The translations under genes were made by a program, and so were the position numbers. DNA of 64,000 bases. It comes from Isoetes taiwanensis. Lineage: Eukaryota; Streptophyta; Lycopodiopsida; Isoetales; Isoetaceae. Positions 1-64,000 of the stretch are shown in pieces. Position 1 is the first letter of the stretch; every line of letters begins with the position of its first letter. The notes below the pieces were generated by a model. It ran no database searches. It was not told the DNA's origin and saw nothing but the letters and a program-made list of their open reading frames with translations. The DNA lies in the NCBI GenBank assembly GCA_021234155.1, contig JAJEKV010000218.1, positions 434,001-498,000 of the forward strand. Direction: 5' to 3'.

Positions 1-130
1 CTCGAAAACCCTTCCCGGGGGGTTTTTAATCGGGGTAGTAATCCGCTTGCTGCGTTTTTTGTATTGGGTCCCATAGACCGATTGGTCTCCGTGGACGATA
101 AAAGTACCTTCCTTCCTTCCTTCCTTCCTT
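1..130 (+). mobile_element. LINE-A 3' end with (CTTC)n tail
   Basis: This is the last ~130 bp of a LINE whose body lies left of the window. It matches two other tails in the window (37482-37617 and 52641-52755): an inverted C-run/G-run (AACCC...GGGTTTTT), then a GGGTCC(C)ATAG-type block, then ACGATAAAA, and finally a short microsatellite. Here the microsatellite is (CTTC)n at about 107-130. The match among three copies followed by unrelated DNA marks a true 3' terminus. It abuts Helitron protein-coding sequence, so the LINE seems to have landed in the Helitron coding region and cut off its N-terminus. Confidence 0.8.
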
Positions 131-140
131 GGCAAACTCC

Positions 141-1083
141 ATTGGAGGTGTGTACACTTTCAGAGTCAACGGTCGCATGTGTCACATGATGGGAACTTTG
201 CTACGATAGCCGGGACATCGGTCAGGTGTTTTGCACAAATTTATATCATGGACGGGGATGAGTTGCAGCTAGATCGTCATTACATCATTCGCTGGTGGTA
301 TACGCGACGTGATACAATGGCATGCCTTCAACGCATGATGGCGGATGTAAATCCTTTTGTTCATTATCTTCCTCTCGGCCCGGCGAGGTAATGCGAGCAA
401 ATCCGGTGATTGATATCGTCTTGGTTCAAGTGCAAACTGCGGGATTCACGTAGGCGACAATATAGTGCTCCATCCGCAAATGAGATAGCAATATTAATGC
501 CGGTTGACTCACGGCCCGAAGACAATCTCGGAGACATTGTGGTACATTCTAAAGAAGGAGGAATAAGGCATATTGGCGACCGCATTCATCATATGATGCT
601 CTCCACTTTGCACTACTCTTCCCCTATGGGCGATGGCTGGCATCTTGGGGATCAAACAAGTGAACAGATCAAAGGGAGTAACCATGTTGCAATTCTATAA
701 GTATCATCTACAGTGCAGGTGGCACATTATCACCATTGCATATTGCTGGGAGATTGTTCCATGAGTACATTTGTGACATGTTTGCTAAGATGTGGCAGTC
801 AAGATTGGGTTGGGTACAACTAAACCAAGCTCAACTACGTAGCGAATTGTATAGTGGTATTGTGGATTCCACTGGGCATGATGGTAATTCCATTGGGCGC
901 CGTGTCATTCTACCAGCAACATTTATTGGAAGCACACGTTACATGACTCAGCTCTACCAAGATGCGATGGCAATTGTTCGAGAGCTTGGCCGACCAGATT
1001 TGTTCATTACTATGATCGCCAACCCAAAGTGGCGAAATAATGAGGGAACTCATAAATGGCGGGACCCTTCCAGAGAGGCCTGA
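141..1083 (+). pseudogene. Helitron helicase-like N-terminal domain, broken
   Basis: Translated pieces match the part of Helitron proteins that precedes the Rep domain. Near 147 a stretch reads GVYTFRVNGRMCHMMGTL. About 220-390 reads AQIYIMD...MACLQRMMADVNPF, the usual 'AQIYF.D...LQ.ML...NP' pattern. Pieces at 736-1083 (HEYICDMFAKMWQSRLGWVQ, TFIGSTRYMTQLYQDAMAIVRELGRPDLFITM) match the block just before the Rep HUH motif. The pieces lie in different frames and are separated by stops, so this part cannot be translated as one protein. The upstream half of the domain is lost at the LINE boundary. Confidence 0.75.
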
Positions 1084-2299
1084 TTTAGTAGCCCGTGTCT
1101 TCTACTTAAAGTTGAAGGAGCTGTTAGAGATTGTGTCACATCATGGCATATTTGGCCGCATTTCTGCTAGGATTCATGTCATTGAGTTCCAGAAGAGGGG
1201 TCTTCCTCATGTGCATCTCCTTAACATATTGTACCAGGAGGACAAGCCACTGACGGTCGAGGATATAGATAAAGTGATTTGTGCGGAGATTCCAGATAAA
1301 GAATCCAACCCCGAATTGTATGAGGTGGTCACACGGCAGATGATGCATGGCCCCTGTGACCCTACATATCCTAATGCTCCCTGTATGGTTGATGGGGTTT
1401 GCAGTAAAGGGTACCCAGAGCAATTTCTGGAGCAGACTATGATTAGCAACGGCTACCCACTCTACAGGCGTAGAAATGATGGAAGAACTGTCTATCGAGA
1501 TGGCATGAACATGGACAATAGATGGGTTGTACCCTACAATCCGTGGTTGTCGTGCTATTTTAGATGCCATATCAATGTTGAGATATGTGCCCATATTAAG
1601 GGAGTCAAATACTTATACAAGTACATTTACAAGGGTCTGAACCCAGTGTCCCGTACTTTGTTGTACCATGACTTTCCCAAGAGCTTTACTTGGAGCAAAG
1701 CGACATACAAATGGACAAAACGTGAACGTATTCAGGTTATGCCATCTGTCGGTAGAATGTACTTTGTGACTCCCTCACAGGGTGAACGATTCTATTTGCG
1801 GATGTTGCTAAGCAATGTACCTGGAGCTACGTCTTTTGAAGATCTGAGAACTGTTGACGGTCATTTGTGTGAGACGTTCAAGAATGCATGCATCAAGCGT
1901 ATGATTGTGAATGATAATGCAGAGTGGCTAGAATGCCTACGAGAAGCATCATCATGGGGTATGCCACGCCAATTGCGACACTTATTTGCTTCAATTCTGT
2001 TGGAATGTAACCCATTGTATCCACTTGATATTTGGAAGGAGTTAGAATATAGGATGGTTGAAGATTTCCTAGACCAGGTTGCTTATGATGCTTATTCCAA
2101 GACAGGTCACTTGAGTCAGTATGCTATTGACATGGCACTAATGGATGTGGAGGATCATATGCAATCGGTTGGAAGGAGCCTGGCAGAAATGGGCTTCAAC
2201 TTACCAGAAACTGTGCTAGACACAACCACACTATTCCAGGAGGAAATGATGTATGTGAGTATGGATAAAGTCCTATCTCGATTAGAAGTTGAACATTGA
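1040..2299 (+). pseudogene. Helitron Rep (HUH endonuclease) region
   Basis: A 419-codon open stretch holding the rolling-circle replication initiator domain. The HUH metal-binding motif is GLPHVH at about 1199-1216. The catalytic two-tyrosine motif is YLYKYIYKG at about 1610-1636, as expected for a Y2 nuclease that nicks and joins single-stranded DNA at Helitron ends. The rest (GPCDPTYPNAPCMVDGVCSKGYP, then a long helical region to LSRLEVEH) matches the linker between Rep and helicase. The stop at 2299 separates it from the helicase, which continues in another frame, so the original protein was one longer chain. All motif residues are kept although the gene is broken. Confidence 0.9.
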
Positions 2300-2784
2300 T
2301 GTGGTCGATTAATGCGATCTTTGTTCTCGACCATGTGATCGATAAGACTGGTGGTGGGGTCTTCTTCGTGAATGGCCCTGGTGGAACCGGGAAAACATAT
2401 CTATATAACACTCTCCTAGGGTATGTACGTGCAAGGGGTTGGATTGCTCTGGCAGTTGCCTCTTCTGGTATTGCGTCGGTGTTACTGCAAGGTGGTCGAA
2501 CGGCTCATTCGCGTTTCAAGATACCCATAGGGGCACATGAAGCATCTACTTGCAACATTCCAAGGCAGTCGGAATTGGCAAAACTCATTCGAGCATGTCG
2601 GTTGATTGTATGGGATGAGGCACCAATGATGCACAAATGGATATTTGAGGCAGTGGATAGAACATTGAGAGATGTGATGGGCAATGAGCGCAGACCGGAT
2701 TTGGTGGGATTCCAATACTATTGGGAGGGATTTCGACAAATACTACCCGTGGTTCCTAAAGGTTCGCTACAAGACAAATTGTAG
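2296..2784 (+). pseudogene. Helitron Pif1-like helicase, motifs I-II
   Basis: The N-terminal part of an SF1B (Pif1-type) DNA helicase. Walker A is GPGGTGKT at 2374-2397 and Walker B is WDEAPM at 2611-2628. The following FRQILPVVPKG segment is the helicase motif that normally begins GGDFRQ. Here the preceding residues read YYWEG, so the conserved GGD is lost. In intact Helitrons this helicase unwinds the strand during rolling-circle transfer. The frame ends at 2784 and the protein resumes out of frame at about 2845. Confidence 0.9.
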
Positions 2785-2844
2785 AAGCTTCTCTAAAGCG
2801 TTCAGATATCCGGGATAGTGTGAGAGAATATAACCGACAATCAA

Positions 2845-3337
2845 CATGCTGGCGTCATGAATGCATTGGGCTTAGATGCACTTGAACAACAAGCATTTGC
2901 TGACTACTTACTAAGTATAGGAGATGGCCGAGAACCAACCTTTCCGGAGAAGGGTGTTGATATGGTGCATCTGCCACAGGATATATGCCTTGGCTCAGAT
3001 GATGTGGATGATTTAATTCAGGACATATTTCCTGATATCCAACAGAACTGGAAAGAAGTGATTTTCTGGACACATCGTGCTATACTATCGCCTTTGAACC
3101 ATTTTGTCGATGAGATCAATAAGAAGGTGGCGTCTCTCATCCCCGGAGAGACGACGACATTTTAGTAGTCTTGATCGAATCATAGACACAGATGGCCAGC
3201 AAACAGGTCTATATCCCATTGAGTTTCTTAATGCACAAACTCCAAGTGGTGTACCGCCCCACGAGCTAAACCTAAAGGTGGGAATGATTGTAATGTTGTT
3301 GAGGTCTACATCGTTCAAGAAGGAACAAGATTGCGTA
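2845..3337 (+). pseudogene. Helitron helicase, middle part, interrupted by E1
   Basis: The sequence ..LLSIGDGREPTF...VHLPQDICL...DLIQDIFPDI...AILSPLNHFVDEINKKV...IPGE.. is the typical Helitron helicase segment after the DFRQILPVV motif. A frameshift lies near 3104-3165. The next piece, YPIEFLNAQTPSGVPPHEL..KVGMIVMLLR, is the block just before the conserved GLCNGTRL motif. That motif is absent here and is found about 8.4 kb to the right, at 11773 onward. The coding sequence stops at the TTAA that begins E1. Confidence 0.88.
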
Positions 3338-3400
3338 TTAAACGGGAGCAAATCATTGAAACGAGAGCAAAAGGAATATTCCTCAAAGATTCCCTTTTTT
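3338..3400. repeat. E1 left end: TTAA duplication and terminal inverted repeat
   Basis: TTAA at 3338-3341 is followed by ACGGGAG. A few bases on come AAACGAGAG and a self-complementary GGAATATTCC, then CAAAGATTCCC. The right end holds the complement of the first block (CTCCCGT) and of the last (GGGAATCTTTG). The terminal repeat is therefore interrupted: a 7-8 bp tip plus a subterminal block. Confidence 0.75.
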
Positions 3401-3703
3401 TTTACAAAAAAGGGGGTAAAACGAGGTTAAAAAAAAAAAAGATGCATGAAATTCTATTTTGACCCCCCCCAAATGACTAATTTTTTTTTGCAACGAAAGA
3501 ATTGACTTTTTTAAAGTGTCACTTTTCTTAGCAAATAGAATGTTCTTCAAGTATGTTTAAAGAGAGAAACTCTAATTTCAGAGGATAAAATATTTAACAA
3601 AAAATTGAAGTAAGTCTGTAACTGAAACTGTAGTATTCTCAAAATTTGAAGATAGAATCTTCATATTCACATGCAAAATTTACAGTCTTTTTCTAAGACT
3701 CAG

Positions 3704-6700
3704 TTATGTGCAAAAGTGTGAGGAGATGATGAGAGGGATCGGGGCGTCTTCATATTCATTTATGCCATCGTCATCACCTTCACTTCTTTCACTGTCATCC
3801 GAGGAAGTGCTTGAGTTATCTTCCTCATCACTATCAACAGACGGTGAAGCATTGTCACCACCTTCTTCATCATCTTCTTCGTAATTACAAGCTTTTTTAA
3901 GCAAATTGATAGTCTTCTGGCGTAGACGATTGTCAGATTTCAATTTAAAATCATAGCACAAAATAGTCACGTCATTAAGGTTTAGCTCGTCCCTACAACC
4001 CACCTTCTTGGACTTTCTCCCTTTTCCTTGGCTTCTCATTTCTAACTCATATCTACCTTCAAAAGCATTTTCTGAGCGTGTTGCAAGCCAATGAATCTTG
4101 AGTTTAGTGACTAAGCCTTCCTCCTTGACTGTGTCAAGCACTTTTGCTATCCAGAACGGTCGACCTTTGTCATCCTCCTCAGTCGGAAGAGCAATTAGCA
4201 TACCTTTGGTAATTTCTGTGATATTACCTTGAGGCTCATTCCTGCGTCTTGGTCCGAGGTACATGACTCGGTCCTCCTCGTCTTCTACTGCAGGTGCAAA
4301 TGTAGCACTGCTTGGACCTGCTTTGGTCTGGGGTTGATGGAAGGTGTTAGGCCATTGAAATGGTTCTTGCAACTGTCTTAGAGCTATATGTTGTACAACA
4401 ATTTTCTGTTCGAGAAAGAAATTACTCCACCACATCCGATCTTCTTCTAAGAAGTACTTAAAGCCTGAGGAAATTCCATTTTCAATGGCTTTTAAGGATG
4501 ACTCTGGGGTACTTTTCTTCTGCTTGGACTCCTTAGGATTTTTGAGAGGAAGTTGTTCAGCACGCTCTATGAAGGAAGTGTCTGGAATGTATTTAAGGAA
4601 GCGTAATCCCTCTGGTGGACTCCAGTCCTTAGTTGTGGTATACTTCTTCCCAGAAGAAGCTTTGGCCATCCTTCAAGTAGAACTTGATATGATGCTGAAA
4701 GGTGAGATCATTCAACTTGTTCACAGCTTGTTCTCTGTTTGAACGTTGAGAGAAAACAAACTCTCTAAAATCAGCAGTCTCTTTAAGAAGGTCGACCCTT
4801 TGGAGTAGGAGTGTAAGAATCTTCAATAATTGAACTAAAGAAGGAAGACGAAAGCCTTCTTCCTTCTAAAAGGCGCCACGAGAAAATCTGCTGAACATTT
4901 GGTCAATCTGATCATGAGTGTGGCCTACAAGTAAGAAACCAAGCTTCACTTTTCTAAAGATCCCTAGCTCCACTAACATGGCACAGTACGCAAAGAGTGT
5001 TTGATTCTTGTTCTCCCTTGTAGTATTGTCAAGTTGCAGATAAAGCACTGGTGGTAATTGCTCTTGCTTTCTTACAGGACCTTGTTAAGAATTGTAATTG
5101 TGAGGTTCGGGTCACCATGCAAGTTTGGATACGTCAAAAATACTTTGCACTTTAGACTTCCTTTGAAGACCATAGCTCCTACAAGGTGGACCTTAACAAA
5201 ACATTCCTCTCGCACATCCTTAGGAATGTTCAAGAAATGTGGTAGAGTTGTTTTTTTTTGGTCCATTCCATCAATCACAATAGACATGTATTGCAGAGTG
5301 GACGTTCAAGAGCTTTTTTTCTATGCTTGGCAAGCTTTCTTCTCTCTGCTGCTTGTTGTTCACGATGTCTGGCAAGGTTACATTTGCACAATATCAGAGA
5401 AGAAATCAGGTCAAAACATTTTCTCTCGAAACAAGTGAGAGATTGGAGAACATGAGCTTACTTCTTTTCGACCTCTGTCTTTTGCGGTTTTCGTTGACTC
5501 TTTAATTCTCGCACACCTCGAGCAAGCGGACATTCTATGTTTTCTAGGAATTTTCACAAGGCGAATTCACTTTTCCATCACGGTGAAGTGTGAGTAAGAG
5601 ATGTCTTTGAAGCTGAGTGCAAGTCTCTTTGTACTCATTAAAACATCTTTTTGGTGATGTTATCGGTTAAATGATACATGTTTTGTTAGGTAGCTTTCTC
5701 ACATGTTTCTCTAAAATATTTCTCCATCCATGACCACGGAAGCAAGGGCATGCATGGTTACAACTCTTCTTGGTCCACAATGATCATCGATTGCTGGATT
5801 TTTTTGTCCGATCTTTTGTGTATTCTAGACATTACGGTGGACCCTAAGCGGTGGACAACCATAAAGCATTTCGGCAAACTTCTTGGACGGTTAATGTAGT
5901 GCAAGAAGGTGTTGCGGTCTGGTCTTACATGATAAGCTAAGTAGGCATTCAGTGCGCCAATGTCATGGAACTCAGTAGTTGTCTCTAGCGCCGCCGTAAT
6001 TTAGCCATATTAAATCTGTTGATGCAACCCAATGAGCAGCATTTAGTTCTCAAAAGTCTCCTCATTTTGTGTTCATCCATAAGATTTCTTCTTCTTCTTG
6101 AGGAGCAGCGCCCTCAAACCAAAATCCACCTTGAATTTCTTTGAAGATTGGCTTGAGAACATGTAATCTCTTTGTTCCTCGTTGGTGTCTTCATCTTCTG
6201 ATGAAACTTCTACTCTGGGGGTGACTTCCTCTGTCCTGAGTGGTGTGCTTGTAGAGGAAAACAGACCACGTGAAGTTGTTCGAGGAATAGGCGGGAGTGC
6301 GGTGTTAAAGGATGGTGATGGCCCATAAGAGGTTGTGGCATCATTTGTTCTTGTACCATCTTGAAAAGGAGTTCTTGCAAACATCTCCTTTAGAAGCGGA
6401 CTGGAATTTCGCAAATCCATGTGTCACAACCGTTGTTGTGTGAAGAGGAGTGCATCTTTGAGCGCCGTCCTCATTTGTAGTGAAGTCCTGGTGAGAGAAA
6501 TTGTCTTTGAATCTCACGGTCTTACGTGTTTTCTCGTGTTCCTTGTATGTTTGCAACGAGGGGGCTTAAACTACAAAAGGGGGGGTAGCTTGTTCTTGAG
6601 CACCCTTTGTTGTGGAGCTTCTGTAGGTCCCGGGGATGGAACAAAGGGTGGTGGCAACCCGTTCGAACCGGTGGTGATTCTTTGGAAGGAGATGCCGCAG

Positions 6701-6923
6701 GCCGCTTTCTCTGAGGACTTGGTGACGGTTGGAAGGGTGGTGGAAGTCTGTTTTGTGCTGGACTCGGTGTGTCTTCGAGAAGCAACAACGATGAAGCAGA
6801 GGTAGGAGTCGGAGAATGCCGGTCTTCACTAGAAATGACGTTGTTCCCAAGCGTGTCCTCAGAACCAGACGAGCTTGAGACAACAAAAGGTGGTGGAAGC
6901 TTGTTCACGAAGCGGTTCGTCAT
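3704..6923 (-). pseudogene. E1 transposase (DUF7869-like RNase-H core), broken
   Basis: Read right to left. It starts at 6923 with a Ser/Pro-rich disordered N-terminus (MTNRFVNKLPPPF). Pieces at 6073-6556 and about 5500-6060 match the E2 copy (for example SWMEKYFRETCEK near 5700). The core follows: IDGMDQKKTTLPHF with a DPNLTITILN segment (5072-5287), then LQLDNTTRENKNQ...GHTHDQIDQMFSRFSRGAF (4866-5048). This is the pattern of a widespread eukaryotic family labelled DUF7869, probably an RNase-H-fold DDE-type transposase with Asp in the D-G-M-D and Q-L-D-N motifs. The open 3704-4669 part is the C-terminus: ALPTEEDDKGRPFWIAKVL, a basic patch and a very acidic Ser-rich tail. Frameshifts and stops separate these parts. 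Confidence 0.8.
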
Positions 6924-6975
6924 CTTGACAAGCGCAAAATAGTAAAGAGATTTGAGAAACTTTTACAGAATGCGA

Positions 6976-7640
6976 GCTTTTCTTATTCGAATACACGCCC
7001 ACGTAGTACAAGTAGAAGTTCGATTACTAATCAAGTGAAAGTCAAAATAAAAGCTATTCTCGGAATACACAAGAGTAGGATAGTAAAAGCTGAGCGTATT
7101 CGGATCACATAGAAAAAGAGCAAGGCGAAAATGATACCTTTAAAAGGAAATTTCGGGCGCTTTGATTGCGTATTCAGTCTCTCGAGCTCAAAGTCGCCGG
7201 CGCCCCACATACGATTATTATATTCAGAGACTGTATTCCGATTCACATAGAGAAACCATGGACAGGTCAGTGAGAAAGTACAACATTACAATCATTTGCA
7301 TGTCGTTTCTTGTTCGGAATACACTTTTCGCTGAGTCTGGCGAAAGTGTATTCGAATACTCTACCGCCGAGTGGAGGCGAAGTGTATTCGGAATACACTT
7401 TAGCCTTAGATGCTGGCCAAAGTGTATTCGGAGGGCTTTTCGCTGGAAGTGGAGGCAAAGTGTATTCCGAATACACTTTCGCCTCCACTCGAGGCGAAAG
7501 TGTATTCCGGAATACACTTTAAGCCTCCCTTTCGGAAAGTGTATTCGAATACACTCTTTGTACTCCAAGGCTTAAAGTGTATTCCGAACACCCGCCTCCA
7601 CTTTCGAAAAAGCTTAAAGTGTATTCCGAATACACTTTTC
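6976..7640. repeat. E1 palindrome array between the two genes
   Basis: About nine copies of AGTGTATTC-N(0-2)-GAATACACT lie between 7313 and 7640, with degenerate copies from 6976. The middle bases differ (CG, GG, CGG or none) but each copy stays self-complementary. Some units are extended by flanks such as GGAGGC...GCCTCC (about 7451-7490), giving longer palindromes. The array sits between the divergent starts of the transposase (6923) and the methyltransferase gene (7882), where promoters and 5' leaders should be. Short open frames here are only by-products of the repeat. Confidence 0.9.
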
Positions 7641-7881
7641 GTGTTTTTTAGGTTTTAGAAGTTACTTTTCCTTCCGTTTTTTAGTTAATTTAGGCATTCT
7701 TGCTGCATTTTTTAGCTTGTTTAGACCACTTTTTTTGCCAAGATTGCTGAGTGCTTTTTTGACATTTTTGTCCTCTTTTTGCCCTCTTTTTTCCCTTTTT
7801 GTAAGCCATTTTGTATTCTGGAATAGTTCTTTGCCACTGTTTTTTCTAACAAGGTCGTGTTTACACACAATTTGCCTGAAC

Positions 7882-10800
7882 ATGGCGACGGGCAGCAAGA
7901 AAGAAACAAAGAAGCCTCTTAAAATCGTACAGAAACCGCACCCACAGAGAAGGGTTGAGGAGTCGGATGCGCCCGCTATTTACGAAAACTTCCAAACTCA
8001 ATGGTTTTTTACAAGGGGTACTTCTGGAAAGTACAAACACCACGACTTTTCTCGCATGTCTGGTTTGGAGCCACGGAACCAAAAGGTGCGATGTGGGGAA
8101 TTTGCGCATGGGCACCATCCCGTAAAGCGGAGTGAGGTAGTTTGGGGCCGGTAAGGGAGGGAGATTGTCTTTTCGGACATCTCAAGGCTTTATTCATGTT
8201 GATGAATCCTACCTTAGACTTGTGAAGGTAAATCCACATCCTCTTTATAAGTATGTTTCTCACTACATTGAACAAGAGGTCGCTCTTCGCCATCATTAAT
8301 TACGTTCAAGCACAACGGCGAGGACTTCCCCCTACGAGTGAGAGAACAAGGGGAAGAGGAAGATCCGGGGAATCCATCGGGGAGTCCATCACGCGATCAT
8401 GAGCCCATCCGTGAGTACATCAGGTTGGAAGAGCAACCACCTCCACCACCAAAGAAAGAAGCGAGAGGCAAACCATAGGCTGCTAAAGAGCCTAAGAAAA
8501 GAAAACGGCTATCATTGAAGCAGAAGATGCTCCCGAGGATGCACACAAGAAGAAGAAGGGGAAAGGCAAAGCACCGGGCGTTGCCATCAAAGAAAAAAAA
8601 GTTGATAAAACAGCAGAGAAAATGGAAGAAATAAACCTGCACAAATTTGTGCAAGGTGTCATTTATTTGCCGGTCCACGACTATGAAGCTTCCTCCAAAA
8701 ATGAAGCTGGAGAACGACCAACTGCGCAGTTCGAAAGATATATGCAGACCACCTAAGGAACCTCAAGGACGAATCGGAGCAATCCCAATGCACATGTAGC
8801 TCCAATTGTTGTTCTTGTTGATAGAGAGCGATGCACAACTCTGCAGAGAGTCACGATAGAGAAAATGCGGACACATATCGCATTATGTTTTGGGTGGGAA
8901 CCACGACTTTAAGGCAAGGAGGCAACTATACAAGGAAAAAAAGAATCCTAGGTACTTTGCATTTCTCAGGCTTTGTCCTCATCGTGGTTTGACCGACGAG
9001 GAAGCTAAAATCGTTGCCAACACTCTGGCCCGACAACGAGTACAAGTTAAAAATGAGCTTTGTCGACAAAATCAGATTCATGCACAGAGAATATGTTATC
9101 TTCAAGGAAAAATATGGAGAGGATCTCAAAAAGCCACAGTACTCCCTTGAACTTAAAGAAGCTTGTGCCATTGAGTGTTGCCTTAAATATGACGAGGCGA
9201 ACAAACGGGCATCACTCATTGGTCATGACAATTGGTTTCAGCTAGCGTTCAGGGATGGCCGGGTAAGGTTACAAGCGTATCCCAGAATAAGATTTGGTGT
9301 GCAACTAGCTTCTAAGTTTTTTAATTTGTTTGCAGATCTGGGAGCTTCAGAACGAAATATTTAATATGTTTGAGCGCGGTGAGCTAAAAAGTAAGGGAAA
9401 GGTGTCGGAGAAGAAGAAAGGCAGCGACGTTCCAAAGAAGGAAATGACCATCACATGCGGAGGGAGATGGGGTTCAGCGACCACGAGAATTACTAGAACA
9501 CTTACGCAAAAGGTGGTGGACAAGGAGTTCACACTTTCGAAGAAATGTCGAAGGAGTTGCACAAGTAAGCATACAATCATTGCCGCCTTTTCACTTGTAG
9601 AATTACGTCCGGATAACGGCAATTTAGTGGTCCGGAAATGCTTTCGCACCCTCATTTGGAGCGAGTGTATTCCGAATACGTTCTCTCTTCTTGTAGTGTA
9701 AAAGTGTATTCCAGAATACACTTTTACTCCTTTGAGTCAGCGAAAACGTATTCTGGAATACACACTCTAACTTGTTGCGTTGTAGAAGTGTATTCCAGAA
9801 TACACTTTCGCTTCTTCTTTTGATTAAAGTGTATTCGGAATACATACGCGCAACAAGAAAAATATTGATTACGGCGCTTGTATTCTAGAATAACTTTGGG
9901 TGGCGGGGAAGATAGTTTACTTCGCGTTTTTCTCTTTCCAACTGCTAAAAAGGTTGTGTTTTTCTTTCTAGCCAAAAAAATGTTATCACCTGCCAGACAT
10001 GTCTGATGGAGCAACTCAACGTGGAGACGTGGGAGAGGTGCAAGGAGCTTTATCCCATAGCTACATCCGACGAAGCGTATGCTTCAAGACGCACCAAATT
10101 TTGAAGGATGGATGCTTGTACCGACTAAACACGTCATACTTTACTTGTCTGTCTCAATCTCCCCTTTGTTTGCAGAACAAGAAGAAAAAATAAGGACTGC
10201 CGGAAGGTTTTATGCACCTTGTCGACCGGCACACGAAGAAAGAACACCGGCGAGAGAGGAGAACTCTAGATGTGGAGCCTACGATTATGAAAAGTTTAAT
10301 TTATTTGACCAAAATAATTTGTTTTCCATCATTCACGGGACTGCGCACTAATTTGGTTGGGACGGTAAAGCCACAAGATTTCCTGCCGGTGATTGCGGAC
10401 CTTCCTTATGGCTTTAAACTAAGGGCGGCCGATTCTGACGACCCGGCCTTTTAAATTTTTGAGTTTAACGCTTTTCGTCGGCGACATCAAACAAGTCTAG
10501 CAACGCCAAGCAGCGGCGTCTTGTCGTGTTTCACTCGAGCATGCAATCGGCCTTGTGGAGTCCACGTTTAAAACTCGCCCGGATCCCGATTGCAAATTTG
10601 GTTATGAGAATTTGGTTTGGTGAGTACTTTATTACGGAATACGTTGGGCTTGTTTCTTCTTTTTTTGTTTTAGTTTTCTATTCGAATATAATTGCCTTTC
10701 ACTTGTTCTCTTTGTTTGTTTCTTGTTACTGTTTTCGTTAGTGACACTACTCATTTCTCTGGTACAAAACAAATATAAACTACCACCATGGGCGAGATTC

Positions 10801-11110
10801 TTTGAGTAAGGTTGAATACCTCCATGTTGCTTCTTGGAGTTTCGATGGAAAACGCACCATGGAGCATTTTAACTGGCAAAGACATGCGGAATTTTTCTAA
10901 TGTGTTGGAATTTCCAGTTGTGCTTCAAAAGCTCTGAGGACCCTAGTGCACAAGGTAGAATTGTTAATCACTACGAAGCCTCAAAAGCTAATCAACCATC
11001 TCCTAGACATGTTTTCACGTCCGAGGAGATTGGGTGCTTGATGCCTTCTCGGCTCACGGTACAACAATAGCTTGTGCACTTAGGAAGGGCCGAATTGTGT
11101 AGCGATGGAC
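7882..11110 (+). pseudogene. E1 ParB-like / beta-class DNA methyltransferase gene, broken
   Basis: The start is chosen at MATGSKKETKKPLK (7882), matching the MAT start of the E2 gene. Pieces in order: YENFQTQWFFTRGTS (about 7979); a Pro/Lys-rich linker (8400-8600); NPNAHVAPIVVLVDRERC (about 8785); GGNHDFKARRQL (about 8895), GLTDEEAK, then KMSFVDKIRFMHREYV (about 9050), together a ParB-like domain; IWELQNEIFNMFERGELK (about 9336) after an intron ending TTTGCAG; a short intron with palindromes; VITCQTCLMEQLN; the catalytic-type motif DLPYGFK at 10398-10418; RRLVVFHSS; and DAFSAHGTT at 11040-11066, a damaged FxGxG SAM motif. Many frameshifts and stops. The order motif IV before motif I is that of beta-class N6-adenine/N4-cytosine enzymes. 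Confidence 0.72.
9655..9892. repeat. E1 second palindrome cluster, in a methyltransferase intron
   Basis: Six more copies of the E1 palindrome (GTGTATTCCAGAATACAC, GTATTCTAGAATA and similar) lie between the exon ending near 9568 and the exon starting near 9980. E2 has clusters of its different palindrome in introns of the same gene. The placement in introns, not exons, fits insertion or amplification that splicing tolerates, or a need for sites inside the transcribed unit. Confidence 0.85.
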
Positions 11111-11714
11111 ATTGATAAAGAAGGCTGTGCAATTCATCAAGATGAGGCTGGCGGCCTTGCCTACCCTACCCGGATGAGCACCAAGAGTTAGGGGCCAAAT
11201 CCTCATCCGATTTTTGCCAAGTGACCTCTTTCTTCGAGATCTGACCTCCATTCACTAGCTCTTTAGAGGATGAAGCTACTTTTGCAGAGCTGAAAGAAGT
11301 GGCACTAGCTACCATTCCCGAAGACTTTGCACAAGTAGACAAGGGTAAGGCACAAGAAAAGGATCGATCAGAGAATGGGCATGTGAGAATCAAGCAAAAA
11401 GCATGATGAAGACTTTGATTTGGACCTTTAGTCCGTCTTTTCCAAAAACATTATCTATCGACCACCATGTGATGTTACAAATTGTATCATTGAAACACTC
11501 TTCATTATATAATAATTATTTTATTCACTACATTCTGGTGTTTTCAAGATAGTACTTTTTGAGAATACAAAAGCATGTCTAAATTCTTCCCTTTTCAAGT
11601 GTTGGTTTTGGCAAATTCCAAGTTATTTTACACTAGGGGGCCAAAAATGAGGTAAAAAAAAATTAAGCCTATTGGAATTCCCAATTAGAAGGAAAAAAGT
11701 GTCATTTTCTAGAT

Positions 11715-11772
11715 CAGGCTGTTTTTTTCAAGGGAATCTTTGAAACGGGAGTGCTGCAACACTCCCGTTTAA
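11715..11772. repeat. E1 right end: subterminal motif, terminal hairpin and TTAA
   Basis: GGGAATCTTTG is followed by an inverted pair, AAACGGGAGTG and CACTCCCGTTT, around a 6-base loop, ending at TTAA (11769-11772). The tip is the complement of the left end ACGGGAG. E2's right end has the same plan with different sequence, so the hairpin plan is conserved while the bases are not. Confidence 0.75.
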
Positions 11773-12194
11773 TTTGCAATCGTGTTAAGGGCCTATGCAA
11801 TGGAACACGGTTGATTATACGAAAGCTGGGAAGACGTGTTATTGAGGCAGAGATAGTAACTGGGACACACGTTGGTGATAGTGTGCTGCTATCGCGCATT
11901 CCAATTGTGCCTACCGATTCAGGTTTGCCATTTCAGTTTGAAAGGGTGCAATTCCCTCTGCGGCCGGCCTTTGCCATGACCATAAACAAGTCCCAGGGCC
12001 AGACAATGCATAAGGTGGGGATATATCTTCCAAAGCCTGTCTTTACGCATGGACAATTGTATGTGGCATTCTCAAGGGTACAAAATCGACAAGGAATTAG
12101 GGTTGCTATTAAAGACCCACCATCCATGCCTCAAGAAGACGCCAATACAGTTTCAAGGTTCACAAGGAACGTGGTTTACACGGATGCTTTGTGA
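11773..12194 (+). pseudogene. Helitron helicase C-terminal part, right of E1
   Basis: GLCNGTRLIIRKL...VLLSRIPIVPTD...PFQFERVQFPLRPAFAMT, then INKSQGQTMHKVGIYLP and HGQLYVAFSRVQ, are the C-terminal SF1 helicase motifs of Helitrons (INKSQGQT is motif V-like and YVAFSR is motif VI-like). The part joins the segment ending at 3337 in the same frame across E1 when one TTAA is counted. It ends VVYTDAL and a stop at 12194, the normal end of a Helitron helicase. Confidence 0.9.
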
Positions 12195-12307
12195 TCCGCG
12201 TAAGTGTCATGTTCTCGACTAACGTTGTGATGTCCATATATTGCATGTATATGTGTTTTTTTTTCAAAGGTTCTCATGCTTCTTGGATGTTTTTTGATCT
12301 TCTGAAT

Positions 12308-12910
12308 GTGTGCAGATCATGAAGCCCTACACACCTTTTATACCTCGGGAACTTGGAAATCCTAAGCCAAGGGCGATAGTTCATGTACATCGTAGGGATG
12401 GTGAGTGTAAGATTTGTTAGTTCCAACAATAACAATTGCTTATATGCTCCTTAATTAAGGAGTTATTTTTTTCTGAAATGATATCTTATTGTTGTAGGGA
12501 GTTATGCGATAGTTGATAACACGCTTACCGGGCGTGTGGTCGTGTTGAGTCAAAAAAGTTTCCCTCCAAGTATACATGCGGGGGAACTTGCTTCACGCCA
12601 GAGGCATCACACACATTGGTGTTTGTGATGGGAGACGGTTCAAGGCTTGGGCATCGATTCCACATGACGCAGCTTGGTGATTACTGAGCTTCACGAGTTC
12701 CTAACAAAGCATAACATTGTTGTTGGTACACCTGAGTCGCGCGTGTGGGACATCGTATCAGAGCATGTTTACACGTTCATGTTTGCCACCATAGGCACGA
12801 CGGGAGGAGCTTCTATACCTATCAACCATGAATCGAAGCTTCATATCGAGCCGACGGATGTTCCTAGAGTTCTCTGGGACAGGTTCTTCGTGATGTGGAT
12901 CCACTGAGAT
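12308..12910 (+). pseudogene. Unrecognised exon-like stretches downstream of the helicase
   Basis: Two or three pieces look spliced. IMKPYTPFIPRELGNPKPR (after TGTGCAG at about 12310) ends near a GTGAGTG donor. SYAIVDNTLTGRVVVLSQKS follows a TTGTAG acceptor near 12497. A 77-codon open stretch, 12674-12907, reads ITELHEFLTKHNIVVGTP...WDRFFVMWIH. A frameshift or stop lies near 12628. I do not recognise the family. It lies inside H1 between the helicase stop and the 3' hairpin, so it is either a C-terminal extension of the Helitron protein or a captured gene fragment. Confidence 0.4.
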
Positions 12911-13148
12911 TGACGGGCATAACCTCATTTTGCACTAAAAGTATTTTGTATTTGCGTATAGAACCAGTATATTTGTTTAACATTTTGTTTGTACTTCATA
13001 TTATGTGTACACTTTAAAAGGTAAAGTTTGTTCCGTATCTATATTTGTCTATTTCCACCTACACGTATATTGCCTTCGATGCATTGTGCGCATTCACGAC
13101 ACAACCACAACTAACGCACATAAATGCCCACATACGTCCACGACTAAT

Positions 13149-13177
13149 GCCCGGCATCGCCGGGCACACGTTTCTAT
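13149..13177 (+). repeat. Helitron H1 3' terminal hairpin
   Basis: The perfect hairpin GCCCGGC-ATC-GCCGGGC (13149-13165) is followed after 8 bases by CTAT. Helitrons end with such a GC-rich hairpin about 10 bases before CTRR. Three other places in this window have the same hairpin type followed by CTAG and T. CTAT here is probably a mutated CTAG. Confidence 0.7.
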
Positions 13178-14080
13178 GTATTATATATTCTAATATTTGC
13201 TTGATTTTATTAAATAAGTGATTATTTTCTTTGTAATGTCAATATATAAATTGTTATTTCAAGTATATTTGTTGTTGTAATGCTATATTTTGTTGATGTT
13301 AAGTTCAAGCAAATAGGTCTTTCCCTTGCCTTGTTTAACGCAAAACGTGAAAAGATAACAATATATACAACATACACTACAGTTTTTTAAATGCAAAAAA
13401 TGGAATTAAAAACCCTAAATACACTGAAAATAATGCTTATGTGGCGCGATTTTGGAATAGACATAATCCCAAAATAAATGAATAATGGTTGAGGTTAGTT
13501 ATAAAAAAGTAAAATGGCATAAAAGACGCTTGGTAAAAAAGGCTCACCCTTTAATCTTTTGCCTGTGTGAACGCGGTCTTTAGATTAGTTCTAAAAAGAA
13601 AAAGGGGAAATAAGAGGTCCTTGGTAAAAAGGGCACATCCATCAGCCTTTTGCCTCTTTGGAGTAAAATATGCTCATGGCAATAAGGAGTAGAGCTTATG
13701 TTGCAACATAACAATACATAGTTCAGTTGAAAATCATGAGCAATTAAAGAGAGAGCATCATTTACATGTTTCAATCTATGCCCAGCATTGACTAGTGTAT
13801 CTAGAATATGGAGGCTGAAATGCGTGGTGAAGTATGTTATTTGAAAACATAAAGAATTGTGTTGAAGGAAAAACGGGTAGAGGGTAGAACGTGACAATAC
13901 TACTATTTATTATATGTTAAGCTTTCTTGTACAATGTAAGTAGAAAATGTCAACAAAATATCTTATGTAGAGGTCTTTGACAAAGTCAAACTACAGTCAA
14001 AATATGTAAGTTTTGACTTTTCACCTTTTGCCATAAGAAATTGACGCCAGAAGACGTATTTTTTGCTCAGAATTTGTTTC
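13178..14080. other. No gene seen; AT-rich spacer
   Basis: AT-rich DNA. A pair of similar stretches near 13500-13560 and 13580-13640 (both with 'AAAAAGGnnnA..CCnTTnnnCTTTTGCCT' character) suggests a short degenerate duplication. I see no coding motif or RNA gene. Confidence 0.5.
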
Positions 14081-15828
14081 AGAGGGCAAAGGTTCGCATG
14101 GAAGGTTGGAGTGAGAACTTACAAATCTTGAATCGAAATGTACAACGTGGAATGGCGGTTGGGACGATCTGAAGCAATTCTGCAGCTGGAACAGGTGAAA
14201 ATGCAAATAAGTTCAAGAACTGTAGTTTTTGGAGTGTAAGTCGTATCGTAGTCCCTAGTTGATATTTCGATGTTTAATATTGCAGGAGATGGTGATTTTA
14301 CGTCAGTACCAGCACAAAAATATTGTAAAATATTTGGGGACGGAAAGAGTAAGTTGCTGATATAACCTGGAGGGTCTTTGTTATGGAGGCTCTTTGTTAT
14401 GATAAATGATTGGTGCTAGAAGAATAAGATGCCTTATTTGATCTGTCTCCTTAGTCATCAACGCCTGCTATAAAAATAGGTTAATGACATATTCGATATG
14501 CCTTTTAGAAATTCCACTCTGGCTTTCCAGGGTTTTTAGAAATGTCCCGCATATATTATACACGATAGTTTTTGGTGGTTTTGATGTTCCTGTGTTTCTA
14601 ATTATATACAATTGCTAGCTTGCTTTATCCTTGCAAAACTACCACGAGTCAAGGGTAAATACATTTTCCCCTGTCCATTTCTCCCAATCTAAAGTGGGAA
14701 GATAGTTATTAATATTATATTTTGGAATGCTGCTTCACCTCATTCCTGCCTTTTAATTCCTAGTCAATTTTGTTGTCATTGACATACAATGGTCTCTGCG
14801 TTTGTTTCCCAATTGCTTGTTTTTCTAAATACTTCTCACTGTCATCTATTGCTATCGTTATCTTCTTTCTTCTTGCTAACATTGAAACTGATGCAGTATC
14901 TAGGGTTTGGATAAGTGTTTAACAATAATTTCTTTGCTGTATTCTGTCAACTCTGTAAAAGAAAATTCATGCTTTTTCAGAAAGATGGCAACTTTTACAT
15001 TTTTTTGGAGTTGATGACCCAAGGATCTCTTGCTTCATTATACGAGACCACTCCTTTTTTTGAAAGGCAAATACGGAAGTACACGAGACAGATACTTGAA
15101 GGCCTCAAGTACTTGCACGACCACCAAATCTTTCACAGGTTCCTATACTTTTGGACCTCTTTGTCAAATTTTGTGATCCGTTTATGGAAGTCAGAAATCA
15201 GTCAGGTATTGAAAGGAGCTAACTTAATATTCTCTTTCTTAACGGCATTTTGTCAGGGATATAAAATGTGCCAATATTCTTGTTGGCGCAAGCGGAGATG
15301 TCAAACTTGCTGATTTTGGAATGGCCAAACAGGTGTGAGTTTTTCACAAGTGAATGATGGACTTTGTTGATTTTGCCATTTACGATTTAATGGTTCATTT
15401 CTTGTATACGTAGCTAGGTAACAACATAAATGGCTTGAAGATGTTGCTTCTATAAGTCGTTCCTTTTTTGCTGTCACAGTTAAGTTTGGCAAATGAAGAC
15501 CTCTCTCCTAAGGGAACCCCATACTGGATGGCGCCGGAGGTAACTTATTTTCTGCAGTAATAGGAAATCCTGTTATAGCCTTGGAATGGGGAAATTTGCC
15601 ATTATGAGACTCATGGCTCATGCTTTCAGGTCACCAATCCAAAAAAAACGCCTGCTGGTCTACCTGCAGACATTTGGAGTTTAGGATGTACTGTTCTAGA
15701 AATGTTCACCCGCAAACATCCGTTTGGTGATTTGTCACTGGTAAAGGCTTCTCTATTAACCTTAATGTCTCTGCCTGCAGTAAGGAGGGAGTCTAATTTT
15801 AATTGCTCTATCTATTGATTAAGGAGTA

Positions 15829-15973
15829 GATAACGCCCTGGGCCGAGGGTGTTACTGAAAAAAAAATTTGAGGGCCATCAAAATGGCGAGGGTGTGCGCG
15901 TAGCGCACGCCCGAGCCATTTTGATGGCCCGAAAATTTTTTTTGAAGTAACACCCGAGGGCCAGGGCGTTATC
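15829..15973. mobile_element. 145-bp foldback element in a MAP3K intron
   Basis: A near-perfect long hairpin. The left arm GATAACGCCCTGG... and GGGTGTTACT... pairs with ...AGTAACACCC and ...CCAGGGCGTTATC. The arms of about 60 bases surround a GCGCG-TAGCGC centre. It has the size and structure of a miniature inverted-repeat element. It sits directly left of a second small element. Target duplication is unclear. Confidence 0.7.
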
Positions 15974-15977
15974 GCCC

Positions 15978-16157
15978 TTAACACACTGCCCCGAGAGTTT
16001 TGGGCCATCCGATCATTATCAAAATTGATCTGGATCCGTCCATTTCATAACATCCTAGGGTGTTATGGAGTAGCAGTGTGTTATAGCTCCAGTAACACAC
16101 TGATCAAGATTGATCTGAACCGTTGGATCACTATAAACTTGAGGGGCAGTGTGTTAA
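15978..16157. mobile_element. 172-bp MITE flanked by TTAA
   Basis: TTAA (15978-15981), then CACACTGCCCC ... GGGGCAGTGTG, then TTAA (16154-16157). The 11-bp terminal repeats are perfect. TTAA is the same target duplication as for E1 and E2, although the tips differ. The internal part holds partial copies of the TAACACACTG end and the GATCTG(A)ACC(G) motif repeated in both halves. Confidence 0.8.
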
Positions 16158-16595
16158 GAATCCATACTTACGGTCTATTGCAGGTTATAAGGCCTCACTC
16201 ATATTCCTTGTTGGCATTGTGGGAAATTTTTTTCATCCCTCTTCATAGTTATCAACCTACTTGTTCACATGCTGCCGTAACGCTTCAAACTATTTAATGA
16301 AAGCACGCACTTTTCAATTGCATAAGTGAAGTCCATTGGAAAGCCCCTTTTATTTTTAATTGGAATTTGCATGAAATGCTAAGGCCTTCTTGTCACTGAC
16401 GCATGGATGATTGTGGGTTTTCAGGAACAAGCAACTTATAAGATTGGAAAGGGGGAAGCGCCACCTCTAGATGCTGATTTGCCTGATGATGCCAAAGATT
16501 TCCTAGCACGGTGTTTGCAGCCAGATCCATCAAAACGACATACTGCAGCAATGCTGCTTGAGCACCCGTTTGTAAATTTGTCATGTCCCAAATGA

Positions 16596-17708
16596 TTTGG
16601 CTACAACCATAGAGAACCTCAAATGTCTTGGCCACAACAGTAGAGAACCTCAAATATCTTGGCAGGAAGCTCGAGGTCCATACTATACTATGGATGTTAT
16701 AAGCTATGTTATAAGTTTCTTTTGAGATTTTAATTTTATTATCAAACTAATAGCATTGCTTAGCTTTTCGTCAGGTAAAAGGCATAGGCATGATGATCTA
16801 TATCTAATACTAAAGGAGTTTTAGGATAGTCTGTGCAGCATCATGTCCCTTCATTTTTTTAAATTGTTTTCATCCCTTGGATTTACCGTTTTTCATGCCC
16901 TTATACTGCCTGGGCTTCGAGAACTTTGCCGGATCATTTTTACTTGTAGCATGAGCTCTCTGCGGCTTGCTTCTCCTATTTGTCGCCTCCATTTTGACAA
17001 ATCTGACCCATTTCACGCCGAATTGGCATAGTAAGATCGAGCTATTTCTCCAATCCGGAAGGTGGTCCTCCCAAGTGGGCAGCCCTCTGTTCTCGATCTT
17101 GCTAGCTCTTGACGCCCTTTTTAACATGCTTTGTAATTTCGTGCATACAGCCACTACATTCAGTTCCTTGTCTACGTGCCTTAGCCTCTACTTCCTTAGC
17201 CTCAGCTGCCGCTGCTACAACTAAGAGCAATACGGACCAGATTATTAGAGACATTGTTGGGCTCAAAAAGTCTGTTGGGAGGTGAGTTACTTATAGGTTT
17301 TTTGCCTTTGTCAAAAGGTAGATATAATCTTTTGCTTCCTGTGGCCTTCTAACCGAGATAGATGCCTGCCTTGAAGGACGTGAGCAAATATGGAATGGAA
17401 GACGGTATTTTTCCAGGATTTTTCTAGATGGGTTTGGCTTCTTTTGCCCTAAGCTCTCCACTTTCTTCAGCTTCGAGAAGTCTTGGGTATGTTCCTCTTA
17501 CTTCTTTGGGTGTAAATTCTATAGTGGTGATCAAAAAAACGCGACAGCACCCAGCACTTAAAGCACTTAGATCCTGTCAGCCTTGTGTCACGCATTTAAT
17601 GCTGGCAATTCCCGCGCCATAACCGTACGCCATAGCCATAAGCCATAGCTTTTACTCGAACTTTCTCGCGCCATAGCCATAGCCGAAAGCCAAATTCTTT
17701 GCATCAGA
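16596..17708. other. No intact gene; holds a dispersed repeat (17427-17507)
   Basis: Mostly AT-rich. The stretch 17427-17507 (GCTTCTTTTGCCCTAAGCTC, then TTCGAGAAGTCTTG) recurs at 43017-43085. Near 17600-17690 a short motif, GCCATAGCCATAAGCC, is repeated (CCATAGCCATAGCC). No protein family is recognised. Confidence 0.5.
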
Positions 17709-19448
17709 ATGGGCGAAGCAGTGACAGTAGAAGATTTTGTGGAAATGCATGGATTGTCGGATGATAGACTAATTCCGGCTGAAGAAAAAAATCACCACTG
17801 AAGATTGGCTATCAGTTTGGAGAGAGGAGATAAATTCCAGACACAGTATAAAAATCTCGCTGGTACAGTCACATCTGAAAGAAGAATTACAATCATTGAT
17901 AAAAAAGCTTTATCAGAGTGAGGGATTATGCAATAATGAGGTCAAAAAACAGATAGCCTATGCTTTTGCATGGAAAATTGCATATCTGCACAAAGAAATC
18001 CTGAAAAGTACAAGGTAAACTGGGCTGCTGCTGGAGCCCAAATTATGAAATACAGGAGGTGTAGGAAGCCTGAGCAATTGGAACCAAAAAGTAATACAGA
18101 GAAGAAGATGGTAGAAGCTGAAGAGGAAAAGAAGTTGGCAGTAGAATCTTTTATTTTGAACACAAAAATTTTACAGAATGTAGAACTGATCAAGAATGAG
18201 ATCACCAGAATTTCTAGTGAGAGAGAAGCTTGTGCATTGGAGTTGAATGACATCCTTGTCACATTGGCAGCAGAGGATCTCTCAAATCAGGCTTTAAGTG
18301 GCAATGTGGCAGTAGCAAACAATAATATTGAGCAAATGAAAAAGGAATTAGAACTCAAAAAGTCTTTGCAGGTAACTCCAGAGTTAGAGAAAGACATTGC
18401 TGAGCTTGAAACAAGTATTATGCTTGAGACCTATGCAGCAAAAAAAATGGCAAGTTATAGGAAGATCAATCCAAACACAACATCAAGAAAGGATGAATTG
18501 CAAGGTGAACTTCACATGAAGGATGCTAACCTCTCAATACTGAGATCAAACCTCAAAAACTTGGAAGAACTGAAAGGTATGTAATTTTCACCAATTAGAG
18601 TCAATGCAGTTAGTAGAGACTTACCTGTGCTATTTGAGGACGCTTGTGCTGCATGTGGATTAGCATTCTCCAGCAATTACAGGTTATCAGTAAAACTAAA
18701 ATGTGATCATGAGTATCACTTAATGTGCACAGCTTTGTTGGCTAAAGGTAAATGCATTGTTTGCACTTCATCTATCAGTTCTGCTGTATTTTTAGAGCTT
18801 GATATGATAGTGCCTGTGGACGAGACAATGCTTGAAAATACAGGATCACCTTCCATTGTACATGATAGGAGATCAACTCTTGGAAATCTTGCTCTGCTAC
18901 CCTCAACTTCAAGATCTCCTTATAAGATTGGAGCAAATAATGTTATATTAACAGATGATGAGGGTGAAGCTGCTACAGAAAACCTTGGGAAGGTTGTTGA
19001 GGGAAAAGCAAATTCAGAGTCACATCAAGAGAGTGATACAGAGATGGAAGTGGTGAAGGAACATTCGAAGAAAAGGAAAATTTCACCCAAATCAAAAGTG
19101 CAGGTTCCAAAGAAACAGAAAAGCAAAGATAAAGCAAGCAGGAAAGGAGAAGCACCTAAGAGGACTTATCCATTCAGAAGCAAGAAGAATCTGAAAGATG
19201 CAGTAGAGGCTGATGAGAATACAAGTTTAGAGTTGCATCAAACAACAGATGAAGCACTTGTAGCACTTAATAATGCTTCTACTTGGGAAAGCATCATCAC
19301 GACAGGTCAATCTGCTGCCACTGCTGCTGTTGAAGTAGAAGATCAGGCTCCAACTCCAAAAGAAGGTATTCTATTTCAAGCTATACTTCATGCTCTGAAT
19401 GACAAAAATGAATCTGTCTCGATCAAGAGTCTGTTACATGAAAATTAG
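17709..19448 (+). CDS. Coiled-coil and RING-H2-like zinc-finger protein, probably spliced
   Basis: It begins with MGEAVTVEDFVEMHGLSD (17709). A second frame carries ITTEDWLSVWREEI...KKQIAYAFAWKIAYLHKEIL (about 17790-17995). A 204-codon open frame follows (17970-18584) with long coiled coil. A 42-bp GTATGT...TGCAG intron (about 18581-18622) joins it in frame to the next exon. That exon holds CAACG...KLKCDHEYHLMC...KCIVC, spacing C-x2-C, C-x-H-x2-H-x2-C, C-x2-C, which looks like a RING-H2 finger. A Lys/Arg-rich nuclear-type linker follows. RING fingers usually mean E3 ubiquitin ligase activity, which is inference here. It precedes an FCP1-like domain and faces a transposase gene, so it may be transposon cargo. 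One early frameshift or unrecognised intron is present. Confidence 0.6.
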
Positions 19449-19619
19449 CTGGCCTTGATTCCATGCAGGGACAATTGGAGATAATTCCATATCAATGAAA
19501 GGAAGTGTTGTAGCCATTAAAAGGTATTTGAGTGTTCATTGTAGCCATTTGAGTGTTATTAATCAAAAAAATTTAAATTGCTTTGCAATGGTTGTTTGAA
19601 TTTGTTTTGTTCTAATGTA

Positions 19620-20783
19620 GGTCTGCACGAAATTCAAACAAATTTGATAATGAAAAAGATATCAAACATCATCAATAAAGTGAAGAAAAGGAGAGCAGAA
19701 ACAAAAGTGAAGCCAATTACTCTTGAATTTACAATTGAGACTCAAGCACTTGACAAATCAACATCAGAAGTTGAGCCACCTTTAGTTCCAAAAACTATAC
19801 TTGAGGCAACTATAGTTCAATAACCATTAGCTCCAAAAACTATAGTTCAACCAACTATAGTTGAGTCTTCTTTTGTGGGAGATAATATAGTTGAGGCAAA
19901 TATAGTTCAGCCAACAATGGTTCAACATTGTGTTGATACAGGGATGGTTCAGCCAACATGGTTCAGCCAACATGGTTCAACAAGTGAAGAATTTGGTAAA
20001 GCAGCACATAGCAGAAATATCATGGTGAGTAGAAAGCTATTGATTATGGACCTCAATGGTGTTTTGGTTAAAACATATTCAAAGTCTGAAAAACTTGAAA
20101 TACCTGGCCCACACATTATAGAGTATACAAAAAACAAGATAGTTTTATTCAGGCCTGGTGTTACAGAATTTTTAAACAAGGTAAGCATTTACTATGACTT
20201 GGCTATATGGTCATCTATGACTGCTTTCAATACAAAGGAAGTGTTACAGAAGTTGTGTCCATTACTTATACGCAGGTTTGTTTTTATTTGGGGACAAGAG
20301 TTTTGTGACAAAATGCCTTTTACGTTACCTGGACATGTTGACAAACCAGTGTTCATGAAACCTTTGGAAAAGGTGTACTGCCAGTTTCCTCAATATAGTG
20401 AAAGATGTATTTTGGTTGATGACTCAGTTTATAAGACATTCTTGTCTCCACCTTATACAACTGTTATTGCAGCAAGCATGAGGATTGAAGAATTTAAGTC
20501 AAGTTTAAGTTTGCTAGTGGATTCCATATTTCCATTGTTGTATCAACTTGCAATGGATGATAACTGGAAGACATTATTGAAGAGAGCACAATATGTGGAT
20601 TTCTTTGACATGGAGGCCGTGGACATTCTTGAGAGGTTGGATGCAGCAATGTTAACAGTTCCTCAGCAGGTTTCTTTTGATCTCTATTACTCTACATTTG
20701 TGAAGTGGCTGACTGAACAGGCAGATAGCAAGTTCATCAACAACTCTGCCGTGCAACACCTGAAACAATTTGTAAATAGTTAG
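19620..20783 (+). CDS. FCP1/SCP-like (HAD) phosphatase domain protein with repeat-rich N-terminus
   Basis: The frame 19620-19823 (GLHEIQTNLIMKKISNIINK...) continues after a single TAA into the open frame 19875-20783. Around the junction lie short repeats: PKTILEATIVQ, PKTIVQPTIVE, NIVEANIVQPTMVQ, GMVQPTWFSQ. The domain reads LLIMDLNGVLV (HAD motif I, usually DxDGT/V, here DLN), FRPGVTEFL, YYDLAIWSSM (motif II), WGQEFCDKM, KPLEKV and ERCILVDDSVYK (motif III). These are the landmarks of FCP1/SCP-type Ser/Thr phosphatases. Plants have related proteins with DLNG, so the N may be normal for the subfamily. The gene may be the C-terminal part of the RING protein to its left. Confidence 0.65.
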
Positions 20784-21639
20784 GTGAAACAAATTGTAAA
20801 TAGTCAACTGACAGCCCCTGGCCATTTTTGTTGTTCATGTAGGCTGGCCAATTTTGTATACATTTTGATATATACTTTGGATCTGGATATACTTATTAAG
20901 TTATCAATGAATATTTTTATCTTCTTTGCACAATTGCTGCTCCTAAACTGTTATCAACTTGAAGGCAGGCTGCTCATTATTTGTTGGCATGTCTGCTCAT
21001 CCATACTATACAGGTTGTCTTTCACCAAAGTCATGTCAAATTTGCAAAGCCTAACGAGGTGGCTGTACACTGTGGCCAGTGGTTTGTCTAAAAGAAGTTG
21101 AAAACTTAATTCTCCTTCCAATTGTTTGTAATAGTAGCCAGAAAGTATGACCTCACCAATTCCAAAAACATTGCCCCAGCCATCTTCATAATCATCTAGT
21201 AATGTGTTCTTTGTCTCAATACATTTCAGAACATAAAAGTCTACACTCTCAGCATTGTCTTCTTCTGCATTTACTGCAAAATTGTCCCCTACTTCTACAT
21301 TAGAACTGGTCAGATCATGGTCACCATCATCTTCACTATCAGTCTCCTCGTCTTCAGACTCAACCTCATTGTCAGGAATTTCCTGCACTTCTGCTTTTTT
21401 TGGGACCAACTCGTTTGTCTCCCAACCTCCTATACGAGATTTAGTGCTACAGGAGTCCCATTTCCCTTGCTGGCAAGACATGCAAAAACATGACAAAGGT
21501 CTATGTGCAAGCTTCAAAGGATTTTCTCTATCAAAAGGCCTGATGCAATGAATTTTAGTTGTCCCTTTGAGAGTCTGAGCATCATACCTTTCTGATCTAT
21601 CTATATTATCAATTTCCCAAAAGTACCTGCAGGCAACAA

Positions 21640-21880
21640 TTAATCAAGTGCTGTAAGTGCTTAACTGCTGTAAGTACTGTAAGTGTTGTACAGATAAGTA
21701 AACATTCCAATAACAAAAAAAAAAGAAGTTCAAAATGTTATATTTGTACATAAATGGCCTTCAATATGTACAAAACTAGTAAACTATCACCAAACATACA
21801 TAAAAATCATGCACAATAATTATTATAAAATACAGGTCTAGGTGCTTCAAGTGCTTCAAGTGCTACAAGTGCAGTACTTA
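21640..21880. repeat. Short CTGTAAGTGCTT-like repeats in transposase intron
   Basis: Several copies of GTGCTGTAAGTGCTT / GTACTGTAAGTGTTGT occur at 21648-21692, and GTGCTTCAAGTGCTTCAAGTG at 21841-21880. They lie in what appears to be an intron of the minus-strand transposase. Confidence 0.5.
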
Positions 21881-22806
21881 CCTGTGTATATCGGAATCAG
21901 ATGAGCTATTGGTAAAGAATTCATTTAAAAATTGAACGACATCTGCAGCACACTGGAGTTTTCTCCAATTATACTTCAGTTGTTCCTTTGTGAGAAAACT
22001 TTCTACCACTGCTCCTTGGCCATCATGCTCACCTTTTCCATGCGAGCTGGCAAAGAAATTCCAAATAATCTCCTTCATAAGATCTCTGTACCATCTACCC
22101 AAGAAATAGAATGGTCTTGAAGACTTAAATTGAGATGAACAACCATCTGACCATACGTAATGCTTGGAATATTGAATACCATTTACCTCCAACCAAGTGG
22201 CATGTTTTAAGAGGCAATGCTGTACAAATTCAGTGCCAAGAGATAGAAGTGACACTCTTTTATAATTTCTCTGTTATCATCTTTTTGCTTCATATCTTTT
22301 CTTTTCTTCTTGATGTCATTGCCATCCACCTCTTGTTTCCTTCCAAACCTGTAAGTGATATGAACTAAAATGGATACCTGGTCAGTGTGCCAATGACATT
22401 TCTGCAAAGTCAATTGCAGAAACTATTGTGTCTTCTCCAAAACTTGCCAAACATTGTCTGAATTGTTTTGCTTGCCAATGAGCCTTGTAGTTGTGTGGCA
22501 CAAATGCTGCCATTGTTTTTCTTGCATGTTCCTGAAATTCAAAAGGGGTACTAGTCTTGTAGGCCAATCTTGTAACTTTAGTTGGTTTCTTCTTAGGGTT
22601 TCTCTTAGAAACAGCTTCTTGCTGCAAGTAGTAGAATCAACAAATTAGTATAAATTATGACGTGATCCTTCTAACACAAACTCAACACTAACTTTTTCAA
22701 AAACTTTCCAATCCACCAGGTGTTCTAATGATTTACTTGTTTCCCTTGGACACTTTGGAATCCTGTATAAAGTGGATTAGAGAAAGTACTGTAAGAGAAT
22801 ATTGAA

Positions 22807-22905
22807 GCTAGATATCATAGAAATGAAAAGTTAAACAATATATGAGATATGTTATCTAGATATCATAGAAATGAAAAGTTAAACAATATATATGAGCTAT
22901 GTTAA
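22807..22905. repeat. Tandem duplication, ~49 bp x2
   Basis: The segment TAGATATCATAGAAATGAAA followed by AGTTAAACAATATATGAG is present twice in a row (22807-22854 and 22856-22905) with a one-unit AT difference. It is probably intronic to the transposase gene. Confidence 0.75.
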
Positions 22906-23282
22906 TAACTTACCTCTTGAGACCACATTTCTTGCAGGTCTGCATCAATTATTAATTGCCTGCATGACAAAATCAAGGTGCATGTGGTACTGGCAGCAGC
23001 AAGTCTTTCTTTCTTGCAATCTCCTAATATAGCTGGGTTTAAGCTTCTCAAAAGTTTGCTGGCATATATTGATCTCAGGATACTCTTTCCTGAATTGAAG
23101 ATAAAACTGCAACTGATCATAACACAGATTCAGCAACAATATCATGCAAAATACAGAAAAAAAAGAGGCAGAATGTGCTTACTTGTGTCACCTCCAGCAA
23201 ATGAATAGGATGGTCAATCTTTTCACCTGTTTCCTTGCAGACGGGCGTCTATAAGGGGGAAAACCATTGCTTATTTTCATTT

Positions 23283-23440
23283 CAGACAAGCTGTCTGTAA
23301 GGTGGCAGAGGTTGCACTAGAGGCTGCGCTTGATTTATGCACTTGAACACTTTCAGACAGGTGTCTGTAAGGTGAAATAGCCTGCACTTGCTTCTTGCAC
23401 TTGGAAGCCTGCGTCTGCTTCTGACACGTTTATAGGGTGG
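23283..23440. repeat. Subterminal TGTCTGTAAGGTG repeats at the edge of the transposase unit
   Basis: TTTCAGACAAGCTGTCTGTA with AAGGTGGCA and TTTCAGACAGGTGTCTGTAA with GGTGAAA are two imperfect copies, each holding an inverted GACA...TGTC, followed by TTGCACT or CTGCACT. They lie between the transposase start and the first base of the LINE-A ORF. Such subterminal repeats often bind transposase. I could not find a convincing matching left end near 17500. Confidence 0.45.
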
Positions 23441-23450
23441 CACCCTATTC

Positions 23451-24900
23451 ATGGCAACTCCAGTGATAGAAGAGCCGGACGAGCCCTGCGTCCCTTCATC
23501 CAACCCCACAGATATGCATGTGGATGGTGCTGATACACAGTCCCCTCTACCTAGCGCAGACATGGCAGCAAAACTTCTACTGGGAGAGTACATAGATGCC
23601 ATCACCAATCGCAGCCAGATGACACCGGCAAAATTGGCCAGTGCACACCGAAAAAAAGAGAAGCGGGCAAAGTCTCGTGCAACAAGCATAGCTCGGCGGG
23701 CATATGACAGATACTCTAGCCTAGCGGCAAGAGTCAGATCCGTGCTTCACCACCACCGCACGGTGTAGTTGAGGAGCACCGGAAAGCGAGTTCAAGCAAT
23801 GGCAGAGGGCAACAGAGTTCGAATTGCTTGCTTGGCAGAGGAAATGCGGTGCCTCCGCGACCCAAATTGCTCAAGAGGCAAACCGGTTAAAAAAACGGCG
23901 TGTTTCCAAAGATGGAGACCGCGATACAAAGACTTGGAAGATGGCCTTCACCTAGTGCACTCGAAGGCGTAAGGATAAGAAGAGTCTTGTTGACATGCAG
24001 GGCCGCATAGATTCCTTGTAATAACCGCCATGGAAACCATGACACGGGACAAGCAACGCGGTTGAGCAGGAGACAATGGTAACTATCTCCGCCGATCGAG
24101 AGGTCGAGGAGGCTGCACCGTGATGGGAAAAGTCCGTGTCGCTTTTGAAGAGAGACCCACAATTGAGAGCCCTTCAAAGTAGGGTCGAGACACAAGAAGT
24201 GGCCCCATCCGCAATGAACCCTATGCGGACTCTCGCTTGCGAACCGGAGCATAGCTCCGCGGCTCAAGATTGGAAGATGTGAGCCGAGAGCAGCCATTCT
24301 TTGAATAAGGCAAGGGCCTCAACGCAGACGCCATGAGCAATTGCAACGGTGCATGCGTGAATTGACAAGGCAAAGAACAATTTCAGAGGAGCTAAGCTCC
24401 CGGCCGCGGGAAGGAGAGTCCACTATACCCGCCACTGCTAGCCCCACCCCAAGAGTCGCAAGGTCTGCACCCCCAACCCGCCCATGCCACCCCGTCCCAA
24501 CGTGAGCCCCGGCCTATGCCCCCCCGACAGAAACAACTCTGTTGTCTTGCGGGCGTGATTGACCCAACAAATGAGAGCTCCGTGAGCCGAGGGCGGAGAA
24601 GCCACAATGTGGTGGTACATTGGCCCGATAGAAGAGGCGGGAGGACCTCCTCATTAAGGCTCCAAATGTTGATTCTTGCTCGAATGACATTCCCCATGCC
24701 GATAGAACATTATTAGGGCGAGGCGCCATGGCGTCCGACCCGCACCGCCCACGGGTGGTCACGTTCACGCGACGAGATGCGCCAAGTGAAAGCAGCCATC
24801 TGCGCCGTGGTAGGCGGCTAAAGGAACCGCTTCAGTATGTTGGCGAGACTGACCCCGCCCAACAAGAAGACCGCAGTAACGAAGTTGGCCAAAGTTAAAA
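23451..24900 (+). pseudogene. LINE-A ORF1-like region
   Basis: It starts MATPVIEEPDEPCVPSSNPT with a 105-codon open frame (23451-23768) that has an acidic N-terminus and a basic helical part (AHRKKEKRAKSRATSIARRA). It continues in other frames with coiled-coil-like pieces (ACLAEEMRCLRD, 23840) and a Pro-rich segment (24430-24530). No nucleic-acid-binding motif is certain. Position upstream of the endonuclease and disordered composition suggest the chaperone-like first ORF of a LINE or an N-terminal extension of its polyprotein. Confidence 0.5.
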
Positions 24901-25149
24901 GCATTCCAGACATGCGGAGGAGCCTGCGGGGACTAATTGGGGGCAAGATGCAAATTTTCGTGCCGAATCGCCGCCACGTAATCTTGCTAACCCTCCAACA
25001 GACCTCGGCGTGCCATTTGCCGCCTGCTTTCTGCCGCACACCCTGCTCAAGTTGCCTCATCTTCTATTGCTCGCACATCTCAAAGCCGCTTCCACGCCAC
25101 CCCCCTTCTGCTGCCGCCAGAGAATCCCCCTGGCCTCGCCAACAAATAG

Positions 25150-26319
25150 GAATTGTGCCTCCGCGATGGTCTCCCCGAATTGTCGGGGCTTCCCATGGCG
25201 AAGGGAGATAGTCTCAACTTCGATTTGCCGCAGACATGGATCTCATCTTCCTCAAGGAAACATGGGAGCATGCGGGGACCACGGGATACCCGACTTGCGG
25301 GGATCTGGGCACAAATCTTCAATGATTGCACAGGAAAGCGGGGGTATGGGGGGGTTGCCTGCTACTACCGAACAACCTTGGCACAATCAATCTCCTTGTT
25401 CAAGGCGGATAAGCACAAGAATTTTGTGGGTGCGGCGTGCAAACTGCGAAGTAGTGAGACCCTCTTTGTGGCGACTGCTACTTTCCACATGCGTAAAGCA
25501 ACTTCTATTACACCCCTTTCGGATGTGAATAGGCTGGACCCCTATGTCGATCTATATGATGACATACAAGAAAGATAAACAGGTTGGGCGTGTCATACTC
25601 CTTGGAGACTTCAATGCGCGCGACCGGGGTAGAACAACCCATGAGATTTGATCCCTTGATCGATGATATATTGCGGTTGCATCTGCGAGAAGGAGCTTGG
25701 CCCACGGACATCGATGACAATCAGGTCACAGCGCTATGGTCGACGATTGCTTTTGCTCTGCAAAGTATATTTGACCTCGGTAACTGCAATGGGGGCACGG
25801 TGGCCTTCCACCCTTAAGAGCACTTGTAGGCGGAAAACCGGGGGGCAGATCTAGTGTGGTGGACTATGTCTTTGGTGCACGAAAGGGGATATGCATGCCG
25901 TCAAGCACTTTCGGTGGGAACAACTAATAGGGATGAAGAGATCGACTCGGACCACTTACCACTTTACTTGAAGTTGGCTTGGCGGGTTGTGCGAACCCGG
26001 TGCAACAACTCCTCGCATGCCTCACATTGCGATTGGATTATGAACATGCGAGGGGCTTATGCCCGGATGCTTATAGATGACACCGCGTAAATTTTGCAAT
26101 ATCCTACACTAGAGCAACAGCAGCCGGGCGACCGATGTGCTTAGGACTCCAGGGCGAGAGAGGTGCTTTGGGATAAGCAGCCCAACGACGAACCTCCGGA
26201 ACACAACCTTCCCACGTAATCAATGGTTTGATGTAGAGTGCAAGGAACACAAACGCCTGGCTCTGCCAAGTCACGACCACCTTTTCGCCCACATGCGGGA
26301 CTCGGACGATAAACAAAGT
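25150..26319 (+). pseudogene. LINE-A AP-like endonuclease domain
   Basis: Pieces in different frames: MDLIFLKETWEH (about 25236, the xxxET motif), GVWGGCLLLPN, GDFNAR (about 25605, the GDFN motif), SVVDYVFGARKG (about 25850), and SDHLPLYLKLAW (about 25949, the SDHxP motif). Together these are the landmarks of the exonuclease-endonuclease-phosphatase fold that nicks target DNA for target-primed reverse transcription. The domain breaks off at the TTAA that begins E2. Confidence 0.75.
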
Positions 26320-26390
26320 TTAAAATGAACGCACTTATTTCTTTGGAAACGACTTCAAAAGGAATCTTTGAAAGATTCCTAAAAATTCCT
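26320..26390. repeat. E2 left end: TTAA and terminal inverted repeat
   Basis: TTAA (26320-26323), AATGAACGCACTTATTT, then AAAGGAATCTTTGAAAGATTCC with an inverted GGAATCTTT...AAAGATTCC pair. The GGAATCTTT block is shared with both ends of E1, although the tips differ. Confidence 0.8.
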
Positions 26391-26708
26391 TAAAAAGTCC
26401 ATTTTAAGATTTTTTTTTTGTGACAGTGTGACAATTTAGTTAATTTAGGTACCTTTTTGAGGGGTTGATTGAACATAACTTCCGTGCAAAAATTTCAAAT
26501 AGCAATTTTATCCTCCTATTTTAGAACAAAAATAGTTACTTATGTAAAGTGTAGCAAAAAGGGCAATAAAAAAAAATAGCAAGAGTAGTAGAGTGACAAA
26601 GAAGTGATATATTCAAGGTTGTGAAAATTGTACAAAATTATGAACAAAATTGTCAAAAATATAGGACATTTTGAATGACAATCATCATCTGCACTTTACA
26701 TTCTTTAC

Positions 26709-29530
26709 ATGTTCGAGTCATCGGACAAACTTACATTTTGCAGCAAGATCGGGATGCATCTCATCCTCGACTCATTTATTCCCCGATCACTTGAGCCTTC
26801 ATCCTCGACTTCACTCTCAAAACTAGATGTACTTTCGAGCGATCTTCTTCCTCAATCGTCTACAAGTGAGTCTTCATCATCATCTTTTTGGCCACCTTTT
26901 TGGCTTGTTTGTCTAATCCACATGCCGACCTTATTAAAGTTTGAGTGACCATCGTAACTTATTAGCGCATCAAAGAACAAAGTCATATGCAAGAACCTTT
27001 ACTTGATTAGATCTATGACGGCCGATTGCTTGCTTTGGACTTAGCTCTCTTTCCCACTCCTGTTTTACCATCTCCAAAGTATAACTCCCCTTTGAAAGCA
27101 TTGGCGGATTCGTTTCTCATCCGGTGCACTTTTAATTGAGTGGGAATTCCATCCTCTCTTGTTAATTCCAGTACTTTAGCTAGCCAAAATGGCCTCCCAG
27201 ATTCATCATTATCATTTTGGGACAGCTATGAGCATTCCTTTTCGAATCTACGAGTGAACCGGATACTCAAGCAACTTGTTGTCTTTGTGCATCAGGGGCG
27301 GTGTACATGACTCTGTCATCTTCATCCGAAGCTAGCCAATATCTCTACATGTTCCTCTTGATTCTCAACTTGCACGGGGAGAGTTTGCCTAGATGGCCAG
27401 TTGAATATGGCGGTCTTCGACCTTGTAATGAAGCTTGCAACATGTCACGTTCTTAGAAAAAAATTGAGGCCACCATAAAGCATCTCGCCTCCCCAAAGTG
27501 GTTAGAGCGGGATCAATACTTGTCTCAATATAATCCAATGATTTGTTTGAGTCAATTGCTCTTCCCTCCTTTTTACTCTTTGTGATTTCTTTCAAGCTTT
27601 TTAGAGGCATTTTCTGCAGAGAGCATGGAACTAGTATTGGGGATGGTGCGAATGAATTGAATACCTGGCCCGATGGCCCTTTGCAAGGATGTGGCATATT
27701 TCTTTCCTTGTAAGATGGCCTTGCCATCTACAAGTGAAATTTTGATCCGATCTTTGAAATGTAATGTTTCTCAAGGGCTCAATAGCACAGTGACCCAGTT
27801 GATCTCTCCGAAAAATCCATTCTTTGAAATCATAAGTTTCTTCCAATAACTCGATGTCTGGACGAGGATTGTAGGAATCTTGGATAACCTCAATCATTGC
27901 TGGTAGGCTGAGAGCTTTTTTTCGAGCAAGACGTTTAGAGAACCTCTTGAACATCGATCAATTTGATCGTGTGTATGACCAACAAGCAGGAAACCAATCT
28001 TCACCTTCTTGAAGATTTGTTTCTCTACTAGCATAGCACAGTAAGCAAACAACGCCTGATTCTTATTTTCCCTTGTCGTGTTGTCTCAGAACCGGTTGTT
28101 CTAGATTGGAAAGAAGCTTATTCAATATTGTGATAGTGAGATTTGGATCAGCATGAATGTTTGGATAATTCAAAAATGCCTTGCAAGATAGTTTTCCATT
28201 AAATACCATAGCACCAACAACATGCGGATGTATGAAATCTTCTTCAAGAAACATCCTTAGGCACATTGACAAAATGTGGTAGGGTGGTCTTCTTTCGGTC
28301 CATTCAACCGATATGTAGTTGAGTGGTTGTTCCAGTGCTTTCTTCCTATGTTTTGTCAATTTTCTCCTTTCCAAAAATTGTTGTTCTCTGTGCTTGTTCA
28401 GTTTCTCCTTCAATGCATCTGAAATGAAAATATGTTTAGGAAAGAACCTACTTTTAGTTAGAACTAGGCAAGAACACGCCCGGAAGCTTTATTGTTAGTG
28501 TGAAGTGTCCTTGCATTTTGTCTCCGAAGCTTTTAATTGAGCATGTAGCACAAACAGACATCCGGTGCTTTCTAGGAATGGACACGAGAAAACTCTTTTT
28601 CCAGAGAACATGAAAGTAAGAGTAGCGGACAAAAGCATTCTCCAGCCTCAACACACATCTCCTTATAATTATCGTAGACTTCTTGTTTCGTGAAATTGTC
28701 ACTCAAGTGGTACATGGGGCTGTTAGGGAGATTCTCGCAAGACTCCTTAAAGAAACCTTCCATCCAGGAAACACATTGAAGGGCATGAATTCTGGATATA
28801 CCTCCTGAATGGCAGTAGTCATTAATGCCTGGATTCTTGTCAAGCCTTTTTCTTCAGGCGGTCAAGTCGTCACACGCCTAAAGCATGAATCAATTTGAAG
28901 GCCGTTTGGCGCACTGGCGTGGCCACCGGTATGTAAGTAAACTTCTCACCACAATCGGCCTAATATTGAAGGCTAAGTAGCCCCTTTGGTCTAGCGAGTC
29001 ATTGAACTGTGAACTATCACGAATCAACCTCAACTCCTTTAGTCCAATCTTAAGCAAACAACGCGTTGAGAACAACAATGCTTTGTATGTGTTGCCCGCA
29101 AGTGAGCCTCGGTCCATGAGTTTCTTTCTTCTAACAGTTGTACATGCTTTCTTGTGTAAATTACGCTTTAAGATTCTTACTTGCAGGGGCTTTGAATTCG
29201 AACATGGAGTCTTGTGGCCCGGTAGATCCTCGCCTCGAGACATCAACATGAGGTGTTTCTTCGATGCGAGAGATCAACATGAGGTGTACTTGTAGATCTT
29301 TGAGAGGTTTGATGTGGGCAAGTCACGGGGGAGGTGCTTTCCCTCTCTCACGGGAAAAAGTAATCGAGGTTGGTGACGAAGTTGACCAGCTCCTGAAGTG
29401 TCGTAGAACACAGTAGTTGCGTGTCGCTGACTGCTCCCACTTGTTGTAGTACCATTTAGCGAAATGGATGGAGTTGGCGTAATTTGCCTCCGGGGAGGGA
29501 GGCTCTGCAGTTCTTTTCTCTCGAGCCATA
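26709..29530 (-). pseudogene. E2 transposase (DUF7869-like), broken
   Basis: Read right to left. The start is taken at MAREKRTAEPPSPEANYANS (29530), which follows a palindrome-rich leader. Then LFSTRCLLKIGLKELRLIRD (about 29050); SWMEGFFKESCENLPNSPMY and HLSDNFTKQEVYDNYKEMC (about 28670-28763); KHREQQFLERRKLTKHRKKAL (28330-28400); VVGAMVFNGKLSCKAFLNYP with HADPNLTITILNKLL (28120-28220); LFAYCAMLVE...FKKVKIGFLLVGHTHDQID (27955-28060, the core's C-terminal motif); and a C-terminus at 26960-27950 with ALWWPQFFSKNV. The order and sequence match the E1 transposase throughout. Stops and frameshifts interrupt it, and the QLDN motif segment is damaged near 28080. Confidence 0.78.
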
Positions 29531-29552
29531 CTCAGAAAGTTAGCATCACACT

Positions 29553-29726
29553 CGTATAAATTTATACCTACGAAGAAACGACGGTATAAATTTATACTGA
29601 GAGATGGTATACATTTATACGAAAGGGAAACTCTTGGCGGCAGACAGTATAAATTTATACGGAGATGGTATAAATTTATACAGAGGAGGGCAACATAGAA
29701 CAGAAACGGTATAAATTTATACAAAA
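29553..29726. repeat. E2 palindromes in the transposase leader
   Basis: Six copies of GTATAAATTTATAC with or without outer G/C lie between the divergent promoter and the transposase start at 29530, with 12-35 bp between copies. They would be in the 5' untranslated leader of the transposase transcript. Confidence 0.9.
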
Positions 29727-29818
29727 ACTCACAGACACTTGTATTGGAAACTTTATGGAGAAACGCTATACGAAACGGCACTTAGCAGGGGTACTTAAGC
29801 CCGGCCCCAATTCTATTT

Positions 29819-29866
29819 TCTATATATAGCACACCGAGTCGGCGCCAAGGGTCCGCCTTTATATAC
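29819..29866. promoter_or_regulatory. Divergent core promoter of E2 (two TATA boxes)
   Basis: GCTATATATAG on the minus strand (29819-29829) faces the transposase. TTTATATA on the plus strand (29858-29865) faces the methyltransferase gene, whose ATG is at 29914. The two boxes are about 40 bp apart, so both genes are probably driven from one shared control region. TATA assignment is by sequence only. Confidence 0.55.
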
Positions 29867-29979
29867 CCCTTCTTATTTGCTCAGGAGCGTCTATACGCTA
29901 GTCCATACGGGTCATGGCCACGTAAGTCTACTTCCGCATCGCTTTTAGTTTCTCTTTGTTTTAATCTGTTAGAGTGGTA

Positions 29980-30255
29980 GCTCGAGCGGTATAAATTTAT
30001 ACCGAGATGGCTCTGGATCGGTATAAATTTATACGCCCCGTGCTCGAGCGGTATAAATTTATACCGCTCTAGAACACGAGCGGTATAAATTTATACCGTT
30101 CAAGAACACTTGCGGTATAAATTTATACCGAATGTGTTCTGGAACGGTATAAATTTATACCGCTCGAGCACGGGGCGTATAAATTTATACCGATCCAGAG
30201 CCATCTCGGTATAAATTTATACCGCTCGAGCTCGGGGCGTATAAATTTATACCGT
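29980..30255. repeat. E2 palindrome array in intron 1, itself a 252-bp palindrome
   Basis: Nine copies of (C)GGTATAAATTTATACC(G) at about 31-bp intervals. The spacers also mirror: GCTCGAGCGG ... CCGAGATGGCTCTGGATCGG ... CGCCCCGTGCTCGAGC on the left has its reverse complement on the right. The whole block 29980-30231 is therefore one large inverted repeat centred near 30105, nearly perfect in the outer ~95 bp of each arm. It lies inside intron 1 of the methyltransferase gene. Confidence 0.9.
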
Positions 30256-30856
30256 TTCAAAATTGTTTCGGAATCTTGGTGTCTAGTGCTTAAAGAATGG
30301 ACCCGAACCTTAATATTTTAGTAATATTGTTGTGTTTTAAGCTTAAATAAGAAAAAAAAAGTGTTAATTAATTGTGGATTTTATGCCCTTTTAGCCTCTG
30401 TTTTTACTGTTTTTGTGTGTCAAAAAGTGAAAAAAAAAACATTTCTTACTGAAAAAATGGTTTTAACATAACAGTTCGGCCCAAGGATAAAATTTGTGCA
30501 CAAAGGCCAATCTTCAAAGGTTGCACCAATAGAGCCACAGACGTACGAACTAAAAGACCAGACATGGTACGTACACAGGGGCGCAAGAGAGAGCAAACCA
30601 ACTGACGCGTACCTGTACTTGTGCCATCAGTCAGGGAAGGGCAAGTACAAGGCCGTTGATTATTATCCTGCCGGCGAAATTATAAACATGTCGGCTACAG
30701 AAAACGAAGATGAACTTTTAATGAAGTGCATGCATGACAATGGGGAAGTCTTCTATGTTCTTAATAGTAAAATGCTTAGATTAAGCATGTGCAAGCCCAA
30801 AGACGTATCTGAAAATTACAAGGGCGGCTATGTAAGTTATTCTTAGTGGCTTTACG

Positions 30857-30874
30857 TATAAATTTATACCGTCA
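30857..30874. repeat. Single E2 palindrome in intron 2
   Basis: One copy of GTATAAATTTATACC lies in the 70-bp intron between GGCTAT|GTAAGT (30832) and TTACAG (30901). Even this short intron carries the motif. Confidence 0.85.
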
Positions 30875-31957
30875 TCCTCCTAACTTAACCCTGCATTACA
30901 GGATATAGTGGACATTTTGATGTCAGTGGTGCTTTGCGATGAAAAGGTGTTGGTCAAAGGTCTGTGGTACCCCACTACTATCGAAGAGGAAGAAAATGAT
31001 GAGGAAGTAGAAGAAGAAGAGGAAGAGGAGGAAATAGTAATACCAAAGGGAAAGGGTAGGAAGCATTCCCTGGTAGTAGATACACAGCCTCCCACCAAAA
31101 AAAAGACTAGAACCACAAAGGCATTGACTATAGAGGAGTCAGCAGAAGCTCTTCAGAAGGCTCCGGGTGCAGATATTGTTGTGAAGCCCGTAGACAAGTC
31201 AAGTGCTATTCTAAAACGGGTTAATGACACTAAACTGCTTAAGCAAACAATTTCCTTGACAATGAGCACTATTAAGAGGCCGCCTAAAAATGAAGATGGG
31301 GTCAGAGTTCTTCAGGTACGAAAGCTGTGCGCGGCCATGTGGCTATACTCAAGCAAAGAATGAGAAGGAATCCTCATGCCCATGTGTCGCCACTAGTTGT
31401 AATGGTTGACAGGAGTCAGTGCAACCAACTAAAAGATTATAAAAAGGCTAACTTTGAGGATTACACATATTTTGTACTTGGAGGCACACATAGTTACAAA
31501 GCAAGGAAGGAACTTTCAAAAGAAGAATCCCGTAACGAAGTTTGGAAGAGCGTAGAAGCACATATCTACGTTGGAGTCACAGACGAGGAAGCAAAGGTCA
31601 TTGCCGTGAGTCATAATCTCGACAATGACTTCAGACTAAAAATGAGTCTTATAGACAAGATCCGCTTCATGCACCGGGAATACGTAGAGTTCAAGCAAGT
31701 GCATGGGGAGGACTTCAAAAAACAAAAGAACAAGCTCCAAGAACTTCGAGAAGCTTGTATCATAGAGTGCTGCCTCAGCTACGATTCAGATAAGAAGCCC
31801 ATAATGGCTGTGAAGCAGTACGACAATTACTTCCAGCTTTCTTTCAGAGATGGTCAAGTAAGTAAAAGCTTTAATTTAGTTCTCTATAGTATGCTTAGCA
31901 TAGCTGAGTTTGTATATTAACATCGAACTTTGTAAATGCGTACCAAGGAAGACCAGC

Positions 31958-32196
31958 CATGGTATAAATTTATACCGTGCCTGGTCACAGTATAAATTTA
32001 TACCGCGTGACCGCATAAGATGCAAAGATAAATTTATCATCGTCACCGTGCACCGGTATAAATTTATACCGTACCTGGTGACTTCGTGATAAATTTATAC
32101 TGGTGATCCGCACTGCAGATAAATTTATAAAGAGGCCCGGTGACGGTATAAATTTATACCGGTAGCTCCGGTCACCGGTGATAAATTTATACCGGG
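31958..32196. repeat. E2 palindromes in the intron before the VWDLQ exon
   Basis: Seven or eight copies of (G)GTATAAATTTATACC or shortened GATAAATTTATA lie in the intron 31858-32293. Spacers repeat words such as GGTGAC and CCGGT. Flanking exons contain none. Confidence 0.88.
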
Positions 32197-33263
32197 TCGG
32201 TATTCCTTGTGCAATAATATAGTAGACTTCACAACAAAGCTTTGTTGTTATTCGCCATTCAACACTAAAATACTTGTGTTCGATCGTCAACAGGTGTGGG
32301 ATCTTCAAGAAAGAATATTTTGTATGTTCGAAGATGGTGAGCTGAAAGAACAATCTATGTCTGCCGGAAAAAAACCAAAAAAAGGTGGTGAGGCAAAACA
32401 AAAAAACATGAGCATTGTACCCTGGACGCAGCTACAGGGTTTGAAAAGCAAAGAAATTTTTGTAAGACTTCTAGAAAAAGTTGTGGCCAAAGAATTCACT
32501 CTCGACGAAATGGCCAAAGATTATGTCGTGTTCTTTTTTTCCTAATTTTGTCTGATCACATTTTTCCCTCTGCAGTCAGAAAGACATTGTCACCTGCCAG
32601 GCAGAATTAATGAAGCAACTAAACCTGGAGGACTGGGAGGAGTGCAAGGCTTTATATCCAACCTCTACTACAGATACTATTATCAAAGAGCACTTATTTG
32701 TTAACTTCAAGTTTCGGGTAAGTTGTGCGAGAAAATACTTTTTGTTTTCGTGCCTTTGTCTCTGTTTTTCTTGCGTAGAATAAGAAGAAAGGCCTACCAA
32801 CGGGATTTTTAAACCCGGGTCAGTGAGGGGCCAAGGAGGAGAGGCGTAGACCGAAAGCAATTGAGCAAGGAAAGCAAGTCAAAGACTAGCGCTTTTGACA
32901 CTACTTACGAGAGATTTACTACATTTGGTCGACGCCCAGTCAGGTGGTTGTTCGGGGATCGCACGCAGGTCGGGACTCTTTTAAACAAAAAAACTTTACG
33001 CTATGCATTGCGATATTCCTTATGGCTTCAAAATCAAGGATAGCACTTTTGACGCGAGGAGGCTTTTACTCACGTGCAAGTCCGTTCTTTCTTGGATGGC
33101 CTAAAAGAAGTCACGACATCGAAAAACCGGAGGGTCATCATTTTTCATTCGACCTGCAGACGATGTCGGTGCTAAAGCCATTGGGAGTCGCGTCATGTCG
33201 CGGGCTTCAAAACCGCATATGGTAAGCTTTGAATTTCTTGCTTTTCTATTTACTTTAACACCA

Positions 33264-33342
33264 CGGTATAAATTTATACCACAGTCGCCTCGTGGTATAA
33301 ATTTATACAGCAAGGCAATGGTGGTATAAATTTATACCGCCA
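33264..33342. repeat. E2 palindromes in the last intron
   Basis: Three copies of GGTATAAATTTATACC lie in the intron 33222-33410, directly after the exon with the DIPY motif and before the exon with the SAM motif. Confidence 0.88.
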
Positions 33343-34082
33343 CACCACTTAACTAACTTATTTTGTTCGTTTTCTTTCTGCCAATGTTTAATTGCTTTTT
33401 TGTTTGGCAGGCTAAAAACAAATGTCAAAGGACATGGTGGTGGTCCGCGCTTAGTAAGCTGCTTTGAACATTTCCATATTGGTTTTACAAATACGGACGC
33501 CAAAAACCATGGTTCATTTCAACACGCAGAATGAAAAGACTCCACCCTGCAACGCCTTTCAGTTTCCGGCTGTTCTACAAAAATTGAGAGACCCACAACG
33601 ACAAGGAGCTGTGGTATCTCATTATCAGAAGCCACAACGGCTAATTAATAATTTAATTCAGTGGTTTTCTCGCCCAGGAGACTGGATTCTAGATGCATTT
33701 TCAGGCTCAGGCACCACAGCAGTTTGCGCCCTTAAGCAAGGGCGCAATGTTGTCTCCGTCGACATAGACCAGGACAAAATAAGTTTCATCAGGACCAGGA
33801 TAAGCTCTTGTGAATCCTTTCCTGATGAAAACGAGGAACTGGGAGCAAAAAACGGTGCTGGCGATGTGAAAGGCACATATACAGAAATCCAGCCTCCACT
33901 TACGGGAAGAAGAGATGAGGAGGTGGAGTTTGTCGATCTGGAGCCTGTGGTGCCTGAGCCAGAGAAACAGCCTGTACCTGTACCATTGGAATCAGAAGGG
34001 GGCGTCTCTGCTATTAAAACCTCGCAAGAGACAGATCCTAAGGGGTACGAGAGTCCTGTGGACTGGGAAGAGCCACCTCCCG

Positions 34083-34097
34083 TATAAATTTATACAG
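34083..34097. repeat. E2 palindrome that supplies the methyltransferase stop codon
   Basis: The reading frame ends CCT CCC GTA TAA, and GTATAAATTTATAC is a palindrome copy. The stop codon at 34085-34087 is thus inside the repeat. Confidence 0.8.
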
Positions 34098-34429
34098 ACA
34101 GTATTTTAAATTAACTTTCATTGTAATCTATGTGCTAAGAATTTCAATATATTTTGATGAATATTTTTCAACTGAAAACTTTGTCTCTTTAACAATGCTT
34201 AATTAGAACAATTCTTTTTTTGATTTATGATTTCACACTCTTTCTCTTTTCTATGTTTGATTTTCTTAGTACTTATATTAAGCTTGCAAAAAGACAAACT
34301 ATATTTCCTTCTATTTTCAACAACAAATACTTACCTTATTTTTTTTAACTGAACCATTGGATTACAAATCCATTAGATTCGCAAATTTAAGCAATGAATA
34401 CGTCTACATGCATAAATACATGTAGAGCG

Positions 34430-34735
34430 TACAGCTTCAACGCAGAGCTTCAATCTGATGACAGATCAACGCAGCAACCAAACCGCTGAACATTTAAGGT
34501 GCAAGAACGGAATCTAATAAGAAGCAAGAAATCGAAATCCAGAAGCAAGAATCCGTAGCAAGAAATCAAATCCGTGAGGCAAGAATCGAAATGGGCCGGG
34601 ATTTGAACCCCGACGAATCCAAACCACTTGTGCACAAACAAATTTGTAAAGTGAACGAAGAATCGAAATGGGGCGGGAATTGAACCCCCGACAAATCCAA
34701 ACCATCAGGCATCCTAGGCGAGCCCACCCGCATCG
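34430..34735 (-). repeat. tRNA-related SINE-like tandem sequence
   Basis: On the minus strand two units read GGGGTTCAAATCCCGGCCC (about 34592-34611) and GGGGGTTCAATTCCCGCCCC (about 34672-34691). Both fit the tRNA T-arm/B-box. AAGTGGTTTGGATT before the first resembles an A-box. The box spacing is shorter than in a tRNA gene and no anticodon arm is visible. TTCTTGCTTCTGGATTTC-like repeats follow, as in SINE bodies. It is probably a SINE inserted in E2 or captured. Confidence 0.4.
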
Positions 34736-35189
34736 AAAGCGCTTTTACGAGCCTACCAGAATCGCTCCTCCCCGCTTGCGTGCTCCAAGTAGCTCCAAGC
34801 GGTTCTTCAAAGACAACTCTATGCCTTCATAGTGCGGAATCTTCTTCATCTCCTTCGCCATATTTGCCCAGCCCCGGCTCGAGTTTGAGATAAGAACAAG
34901 CGGAATTAGGAACACCCTAATTTCGCCCTCTAAACGGCCTTTCCTAAAAAACCATCTTCCAAAAAAATAAACCCCCAAAACCATTGAAAACCACCCCACA
35001 TAAAATCTTTTGCGAACCTTATGAGTTTTTAAATTTAATGTCTCTCTCCTCAAAACAAGTTTTTTTTTTTTTGCCCTTTTTTAAAAATGAAAAGGCTTCA
35101 AAAATGTTGCTTTTTTTGGGGTATTTCGAATGCTATTTGCTCAACAATCTATTTTGCTCCCTATTTTGTCCATTTTTTTCAAGTTTCCA

Positions 35190-35245
35190 ATTTTTATAAA
35201 GGAATCTTTCAAACGCACTTCTTAAATAAGTGCGTTTCATTTTAA
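35190..35245. repeat. E2 right end: subterminal motif, terminal hairpin and TTAA
   Basis: AAAGGAATCTTTC, then AAACGCACTT and AAGTGCGTTT around a 7-base loop, then CATT and TTAA (35242-35245). The layout is the same as the E1 right end: GGAATCTTT, a hairpin beginning AAACG, then TTAA. Confidence 0.8.
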
Positions 35246-36400
35246 ACCTTGTTAGTACCGCATCTTCCTTAAAGCTAAGAAAGCCAGCTACATTGCAGCG
35301 CATCAAAGGGAAATGTTTTACCTCCTGGAACGTCACCCCGGGACCTTCCGGCGAAGGGTTCTTAGAAAGCCGCGATGTGAGCCCACGTGGAATATCACTT
35401 CCGAAAGTGGAGGCAATACTTTGCAACTACTATACGACCCTCGGGGTGCACATGCAAAGATTACCCTTGCAAGAAGGCCAGTCTTTGGAAATCACAGATT
35501 CGGACGTGGAACAAGGCTTACAACAGATTGCCAATGGGAAAGCCCCGGACTTGGATGGTATGCGCGTAATTGCTTAAGTGGGCGTGGGCCGCCCATAATA
35601 CCGAAGTGCGACCGCCTTGTTCAACAAGGCATTACAGAAGGTTTCCCCAATCGCGCAGTGGACCAATAGCGTAGTTGTTCCCATCTATAAGGCGGTGACC
35701 CACACCGCCTGTACCCACCACCGAACAATCATGGTCGGTTCGGTGTTTGCAAAACCGCTTGTTGGGATTCTCAAGCAGCAGTTGACGAGCTGGGCAGAGG
35801 CAGTAGAGGTGCGGGCCCTCACCCAGGCTGGATTCAGATCCCGACACTACGATTGACCACATCTTCACGCTATTAACTCGATTGAAGATAGCAGGAACCG
35901 CCCGGGGATCTATATTGTTGCTTTGTGGATTTTTGCGAAGGCGTTTGACACCGCGTGCCTCGGGAAAAACTATGGGCAAGCCGCGCAAACCGGGGGTTTC
36001 GTAGATTTGCGAATGCAGGTCAAAGCTATATGAAAGATGCTTGGGTCGGTTGCGTTGACACAAACCAACCATTTGGTAGTAGTATCGGGTTCGCCGGGGA
36101 TGCCCCTCTCCCCAACATTGTTTGGGCTTTACATTGATCAATTGGAGAGCTGGCTTGCCGATAATGGGGCGATGGAGCTCACCTTCTCCATCGATCATCG
36201 GCGGATTAGTTAATATATGCTTTGATGATGTGGACCTCCTAGCTTACACACCAGCGGACATGCAACGACATCTCGATGCCCGGACACATCTCCCGCCAAG
36301 CGACCGATATGCGGCGTCAACCCGCCAAGACTAAGGTGGTTTTCATATCATCTTCACGTCGGTAGGGGGTCCCTCCTTCGCCATCGAGAGGCTTTAATGT
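35246..36400 (+). pseudogene. LINE-A linker and reverse transcriptase, broken
   Basis: It resumes after E2 with KKASYIAAHQREMFYLLERH (about 35278), then GKAPDLDG (about 35541), FNKALQKV, HHRTIMVGSVFAKPLVGIL (about 35715), TQAGFR, and, near 36060-36130, remnants of the VRQGCPLSP..LFGLYID block. Near 36215 CFDDVDLLAYTPADMQRHLDA is the degenerate YADD catalytic box (FDDV for YADDV). Frames change at least five times. The enzyme would copy LINE RNA into the nicked target. Confidence 0.82.
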
Positions 36401-36744
36401 GGAAGTTGCATCCACATACAAATGTTTGGGAGTGGTTTTTTTTTACTACTATAACCGATGGGATACATCCATGGGCTACGAAAGTGATAAGTAGCCGGAA
36501 GGCACTATATGCAATGCAAAACAATAGTCATAGAGCGGAGTTGTATGATTGGGCCCATCGGTCCACACCTATTCAAGGTCTTAGTGGAGCCCTGTCCTTT
36601 TTATACGGGGTGGAAGTATGGGGCCCAAAGAGTATCACTTGCTACTTGGAATGACTTGGAGCAGTCCGAGAAAGCCTTCTTAGTCACGAGCACTAGGGGT
36701 AAAGTCCACAGTCCCATATCAAATTCTAAAGCAGAGACAGATTC

Positions 36745-37455
36745 TTGCCTCTTCGGAGGGCTGCCCTTGATCGTCACATTGTCTATTTTCAGAAGGTGGT
36801 CAATATGGACGATGCTCGTCTCCCTAAACTAGCTTATATCATGGCAATGGGGCCGCAGCGCCTCAAGGCCTCCTGGAGGGAAAAGAGAGCTCAATGGTTG
36901 GCTAGATGGAATGTGCATGAGCACAGGTGCATACATGTGCAAACAGAGGCAGATCGCCATAGCTTGAGGCAATATCTTGATGCTTGCTTCCTCAGCAAGC
37001 TTTGGGATGCCAATGCCCTTGAACATGTCAAGACCGCACACTACCAGCGCCACATAAATCCCACATTGGAACGAGGCCCTCAATGCTACCTGCGTACCCA
37101 GTTGCCCATGAAAAGGCGCAAACTCATCGCCTTCGCACAGGGGCACATCATCTTCGAATTGAGACGGGCAGATGGATTGGTGAGCCACGCCAGGACAGGC
37201 TCTGTTAATGCTGCCAAATGGGAGTCATTGAGGATGAATCTCATACCCTTCAAAGTTGCCCAAAGATATGATCAAATTCGACAGCGCTTATGCCGAAGTT
37301 GGTCGCCCGCCACCGTTACATGTGACATTGAGCACAGCATCCGTACGGGTGCTGAGATCATACCTTCAGGAGGTTATAGACATGCAAGATCAGTTATGTC
37401 CTCGGGCACACACTTGACATGTATAAATACATTGATGTATACTTGTACAGTTTGA
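36745..37455 (+). pseudogene. LINE-A C-terminal domain with zinc-knuckle remnant
   Basis: A 236-codon open stretch: RHIVYFQKVVNMDDARLPKL, AMGPQRLKASWREKRAQWLA, AKLWDANALEHVKT-like helical text. In another frame at about 37180-37260 RLC.CCQMGVIEDESHTLQS followed by CP shows the C-x2-C...H...C knuckle usual at LINE C-termini, so the long open frame crosses a frameshift. The same knuckle is cleaner in copy 2 (RLYECCQLGVIDDECHTLQR, about 52370). Confidence 0.7.
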
Positions 37456-37481
37456 CAACATTCTTATTACTGCCGTTTTTC

Positions 37482-37617
37482 CCTCGAAAACCCTTCGGGG
37501 CGGGGGTTTTTTAACCCGGACAGTAATAAGTTTGCTGCGCTCCTTATGGGTCCCATAGGCCGATTGGCCTCAGTGAACGATAAAAAATCATTCTCATTCT
37601 CATTCTCATTCTCACTA
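37482..37617 (+). mobile_element. LINE-A copy 1 3' end with (ATTCTC)n tail
   Basis: TCGAAAACCCTTCGGGG..., GGGTCCCATAGGCCGATTGG and ACGATAAAA match the tail at 1-130. The terminal microsatellite here is (ATTCTC)4 instead of (CTTC)n. Confidence 0.85.
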
Positions 37618-37900
37618 ACATGTTTTCTCACATGTTTTTTATATGGTGAGATCCTAGTATTCTCATCCCAAAAATTCTTTATCTTACCTATCGCTTCATC
37701 TGAAAGTGCATCAGACCTTTTTCTCCTCTGAAACGTTGATCAGGGACCTGCTTCAAATTCTGCATACACACGTCTCTGAAATGCTGCTGCCACAGTTCTT
37801 GGAATAGATAGAAGCCTTGCTATTGCTGATTGATTCACTCCATTTGTTGAAGATGCAGCCATTTGCAGTGTATTCCTTTTTTGAAGAACATCAGTATTTC
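37618..37900 (-). pseudogene. N-terminal fragment of a CCCxYH-family transposase
   Basis: On the minus strand: LQMAASSTNGVNQSAIARLL and SIPRTVAAAFQRRVYAEFEA, a helix-turn-helix-like piece (about 37750-37880), then RRKRSDALSDEAIGKIKNFW and DENTRISPYKKHVRK (about 37625-37735). This matches the segment that precedes the CCCxYH cluster in the same family as the 20954-23145 transposase. It is cut on one side by the LINE-A tail and on the other by a Helitron end. Confidence 0.6.
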
Positions 37901-37907
37901 TATCATA

Positions 37908-37943
37908 CTAGAAACGTGTGCCCCGCGATGCCGGGCATTAGTT
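37908..37943 (-). repeat. Helitron 3' end, minus orientation (H2)
   Basis: On the minus strand: ATGCCCGGCATCGCGGGGCA, then CACGTTTCTAG|T. The hairpin has one mismatch and CTAG is followed by T, as expected. The element extends to the right, and its 5' TC end is not identified. Confidence 0.7.
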
Positions 37944-40900
37944 ATAGATGTGTGATTTAGTCTAATGATGCAGATTTATTTTTAAGAAAATCAAATGGTG
38001 TATCTAAAATAATCAAACGGGATGAAATACCTACGACTTGCGATGTTTGCGAAGAAACAAAACATACCTTCCATATCCTCTATAAACCTCTTTCACTCAT
38101 CTGTGATCGCAGCTATGGCCCTAAATATGTATGGACCTCCCTCCAAAGTGAAGTTGCAAGTTGTTCGGGAATTGAAATACTTCCCATTCATATCAGAGCG
38201 TCCCTTGATGTTTTATATCTTGGGATTCTCTTGTTACTTGATAAGTTATGATATTCTATCTAGAGACACAAACACTAAACCCGAATTGAAAACCAAAGCT
38301 GCTAAGGCTTAATTCTAAATCTATAGTGTTATGACATGTTACATCCTCTAAGTTCTTTAGAATTCATGATAAAACAAATCCTCGTAACCTAAACCTATAA
38401 ATCCTAAAAGTTAAGGGCTATCCATAACCTTAAATGTGGGATCAATAAGTTTGACATGTAATCTAGAAAATAGAAAAACCAAAGTGATTCGAGTTGCCAC
38501 TTCCATTAACATCTTTCAAAACAAAGTCCATTGTGGATGAATGATTGGTAGCATGTTGACATATGTGGTCATGTTATATAACTGCGCATTTATTTTCTAA
38601 CTCAATTGTCCATCTCAGTAACATACATTCCCTTTTAAATCCAGGCTATACAAAGAGAATTCGGACCAATAATAATATCACATGGTTTTGAATATTAGGT
38701 TATCTAACAATAACATTAGTTTTGAACATTCCCATGAATAGGCATAAAGAAGCTAACCAACAAAACTCTTGCTAGTAATTATTCGACCAGATATTGCAAG
38801 GAATTAACTTTCTAATAAAATTGTTGAGTGTTGATATTGACTTTATATATAGGGTAAAACAAAGTTGAAATTGTCATGTTGATAAATCTACTTAGAGCTT
38901 CCATGTTGCATAGTTAGTTGCTTTCTCCATAACATAGCAAGCAATGAAGGCGGCAACTTAAGTGCAAAATCTAGACATTTTCTTATTTTAAAAAAAAGAG
39001 ATACCCTTGGATATCTAAGAGAGACATAATCCAAAAGATAAAAGTTTCTTGGACATTCCTCGACATAGCATTTACTTTCACATGCCAAATTAAAATATAC
39101 CTAGCCAAGGAACATATAAACTTGAAGCTTGTGAATGCCAAATGAGAATATTAGTAGAGTTGCATTCCAACTGATGTCAGAAATAAATGCTTCTCAACCT
39201 TAGAGAAATCCTCTACGAACAATAATCTCCTCACTGGAATCAACCATTCCACTTCTCTTGGATTAAACTCATGTGTGACCATCGATGTCAAAAGGCCTTC
39301 CATTTCCATTTCTATTGGAGTAGCACATTATTCTATAGAAACAAAATGTTTATTTTCAATTATGTGACTTGCTTTTTAACATGTAGCTAAACAATGTCAA
39401 TTTGGCTATGCGCTTGCTAAAGCTACCTGCAAGTTATATAGATGCAATGAGAAATGCACACAAATTAATCAATTCAAACCCATTATCTTACATAGGCAAA
39501 ATGAATGCAATTCGGCCCAAATCAAAATGCAATAGGTAAAACTTCAAAAAAGAAATGCACGCACATATAAAATGTTGCATCAGAATGTCTCTTTTGCACG
39601 CAAGCACTTGGCACCATGTTTTAGGCCGAAGCTTGGTGTATGGCAGTTCACACGTCTAATTGATCCTGAAAAAAGCTATTGCATATGAAGCATTCGGGAG
39701 AAAATGATACTACGGCCATTTGGCTGCCTTGATTATGCAGCGTGATTAAGCAAAATCTTAATCAAGATGGTTAAGAGACTGATGAACCTTTTTATAAGCA
39801 TCCTATCAACCTCAATGTCCACATTGCTAGATTGTAGTAAACTTGAAAGTATAAATTTATTTGCATTCCATACTCAACGGAAATAAATTGCTCGCATGTG
39901 TTATCCAATTTGGCCCTCTGGTATGAACATCTTACTTATGTGGATGATGCTTTCAAGCAGCCGTGGTCGTAAAGACTATCCCTGGAAGGTACGCAGATTT
40001 GCAAAAAATGTGAGCTATGTATACAGAAAGGTTCCATGTTGATCTGCCCGTCCATTTGCGTCTTTACCTCTTAAGAATATCAAATGATGTTAGTCATGGA
40101 ACTACAACAGCATGCTACATTTCTAGATACAAAAGTTCAAATCTTCACTTCATCCCACAACATAAGTTACCTATAAATGTTCAAGCAATGACAGACGTTG
40201 CCTTACCATAATCTGCTACAAATGTTTATTCAGCTAACTAACTTCATCACAGGCTCATAATTGTAATACGAAGACACGTTCATTACCCTGATCACCAAGT
40301 AACATCTTCCATTACTGCATTATTGTGTTATTCATAAGGCATCAACTGCACCACAACTAAGTTACGCTTGGAAGCACATGTATGAACCAAAGCAAGTTTG
40401 ACACAGATCTTACAAACTCATATGGTGGTAATCCGACTCGTTAAGCTAGTTCTTATTGAACATCAGCTTGAAATTAAGATAGGAATTAACTGACTCTGTA
40501 TTTGTAGGATGCTCCTAACTACCAAAGTTCATGGAAAACCTTTATATTTAGCTTAGCGCTATCTATCAGATAATGACTACCATACCTGGAATGGTCCTTT
40601 GCATTGAAGAAAGAAAAAAGGTTCTCTATGATCATTTCAAATGTTTGCGTAGATTTTGCTCTCTCTCCAGCAATGTCATTTGAACATCATTATATGTTAA
40701 AAGAGAAAATACGAAATATCATATATGACTGGTCATCCTTATAATGTCTACTGTATCCGAAATTGAATAAGCATTATAAAGCTAAGACGAAGTTGGGAGT
40801 AAACTTAGTTTTAGAAAAAGCAAGAGAAAATCACACGTCTAGCAGTGCATCTAGAATGCATGACAACGAAATCTTCATTTTAAAGCATAGTAACATCACA

Positions 40901-40989
40901 AACCAGTTGTGCCTGCTGTAACGCACCTGTTGTTGCTTGCAAAGTCTGCAAAATGCAGATCAAGAAAATAAAAGTAGTATGTTGAAGTT

Positions 40990-41365
40990 TCTTTGTCTGT
41001 AAGAAAAGTAAGTTCAGGCCGATTTTAAAAAGGAAAACATTAAACCCAAACGAATCTGCTCACTTGTATTTTAGCAAGACTTAAAACAGAAGCAAAGATC
41101 TAAAATAGACTTATCTTCCAAGATGGCTCTGAAATCAACAGAAACACAACTCCAGAAGCTTGAATCCTGAGCAAGTTCTTTGCCTGCATGAAAAGTAATT
41201 TCAGGCCGATTTTATAAGAGTAACTTAAACCAAAACACAAAATAATGCTGCTCACTTGTATCTGTTCATTTGAACATGCTCACAACATAAAACTTGCCTT
41301 CCAAAATCGGCTCCAGAAGCAACGAAAGCACCTCTAGAAGCTTTGAATCCTAAGCAAAAAATGCT
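40990..41365. repeat. Diverged tandem duplication, ~185 bp unit
   Basis: Both units contain AAGTAA(G/T)TTCAGGCCGATTTTA, then GCTCACTTGTAT, then TTCCAARATSGCTC, then AGAAGCTTGAATCCT or AGAAGCTTTGAATCCT and AGCAA. The first runs about 40990-41180 and the second about 41181-41365. Confidence 0.65.
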
Positions 41366-42944
41366 ATAATTCATTAGCAAGATCCAGCCAAGATGAGGTG
41401 CCCAATGGTGTGTTCTACCTGGTGTTTTACAGATGCCTTTTAAAAACCCTGTCCTTTCTAAAACACTCCTTAAGCAAGAAAAGAACATGGAAGATTATCC
41501 AGAAACAAAACTATAATCGTTATTTCAGGAAGAGCCCAATGGAGGAGCCGAATGCGGTCTTGTACTCACTCAGGCCATGTGTATGACTTCAAGCTTATAA
41601 GCTAATCCACTCTAAACAGTCTGTCGAGATCAACTCCTCTGCTTCAAGCAAACTTAGGTACTTCTAATACCCAAATAGGCAAAACAAATAGATAAGAGAC
41701 GATCAAAGTAGATCATACGAAGTAAATTAATGTGGAAAGTAAATTAAAGTGAAGCTATTAGCTCTGGAAACTCAAATTCTTAAATTCGAAAAGGCTGAGG
41801 GGCTTAGCAGAAAAAGATGTTGCATCCGGCCAGAACTTTGATGATGTCTTCTCAGTAGACATCTTGATAGCAGATTGTTTGAACTTTGTCGCTCTTACTA
41901 AAACTGTCCCGCAAGGGAGAGGGCTATGGCGGATGCACCCCGTTCTTCTAAAAGCAAGGCTTGAGAAGTTGAGGATACAAAATATCCCCACGATTCAAAA
42001 AATGAATTCCTTCCTTCCTTCCTTCTGAACACAAAATGAAGCGCAGAGAGGAATAATGAAAGAGATCGATTCAAACTGGAATGAATGCTGCCAGCATGCG
42101 TCCCGCAAGAGGAGTCGCAAGCGTGAAGGGAACGCCGCATGCGGCGTAACATATGGCGTTCCCGGAACGCAACCCAACACTATCACAAAATAAAGAAGAA
42201 GATTTTTGAGCTTGAAAAATCTCTTTCACATTCAAAATTAAATCCCTCATAAGGGCATTTTCTTTTCGATCTGCTACATCAACATCGAGTGGAAGATGTT
42301 TAATCTTCTTGAAGGATCTCGATGCTAACTTCCCTTTGTCCACATTCGAGGCAAAAGTATTTGTAATTTCATTGAAATAGTCTTCCAAATTCTTCAACAA
42401 TTCCTGTAATCTTCTTTCACTCAAAACACCACAATCTTTGGTATTGGAAGGAGGATTGTTTTCCTTCTCTCTCTTCTCTTCCTTTCTCGGGATTTTCTTC
42501 TATTTTCAGCTTGAATTTGCAAGAAAATCCTTCTTCTAGTTGAATCGATGCTTTCAGGGGAGCTTTCCATTGAAATTCACGAGACAGATTTCACGACTTG
42601 AATTACAATTCCAAATTGAGAATTCAATTGAAACAATACAAAATTTGTTCGAATTGTATGAATTGGTATTGCAATTCTCTAATTGCAATTCCGAATTCTG
42701 ATTTCTCCCGACAACCACTAAAGGAAACTCCATCCCCGCCAACGGAGTTCCCGCGTCTTTGGAGATCCTAGTCACTGATCCCTGCCATTCCGGAATTGCA
42801 TATACTATTCTTGGTGCATGCTAATTCTGTTTTAATTCGGTTGGACGTCACACGTCCAGGAGGTACTAAGCAGTTTCATCACATAAAGCACATGTCCGGA
42901 TAGTGCTTTCTGTACACCACTATAGAATTTACACCCCTTTCATC

Positions 42945-43165
42945 TTGGAGCTCTGATGCCTTGCCATATTTCTATATTTCTTGGAATTTAGGGTATATCT
43001 TCTCCCAACATCGGGAAGGGCTTCTTTTGCCCTAAGCTCTCCACTCTCTTCACTTCGAGAAGTCTTGCTGTTCCTGTTACTTCTTTCATCTTGGAGCTCT
43101 GATGCCTTGCCATATTTCTATATTTCTTGGAGTTTAGGGTATATCTTCTCCCAACATCGGGAAGA
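42945..43165. repeat. Tandem duplication and dispersed repeat
   Basis: TTTCATCTTGGAGCTCTGAT...GGGTATATCTTCTCCCAACA occurs twice (about 42939-43018 and 43086-43163). Between them lies GCTTCTTTTGCCCTAAGCTC...CTTCGAGAAGTCTTG, which recurs at 17427-17507. Confidence 0.8.
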
Positions 43166-45113
43166 ACTGAGCTCCTGATTTTTTACTGGAAGCCACTGGT
43201 GAAATCCATCTTCCCTAGACAAAAAAGGCAAGTGGGATGTCATCTTTTTCTTTTGGCTCGTACTAAGAAATTCGGGACCTGGATTGCATGCGAGTAATGG
43301 GCATCAAATTTTCAAAATAGTTTTAAGCTTCCCTCCACTATAGTACAAAATTTAAGCAGTGAATCTATGTTTCATTCATCATATCCAATCTTGCAAGAGC
43401 AGATGCTATTTCCTTAGCATATTACAGACCAGTTGCAAGTTACTTCACAACCTCTCATAAAGACACGATAAAAGACTTTTAGGTTTTACAGATTCAAAAG
43501 ATGTTATTCATCATTCAATATAATAACTGTTTGCATAGAGCAAGCAAGATTTAGCATTGATCTTCTATGAAAGACAAGAACATAATGTGGATTTTTATCA
43601 ATAGATTCGTGGATGGAGGTAGTATTTTCAAAATACTCAAGGATTGATCTTCGTTGTGGACAACAATGATCATAATCATGTAGTTGAAGCAAAAGATGAG
43701 TTACATCGAATGCTTAATGAGGCAAGTTTTACCAATTGTTTGAAACTTTTATAGTTTTGTTCATGTATTGTCATAATCAGCCTTGTCTATCCCAAGCAAC
43801 TTTGATTTCAAATATGTAGTTCGGCATCATAACCTTTGCCTTGACCACTTTATTCATAAAATCTAGCTTAAGCAAGTATCATCTGGAATTTCTGGGCATT
43901 TGCAAGCACACATTTTTACTTCTGGAAGTTCAGCAAAACATATTGGGCTCAAGAAACTCTGGTGATAAACTGGTAAGGAATCCGTGGTTCCATTACCTGA
44001 GACAGGTCTCAAAGTTGGTGGCAACAACCTTGCTTCGGGTAAACATGACCGCAGGTCTCATTCTAGCAAAGCTGGATCTAGGCTGGACTGTTCTTATGAT
44101 TGGACTGTTTTGATAACATGCAACCCAATGAAGCAGATGACATTGCATTTGTTGGTGTTCTTATATCACTTGGTCATGCAAGGGGAGGCAGAACCAGTTA
44201 CACCGTGCCTCAGACTCTAAAATCGTTTTTACTGTGCTTCATAGCCTTAAAGGTCTTTGGATCCCACAGCCTTTCTACCAGCATCTCATCATTGTCATAT
44301 TGGGGTGATATGCCACTTTTTAAGATTAGAGACTCTGATTACATGCGTAACTATGCCTTTGACTTCTTATTTTATCACTCTGGAAAATGCGTTGCTTAAA
44401 CATCAAATTTCAGAAAAACGTGCACATCTATAGACACCATTTTGGCACTCGTTCTATGTTGTTTACATGAATCTGAAGATGTTGAACACAGGAATAAATC
44501 AATTTCTCATTACTTTGCAATTATTCAAGTGCATATTTGTAGATCTAGGGCCTTTATATATGCTGATGACCTTTCCCATTGGAAGAGTTCTTGGATGGTT
44601 AAAGATTCGGAATCTGTGCTGCAAGACAATTAGTGGCAGATGGAATAAAATATGTTAACCATTATAGAAAGGGAAGGGGATTTATGCTGCAGCTGCTCTC
44701 CTTAAATTAACGAACTTTTGGATCACACTCAATACAAGCTTGAAGAAAGCAATCATGTAGCCCATTCTCTCCACAAAAAAAACTGCCTCTTTTCTCGGTA
44801 GAATCTTTTGTCGGCAAAGTAGCATCTATTGTAATATATACCTTTGCCAAATTCAGTATTATCTGCAAAATTTTCCCAAGATATTCGTGTCTGCTATATG
44901 ACTGACAGCGGTGCTCATTCCAGGTTTTTAGCTTTATCTGTGGGTCATTAAATTTGGGTCCATTATTCTAAAGCACCTTTCAAATACACTCTCTGAGGAT
45001 GTGATTTAATCTGTACGATAACTTACTAGCATCCATACTGGATGTTTCAAGTTGTTGCCAAAAGACAATTTGGACAATTGGATAGCCAAGCTTAACTTGT
45101 TCATGTTTTTTAT

Positions 45114-45386
45114 TGTTAGAATTAGGCATGACTTTTTCGATTGGAGACATTGGGATTTTACCTCAGGCATTAAAATCTGGCACTTTGCTCCTTCAACAAA
45201 TGATAGCCAGTGGGTATTAGTTTGAAGTGGCCCATGTTTTTCTTAATTTTCTCTTATAGAGTTGTATTCTACTCATCATAATTTAAGAATGTAACTGTTT
45301 TTTGCTCATTCTGCTTACCTTTTTGTGCCTTGGCTTATATCTTGTTCTTGATGAGGTCCCCAAATTCCAACATGGTATTAGAGCCC
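45114..45386 (+). mobile_element. Copia-like LTR with tRNA-Met primer-binding site
   Basis: A 259-bp segment begins TGTTAGAATTAGG and ends CCAAATTCCAACA (TGTT...AACA tips). It is followed at once by TGGTATTAGAGCCC, one change from the TGGTATCAGAGCCC site complementary to plant initiator tRNA-Met in Copia elements. No gag or pol remnant follows and no second LTR is seen, so it is a truncated 5' end of a retrotransposon. Confidence 0.55.
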
Positions 45387-46885
45387 AAGAAGAAGAAAGA
45401 TCCAATCATCATGACCTTCGAAATTAGTGTAGTGCAATAGCATTGGGGATGTCTACCATGTGTGCATAAATGCAGTGCTGTCTAATGGGTGAAAATTATT
45501 CAGGAAAATGATGCAAAGATGGCTCTTATCAGATGCAAAAGCTTTCCAGGACAATCCTTTTGCAGCGGTCTGCACACCATTTTTCACAAGAAATAAAGAT
45601 AACATTTAAAAGCTATCATTTGCCACTTTTTGCCAAGATATAAGGCAAAATGACACCCGATCATTAACTCTCCTTTTTCCCTAGAACTTAAAGTCCTGAT
45701 GCTATGTATTTGCTGAATAATCCATGCTTGAACTAGAAAAAAATCTATTCTGAATCTAAAGGGTAAGCTTTGCTTTGCTTTTTAATTTGTTGTTGAACAG
45801 CTAAGCTAGGGCTTGAATAGGACAATTTTCTCTACTGTTGTGGTACAACATTTAACCTCCAGAAGTTTCTCTTTTCATGATTGCATCATTTGATCTGGCT
45901 GAATACCTCATAGAAATTTCACTATGATCTTCGAAAAATAGCAGTTTGTGTGTTTGGCACAAGCCAGTCTACTGCCACATATCTAAGTTCAATACAGGAG
46001 AAATTCCTACTTATATTATCTGGCAAAAGGACATGAAAGTAAAAAATTTGAGATTCCTGTAACAACACCATGGATATTATTGTTTATGCACATCCAATAG
46101 TATTTGAATTATACCCTTCGTTCCTTATAATACATTTCATCTTGCAGTTATTGTTAATTCTTAGAAGGCATGCCCAGTGTGACTCAAATGTGGATCTGAT
46201 TGTTAAGTTGGTTGCATCACTTATTGTACAGGTACTTATTGGAAGCTTGATACACTTATTGTACCTTTGGAATTCTTTATTTGAGTTAAGTGATGGCCGA
46301 ATTGCCAATGCAAAATTAAATTTAAGAACATTGAAGGTGTTATTTGAAATGCCATGGTGAAATAGCAAAAATAGAAAAGCATTATCATAGATGATAATAA
46401 ATAATAACACCTTACAAAATACTTTGCATGCATAAGCAACATCTGAAGTCGCATATATTTTACTGCATGCATAAGCAACATCTGAAGTCGTATATTTTTT
46501 ACTGCATGCATAAGCAACATCTGAAGTCTTATTTGATTATGTACAAAGCTTACACAAACTAAAGTGGTACAAAAATACTAATGGACTAAATTATTGCCCA
46601 AAGCTACGTGAGAGCAAACAACCCTTGCTATATGAGAGCAAATAACCTTGACATTTTTAATGCTGGGTCAACTCCAATATTATAATTTTTTGCATTTAAA
46701 AGGACATTTAAAATGCACAAGCTTGAAATCATGTCATATCAGCATAAAGTCACCTAGGCCACAAGGTTACATAGGAAATTGTTTCTCCTTATGCCATTAC
46801 GCTTGGTAAGGGCTTGAAGAGTTTGTCGTGGTCTGTAATGATTCGCTTTTATCATTGTGACCATAACATTTACACATGCCCAACT
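45387..46885. other. No gene seen; AT-rich, probable Helitron H3 body
   Basis: Only short, low-complexity open frames. It contains the 38-bp triplicate at 46423-46531. It ends at the Helitron 3' hairpin at 46889. Confidence 0.5.
46423..46531. repeat. Tandem repeat, ~38 bp x3
   Basis: Three consecutive copies of GCATGCATAAGCAACATCTG followed by AAGTCKTATATTTTTTACT, differing at a few bases. Confidence 0.85.
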
Positions 46886-46916
46886 TATGCCCAGCAATGC
46901 TGGGCACCGTTACTAG
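46886..46916 (+). repeat. Helitron 3' end, plus orientation (H3)
   Basis: The perfect hairpin GCCCAGC-AAT-GCTGGGC (46889-46905) is followed by ACCGTTACTAG and T. Compared with H1 (GCCCGGC...GCCGGGC) one pair has changed on both sides of the stem, a compensatory change that supports the stem. The element extends left. Confidence 0.75.
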
Positions 46917-46942
46917 TACTAGTTAGTTGAATTGAAGCGAGC

Positions 46943-49391
46943 TTAAAAAAAATAGTGCATACCAAGTTCTTGGCGCTGCTTGGACAACTCCAACATGGAG
47001 CCTCCAATGGGAACCCCTCCCTCTGGATAACCAATCAAGGTGGATAACATGTGGAACATGCGATCATTCACGTTGCGTTGCAGAATCTGCACCTTCAAAA
47101 TTCGCCATTGCTTTTCTGTCAAGTTTGTGGTGTCGCAATGCGAGTGAGAGAACATCCTAGCACGCTTCTGCCATTTGCCATCCCAATGTCCTCCAAGTAT
47201 CCAGTTGTGGCGCAGATAACTACATGCAATCACTTTTCCGTGAGTTGTATTTTCAGTAACTGTGGTCAACCATACATGGGTTACCTCATAACACTCTCAT
47301 TATCCTTGTAACTCTCCATAAGCTCGTGTAGATGGTCGAGATAGTCCCATTTGCTGGTGCAAGTCATCATGAGAGAAAGGCGAGAGTAGATGTCTTTCTT
47401 TCTTGCTTGACCTGGAACCTGCAAGGGGATAGCGATTAACGACTTCGAGGTGATGCTATATGTACACGTAATGGAGGAATTACCTTCGGTAGCATATACT
47501 TTAGCCACACCCGTTTCGTATGGAACCAACACGCAAGAATCGAACATGCGATCTGCAGACAAGACATTACGCGATATGATATGCATTACATAATAACTCC
47601 CATAAAGGATTCACCTGTGTCTCCCCTAGCCAGCAATGCGGGTTCTCGAGAATGACATCATCTAACGCCGCCGTTTCGTTGATTATCGAGGTCTATCGTA
47701 ATAGCCCTAGGTTTAACGCTGCCCATGCGGGCAAAGATCGCACGCTAGGGGCCACTCCCAATGCCAATCTCTCATGGTGCTCCCGGGGACAATGGTGCAC
47801 ATCATGTAGAAAATGTGCACCGATACCATTGAGATTAGGGACATGCGACATATAGTGGACAACCATACATATTAGTTCTGAACGTGGAATCCATGGTCCA
47901 ACCACCATTTGGACTGTACTTTATAGCTTGTTCCAGCATCCATTTGTCCTGGATGCCAACAATCCAAGGCTGCCTGGTCGGGTCATCATGGTCGGGTGCA
48001 TAGGGTTGGTGGTATATGACCTTTCCTGATCTAACCCAAGCATCCATCCCACTCTCTACGGCATCCCAATCTGGCCCGAGTAATGCTCCTGCAACACAAT
48101 AGGCGTGGTAACCCAAAAAACAAAAAAAACTTATTTCATTCCTTCCATATTGGATAAGTGTACATACCTTTTATACGTAAGTGGTAACCAATGTGCCATA
48201 TGTCCTCATGGGCCACCTTGAAGCGATAAGTGGCTCTCTCCACTGGTGTGGTGGTGCGACACAACTCCTTTCCTCTCTCCAACATATTACTCCACACATC
48301 TTGGAAATCTCTCGTGTCCAACAGCATGTTGGCAGTCACCTCTGCAACAGAGGGATGCAAGGGCCGGGACCACTCGTCATCTTCAGACCACGGGTTGTGT
48401 CCATCATGCCCAACACGAATGTGTATTGTGGCAGAACTATATGTACTCGGATTGCTCGGTATCACTGTGCGAAGATGAAACCCGCATCTTATCTTGAAAC
48501 TCCTTCTTGTCTGTCTTCCCTGACACAGACCACGCCTCCGTGCACTTCCCCCTCGATGACAGATGTAATCAACACATATCATATCATTCATCCAATCCCT
48601 AGTATGGCGTCGAATCAACCTGACCCTGTGATCTATTAATAACTCCTCCACTCGACTTTCCAAGGAGTGATATGGCACTATCTTCTCGTAATTGAATAAC
48701 TCTTGTCTCCTCGTAGGCTTCGTCGGACGGGAACTGCACCCACATACTTCTATGCATTGCCTCACATAATCTTCTGGAATGCCATGAAACTTGGCTCCAA
48801 TCTGCCATACCTTCTTGATGTTATCTAGGGTAGGACATATAGGCAAGTGGCGTAGACCACCTTCGACATGAGCTCTGAAAATGATTTGCTTCCACATCCA
48901 CGATGGTGGGATGTAGAGCCATTTGCCAAAGGGCAAGCGCAAGAGAAGACGAGATTCTGTATGGACTTGCAACTTCTCCTGGAAGCTCGATCACCTCGTT
49001 ATGATTTGTGTATCTCGTGGCTTTTGTGTTTGGCGAACATACCCCGCAGGAAAATTAGGATCTGCTTGAAGGACATCTTGAACAGAGGGATGGACGGAAT
49101 TTTGGACACAATGCACCATCAGATAATATGAAGCTTCGTTAAAAATGTAGCCCTCAGCAGAGGCGATAACAGGAATAGGAGGAAACCGTTGAATGTAACA
49201 TTCCTCTTCCAAGGGATCATACTCCACATTTGGTCTTGCATTGTCTTCATCTTGTAAATCCTCAAAACTTGCAGCATTGTCAATATTTTCAAAAGCAAAA
49301 TCACTTACAGTTTCGTCCGAATCATATAGTGATGAATCGGTAGAAGCATCCTCCTCGCATTCTTCAAATGCGTCAAGCTCCGGATCCATAA
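46943..49391 (-). pseudogene. MULE-like transposase, broken
   Basis: Read right to left. The start is taken at MDPELDAFEECEEDASTDSS (49391), an acidic N-terminus. Then LPFGKWLYIPPSWMWKQIIF...PICPTLDNIKKVWQIGAKFHG (about 48700-48940), RRHTRDWMNDMICVDYIC, then GGWTMDSTFRTNMYGCPLYV (about 47860-47915), where the D of MDST..TN.Y..PLYV is the first acidic catalytic residue of Mutator-like transposases. C-terminal pieces include FSHCDTTNLTEKQWRILKVQ (about 47110-47170), which fits the 'TTN..E..WR.LK' block near the end of such enzymes. Frames break at about 47690, 47600 and 47290, and further stops follow. Helitron H3 ends just left of it. Confidence 0.68.
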
Positions 49392-49394
49392 GGA

Positions 49395-49490
49395 GATGCA
49401 ATGGCGGAGAGCAAAGCGCAAGAAGCGCCCTTAAAATTTTTGAGATGCAATGGCGGAGAGCAAAGCGCAAGAAGAGCCCTTAAATTTTTT
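49395..49490. repeat. Tandem duplication, ~48 bp x2, just upstream of the MULE start
   Basis: GAGATGCAATGGCGGAGAGC followed by AAAGCGCAAGAAG(C/A)GCCCTTAAA occurs twice in a row. Confidence 0.85.
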
Positions 49491-49992
49491 TTGGTGAAAC
49501 GTGGAAACCCTTCCTATTTTCCCCCATTTGTGGAAACCCTTCCTATTTTCCCATGGGTTTGGAAAATAGGAAGGGTTTCCATTTGAATTAAAATTTAAAT
49601 TCTTGAGTGTCGTGCATATTTATGAGCGTGCATGAGCGTGCACCATTAATGGCGGCGTCCGTGTTAGGCGGCGTGCGCCTTAAAAAAAAAATAAAAAAAA
49701 TGGAAACCCTTCCCATTTTCCGAGGAAACCCTTCCGATTTTCAAATTAAAAACCCTTCCAATTTTCCATTAAAATCAGGAAGGGTTTCCATGGAAACCCT
49801 TCCTATTTTCCATGGAAACCCTTCCTATTTTTCAAAGTTCCATGGAAACCCTTCCTATTTTCCAAAGATGGAAAATAGGAAGGGTTTCCATGGAAAATAG
49901 GAAGGGACCCTTCCCGATGGAAACCCTTCCTATTTTCCATGGAAAATTGGAAGGGTTTCCATAGAAAATAGGAAGGTTTCCATGGGAGCCCA
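49490..49992. repeat. Array of GGAAACCCTTCCTATTTTCC in both orientations
   Basis: About fifteen copies of the 20-mer GGAAACCCTTCCTATTTTCC or its complement, often joined by CATGG so that neighbours form hairpins (for example 49533-49581). It lies upstream of the minus-strand MULE transposase start at 49391, where promoter, leader or terminal repeat should be. Units vary at one or two positions (C/T, G/A). Confidence 0.85.
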
Positions 49993-50339
49993 ACCCAAAT
50001 AGGGAGTACTTAGAACCATCGGTTAGAAGAGGTCTGCTTGGCTGACACTCTAACGTTTGAGTCTGCGGCTGCATTAGTGAATTAGAAAAAGAGGGCAAAA
50101 AAAAAAAGGGGCGCACATCTGTCACTACATCTGTAGTCCCAACCTCCTTCCAGCTGTGGCGTGGCATGGTTGCTGGAAAACGATGGTCAGGGAATCTGAT
50201 TTAGGTTGCCTAATCCGTTTGATGTATCTTGCCTAAGTTTTCTGGTTTGTGGATCATGGAATGTAGAGGACACGCTGCCTTGGGGTTTCTCCTCTACAAG
50301 CAAGCCATGGTGGGTAATATAAGCCTTCAAGCTCATGGT

Positions 50340-51740
50340 ACAATGCTGATCTCAGGTATTAAGTGTGACAACTGTACATAGCTTGCAATTTTGGAAGCAT
50401 GCACCATCACAACATCAGGTCTTAGATGTGCATCAGCCTTAGATATAAATATCCATGAACCAATGATTAAAATGATCTGGACTTGAACAATGTTATGAGA
50501 AATGCAATAATTGACATAGTGAAAGCTTGGAAGAGGCATGTATTTTATTCAATGGCTTACCTTACAAGGATCTGATTTCATGAAATATGATCATTTCTGG
50601 CTGTGTCCAACATGATGAAAGAATGCTTGCATTAAAATTTTTCGCTGAGAAGCATTGTGCAGGAAAGATTCCTTAAATAGAGTCACTTCTCAGGCAGTTT
50701 GAAAGTGTATTACAATTAAACCTCTAATGCTAGGCAAGAGTATCCATGATAAGATAATTAAAAATGAGCTTCAGTTGGATATTCAACGAGCTTCAGTTGG
50801 AACTTTGCTTTGAGACTCAGCTTATTGATATGTATACTGAGTGTGAGAGCCTGAAGAAGGCATCTATGTATATTAAGTGTGGGCTCTGATGCTAACAAGC
50901 TATGTCCAGCATGGTGAAATGCAACTTGCCTTAGAATTTTTTGGGAATATGCAGCATGAGAACACAAGACCAAATAAGGTTTCATTTTCTAGTTTACTAA
51001 AAGTTGCAACATACATGACTTATTCCTGGGTAGATGCATACACGAACAGGCCATTCAAAGTGGATGCAAACATGATATTAGTTTCTTGGCTAGCATGCTT
51101 GCCAACATGTTGCAAAATGTGGGAACTTGTAGGAGGTCTGCAAAGATTTCAATAGTCTATAAAGCATAGACGTGGTCTTACCACAATGATCACTGGCTAT
51201 GCTCACTTTGGTGAAGGTACTTTTGCCCTAAATTGCTTAAAGATATGCAGCATGAGGGTAGCATGTTCAAGACATGTGTCAGCACTGGGCTATCAAAGAG
51301 GGAAGGTGAATCCATTAAGTCATAAAAGATGGGCTTCAGCCTCATATTGTTTTGCAGAATCCGTTGATTGATTTGTATAGTACATGTGGGAAATTGGAAG
51401 AGGCATGCAGAGTCTTTGAAGAATTTATCATGTGTCCATCATGATGAAGGAATGCTTGCATTAAAAGTTTTCGCTAAGATGCAACGTGCAGGAAAGATTC
51501 CTTAATAGAATCACTTTTCAGGCATCCTGAAAGTATGTATTAATGCTTAATGCTAGGCAAGAGTATCCATGTTGAGATTATAATAAATGGGCTAGTTGGA
51601 TTAAAAACAAGATTCAGTGGATAAAAAACAAGCCACGGTTGGATACTTTGCTTGAGACTCAGCTTATTGATATGTATACTAAGCGTGAGAGCTTGAGGAC
51701 GACATCTCTGTATACTAAGTATGGGCTCTGATGCTGCTTT
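50340..51740 (+). pseudogene. Pentatricopeptide-repeat (PPR) pseudogene
   Basis: Scattered frames give PPR-type text: LEEACILFNGLPYKDLISWN (about 50530), WALMLTSYVQHGEMQLALEF and MQHENTRPNKVSFSSLLKVA (50877-51008), and ETQLIDMYTECESLKKA (about 50813). The helical 35-residue pattern 'W..ML..Y.Q.G....AL.FF..M......PN...F..LL' is clear. PPR proteins bind organelle RNA in plants. Here stops and shifts occur in every repeat. The block 51393-51735 is a diverged duplicate of 50525-50893. Confidence 0.65.
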
Positions 51741-51965
51741 TCCGATTCAGGTATTTCCACATCCACAATGGTAAATCCAGAATAGCACTTTTAAACCCAA
51801 AAAATGAGGTAGCACGTCTCCTTTAATTTTACCGAACGTTCCATCTTTTTTACGCGTCTTTCTGTCTTTTTTACGCGTCTTTCCGTCTTTTTTAGACTTT
51901 TATTAAGGTTGACCACTGCTTACTTGATACGTGGCAGTTGGATAGCCGTCCTTTACGTTGAGGCA

Positions 51966-52038
51966 AAACCTCTCTGGACTTGATTTCGAAGGGAAACCCT
52001 GCCGACCCGCTCCTCCAGAATCAAGCCCGGAGAGGCTT
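51966..52038. repeat. Inverted repeat, ~18-bp stem
   Basis: AAACCTCTCTGGACTTGATT is partly mirrored by AATCAAGCCCGGAGAGGCTT about 35 bases on, giving a stem with two or three mismatches. Just upstream TTTTTTACGCGTCTTTC is duplicated in tandem (51848-51886). Origin unknown. Confidence 0.5.
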
Positions 52039-52279
52039 TCTCTTATCCTTAAAAAAAAAGTGATAGCAGCAACAAAAAAGAGCCAAAAAGGACGGAATTT
52101 TGAATCGATTTATCTTGGTCATTGGATTTGGTGAGCCATTAAGGAACCCGAATCAAAGTGGGACCCTCCCTTAACAAGTTTGACTTAAACTGGTATTTGA
52201 TTTAGTTCGATGGCTGGGCAAGGAGGGGCGAATATTCCAATAAGATTGTAAGTATTCCATTATTATTAAGAAGTATAGA

Positions 52280-52755
52280 CTCATTGCATCCATTCCTGCG
52301 TCCATTCACACAGATGTTCACCGTCTTTGCATTGAGACGGGTAGATAGATCCGAGAAGCACGAGAGGAGAGGCTATACGAGTGTTGCCAGCTGGGAGTTA
52401 TTGATGACGAATGCCACACTCTTCAACGCTGTCCAGCGTTAAAACCTATTAGGGTGCGTTATGATGGGTTGGTTCTGCCTGACTAGCCACTTCATGTGAT
52501 AATACACACAGCTTCAGTGGGGATACTAGGATCATATCTCCAGGAAGTGATGGATATGCACACCGTATTGGTCCTCCAATACTTCATTGATATGTATCAT
52601 TGTACAGTTTGTCAGCAGACTTATGACTGCTAAGGTTTCTCGCTCGAAAGCCCTTCGGAACGAGGTTTTTTAATCCTAGGCAATAATACATCTATTGCAC
52701 TCTCTCTTTGTTTGGGTCCTGTAGGCCTATCTATGGACGATAAAAACAATTTCAA
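52280..52755 (+). mobile_element. LINE-A copy 2, 5'-truncated
   Basis: The C-terminal knuckle RLYECCQLGVIDDECHTLQR plus CPALKPIRVRYDGL (about 52368-52470) is followed by the LINE-A 3' end (CTCGAAAGCCCTTCGG at 52643, then TGGACGATAAAAA near 52735). This copy has the best-preserved zinc-knuckle frame of the family in the window. 5' truncation is typical of LINE insertion. Confidence 0.8.
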
Positions 52756-53185
52756 ATCTTTTCGTATTCATATTGACTGATTTGAGAAGACTATATCGTT
52801 ATTTAGAGAAGTATCTCGGCAATGATATGGTGGAACATTATCTGTATCATTCTCTTATCATTATGATTCTTGTGGGAATAAGCCTTGCTTATCTTACTTG
52901 CCACTATATTTTCATGTCAAGGGAGCCAACATGACAGGGTCATTACATGCAAAGACAAAATAAATATTAAAGACAAAATAAATATTTTCAATTCAGGCTT
53001 GAAGTACAACCTTCAACCAAGGTTCTCCACCTGAAATTTTAAGTTCTCCTCCATTTATTGATATCATTATGGAAAAGACCATTCATCCACCATAGTGAAA
53101 TTAAATGAGAGGGGTTCTAAATGACTAATTAGCCGACTAGGTTTGTCAGAAATATAAACATCAACAAATAAAGAGCTTCCAATAA

Positions 53186-53523
53186 AAGCACTTCAGTTAC
53201 AAAGGATGGCGCTAGAGACTTTGATAAGAACTCATTGGGGGAAGTTGTGACAGTTTGTAACGATGGAAATTGCTCTACAAAGAAATATCTTTGGGTTGTC
53301 TATGGTGGGAGTGGGTATATGCTAGCATATACCCACTCCCACCATGTAACCTCTCAATTAATTATGTCTTGCTTAAGATATTTTTCGATGTTCTAACCAG
53401 TATTTTGGGCATTTCAACCGAAGGATCAAATATTAAAGGAACAACCCTCCGTGCATTATCATCCTGGTTGAAATGCTTTATTGATAAATTTTGGAAGTGA
53501 TATGTATTGTAACTGAAGCGCTT
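53186..53523. mobile_element. 338-bp nested inverted-repeat element
   Basis: The outer repeats AAGCACTTCAGTTACA (53186-53201) and TGTAACTGAAGCGCTT (53508-53523) differ by one base. An inner pair, GCATTTCAACC (53409-53419) and GGTTGAAATGC (53466-53476), and a 44-bp perfect palindrome (53302-53345) lie within. The size suits a non-autonomous DNA element. No clear target duplication was found. Confidence 0.55.
53302..53345. repeat. 44-bp perfect palindrome
   Basis: It runs from ATGGTGGGAGTGGGTATATG through the centre GCTAGC to the exact complement ending CCCACTCCCACCAT. There is no loop and no mismatch over 44 bases. Confidence 0.95.
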
Positions 53524-55370
53524 AAGAAACCCCGACTAGATTAGAATGTATTTAGTGTACATGCAACAATAATGTTGTGTAGTCGTGATCCTGGTATAAA
53601 CAAACATTGAATTTGTGGAGGTTTAAGGGGTCTATATAGGTGGAAAATCACATCTATGAAGATGACTTTAGGTAATTGTATAAGAGTAGAGCTACTCAGA
53701 ATGATGCCTATCTATATATCCTAGATACTTTGATGCAAATTTCAGAAGGTAAAAGTTATATATTTCTGTTGCATGGGTTTCATAAAGTTGTTTTTGGCAT
53801 CCAACTAAGGTAATTTAGTCATATTTAGATTTGGTTTGATATCTAAATCAGGGGTTTCTGGTTCATAAATCTAAGGGTTTCTTGCCATACGCAGTGTTTC
53901 ATGTAACTTTTGTTTTGGACATCATATCTATTTCTTAAATTTGGCTTTTCCGATATGCCGAAAACTTTTTAGATTTTGTTTTCAGGTTAGTTTTTAAAGG
54001 TCTAGAAGATTTTAGTTGTCGATCAAAAATTGGGTTTGTAGCTTTTTCTATGATTTCCAAATTCTAGATTTTGGGGTTGCCTTATCTATTCCGAGCCTTT
54101 AGCAGATGCCTTTATCCCTTCTTGCAGCTGTCGACGCATGCATATTGGCCAATTGGATTGGCATGCATCTTCTCTACTTCAGCATTTTCTTGCATTCCAA
54201 AATAGATTAGAGATTCGATTTGCTCTCTTCTTAGCTGTGGAGCATAAGTTTTGGCATCCAAAAATTGTCTTTCGCCCTAACTCTAACCTTATAGTATGAT
54301 TTCAGAAGAGGAGTTTTGCCTGCCTTTCCTTTTTTCTTGTTTTGGAGCATGGCTTCTTTGTTCGCAGGAGCAATGGTTTTTGTTCAATCGGTAGAGAAGA
54401 TAAGATTTAGAGCTTCATCTGGGTTGATGTTGGAGCAAAGATTTATGGCCGCTCTTATTGCTACCGAGGTCATTGTTGCATACTTGCTTTGGTGAGCTTA
54501 GATTGGTTGATTGACGATTATTTGAATGCTCTTTTAGCAGGGTTGCCTAACCCCAGGTGCACAATTTCGTGCAATTCTAGCATATACATGTGTACGCCAT
54601 GTGTATACTATGTGTACGCCACATGCAAAATTCTCTTCTTTCAGCATCGCCTCTGGCCTTCAGTGCAAGTAATTGCTTCTGCCATTTTTCCTCTTGCTCT
54701 TCAATTTCGGCAAAGTATCCTTGATAAGCCATTTTTTGGAGCTTTCTCAACACGAATCTGCATTCTAACTTGGACTTTTAAAAGATCTTGGGAGTGCAAG
54801 GACTGGAACTATTGCATGAAATATGGCTTTCATATGTGGTTGTGAGGCTTGCAGGGAAAACTACACAGATAAGCAAACTAACACCTAGTTCATAAATTTC
54901 TTGATTTCGTTTTGGCATCGATTTTAGCCGAACATTTATCTTGACAAAGAATTACTTCAATGGGTATTGAGTTTCGAAAGCTAGCATAATACGTGCCTGA
55001 TTTTGTCAAATTTAGAGCTCAATGTCTTCTTCATGCACTCTCTGGTTGAGCCTTAGGGCAATAACACATCCATAAGTAAAGAAGCAATATTACCCAATAT
55101 TACTTATAGCTATCACCATCTAAATCGACTCCAACTATAACAAGCTCCAAATAAAAGCTTGATTCAAGTAAGGAAGCAATACCACCTCAATGCTACTTCT
55201 AAACCTCAAAGTTTAAGAGAACGTGAAGAGAGAGAACCATGTGCAAGAACCACTATAAATTAGCTAATAGTATACTTTTTGGGGTATCTAATCAATAGCA
55301 AATCTGATCAATATGACCTAATAAGGAAGCTCATCATAAGACCTTTCCAACACTTCAAATTTCACCAAAA

Positions 55371-55402
55371 CTAGTATTGGGTGCCGGGCCTTGCCAGGCA
55401 TA
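55371..55402 (-). repeat. Helitron 3' end, minus orientation (H4)
   Basis: On the minus strand: ATGCCTGGCAAGGCCCGGCA, then CCCAATACTAG|T. The stem has one mismatch. The element would extend right. Its 5' end is not identified. Confidence 0.6.
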
Positions 55403-55744
55403 AATACGATTATAGTGTAGGTAGCCATATTGTAAACACATTATTAAAATTTGGAGGAATAAAAATAAGAGAAGGGAGATGATTTTAGCTTATATCATAT
55501 GAAAATTAGTGTACTCCATGCTTGACAAATGTTTATAAGAGCATGAGGGGAATGAGTGCAACTTTGAATTTGTGCTAATGAAGCTTCATCTTGAGAATGT
55601 GGTCGCAAAAAATCAATATTCATCGTCCAAATACATTTTATAAGAGTAATGATTCTACTCAGGGGCCCTACATTAGGATATTTAAGGACTCAATATTAAG
55701 AATTAGCATTGATATCCATATATTTCAACTTTTTACAATCCATC

Positions 55745-57125
55745 CTTCGAGACCAGTATCAGGGTCCGCCAGGGATGCCCTCTCTCTCTCACACACTGTT
55801 TGGCATGTACATTGATTAGTTGGAGAGATGTGGAGCTCAACTTCTACACCAGATAACCAGGCAGCTGATCTATGCTGATGATGTGCTCCTGGCTCACACT
55901 CAGGCGGACATCAATGCCATCTCGATGCCCTGGACATATTTTGCCAGGCGACTGACATGTACGTCAACTTAGCTAAGACCAAGGTGGTCCTCATATCGTC
56001 TGCACGCCCGGGGGGTTCACCTAGATTATGGGGTATGAAACATGTGAGTGCACCAAATGGGTTTTTTTATTGCCTCTCTGGTACCGTATACATAAGAATA
56101 ATATAAGGTTTTTATAGTTTGAATGCCATACAGATACCAGAGGGGGTATGGTGGTGCAAATATTTGATTCGTATTCATACTGTAAGGGTCCATCATTTTT
56201 GGTGGGCTTCTACTGTTAGGGATTCTGTGATAATATGATATGACTATGATAATATATAATATATATAAAATAATAGAGACATCGTATATGTATAGAAGGG
56301 ATTGTCAAGTAAAAGTGTTTTGGGCAAGTAATTATACGATATGGGCTATATTCTTTTACAAATAATGTAGTCGTATACAAAGGGTTTTTCATATGGAACT
56401 GTCGTATACAATGGGTTTTTTGGCAACCTAAGGAACGCACATGGCATATATACCTATAATAGAGGTGAATCCCCCGGGTCTGCACGCCAACCAAGAGCCC
56501 CAATCCTCACTTATCATGGTCAAACTATCAAAGTGGTATCCACTTACAAATATTTGGGGGTGGAACTGGAACAATTCCATCCGGTTACGAGCCGCAGCAG
56601 GTTAGAAGGCATTCTATGAAAATGCAGAACAATAGCCACAATGCGTAGCTATATGATTGGACCCACTAGTCATACCTTTTTGAGGTACTAGTGGAACATG
56701 TGCTTTTATATGGGGTCGAGGTCTGGGGCCCGATTGTTTTCCCTCGCCAATTGGAATGACTTGGAACAGGTGCAGAAAGCTTTCTTGGCACGGGCCCTGG
56801 GGGTAAAGTCCACAGTTCCATACCAGATACTGTTGCAGGAGATAGGCTTCTTGCCTCTCTAGAGGGAAGCCCTTGATAGACACATTATCTACTTCCAGAA
56901 GGTGGTCAGTATGGGTGATACTCGCCTCTCTAATCTCGCTTACACTGTGGCAATGGGGCCTCAGCGCCTAAAGACCCGCTAGCAGGAAAAGAGAGTTCAG
57001 TGGCTGGACAGATGGAATGTGTAGGAGCACAGGTGCATCCAAGTGCAAATGGAGGCAGACTGCCACAACCTCAGACAATACCTTGATACAGCTTTATCAT
57101 CAAGCTATTTTGTAGGATGAGTTAG
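55745..57125 (+). mobile_element. LINE-A copy 3, reverse transcriptase to C-terminal part
   Basis: ETSIRVRQGCPLSLTLFGMY, IDxLE (about 55755-55820), QLIYADDVLLAHTQADIN (about 55865-55920, an intact YADD box), TDMYVNLAKTKVVLISSARP (about 55950-56010), then after an insertion VSTYKYLGVELEQF, LYGVEVWGPI, WNDLEQVQKAFLARALGVKS and the RHIVYFQKVVSMGDTR block (56490-57060). It matches copy 1 region by region and is cleaner in the reverse transcriptase. It stops without the 3' tail at about 57125. Confidence 0.82.
56007..56478. mobile_element. 472-bp inverted-repeat insertion with 8-bp target duplication
   Basis: It is flanked by TCTGCACG (55999-56006 and 56479-56486). The ends are CCCGGGGGGTTCACCT and AGGTGAATCCCCCGGG, inverted with one mismatch. 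It splits the LINE-A copy 3 frame, which continues on the other side. The 8-bp duplication suits a hAT-like or related non-autonomous element, but the tips do not identify a superfamily. No coding content. Confidence 0.8.
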
Positions 57126-57310
57126 CAAGTTTGCAAGAGCGAACCCACTAGTATGCTTGAATGGGATTTGTGCATAACGGCAAAAAACATTTGCCATGAA
57201 AGCTAGAAAAAGAGGATCATACTAACTTGTAGGGATGACATGAAGAGATAAGAGCAGACGTCTCAGCTATGGTAGTTATCTTATTTCCTCTTCTTAAAGA
57301 TAAAGTATAA

Positions 57311-57435
57311 TAGAATAGAATAGAATAGAATAGAATAGAATAGAATAGAATAGAATAGAATAGAATAGAATAGAATAGAATAGAATAGAATAGAATAGAA
57401 TAGAATAGAATAGAATAGAATAGAATAGAATAGAA
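57311..57435. repeat. (TAGAA)25 microsatellite, tail of LINE-B
   Basis: Twenty-five perfect 5-bp units. Read on the minus strand it is (TTCTA)n directly after the LINE-B 3' region, so it is probably the LINE's repeat tail, expanded by slippage. Confidence 0.95.
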
Positions 57436-57619
57436 TATACATTAACGTCCCTCAGGCCGTGAGGCCCCCGGACTTGTGTAGCATCCTGCGAGCTCCCAAA
57501 GGGTGCTGCCAGCAAACAGACGCATAGGTTTTATGTAGCCATCTAGCGGGCTTCTCTTGTTCTTTATATTACCCGCATCGTGCTTATAGCTGGCTTCTTG
57601 GCCATACACAAATGCATCG

Positions 57620-58520
57620 CTATAAACAGTTTTGAACTGTACTTTTTGGGCTTCTCTGATCCGCCTCATCCGTGCTTTTCAGATTATTAGCCCTCTCTCT
57701 TTGTGCACCCCCCGGTGTCTTATTATCATTTCTTTTATAGCTTTCGCTACATCTGTGAGTGTCTCTTCTTTGTCCATCAGTGCTGGGAGTGGGAGATCCC
57801 ACCTGACCTTGTTAAATTTGGACCTTATGTCGGTGTAAACCGGGCACTCTTTTACCATGTGCTCTTCGTCTTCTATTTTTCCTGAGTCACATACTCGGCA
57901 TATTCGCTCTCCGCTTCTATCTATTTTCCTCCATCTATCTTTTTCTCAACCGGAGGTCGTGGCTTCCCATCCTGAATGTGGCCAGCGTTCCCCTGTTACT
58001 TTTATTCAACATGCTGCTTTTGTATGTGATATGCCCTATCTGTCCCCCTGGATTGAAGGTTTCCAATAGCCAGTTTGCCTTAGGTCCTGTGTGCCGTGCC
58101 AGCCAGTTCCTCATTGCTCTGCCTGTCCATTCTTCGTCCCATCCGTCCGCTTGTATAATCTGGCTTAGTTGCATCCCCATACTTGCCGTCTATTTAAGCC
58201 AAATCGTTAAACCATCCCCCTTTTGTTGTTATGTCTTTGTTGTTGATTCATCTATCGCTAGTGACTACGGGGCTTTTGTCCTCTTTCCCATAGCTATTGT
58301 CTTTTATTAGATACCTAATTGTTCTCCCGTGCCCTCACTTCCATTGGCTTTTCCCCCGCCTCATATAAGATTGTTGCTAATGATGTACCTGTCTTCACCT
58401 TGAAATTCTGTCCGTGCCATTGCCTCAAGATACCTTCTTGTTTTTCCCATTTTTCTTCTCTCGACAGGCCTGGTCCCCATGTTCTCATCAGGTATAACCG
58501 TGTTGATGCTACTATTGTGC
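57620..58520 (-). pseudogene. LINE-B C-terminal domain with zinc knuckle, broken
   Basis: Pieces: ENMGTRPVERRKMGKTRRYL-like frame and GQNFKVKTGTSLATILYEAG (about 58330-58400), MGMQLSQIIQADGWDEEWTG (about 58120-58180), LARHTGPKANWLLETFNPGG, then near 57840-57910 a C-x2-C..H...C knuckle (CRVCDSGK and HMVKECPVY in a shifted frame). Several frame changes. The arrangement downstream of the reverse transcriptase matches the LINE plan. Confidence 0.65.
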
Positions 58521-59227
58521 TAAATAGGTATGCTTTGATTTCCCAATTGGTGATCTTGTTGTTGTTGCAATAATTCATCATGATGTAATAATTGCCTATT
58601 GCTGCTTGGAACTGTATCCATCCTTTTTGACCATTTCCCCCCTCCATGTGTGTCATATCCCAGATATCTGTACCCTGTGGCTTCTTCTAGTACCTCCCCC
58701 TTGTATCTAAATGGCCTGTGCTTTATCTTTGTACCGAAGGTCACTATTTTTGTTTTTCCCAGGTTGACTGTCAGTCCTGTCTCCTCACAAAATTCCTCTA
58801 GTATCTCTAGCATTCTGTGCATCCCTTTGGCTTTGGTTGCCATCATACCTAAATCATCTGCATATAGCATTATTGGGACTTTTGTTTTCCCTATCATTGG
58901 TGCTTCACTGTCTCCCCGTCTTTCCTTGACAAACTCCTGTAGGGCATCTATGTATATCCCAAACAGTGTGGGTGATAGTGGACATCCTTGCTTTACTCTT
59001 GTGTCGCATTCTATGGCTTCTCCTCCCCCATCTGTTTTGGCATATACCTTTTGGTATAGCCTTGCGATTGATCCTACTAACTCTTCTGGTGCTCTTAGTC
59101 CTATTAGTCTAAGTAGAAGCTTATCCCTAGGCACTGTGTCGAAGGCTTTTTTAAAGTCCACGAAGCAACATATGATCTTCTTGTTACTCTCCCTTGTCTG
59201 CTCTATCATTATCCTTAGGGTTACCAA
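58520..59227 (-). pseudogene. LINE-B reverse transcriptase
   Basis: A 235-codon open frame: CFVDFKKAFDTVPRDKLLLR, VKQGCPLSPTLFGIYIDALQ, IMLYADDLGMMA (YADD catalytic box, about 58850-58880), GLTVNLGKTKIVTFGTK and GYRYLGYDTHG. These are reverse transcriptase blocks of non-LTR elements in correct order. It links to the upstream linker by one frame step near 59225-59255. The enzyme would perform target-primed copying of LINE RNA. Confidence 0.9.
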
Positions 59228-60911
59228 ATGGTCCGTAGTCGAATACTACTGGTGAAAACCCGCTCGGCCTTGTGCTCGAAGCTTCCCCGCCTTGCATTTT
59301 CACTTTTTTTGATCCGTTTTTCGAACCATTTCGCGAATACTGAACTGACCATAATAGTCCTGTAATTGCTCGGTTCTTCCTTGTTTCCTCCTTTGTGAAG
59401 CGGGATTACCTTGTTAAACTGCCATCCTTCCGGAAGACCCGAATGTACTACCTCATTGAATATTTCTGTTATGATCCCTATTATCTCTGTTCCTACGCAT
59501 TTCAGCATCTCCGCTGTTAGCCCATATAGATCCGGAGCTTTATTGTTTGCCATTTTGTTTAGCGCCCATGTCACTTCTTCCTTGGAGAAGGGGGGTTTGT
59601 GTCTACCTTCTGGGTCCATGATTGGTGCAGCTCCTGTTTTGTACAGCCGTTCTAGGTATCTTGTCCAGTCTATTTCTGTTTCCGTTCTTCTCCCCTCCTC
59701 CCCTGCTGTTGTATCCGCTTTTGTTTTTGAGCCTTTTTTCATATTGTTCCAGAATACCTTAGGTCTCCTTTTCAGATCTTCGGCCAATCCCCATTGATGG
59801 TTCTTCAGGTCCTGAGCTTTCTTTCTTTTCAGTATTTTCACATATTTGCTGCGTTCCTCTTGGTATGCCTCAGTTCCTTTTGCCTGTTTGACTTTCCTTC
59901 GTTGTTCCATGCACCCTTCGTCAAACCATACTGACCTTCGAAATGCTATAGCCCTCCTTCCCCTTTCTCTTCTCCCGAACGCCACTCTAGCTGCTTCTTC
60001 CAAGATGTCATTCATGTCATTCCCTTTGTCCTTCATTCCCTCTCCCCATTCCTTTGCTTTTATTTCCATTTTTACCGTTTTTATGAATGTTCCCACTATG
60101 TTCTCTCTGAATTTAATTGCTATTTTGGCCTGTTTGCCTATTCCTTGCTCCTCATCTGTTCTTCCCCTTGCCACATTCATTTTGAGCAATATGGGTCTGT
60201 GTCCCTCCCTCCTTCCTAGCGGCCATTCCCCTAATTCCATCTTTCCGATTTCCTTTATTGCTTCCTCATTTGCTATCACATAGTCTACTATACTGCTCCC
60301 GTGGGCGTTTGTGCTTGTGAACTGGCCTGAATCTTCCCATCTTCTTAGGCCATTGCATATAATTGTATCTGTCGCTGTACATACCTCCATCAGTGTTTCT
60401 CCTCTCGCTGTCAACTCCATTTCGTCTACCGTGTCCCGCTGCCATTCCTCCCCTCTTCCAACCTGTGTCCACTGCCCACTCTCGTTGTCTACCCCTGCTT
60501 TATGTGATTGTTCCCGTCCCGTCCTTGCGTTAATATCCCCTACTATGATCAGCATTCCCTTATCCCTATGTCGCATGGCAACCTCTCCCATGCTTAATAG
60601 TTCCAGTTTATCACATTGGGGCGGATAGTATACTATTAGCAAATATAGATTTCTGTAATCAAGCAACACAACATTTATAAGCATGTATCGTTTATTAATG
60701 TCATTTTCCAAAATACATGCTTTTTACGATCATGCTGCTATTCCTAATGTAGCGAGGCTAGCCCCCGCGCTTCCTCTTCCTATTTTGTAGTTCTTTTCCC
60801 TCCAACGGGTGAACAAAGTGTAGCTTTGGTTCATCCGTAACCTCTTTGTCTTTGTGTTCCCATGTCTCTACCGGGCATATGATATCCGGTCTCGCTTCGT
60901 TTAGGCGTTCT
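59221..60911 (-). pseudogene. LINE-B endonuclease and linker to reverse transcriptase
   Basis: ARPDIICPVETWEHKD (about 60855-60905) is the start of the endonuclease with the ETW motif. After a frame break the 496-codon open stretch (59221-60711) reads LIIVGDINARTG (about 60510, GDxN motif), SIVDYVIANEE (about 60270) and REGHRPILLKMN (about 60190), where the usual catalytic SDH is EGH. The linker holds SVWFDEGCMEQRRKVKQAKG, NKAPDLYGLTAEMLKCVG, PSNYRTIMVSSVFAKWFEKR, the latter two being early reverse transcriptase blocks. Loss of the SDH Asp suggests the endonuclease is inactive. Confidence 0.85.
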
Positions 60912-61166
60912 CCATCATCCCAAGGATATCCATTGCAATTCGATTACCGGTCGTTACTTCTTCCTTCCTTTACGCACCCCCTGCCTCCCCGCTTGCTATT
61001 CTATCGCGTGTCCTTTCCTTTAGTTTGCCCTCTCGTTTTTTTGCTCCCACGATCCCCACTCTCTCCCTTGTCAGCTTTATGTTCTGATCTAGGTCCCTTC
61101 CGACCTCTTTTCCGCTTCCCCATCCTAGCTGTGTCTATGTTAGAATCTTGGGTCTTTGTTTCCGGT

Positions 61167-61965
61167 CTATTCCCCGGATGGTGTTATTTCCCTCATCATT
61201 TTCTTAGCTGTCCTCCTGTCCTCTCCTTTGCCTCCGTTTCTTGGTTTCCCATCTCCCCTCGGGTCCTGTGGGTCCATCCCCTCTTTCTGCGTTGTCGATT
61301 CTTGCGGTGTATTCTCCCTGCCTCTTTTGAGGTATAGTTTCCCATTCTTTACCCCACACTTTGTACTCCGCTCGGCTTCAGTTCTCGACTTCATGAGTTC
61401 TCTGTGTAATCCCTGTCTCTGCATGGGTGTTAGGGCCTCTTGTACTTTGAGTCCATTCCTGAGTTTGAACCCTGCGTGAATGATTCTTTCCTTGGCTGCC
61501 GGGTCCCTCATAGTCACATTTATATGTCTCACTCTCCCTCTCAAGCTCACGCGGCTGCTTTCACTATCACATTCTGTGTTCTCAAAAAGCGTTCTCCATG
61601 ATTTCTGCGCGGTGACGAAGCGTGTCTTCGTAGGGCCTCTCGGCTACTCCTATCAACCTTACATCATGTTTTATCCTTTCCTGTTCTTTGAACTCCACTA
61701 TGTGCGGTTTAATCCTATCAAAACTCTGCCACGCATCTAGATCTATTTGTTGCTTTTCTAATATCACCAACCTTTGTATGATTTCGCCTTTTCTTTCTCC
61801 ACCTCTTCCATCCTCTTTCAATTTCCACCTCTGTATCTTCCACCACCGCACCGTTCTTCCACTTTCCCTATAAACTTCTTTGTTACATTTGCCTTTGCGC
61901 TCGCCGATTATTGTTGAGCTTCCATCCTCGGGATACGGCTTCCATTGCACATCCATCTGTGCCAA
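61167..61965 (-). pseudogene. LINE-B ORF1-like protein
   Basis: Two open stretches in neighbouring frames: 61582-61965 (EIIQRLVILEKQQIDLDAWQ, then RHDVRLIGVAE-like text, with a coiled-coil start) and 61167-61550 (RVRHINVTMRDPAAKERIIH, AGFKLRNGLKVQEALTPMQR). The second resembles the RRM-like part of LINE ORF1 proteins followed by a 'LTPMQR' segment. The tail is basic and disordered. Such proteins coat LINE RNA. Assignment rests on position and this resemblance. Confidence 0.6.
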
Positions 61966-62369
61966 GAAGTCTTGCGGATCTGTTTGAGTTCTTCCCTGCT
62001 TGCACCCCCTGCTCCTGATTGGCCAGCCATTCTTCCTTCTGTTGTTGTGGTTATACCGCTTCGCCGAATTCCTTTCCCGCCGCTCGCTCTCTTCTGTGTG
62101 TTCCTGTATCCTAATTCTCTTCCGCGGGCTTACTATATCGTGTTTCCTTATGTATCCGTTTGGGCTTTTCCCCCCATATCCTTTCAGTTTTGAATTTCAA
62201 ATTTCAAATTATCCCATCCAAGATACGCCTATTGAATGTTTGTGTCCGCTCTTTACTCTCGGCGTTTGTTGGCTGGCCCCCAGATCTGTATTCAATTCCC
62301 TGGGTTCCGTGATTTCTGATATCATATGAGCTATCTTGTTTTCGTTTGTTCCTTTTGGCAGTGGGTTTT

Positions 62370-62660
62370 CTGTGACTTTGGTGCACCAGCCGGAGGATTG
62401 GATCCTCACTGTCCTGGTGTACGGTCGGGGAGTTGCCTCCCACTATCCCGTACTTGGCAACCTCTGTCTTTCCACTTCCATTTTCGTTTCCATTTTAAGG
62501 GCTGGGTAAGTTGGTGTCTGTTGCTTAGTAGTCGGCACCAGCCGGCGGGCTAATTTCCCACGCTGTCCTGGTGTATGGCGGAGACATCCGTCTCTCTGTC
62601 CCATACCTTAGCCTTCCACACTTTGCACCATCTACTCCTAGACCCCTTATATATCTGATG
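62370..62660. repeat. Two imperfect repeats in the LINE-B 5' region
   Basis: GCACCAGCCGGAGGATTGGA...CACTGTCCTGGTGTACGGTC and GCACCAGCCGGCGGGCTAAT...CGCTGTCCTGGTGTATGGCG are two related blocks about 150 bp apart, each with an inverted CACCAG...CTGGTG and followed by CCC(G/A)TAC. They could be duplicated 5' promoter or structured leader units. Confidence 0.6.
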
Positions 62661-62760
62661 TCTGTTCGTCCATCCTTTGTTGTTGTTGCATCTCCTGGAT
62701 TAAGGGAGGTTGGCGTACCCTCCCAGCTTTCGTACATGTCGCTACGTCGTGTATAATACA

Positions 62761-63700
62761 TTTACCCGCTTTGCCGTATTATTTTCTTTTTTATGTTTTG
62801 CCCCTATGTGGGTCCCTACCCGTGGGCCTGTTGCCCCATTATATATACGCCCTTCCTTACTTTCGGTTGTATTTCTGCCATCCTGCTATGTGTATCTTCT
62901 CAAGATCCTATACCTGTATTTACTCGTGTACGGGTGTCAGGTACTAGGTCTTAAGTATATCCCATTTTTGTCCCCTACCACCGTCGTTGCATAGAAATGT
63001 TACCATATGTCTAATTCTGACATCTCGTTGGTCGTCCAATTTGTGCCTGTTACTGGAATGAAGTCGTAAGCTGAATAACTGCCTAGTTTGCTGTCAAGCC
63101 CGCCAGTCCTATATTTGATGATGTTGACATGCGTAGCTGACCTCTAGGTATCCTATCCTATATCCCCATGTGTCACCCGTCATGGTTTCATATAGTCACC
63201 CCGAGAAGTATCATCTGGTTATATTATATTGGGCTACAGAATATATATAAGGGGTATGTCGTTTTCATTTCAGAGAGTTAATGAACGTTACCAAGGCAGC
63301 ACTACTATGCAAACATTCGAAGCCATACTTACTGCATAATTCTACATTCTATTCACAAAAAAGTTGTTTCTCTCATTTATATTTCCTGGCTACATTTACA
63401 TTCGCCTTTCCTGGCTTTTACAACCATTCCTATCCAAAATCCAAAATCGAGAATCGATTTTTATCACACCAGAATTGTATCCCTTCTGATCGAGATTATC
63501 TGCACTGAGCTTGCTTACAGTCAAAAGCTGGAACATATTATATATCCTTGGCGGCCTCTCGAATGCTATTGTCGTTGCTGGCTCTAAATAATCTGATCAT
63601 AGAGTTATCTTAAACGGAAAACAGGACAGAACAGAACAGAATAGATTAAAACAAAAACAAAAAGAAAAAGATAGGACCGAAAAGCCCTGGCATGCATCTC
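62761..63700. other. No gene recognised
   Basis: Moderate AT content with a TATA-like ATATATATAAGGGG at about 63241-63255 and short open frames only (63281-63508). No motif seen. Confidence 0.45.
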
Positions 63701-63716
63701 TTTTTTCTTGGAAAGA

Positions 63717-63998
63717 CTAATTTTTTGGTTTCTTTTCAGAGGACGGTTCCCCGATCTTCTTAACCTTTTCCAGATTTCTCCCTATATACGCCCGGCACAG
63801 AAAATCAACGGGGTTCTTTTCACAGCAGTAGATACAGACCTTCCCGAAATCACATACCAAAAGATTGTGTTGGAAATTCGAGGACCTCTGTATAGCAGCA
63901 TGGACCTGTAATCTGTTGAAGCACTGCATGGTTCGATCCAGGTCTTGGCGTCTCACTGTGTCGTTCTTGTCGCCCAATACTCCGAGAACTTCCAACAA
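63717..63998 (-). CDS. Unrecognised open frame at window edge, minus strand
   Basis: A 93-codon open frame (QDLDRTMQCFNRLQVHAAIQ, LLVCDFGKVCIYCCEKNPVD, FLCRAYIGRNLEKVKKIGEP) ends at 63717 with a basic tail. It contains a C-x2-CC pair. The composition looks coding, but I recognise no family. It may continue beyond the right edge. Confidence 0.3.
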   Translation of the reverse strand: MLEVLGVLGDKNDTVRRQDLDRTMQCFNRLQVHAAIQRSSNFQHNLLVCDFGKVCIYCCEKNPVDFLCRAYIGRNLEKVKKIGEPSSEKKPKN

Positions 63999-64000
63999 TC

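Follow-up and report, generated by a model that had tools for sequence, protein, structure and literature searches.

VANDAL transposons are Mutator-like rather than DUF7869 elements, VANA21 is the transposase gene of VANDAL21, and VANC is, to our knowledge, not an amino-methyltransferase. VANC of the Arabidopsis VANDALs is described as having short family-specific motifs in dense non-coding arrays, with related families differing in motif (PMC5735166, PMC10398659), and the published account places the VANC21 motif of VANDAL21 in accessory-gene introns and upstream of VANA21 (PMC5735166). In these reports the motif is a non-palindromic 9-mer in single-orientation arrays, and VANC is shown to cause loss of methylation (PMC5735166, PMC10398659). 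The elements that we describe here from the window (the whole 64,000-nucleotide stretch of Isoetes taiwanensis DNA that was analysed) are like VANC/VANDAL, as far as those accounts go, in being transposons whose accessory gene comes with family-specific non-coding motif arrays, located in introns and upstream of the transposase gene, but they differ in having palindromes and a bacterial-type methylase. The likeness is claimed in working only, not as homology; it suggests a system that resembles VANC/VANDAL self-marking but would be built on a bacterial-type methylase.

Other comparable systems share single features with these elements. TET/JBP dioxygenases carried by fungal DNA transposons, and thought to evade methylation-based silencing, likewise place a DNA-modifying enzyme on a DNA transposon, but they oxidise 5mC and do not add a methyl group, and the abstract describing them mentions no family-specific palindrome arrays (PMC12730594). 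Retrotransposons of dinoflagellates and charophytes also bring a DNA methyltransferase onto a mobile element, but the one reported is a host-derived C5-cytosine DNMT acting at CG (PMC5890265). The N4CMT of bdelloid rotifers is, like the enzyme here, a permuted bacterial-type PF01555 protein in a eukaryote, but it is presented as a host gene with a chromodomain, tied to transposon silencing, and not as transposon-borne (PMC8885841). No published element of such design appeared among the literature matches listed, as judged from titles and abstract starts; a search with TATAAATTTATA gave no relevant work by title and abstract start, and one for DUF7869 gave no publication.

The window contains one element of each of two related families, A and B. 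The family A element consists of the following features.

26312 to 35253, no strand assigned: family A element from terminal repeat to terminal repeat, with terminal inverted repeats at both ends
26312 to 26340, plus strand: left terminal inverted repeat, with TTAA inside
27631 to 28853, minus strand: DUF7869 transposase in broken frames (27631-27957, 28063-28488 and 28572-28853), the first two matching PF25273
29323 to 29531, minus strand: probable N-terminal transposase piece, an open frame beginning MAREKRTAEPPS, assigned by position
29554 to 29722: five exact palindromes plus a sixth that has a single mismatch, in the gap separating the two divergent genes and adjoining the presumed transposase start
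29914 to 29921, plus strand: methylase exon 1 (ATGGCCAC), with a GT donor next to it; the same in L081
29989 to 30252: intron 1 array of nine exact palindromes in 30-32 bp steps, its spacers forming a long hairpin
30475 to 30831, plus strand: methylase exon 2
30856 to 30869: single palindrome in intron 2
30902 to 31857, plus strand: methylase exon 3, an acidic stretch and then the ParB/Srx-like region (31336-31857)
31962 to 32192: intron 3 array of four exact palindromes and two with two mismatches
32294 to 32717, plus strand: methylase exons 4 and 5 (about 32294-32520 and 32576-32717), from tblastn to other copies and the splice sites of L079
32780 to 33221, plus strand: methylase exon 6, which contains catalytic motif IV (DIPYGF) and has a disrupted frame in the window copy
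33266 to 33337: intron 6 array of three exact palindromes
33411 to 34087, plus strand: methylase exon 7, which contains the SAM-binding motif I (DAFSGSGTT) and matches PF01555 at E 1.9e-15
34082 to 34095: final palindrome, with the stop codon inside
35224 to 35253, minus strand: right terminal inverted repeat

The original prediction was of a TTAA transposon with limits at 26320 and 35245, and neither part was borne out. The TTAA is internal to the terminal repeat (AACAA(A/G)GTTTAAAATGAA(A)CGCACTTATTT at both ends of the window element), which reaches farther out (AACAARGTTTAAAATGAAACGCACTTATTT) and moves the limits to 26312 and 35253. The target duplication is a variable 4 bp, seen as AAAT, TTGA, GTTA, TAAG and AAGG in five of the six copies with both ends visible; the window family A copy has mismatched flanking bases (GATA/AGTA). 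Boundaries were judged by eye. The position of TTAA within the repeat and the variable duplication rule out a TTAA-specific transposon of the piggyBac or Kolobok type.

A minus-strand transposase and a divergent plus-strand gene do lie within one bounded element, between its inverted terminal repeats, as had been proposed, and the pairing recurs in other copies: both genes occur together in all four long two-ended elements (L079, L082 and the two window elements). No transposase piece was found in two of the six family A loci for which 10 kb was retrieved (L078 and L080). The DUF7869-like identity of the transposase was confirmed by a PF25273 match at 27631-27957 (E 1.7e-8, 34.7 bits against a cut-off of 26), accompanied by one at 28063-28488 that falls under the Pfam cut-off (E 1.7e-4); the piece at 28572-28853 was assigned from its place and its recurrence in other copies. 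The pair of transposase and bacterial-type methylase genes is real. In the explanation that we favour, and to which as a whole we give somewhat better than even chances, the elements are two-gene DNA transposons that the DUF7869 transposase would move.

The plus-strand gene had been predicted to encode a beta-class N6-adenine/N4-cytosine methyltransferase, and it does match one. Its exon at 33458-34084 matches PF01555 (N6_N4_Mtase) at E 1.9e-15, with further matches at E 8.9e-15 for L079 and at best 3.1e-18 among two members of A1, exceeding the cut-off of 26.7 bits, and its motifs are in the permuted order, with motif IV in exon 6 (DIPYGF in A, found in 26 of 30 copies; DLPYGF in B, found in L085) preceding motif I in exon 7. 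The consensus motif IV tetrapeptide of amino-methyltransferases is (D/N/S)PP(Y/F/W); the DIPY or DLPY found here is not the canonical DPPY, since the first proline is substituted and the remainder kept, and judged from this tetrapeptide N6-adenine appears to be a more likely target than N4-cytosine. CcrM, a bacterial cell-cycle enzyme, and other beta-class adenine methyltransferases have the same succession of motif IV and motif I with the SAM-binding FSGSGTT, but CcrM comes without a transposase or palindrome array. The CcrM model NF050803 was matched at E 3.4e-13 with 49 bits (the NCBI cut-off for CcrM itself is 830), and the best solved match was 6pbd (profile E 1.4e-10). Homologues are also found in Adiantum ferns; phage records gave seven weak methylase matches, none of which spanned 80% of the query. 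The low-scoring Pfam names IgA0_D2, CAC1F_C and LIP were dismissed as spurious. Frameshifts break the methylase gene in the window family A copy, with the exon 3 frame disrupted near 31320-31340.

Hundreds of such elements populate this quillwort genome, and exon 7 has at least 150 genome matches for each of two queries. The two match lists differ in family, because A and P0001 are about 52% identical and the matches listed for the P0001 query are 63-88% identical to it. Purifying selection on the methylase exon is strong: in 28 of 30 A copies, pooled dN/dS is 0.11 for exon 7 at a median dS of 0.31, and 0.03 for the catalytic part at a median dS of 0.38. The analysis, which also took in two of three B copies, was limited to pairs whose dS exceeded 0.02. 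Because an amino-methyltransferase is repeatedly paired with the DUF7869 transposase in one bounded element and evolves under purifying selection, it is best read, as first suggested, as a DNA-marking enzyme. Neither of the two outcomes named beforehand as refuting the original prediction occurred, since the methylase match is significant and the two genes do share a bounded element. The added suggestion that it might mark its own DNA gained sequence support from the family-specific palindromes described below.

The description of this gene as ParB-like fared less well. GGTHSYKARKEL...TDEEAK is present, but no ParB match improves on about E 0.01, and in several scans ParB was missing altogether. 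phrog_723 was matched by L081 (E 0.012) and was not among the matches for the L079 and L085 pieces, TIGR03764 was matched by L085 alone (E 0.012), sulfiredoxin (E 1.4) ranked after designed proteins at 4e-4, and hhalign gave E 0.058 with a probability of 0.9%. PF02195 did not match the region, scans of the Adiantum proteins gave no ParB profile match, and the ParB-like exon alone as a protein query gave no match at E 0.001. Structure models reached pLDDT values of 40 (single sequence) and 37 (Adiantum protein, nine rows), too low for a judgement of fold. The ParB similarity, below every curated cut-off, is only suggestive.

The methylase half of the family A element contains 23 exact GTATAAATTTATAC palindromes, 22 of them non-coding and one across the stop codon, with no exact copy elsewhere in the 64-kb window. 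Their 12-base core arose in none of 100 shuffles, and the genome contains 12,556 copies of GTATAAATTTATAC versus 17 of a backward control. Spacing in family A peaks at 28-32 bp, and the load ranges from 32 sites in locus L083, counted with one mismatch allowed, to a single remaining A motif in each of L053/L080 and L074. The decayed family B element has a different palindrome, GTATTCCGGAATAC (3,720 genome copies versus 0 for its control), and the following features.

3324 to 11786: family B element, decayed, with terminal repeat AACA(A/C)GATTGC... and duplication AAGG, boundaries by eye
4695 to 5803, minus strand: remains of a DUF7869-type transposase, matched in tblastn by the transposase pieces of family A (E 1e-25 at best)
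7502 to 10642: family B palindromes with at most two mismatches, at 7502, 7813, 9706, 9748, 9790 and 10629
7896 to 11428, plus strand: remains of the methylase gene, matched in tblastn by the exons of L085 (E 2e-47 at best)

The palindromes at 9706-9790 are spaced in 42-bp steps, and 42 bp is also the family B peak. Methylases of the two families are about 49% identical, and the palindrome cores are GTAT-AAATTT-ATAC in A versus GTAT-TCCGGA-ATAC in B. Each of these two related families carries its own palindrome, with no crossing in the sampled copies. At no more than one mismatch, the A motif was found in all 30 family A copies (window copy included) and the B motif in none of them, and among three family B loci the B motif was found in two and the A motif in none; the third, L086, has two weaker B sites with two and three mismatches. 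Within the window, the A and B motif counts at this threshold are 24 and 0 in the A element, 0 and 4 in the B element and 0 and 0 in the remainder. Of the family B exon-7 matches, the two on contigs that the B palindrome listing covers both have B palindromes less than 1 kb away. The family B sample is small, comprising three fetched loci and one in the window, plus L040, where B motifs adjoin pieces of a transposase. Because the transposases of the two families also differ, it could instead be the transposase with which the motif co-evolved.

These patterns make it rather probable, in our judgement, that the methylase protein recognises the palindromes of its own family and marks the element, as an anti-silencing or self-identity system. 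The protein, a permuted amino-methyltransferase with the ParB/Srx-like region ahead, would bind its family's palindrome, load cooperatively onto the regularly spaced arrays in non-coding parts and methylate the element, so that, even where the host methylates cytosines, the marked element and its relatives might keep active chromatin or be distinguishable from host DNA. We infer the binding, the methylation and the anti-silencing alike.

The palindromes might alternatively be autoregulatory operators through which the accessory protein or the transposase represses or balances both divergent genes, with no epigenetic role. In favour of this, palindromes of 14-24 bp are typical for dimeric DNA-binding proteins, and those found here occupy the gap where the two genes diverge as well as intron 1. 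Yet up to 32 sites in one locus, some as far along as intron 3, intron 6 and the stop codon, are more than an operator needs, and repression does not require a conserved catalytic methylase. We regard this alternative as unlikely.

Methylation might also control transposition, as Dam methylation does for IS10 and IS50, by licensing or blocking the transposase or by protecting donor sites, with the palindromes serving as loading sites. This would fit a conserved methylase that shares a bounded element with a transposase, but the exact palindrome core is absent from the terminal repeats and the transposase half of the window A element and the 10-kb A loci, where the transposase would act, and we consider such control less likely still.

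It is more improbable again that the palindromes are structural, i.e. arrays grown by template switching between self-complementary units, which would make introns hairpin-prone and possibly small-RNA sources, with no protein partner. Folding, which covered intron 1 arrays, did show that the spacers pair as long hairpins that differ between copies, clearly in six of eight folded copies (L079 gave an off-target stretch without spacer signal and L078 only three motifs with a weak signal; L080 was motif-free there), and one inverted repeat has 120-nt arms that are 96% complementary. However, the two related families keep different palindromes without crossing in the sample, and the spacers have diverged more than the motif columns. 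In intron 6 the pairwise difference is 0.041 in motif columns versus 0.164 in other columns (26 of 30 copies), so that motif columns are about four-fold less variable than the adjoining intron, and none of 235 circular shifts was equally extreme; at fourfold sites the difference is 0.185 (25 copies). A caveat for the favoured explanation is that the likeness of the palindromes could be maintained by gene-conversion homogenisation instead of selection. Finally, although mobile elements often capture genes, a methylase that is a mere passenger with no role for the element is very improbable and was already disfavoured, given strong purifying selection at these dS values and retention of the methylase in two families about 49% identical.

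If the self-marking explanation is true, these elements would represent a second sequence-specific self-marking system of plant transposons, differing from VANC in both protein and mark. They would also bring targeted methylation of adenine (or N4-cytosine) to the nuclear DNA of plants, in which the presence of such marks is in dispute. A more far-reaching version, which we find possible but hold only tentatively, is that these are vascular-plant DNA transposons with a private epigenetic identity, in which the methylase would read a family-only parS-like palindrome and write 6mA (or 4mC) there, the family would gain active or protected chromatin, and sister families would split into non-cross-reacting specificities through changes of the palindrome core. 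The predicted sites are the exact palindromes, 12,556 + 3,720 in one genome, for which the families serve as mutual specificity controls, and the protein-palindrome pairs could become tools for targeted marking. As a separate observation, the extended A palindrome also occurs in viral contigs, in 34 stretches that each have one palindromic site.

The family A element is bounded by inverted terminal repeats, AACAA(A/G)GTTTAAAATGAAACGCACTTATTT, the left end being one base shorter than the right. Its minus strand carries a DUF7869 protein in broken frames (PF25273, E = 1.7e-8), and its plus strand carries a methylase gene of seven exons whose splice borders, taken from better copies elsewhere in the genome (L081 for exons 1-3 and L079 for exons 4-7), are standard GT-AG. 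The product begins with an N-terminal part that includes an acidic stretch; a ParB/Srx-like region follows, then a linker, and finally a permuted amino-methyltransferase domain, in which DIPYGF (exon 6) precedes DAFSGSGTT (exon 7). This domain matches PF01555 (E = 8.9e-15), phrog_67 (E = 3.4e-22) and the CcrM structure (E = 1.9e-8). The methylase frame is interrupted at several places and the window copy is therefore a relic; better-preserved stretches of the gene exist outside the window. Four of the six copies with two ends are long and have both genes, in intact or broken form (L079, L082 and the window's A and B elements), which bears out the original prediction that a transposase and a methylase share one bounded element.

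Features of families A and B (window positions, unless a locus fetched from the same genome is named)
26312-35253, family A element, 8.9 kb, inverted terminal repeats at both ends
29979-30232, intron-1 palindrome array, near-perfect inverted repeat with 120-nt arms, 96% complementary
34082-34095, stop-codon palindrome, methylase stop TAA inside the palindrome
3324-11786, family B element, decayed, same two-gene design
L042 3356-5558, short derivative, 2.2 kb, both terminal repeats and a 4-bp duplication
L044 2139-5567, short derivative, 3.4 kb, both terminal repeats and a 4-bp duplication

The same prediction had described a TTAA transposon, a reading that we rejected because TTAA lies inside the terminal repeat, which runs on outside it, and because the 4-bp duplication varies between copies. 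The flanking 4 bp match in five of the six two-ended copies (AAAT in L042, TTGA in L044, GTTA in L079, TAAG in L082 and AAGG in the window B element); those of the window A element, GATA and AGTA, do not match. The short copies L042 and L044 retain one weak exon-2 piece and no matched gene piece, respectively, and both keep A palindromes, as would be expected if these were non-autonomous copies still dependent on recognition. Six A loci were fetched at 10 kb: four contain transposase pieces, and none was found in the other two (L078 and L080).

The predicted ParB-like label has a resemblance by eye in its favour, through the pattern GG(T/N)HS(Y/F)KAR...(V/L)TDEEAK...HN(L/V)DN, and four comparisons towards ParB or sulfiredoxin, but these reach E = 0.012 at best (0.012, 0.012, 0.058 and 1.4). 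In the comparison that gave sulfiredoxin at 1.4, designed repeat proteins ranked above it (E = 4e-4). Matches for the L079 and L085 pieces did not include phrog_723, those for three ParB-like pieces did not include PF02195 (0/3), and no ParB family was matched by homologous proteins from the ferns Adiantum nelumboides and A. capillus-veneris, which are annotated as hypothetical. Judged by sequence, the ParB assignment is suggestive. In one A. nelumboides protein, P0006, the catalytic site is degenerate (EAPY in place of DIPY and FAGTD in place of FSGSG), and as a result some of the fern copies may have lost their function or taken on another. Given its domain type, the methylase is likely to derive from a bacterial or phage methylase.

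A feature missed by the original prediction is the set of palindrome arrays in the window A element. The 64-kb window has 23 copies of the A palindrome, GTATAAATTTATAC, always inside 29554-34095, and its 12-base core appeared in none of 100 shuffles. All but one of these copies (22/23) are non-coding, located in the stretch that separates the divergent genes or in introns 1, 2, 3 and 6; the remaining one spans the methylase stop codon, and the transposase half has none. A script detected the stop-codon junction in half of the A copies (15/30); of the 15 in which it did not, 13 have the palindrome core at about that place. Across the genome (1,658,258,908 bases, 1,110 contigs) there are 12,556 A palindromes, compared with 17 for the backward control and ~28 that the base composition of the window would predict. 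The first 50 places among the matches listed fall on eight contigs (loci L039 and L041-L047), and each of these loci has the family A terminal repeat or pieces of its genes. The spacing of A palindromes peaks at 28-32 bp, near three helical turns.

Family B has its own palindrome. A protein search yielded fragments P0001-P0003, and a genome search with P0001 gave at least 150 scored exon-7 matches, with 63-88% identity to P0001 among the matches listed; family A is ~52% identical to it. The best-preserved B copy fetched is L085. Across the ParB-like region and the methylase domain, its protein shares ~49% identity with the family A protein. The A palindrome is missing from this copy, whose introns contain GTATTCCGGAATAC every 42 bp in its place. 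Genome-wide, this motif has 3,720 exact copies versus none backward, and its spacing peaks at 42 bp, near four helical turns. In the window B element, with methylase remains on the plus strand and transposase remains on the minus strand, there are six B palindromes, of which one is exact, three have a single mismatch and two have two. With one mismatch allowed, the A motif was present in 30/30 sampled A copies and 0/3 B loci, and the B motif in 0/30 and 2/3, respectively (the survey covered 36 A loci, of which six are extended versions of copies already counted in the 30); the B locus L086 has weaker sites only. Both palindromes have an outer GTAT...ATAC and differ in their cores, although with two families the shared part could be chance.

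Sampling took the A copies that best match exon 7 of the window A element, which favours intact ones; in 28 of the 30 the pooled exon-7 dN/dS was 0.11 (median dS 0.31; 376 pairs with dS above 0.02). Over the first 115 columns it was 0.03 (median dS 0.38; 375 pairs), and two family B copies gave dS 1.42 and dN 0.026. In intron 6 (26/30 copies), mean pairwise difference was 0.041 in motif columns versus 0.164 in other columns, and none of 235 circular shifts of the motif mask did as well; exon-7 fourfold sites differ by 0.185 (25 copies). Gene conversion could contribute to the low divergence of the palindromes.

VANA21 is the transposase gene of the Arabidopsis transposon VANDAL21. Two papers place the VANC21 motif upstream of VANA21 and inside introns of two other genes, VANC21 and VANB21, describe differing motifs in related families and report loss of DNA methylation through VANC action (PMC5735166, PMC10398659). 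The quillwort palindromes are similarly placed, in accessory-gene introns and upstream of the transposase gene. By analogy, the palindromes are most likely read by the methylase protein of their own family in a VANC-like arrangement; unlike VANC, this protein, once bound, could additionally write a mark on the DNA. In the leading alternative reading, the palindromes serve the two divergent genes as operators. Reading by the transposase would also fit the differing transposases of families A and B, but is less likely, since neither the terminal repeats nor the transposase half contains the exact A core. Mobile elements carrying cytosine methyltransferases (PMC5890265) or TET/JBP enzymes (PMC12730594) are already known, as are VANC arrays. 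What appears new is a transposon pairing an amino-methyltransferase with family-specific palindromes, of which we found no description among the papers listed in literature searches.

Family A intron-1 spacers vary by copy and pair into long hairpins, clearly so in six of eight copies folded. These are a possible small-RNA source or template-switching product, and we do not rest our argument on them because recombination between self-complementary units could produce them. Just beyond the right end of the window A element, open frames at 35256-35856 resemble reverse-transcriptase remains by eye. In the family B locus L084, ~6.8 kb separates exon 5 from exon 6 and is probably another inserted element. 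At L040, five B palindromes (at most one mismatch) at 113-630 adjoin transposase pieces that share 42-59% identity with those in the window; next to them, the contig also holds a family A element.
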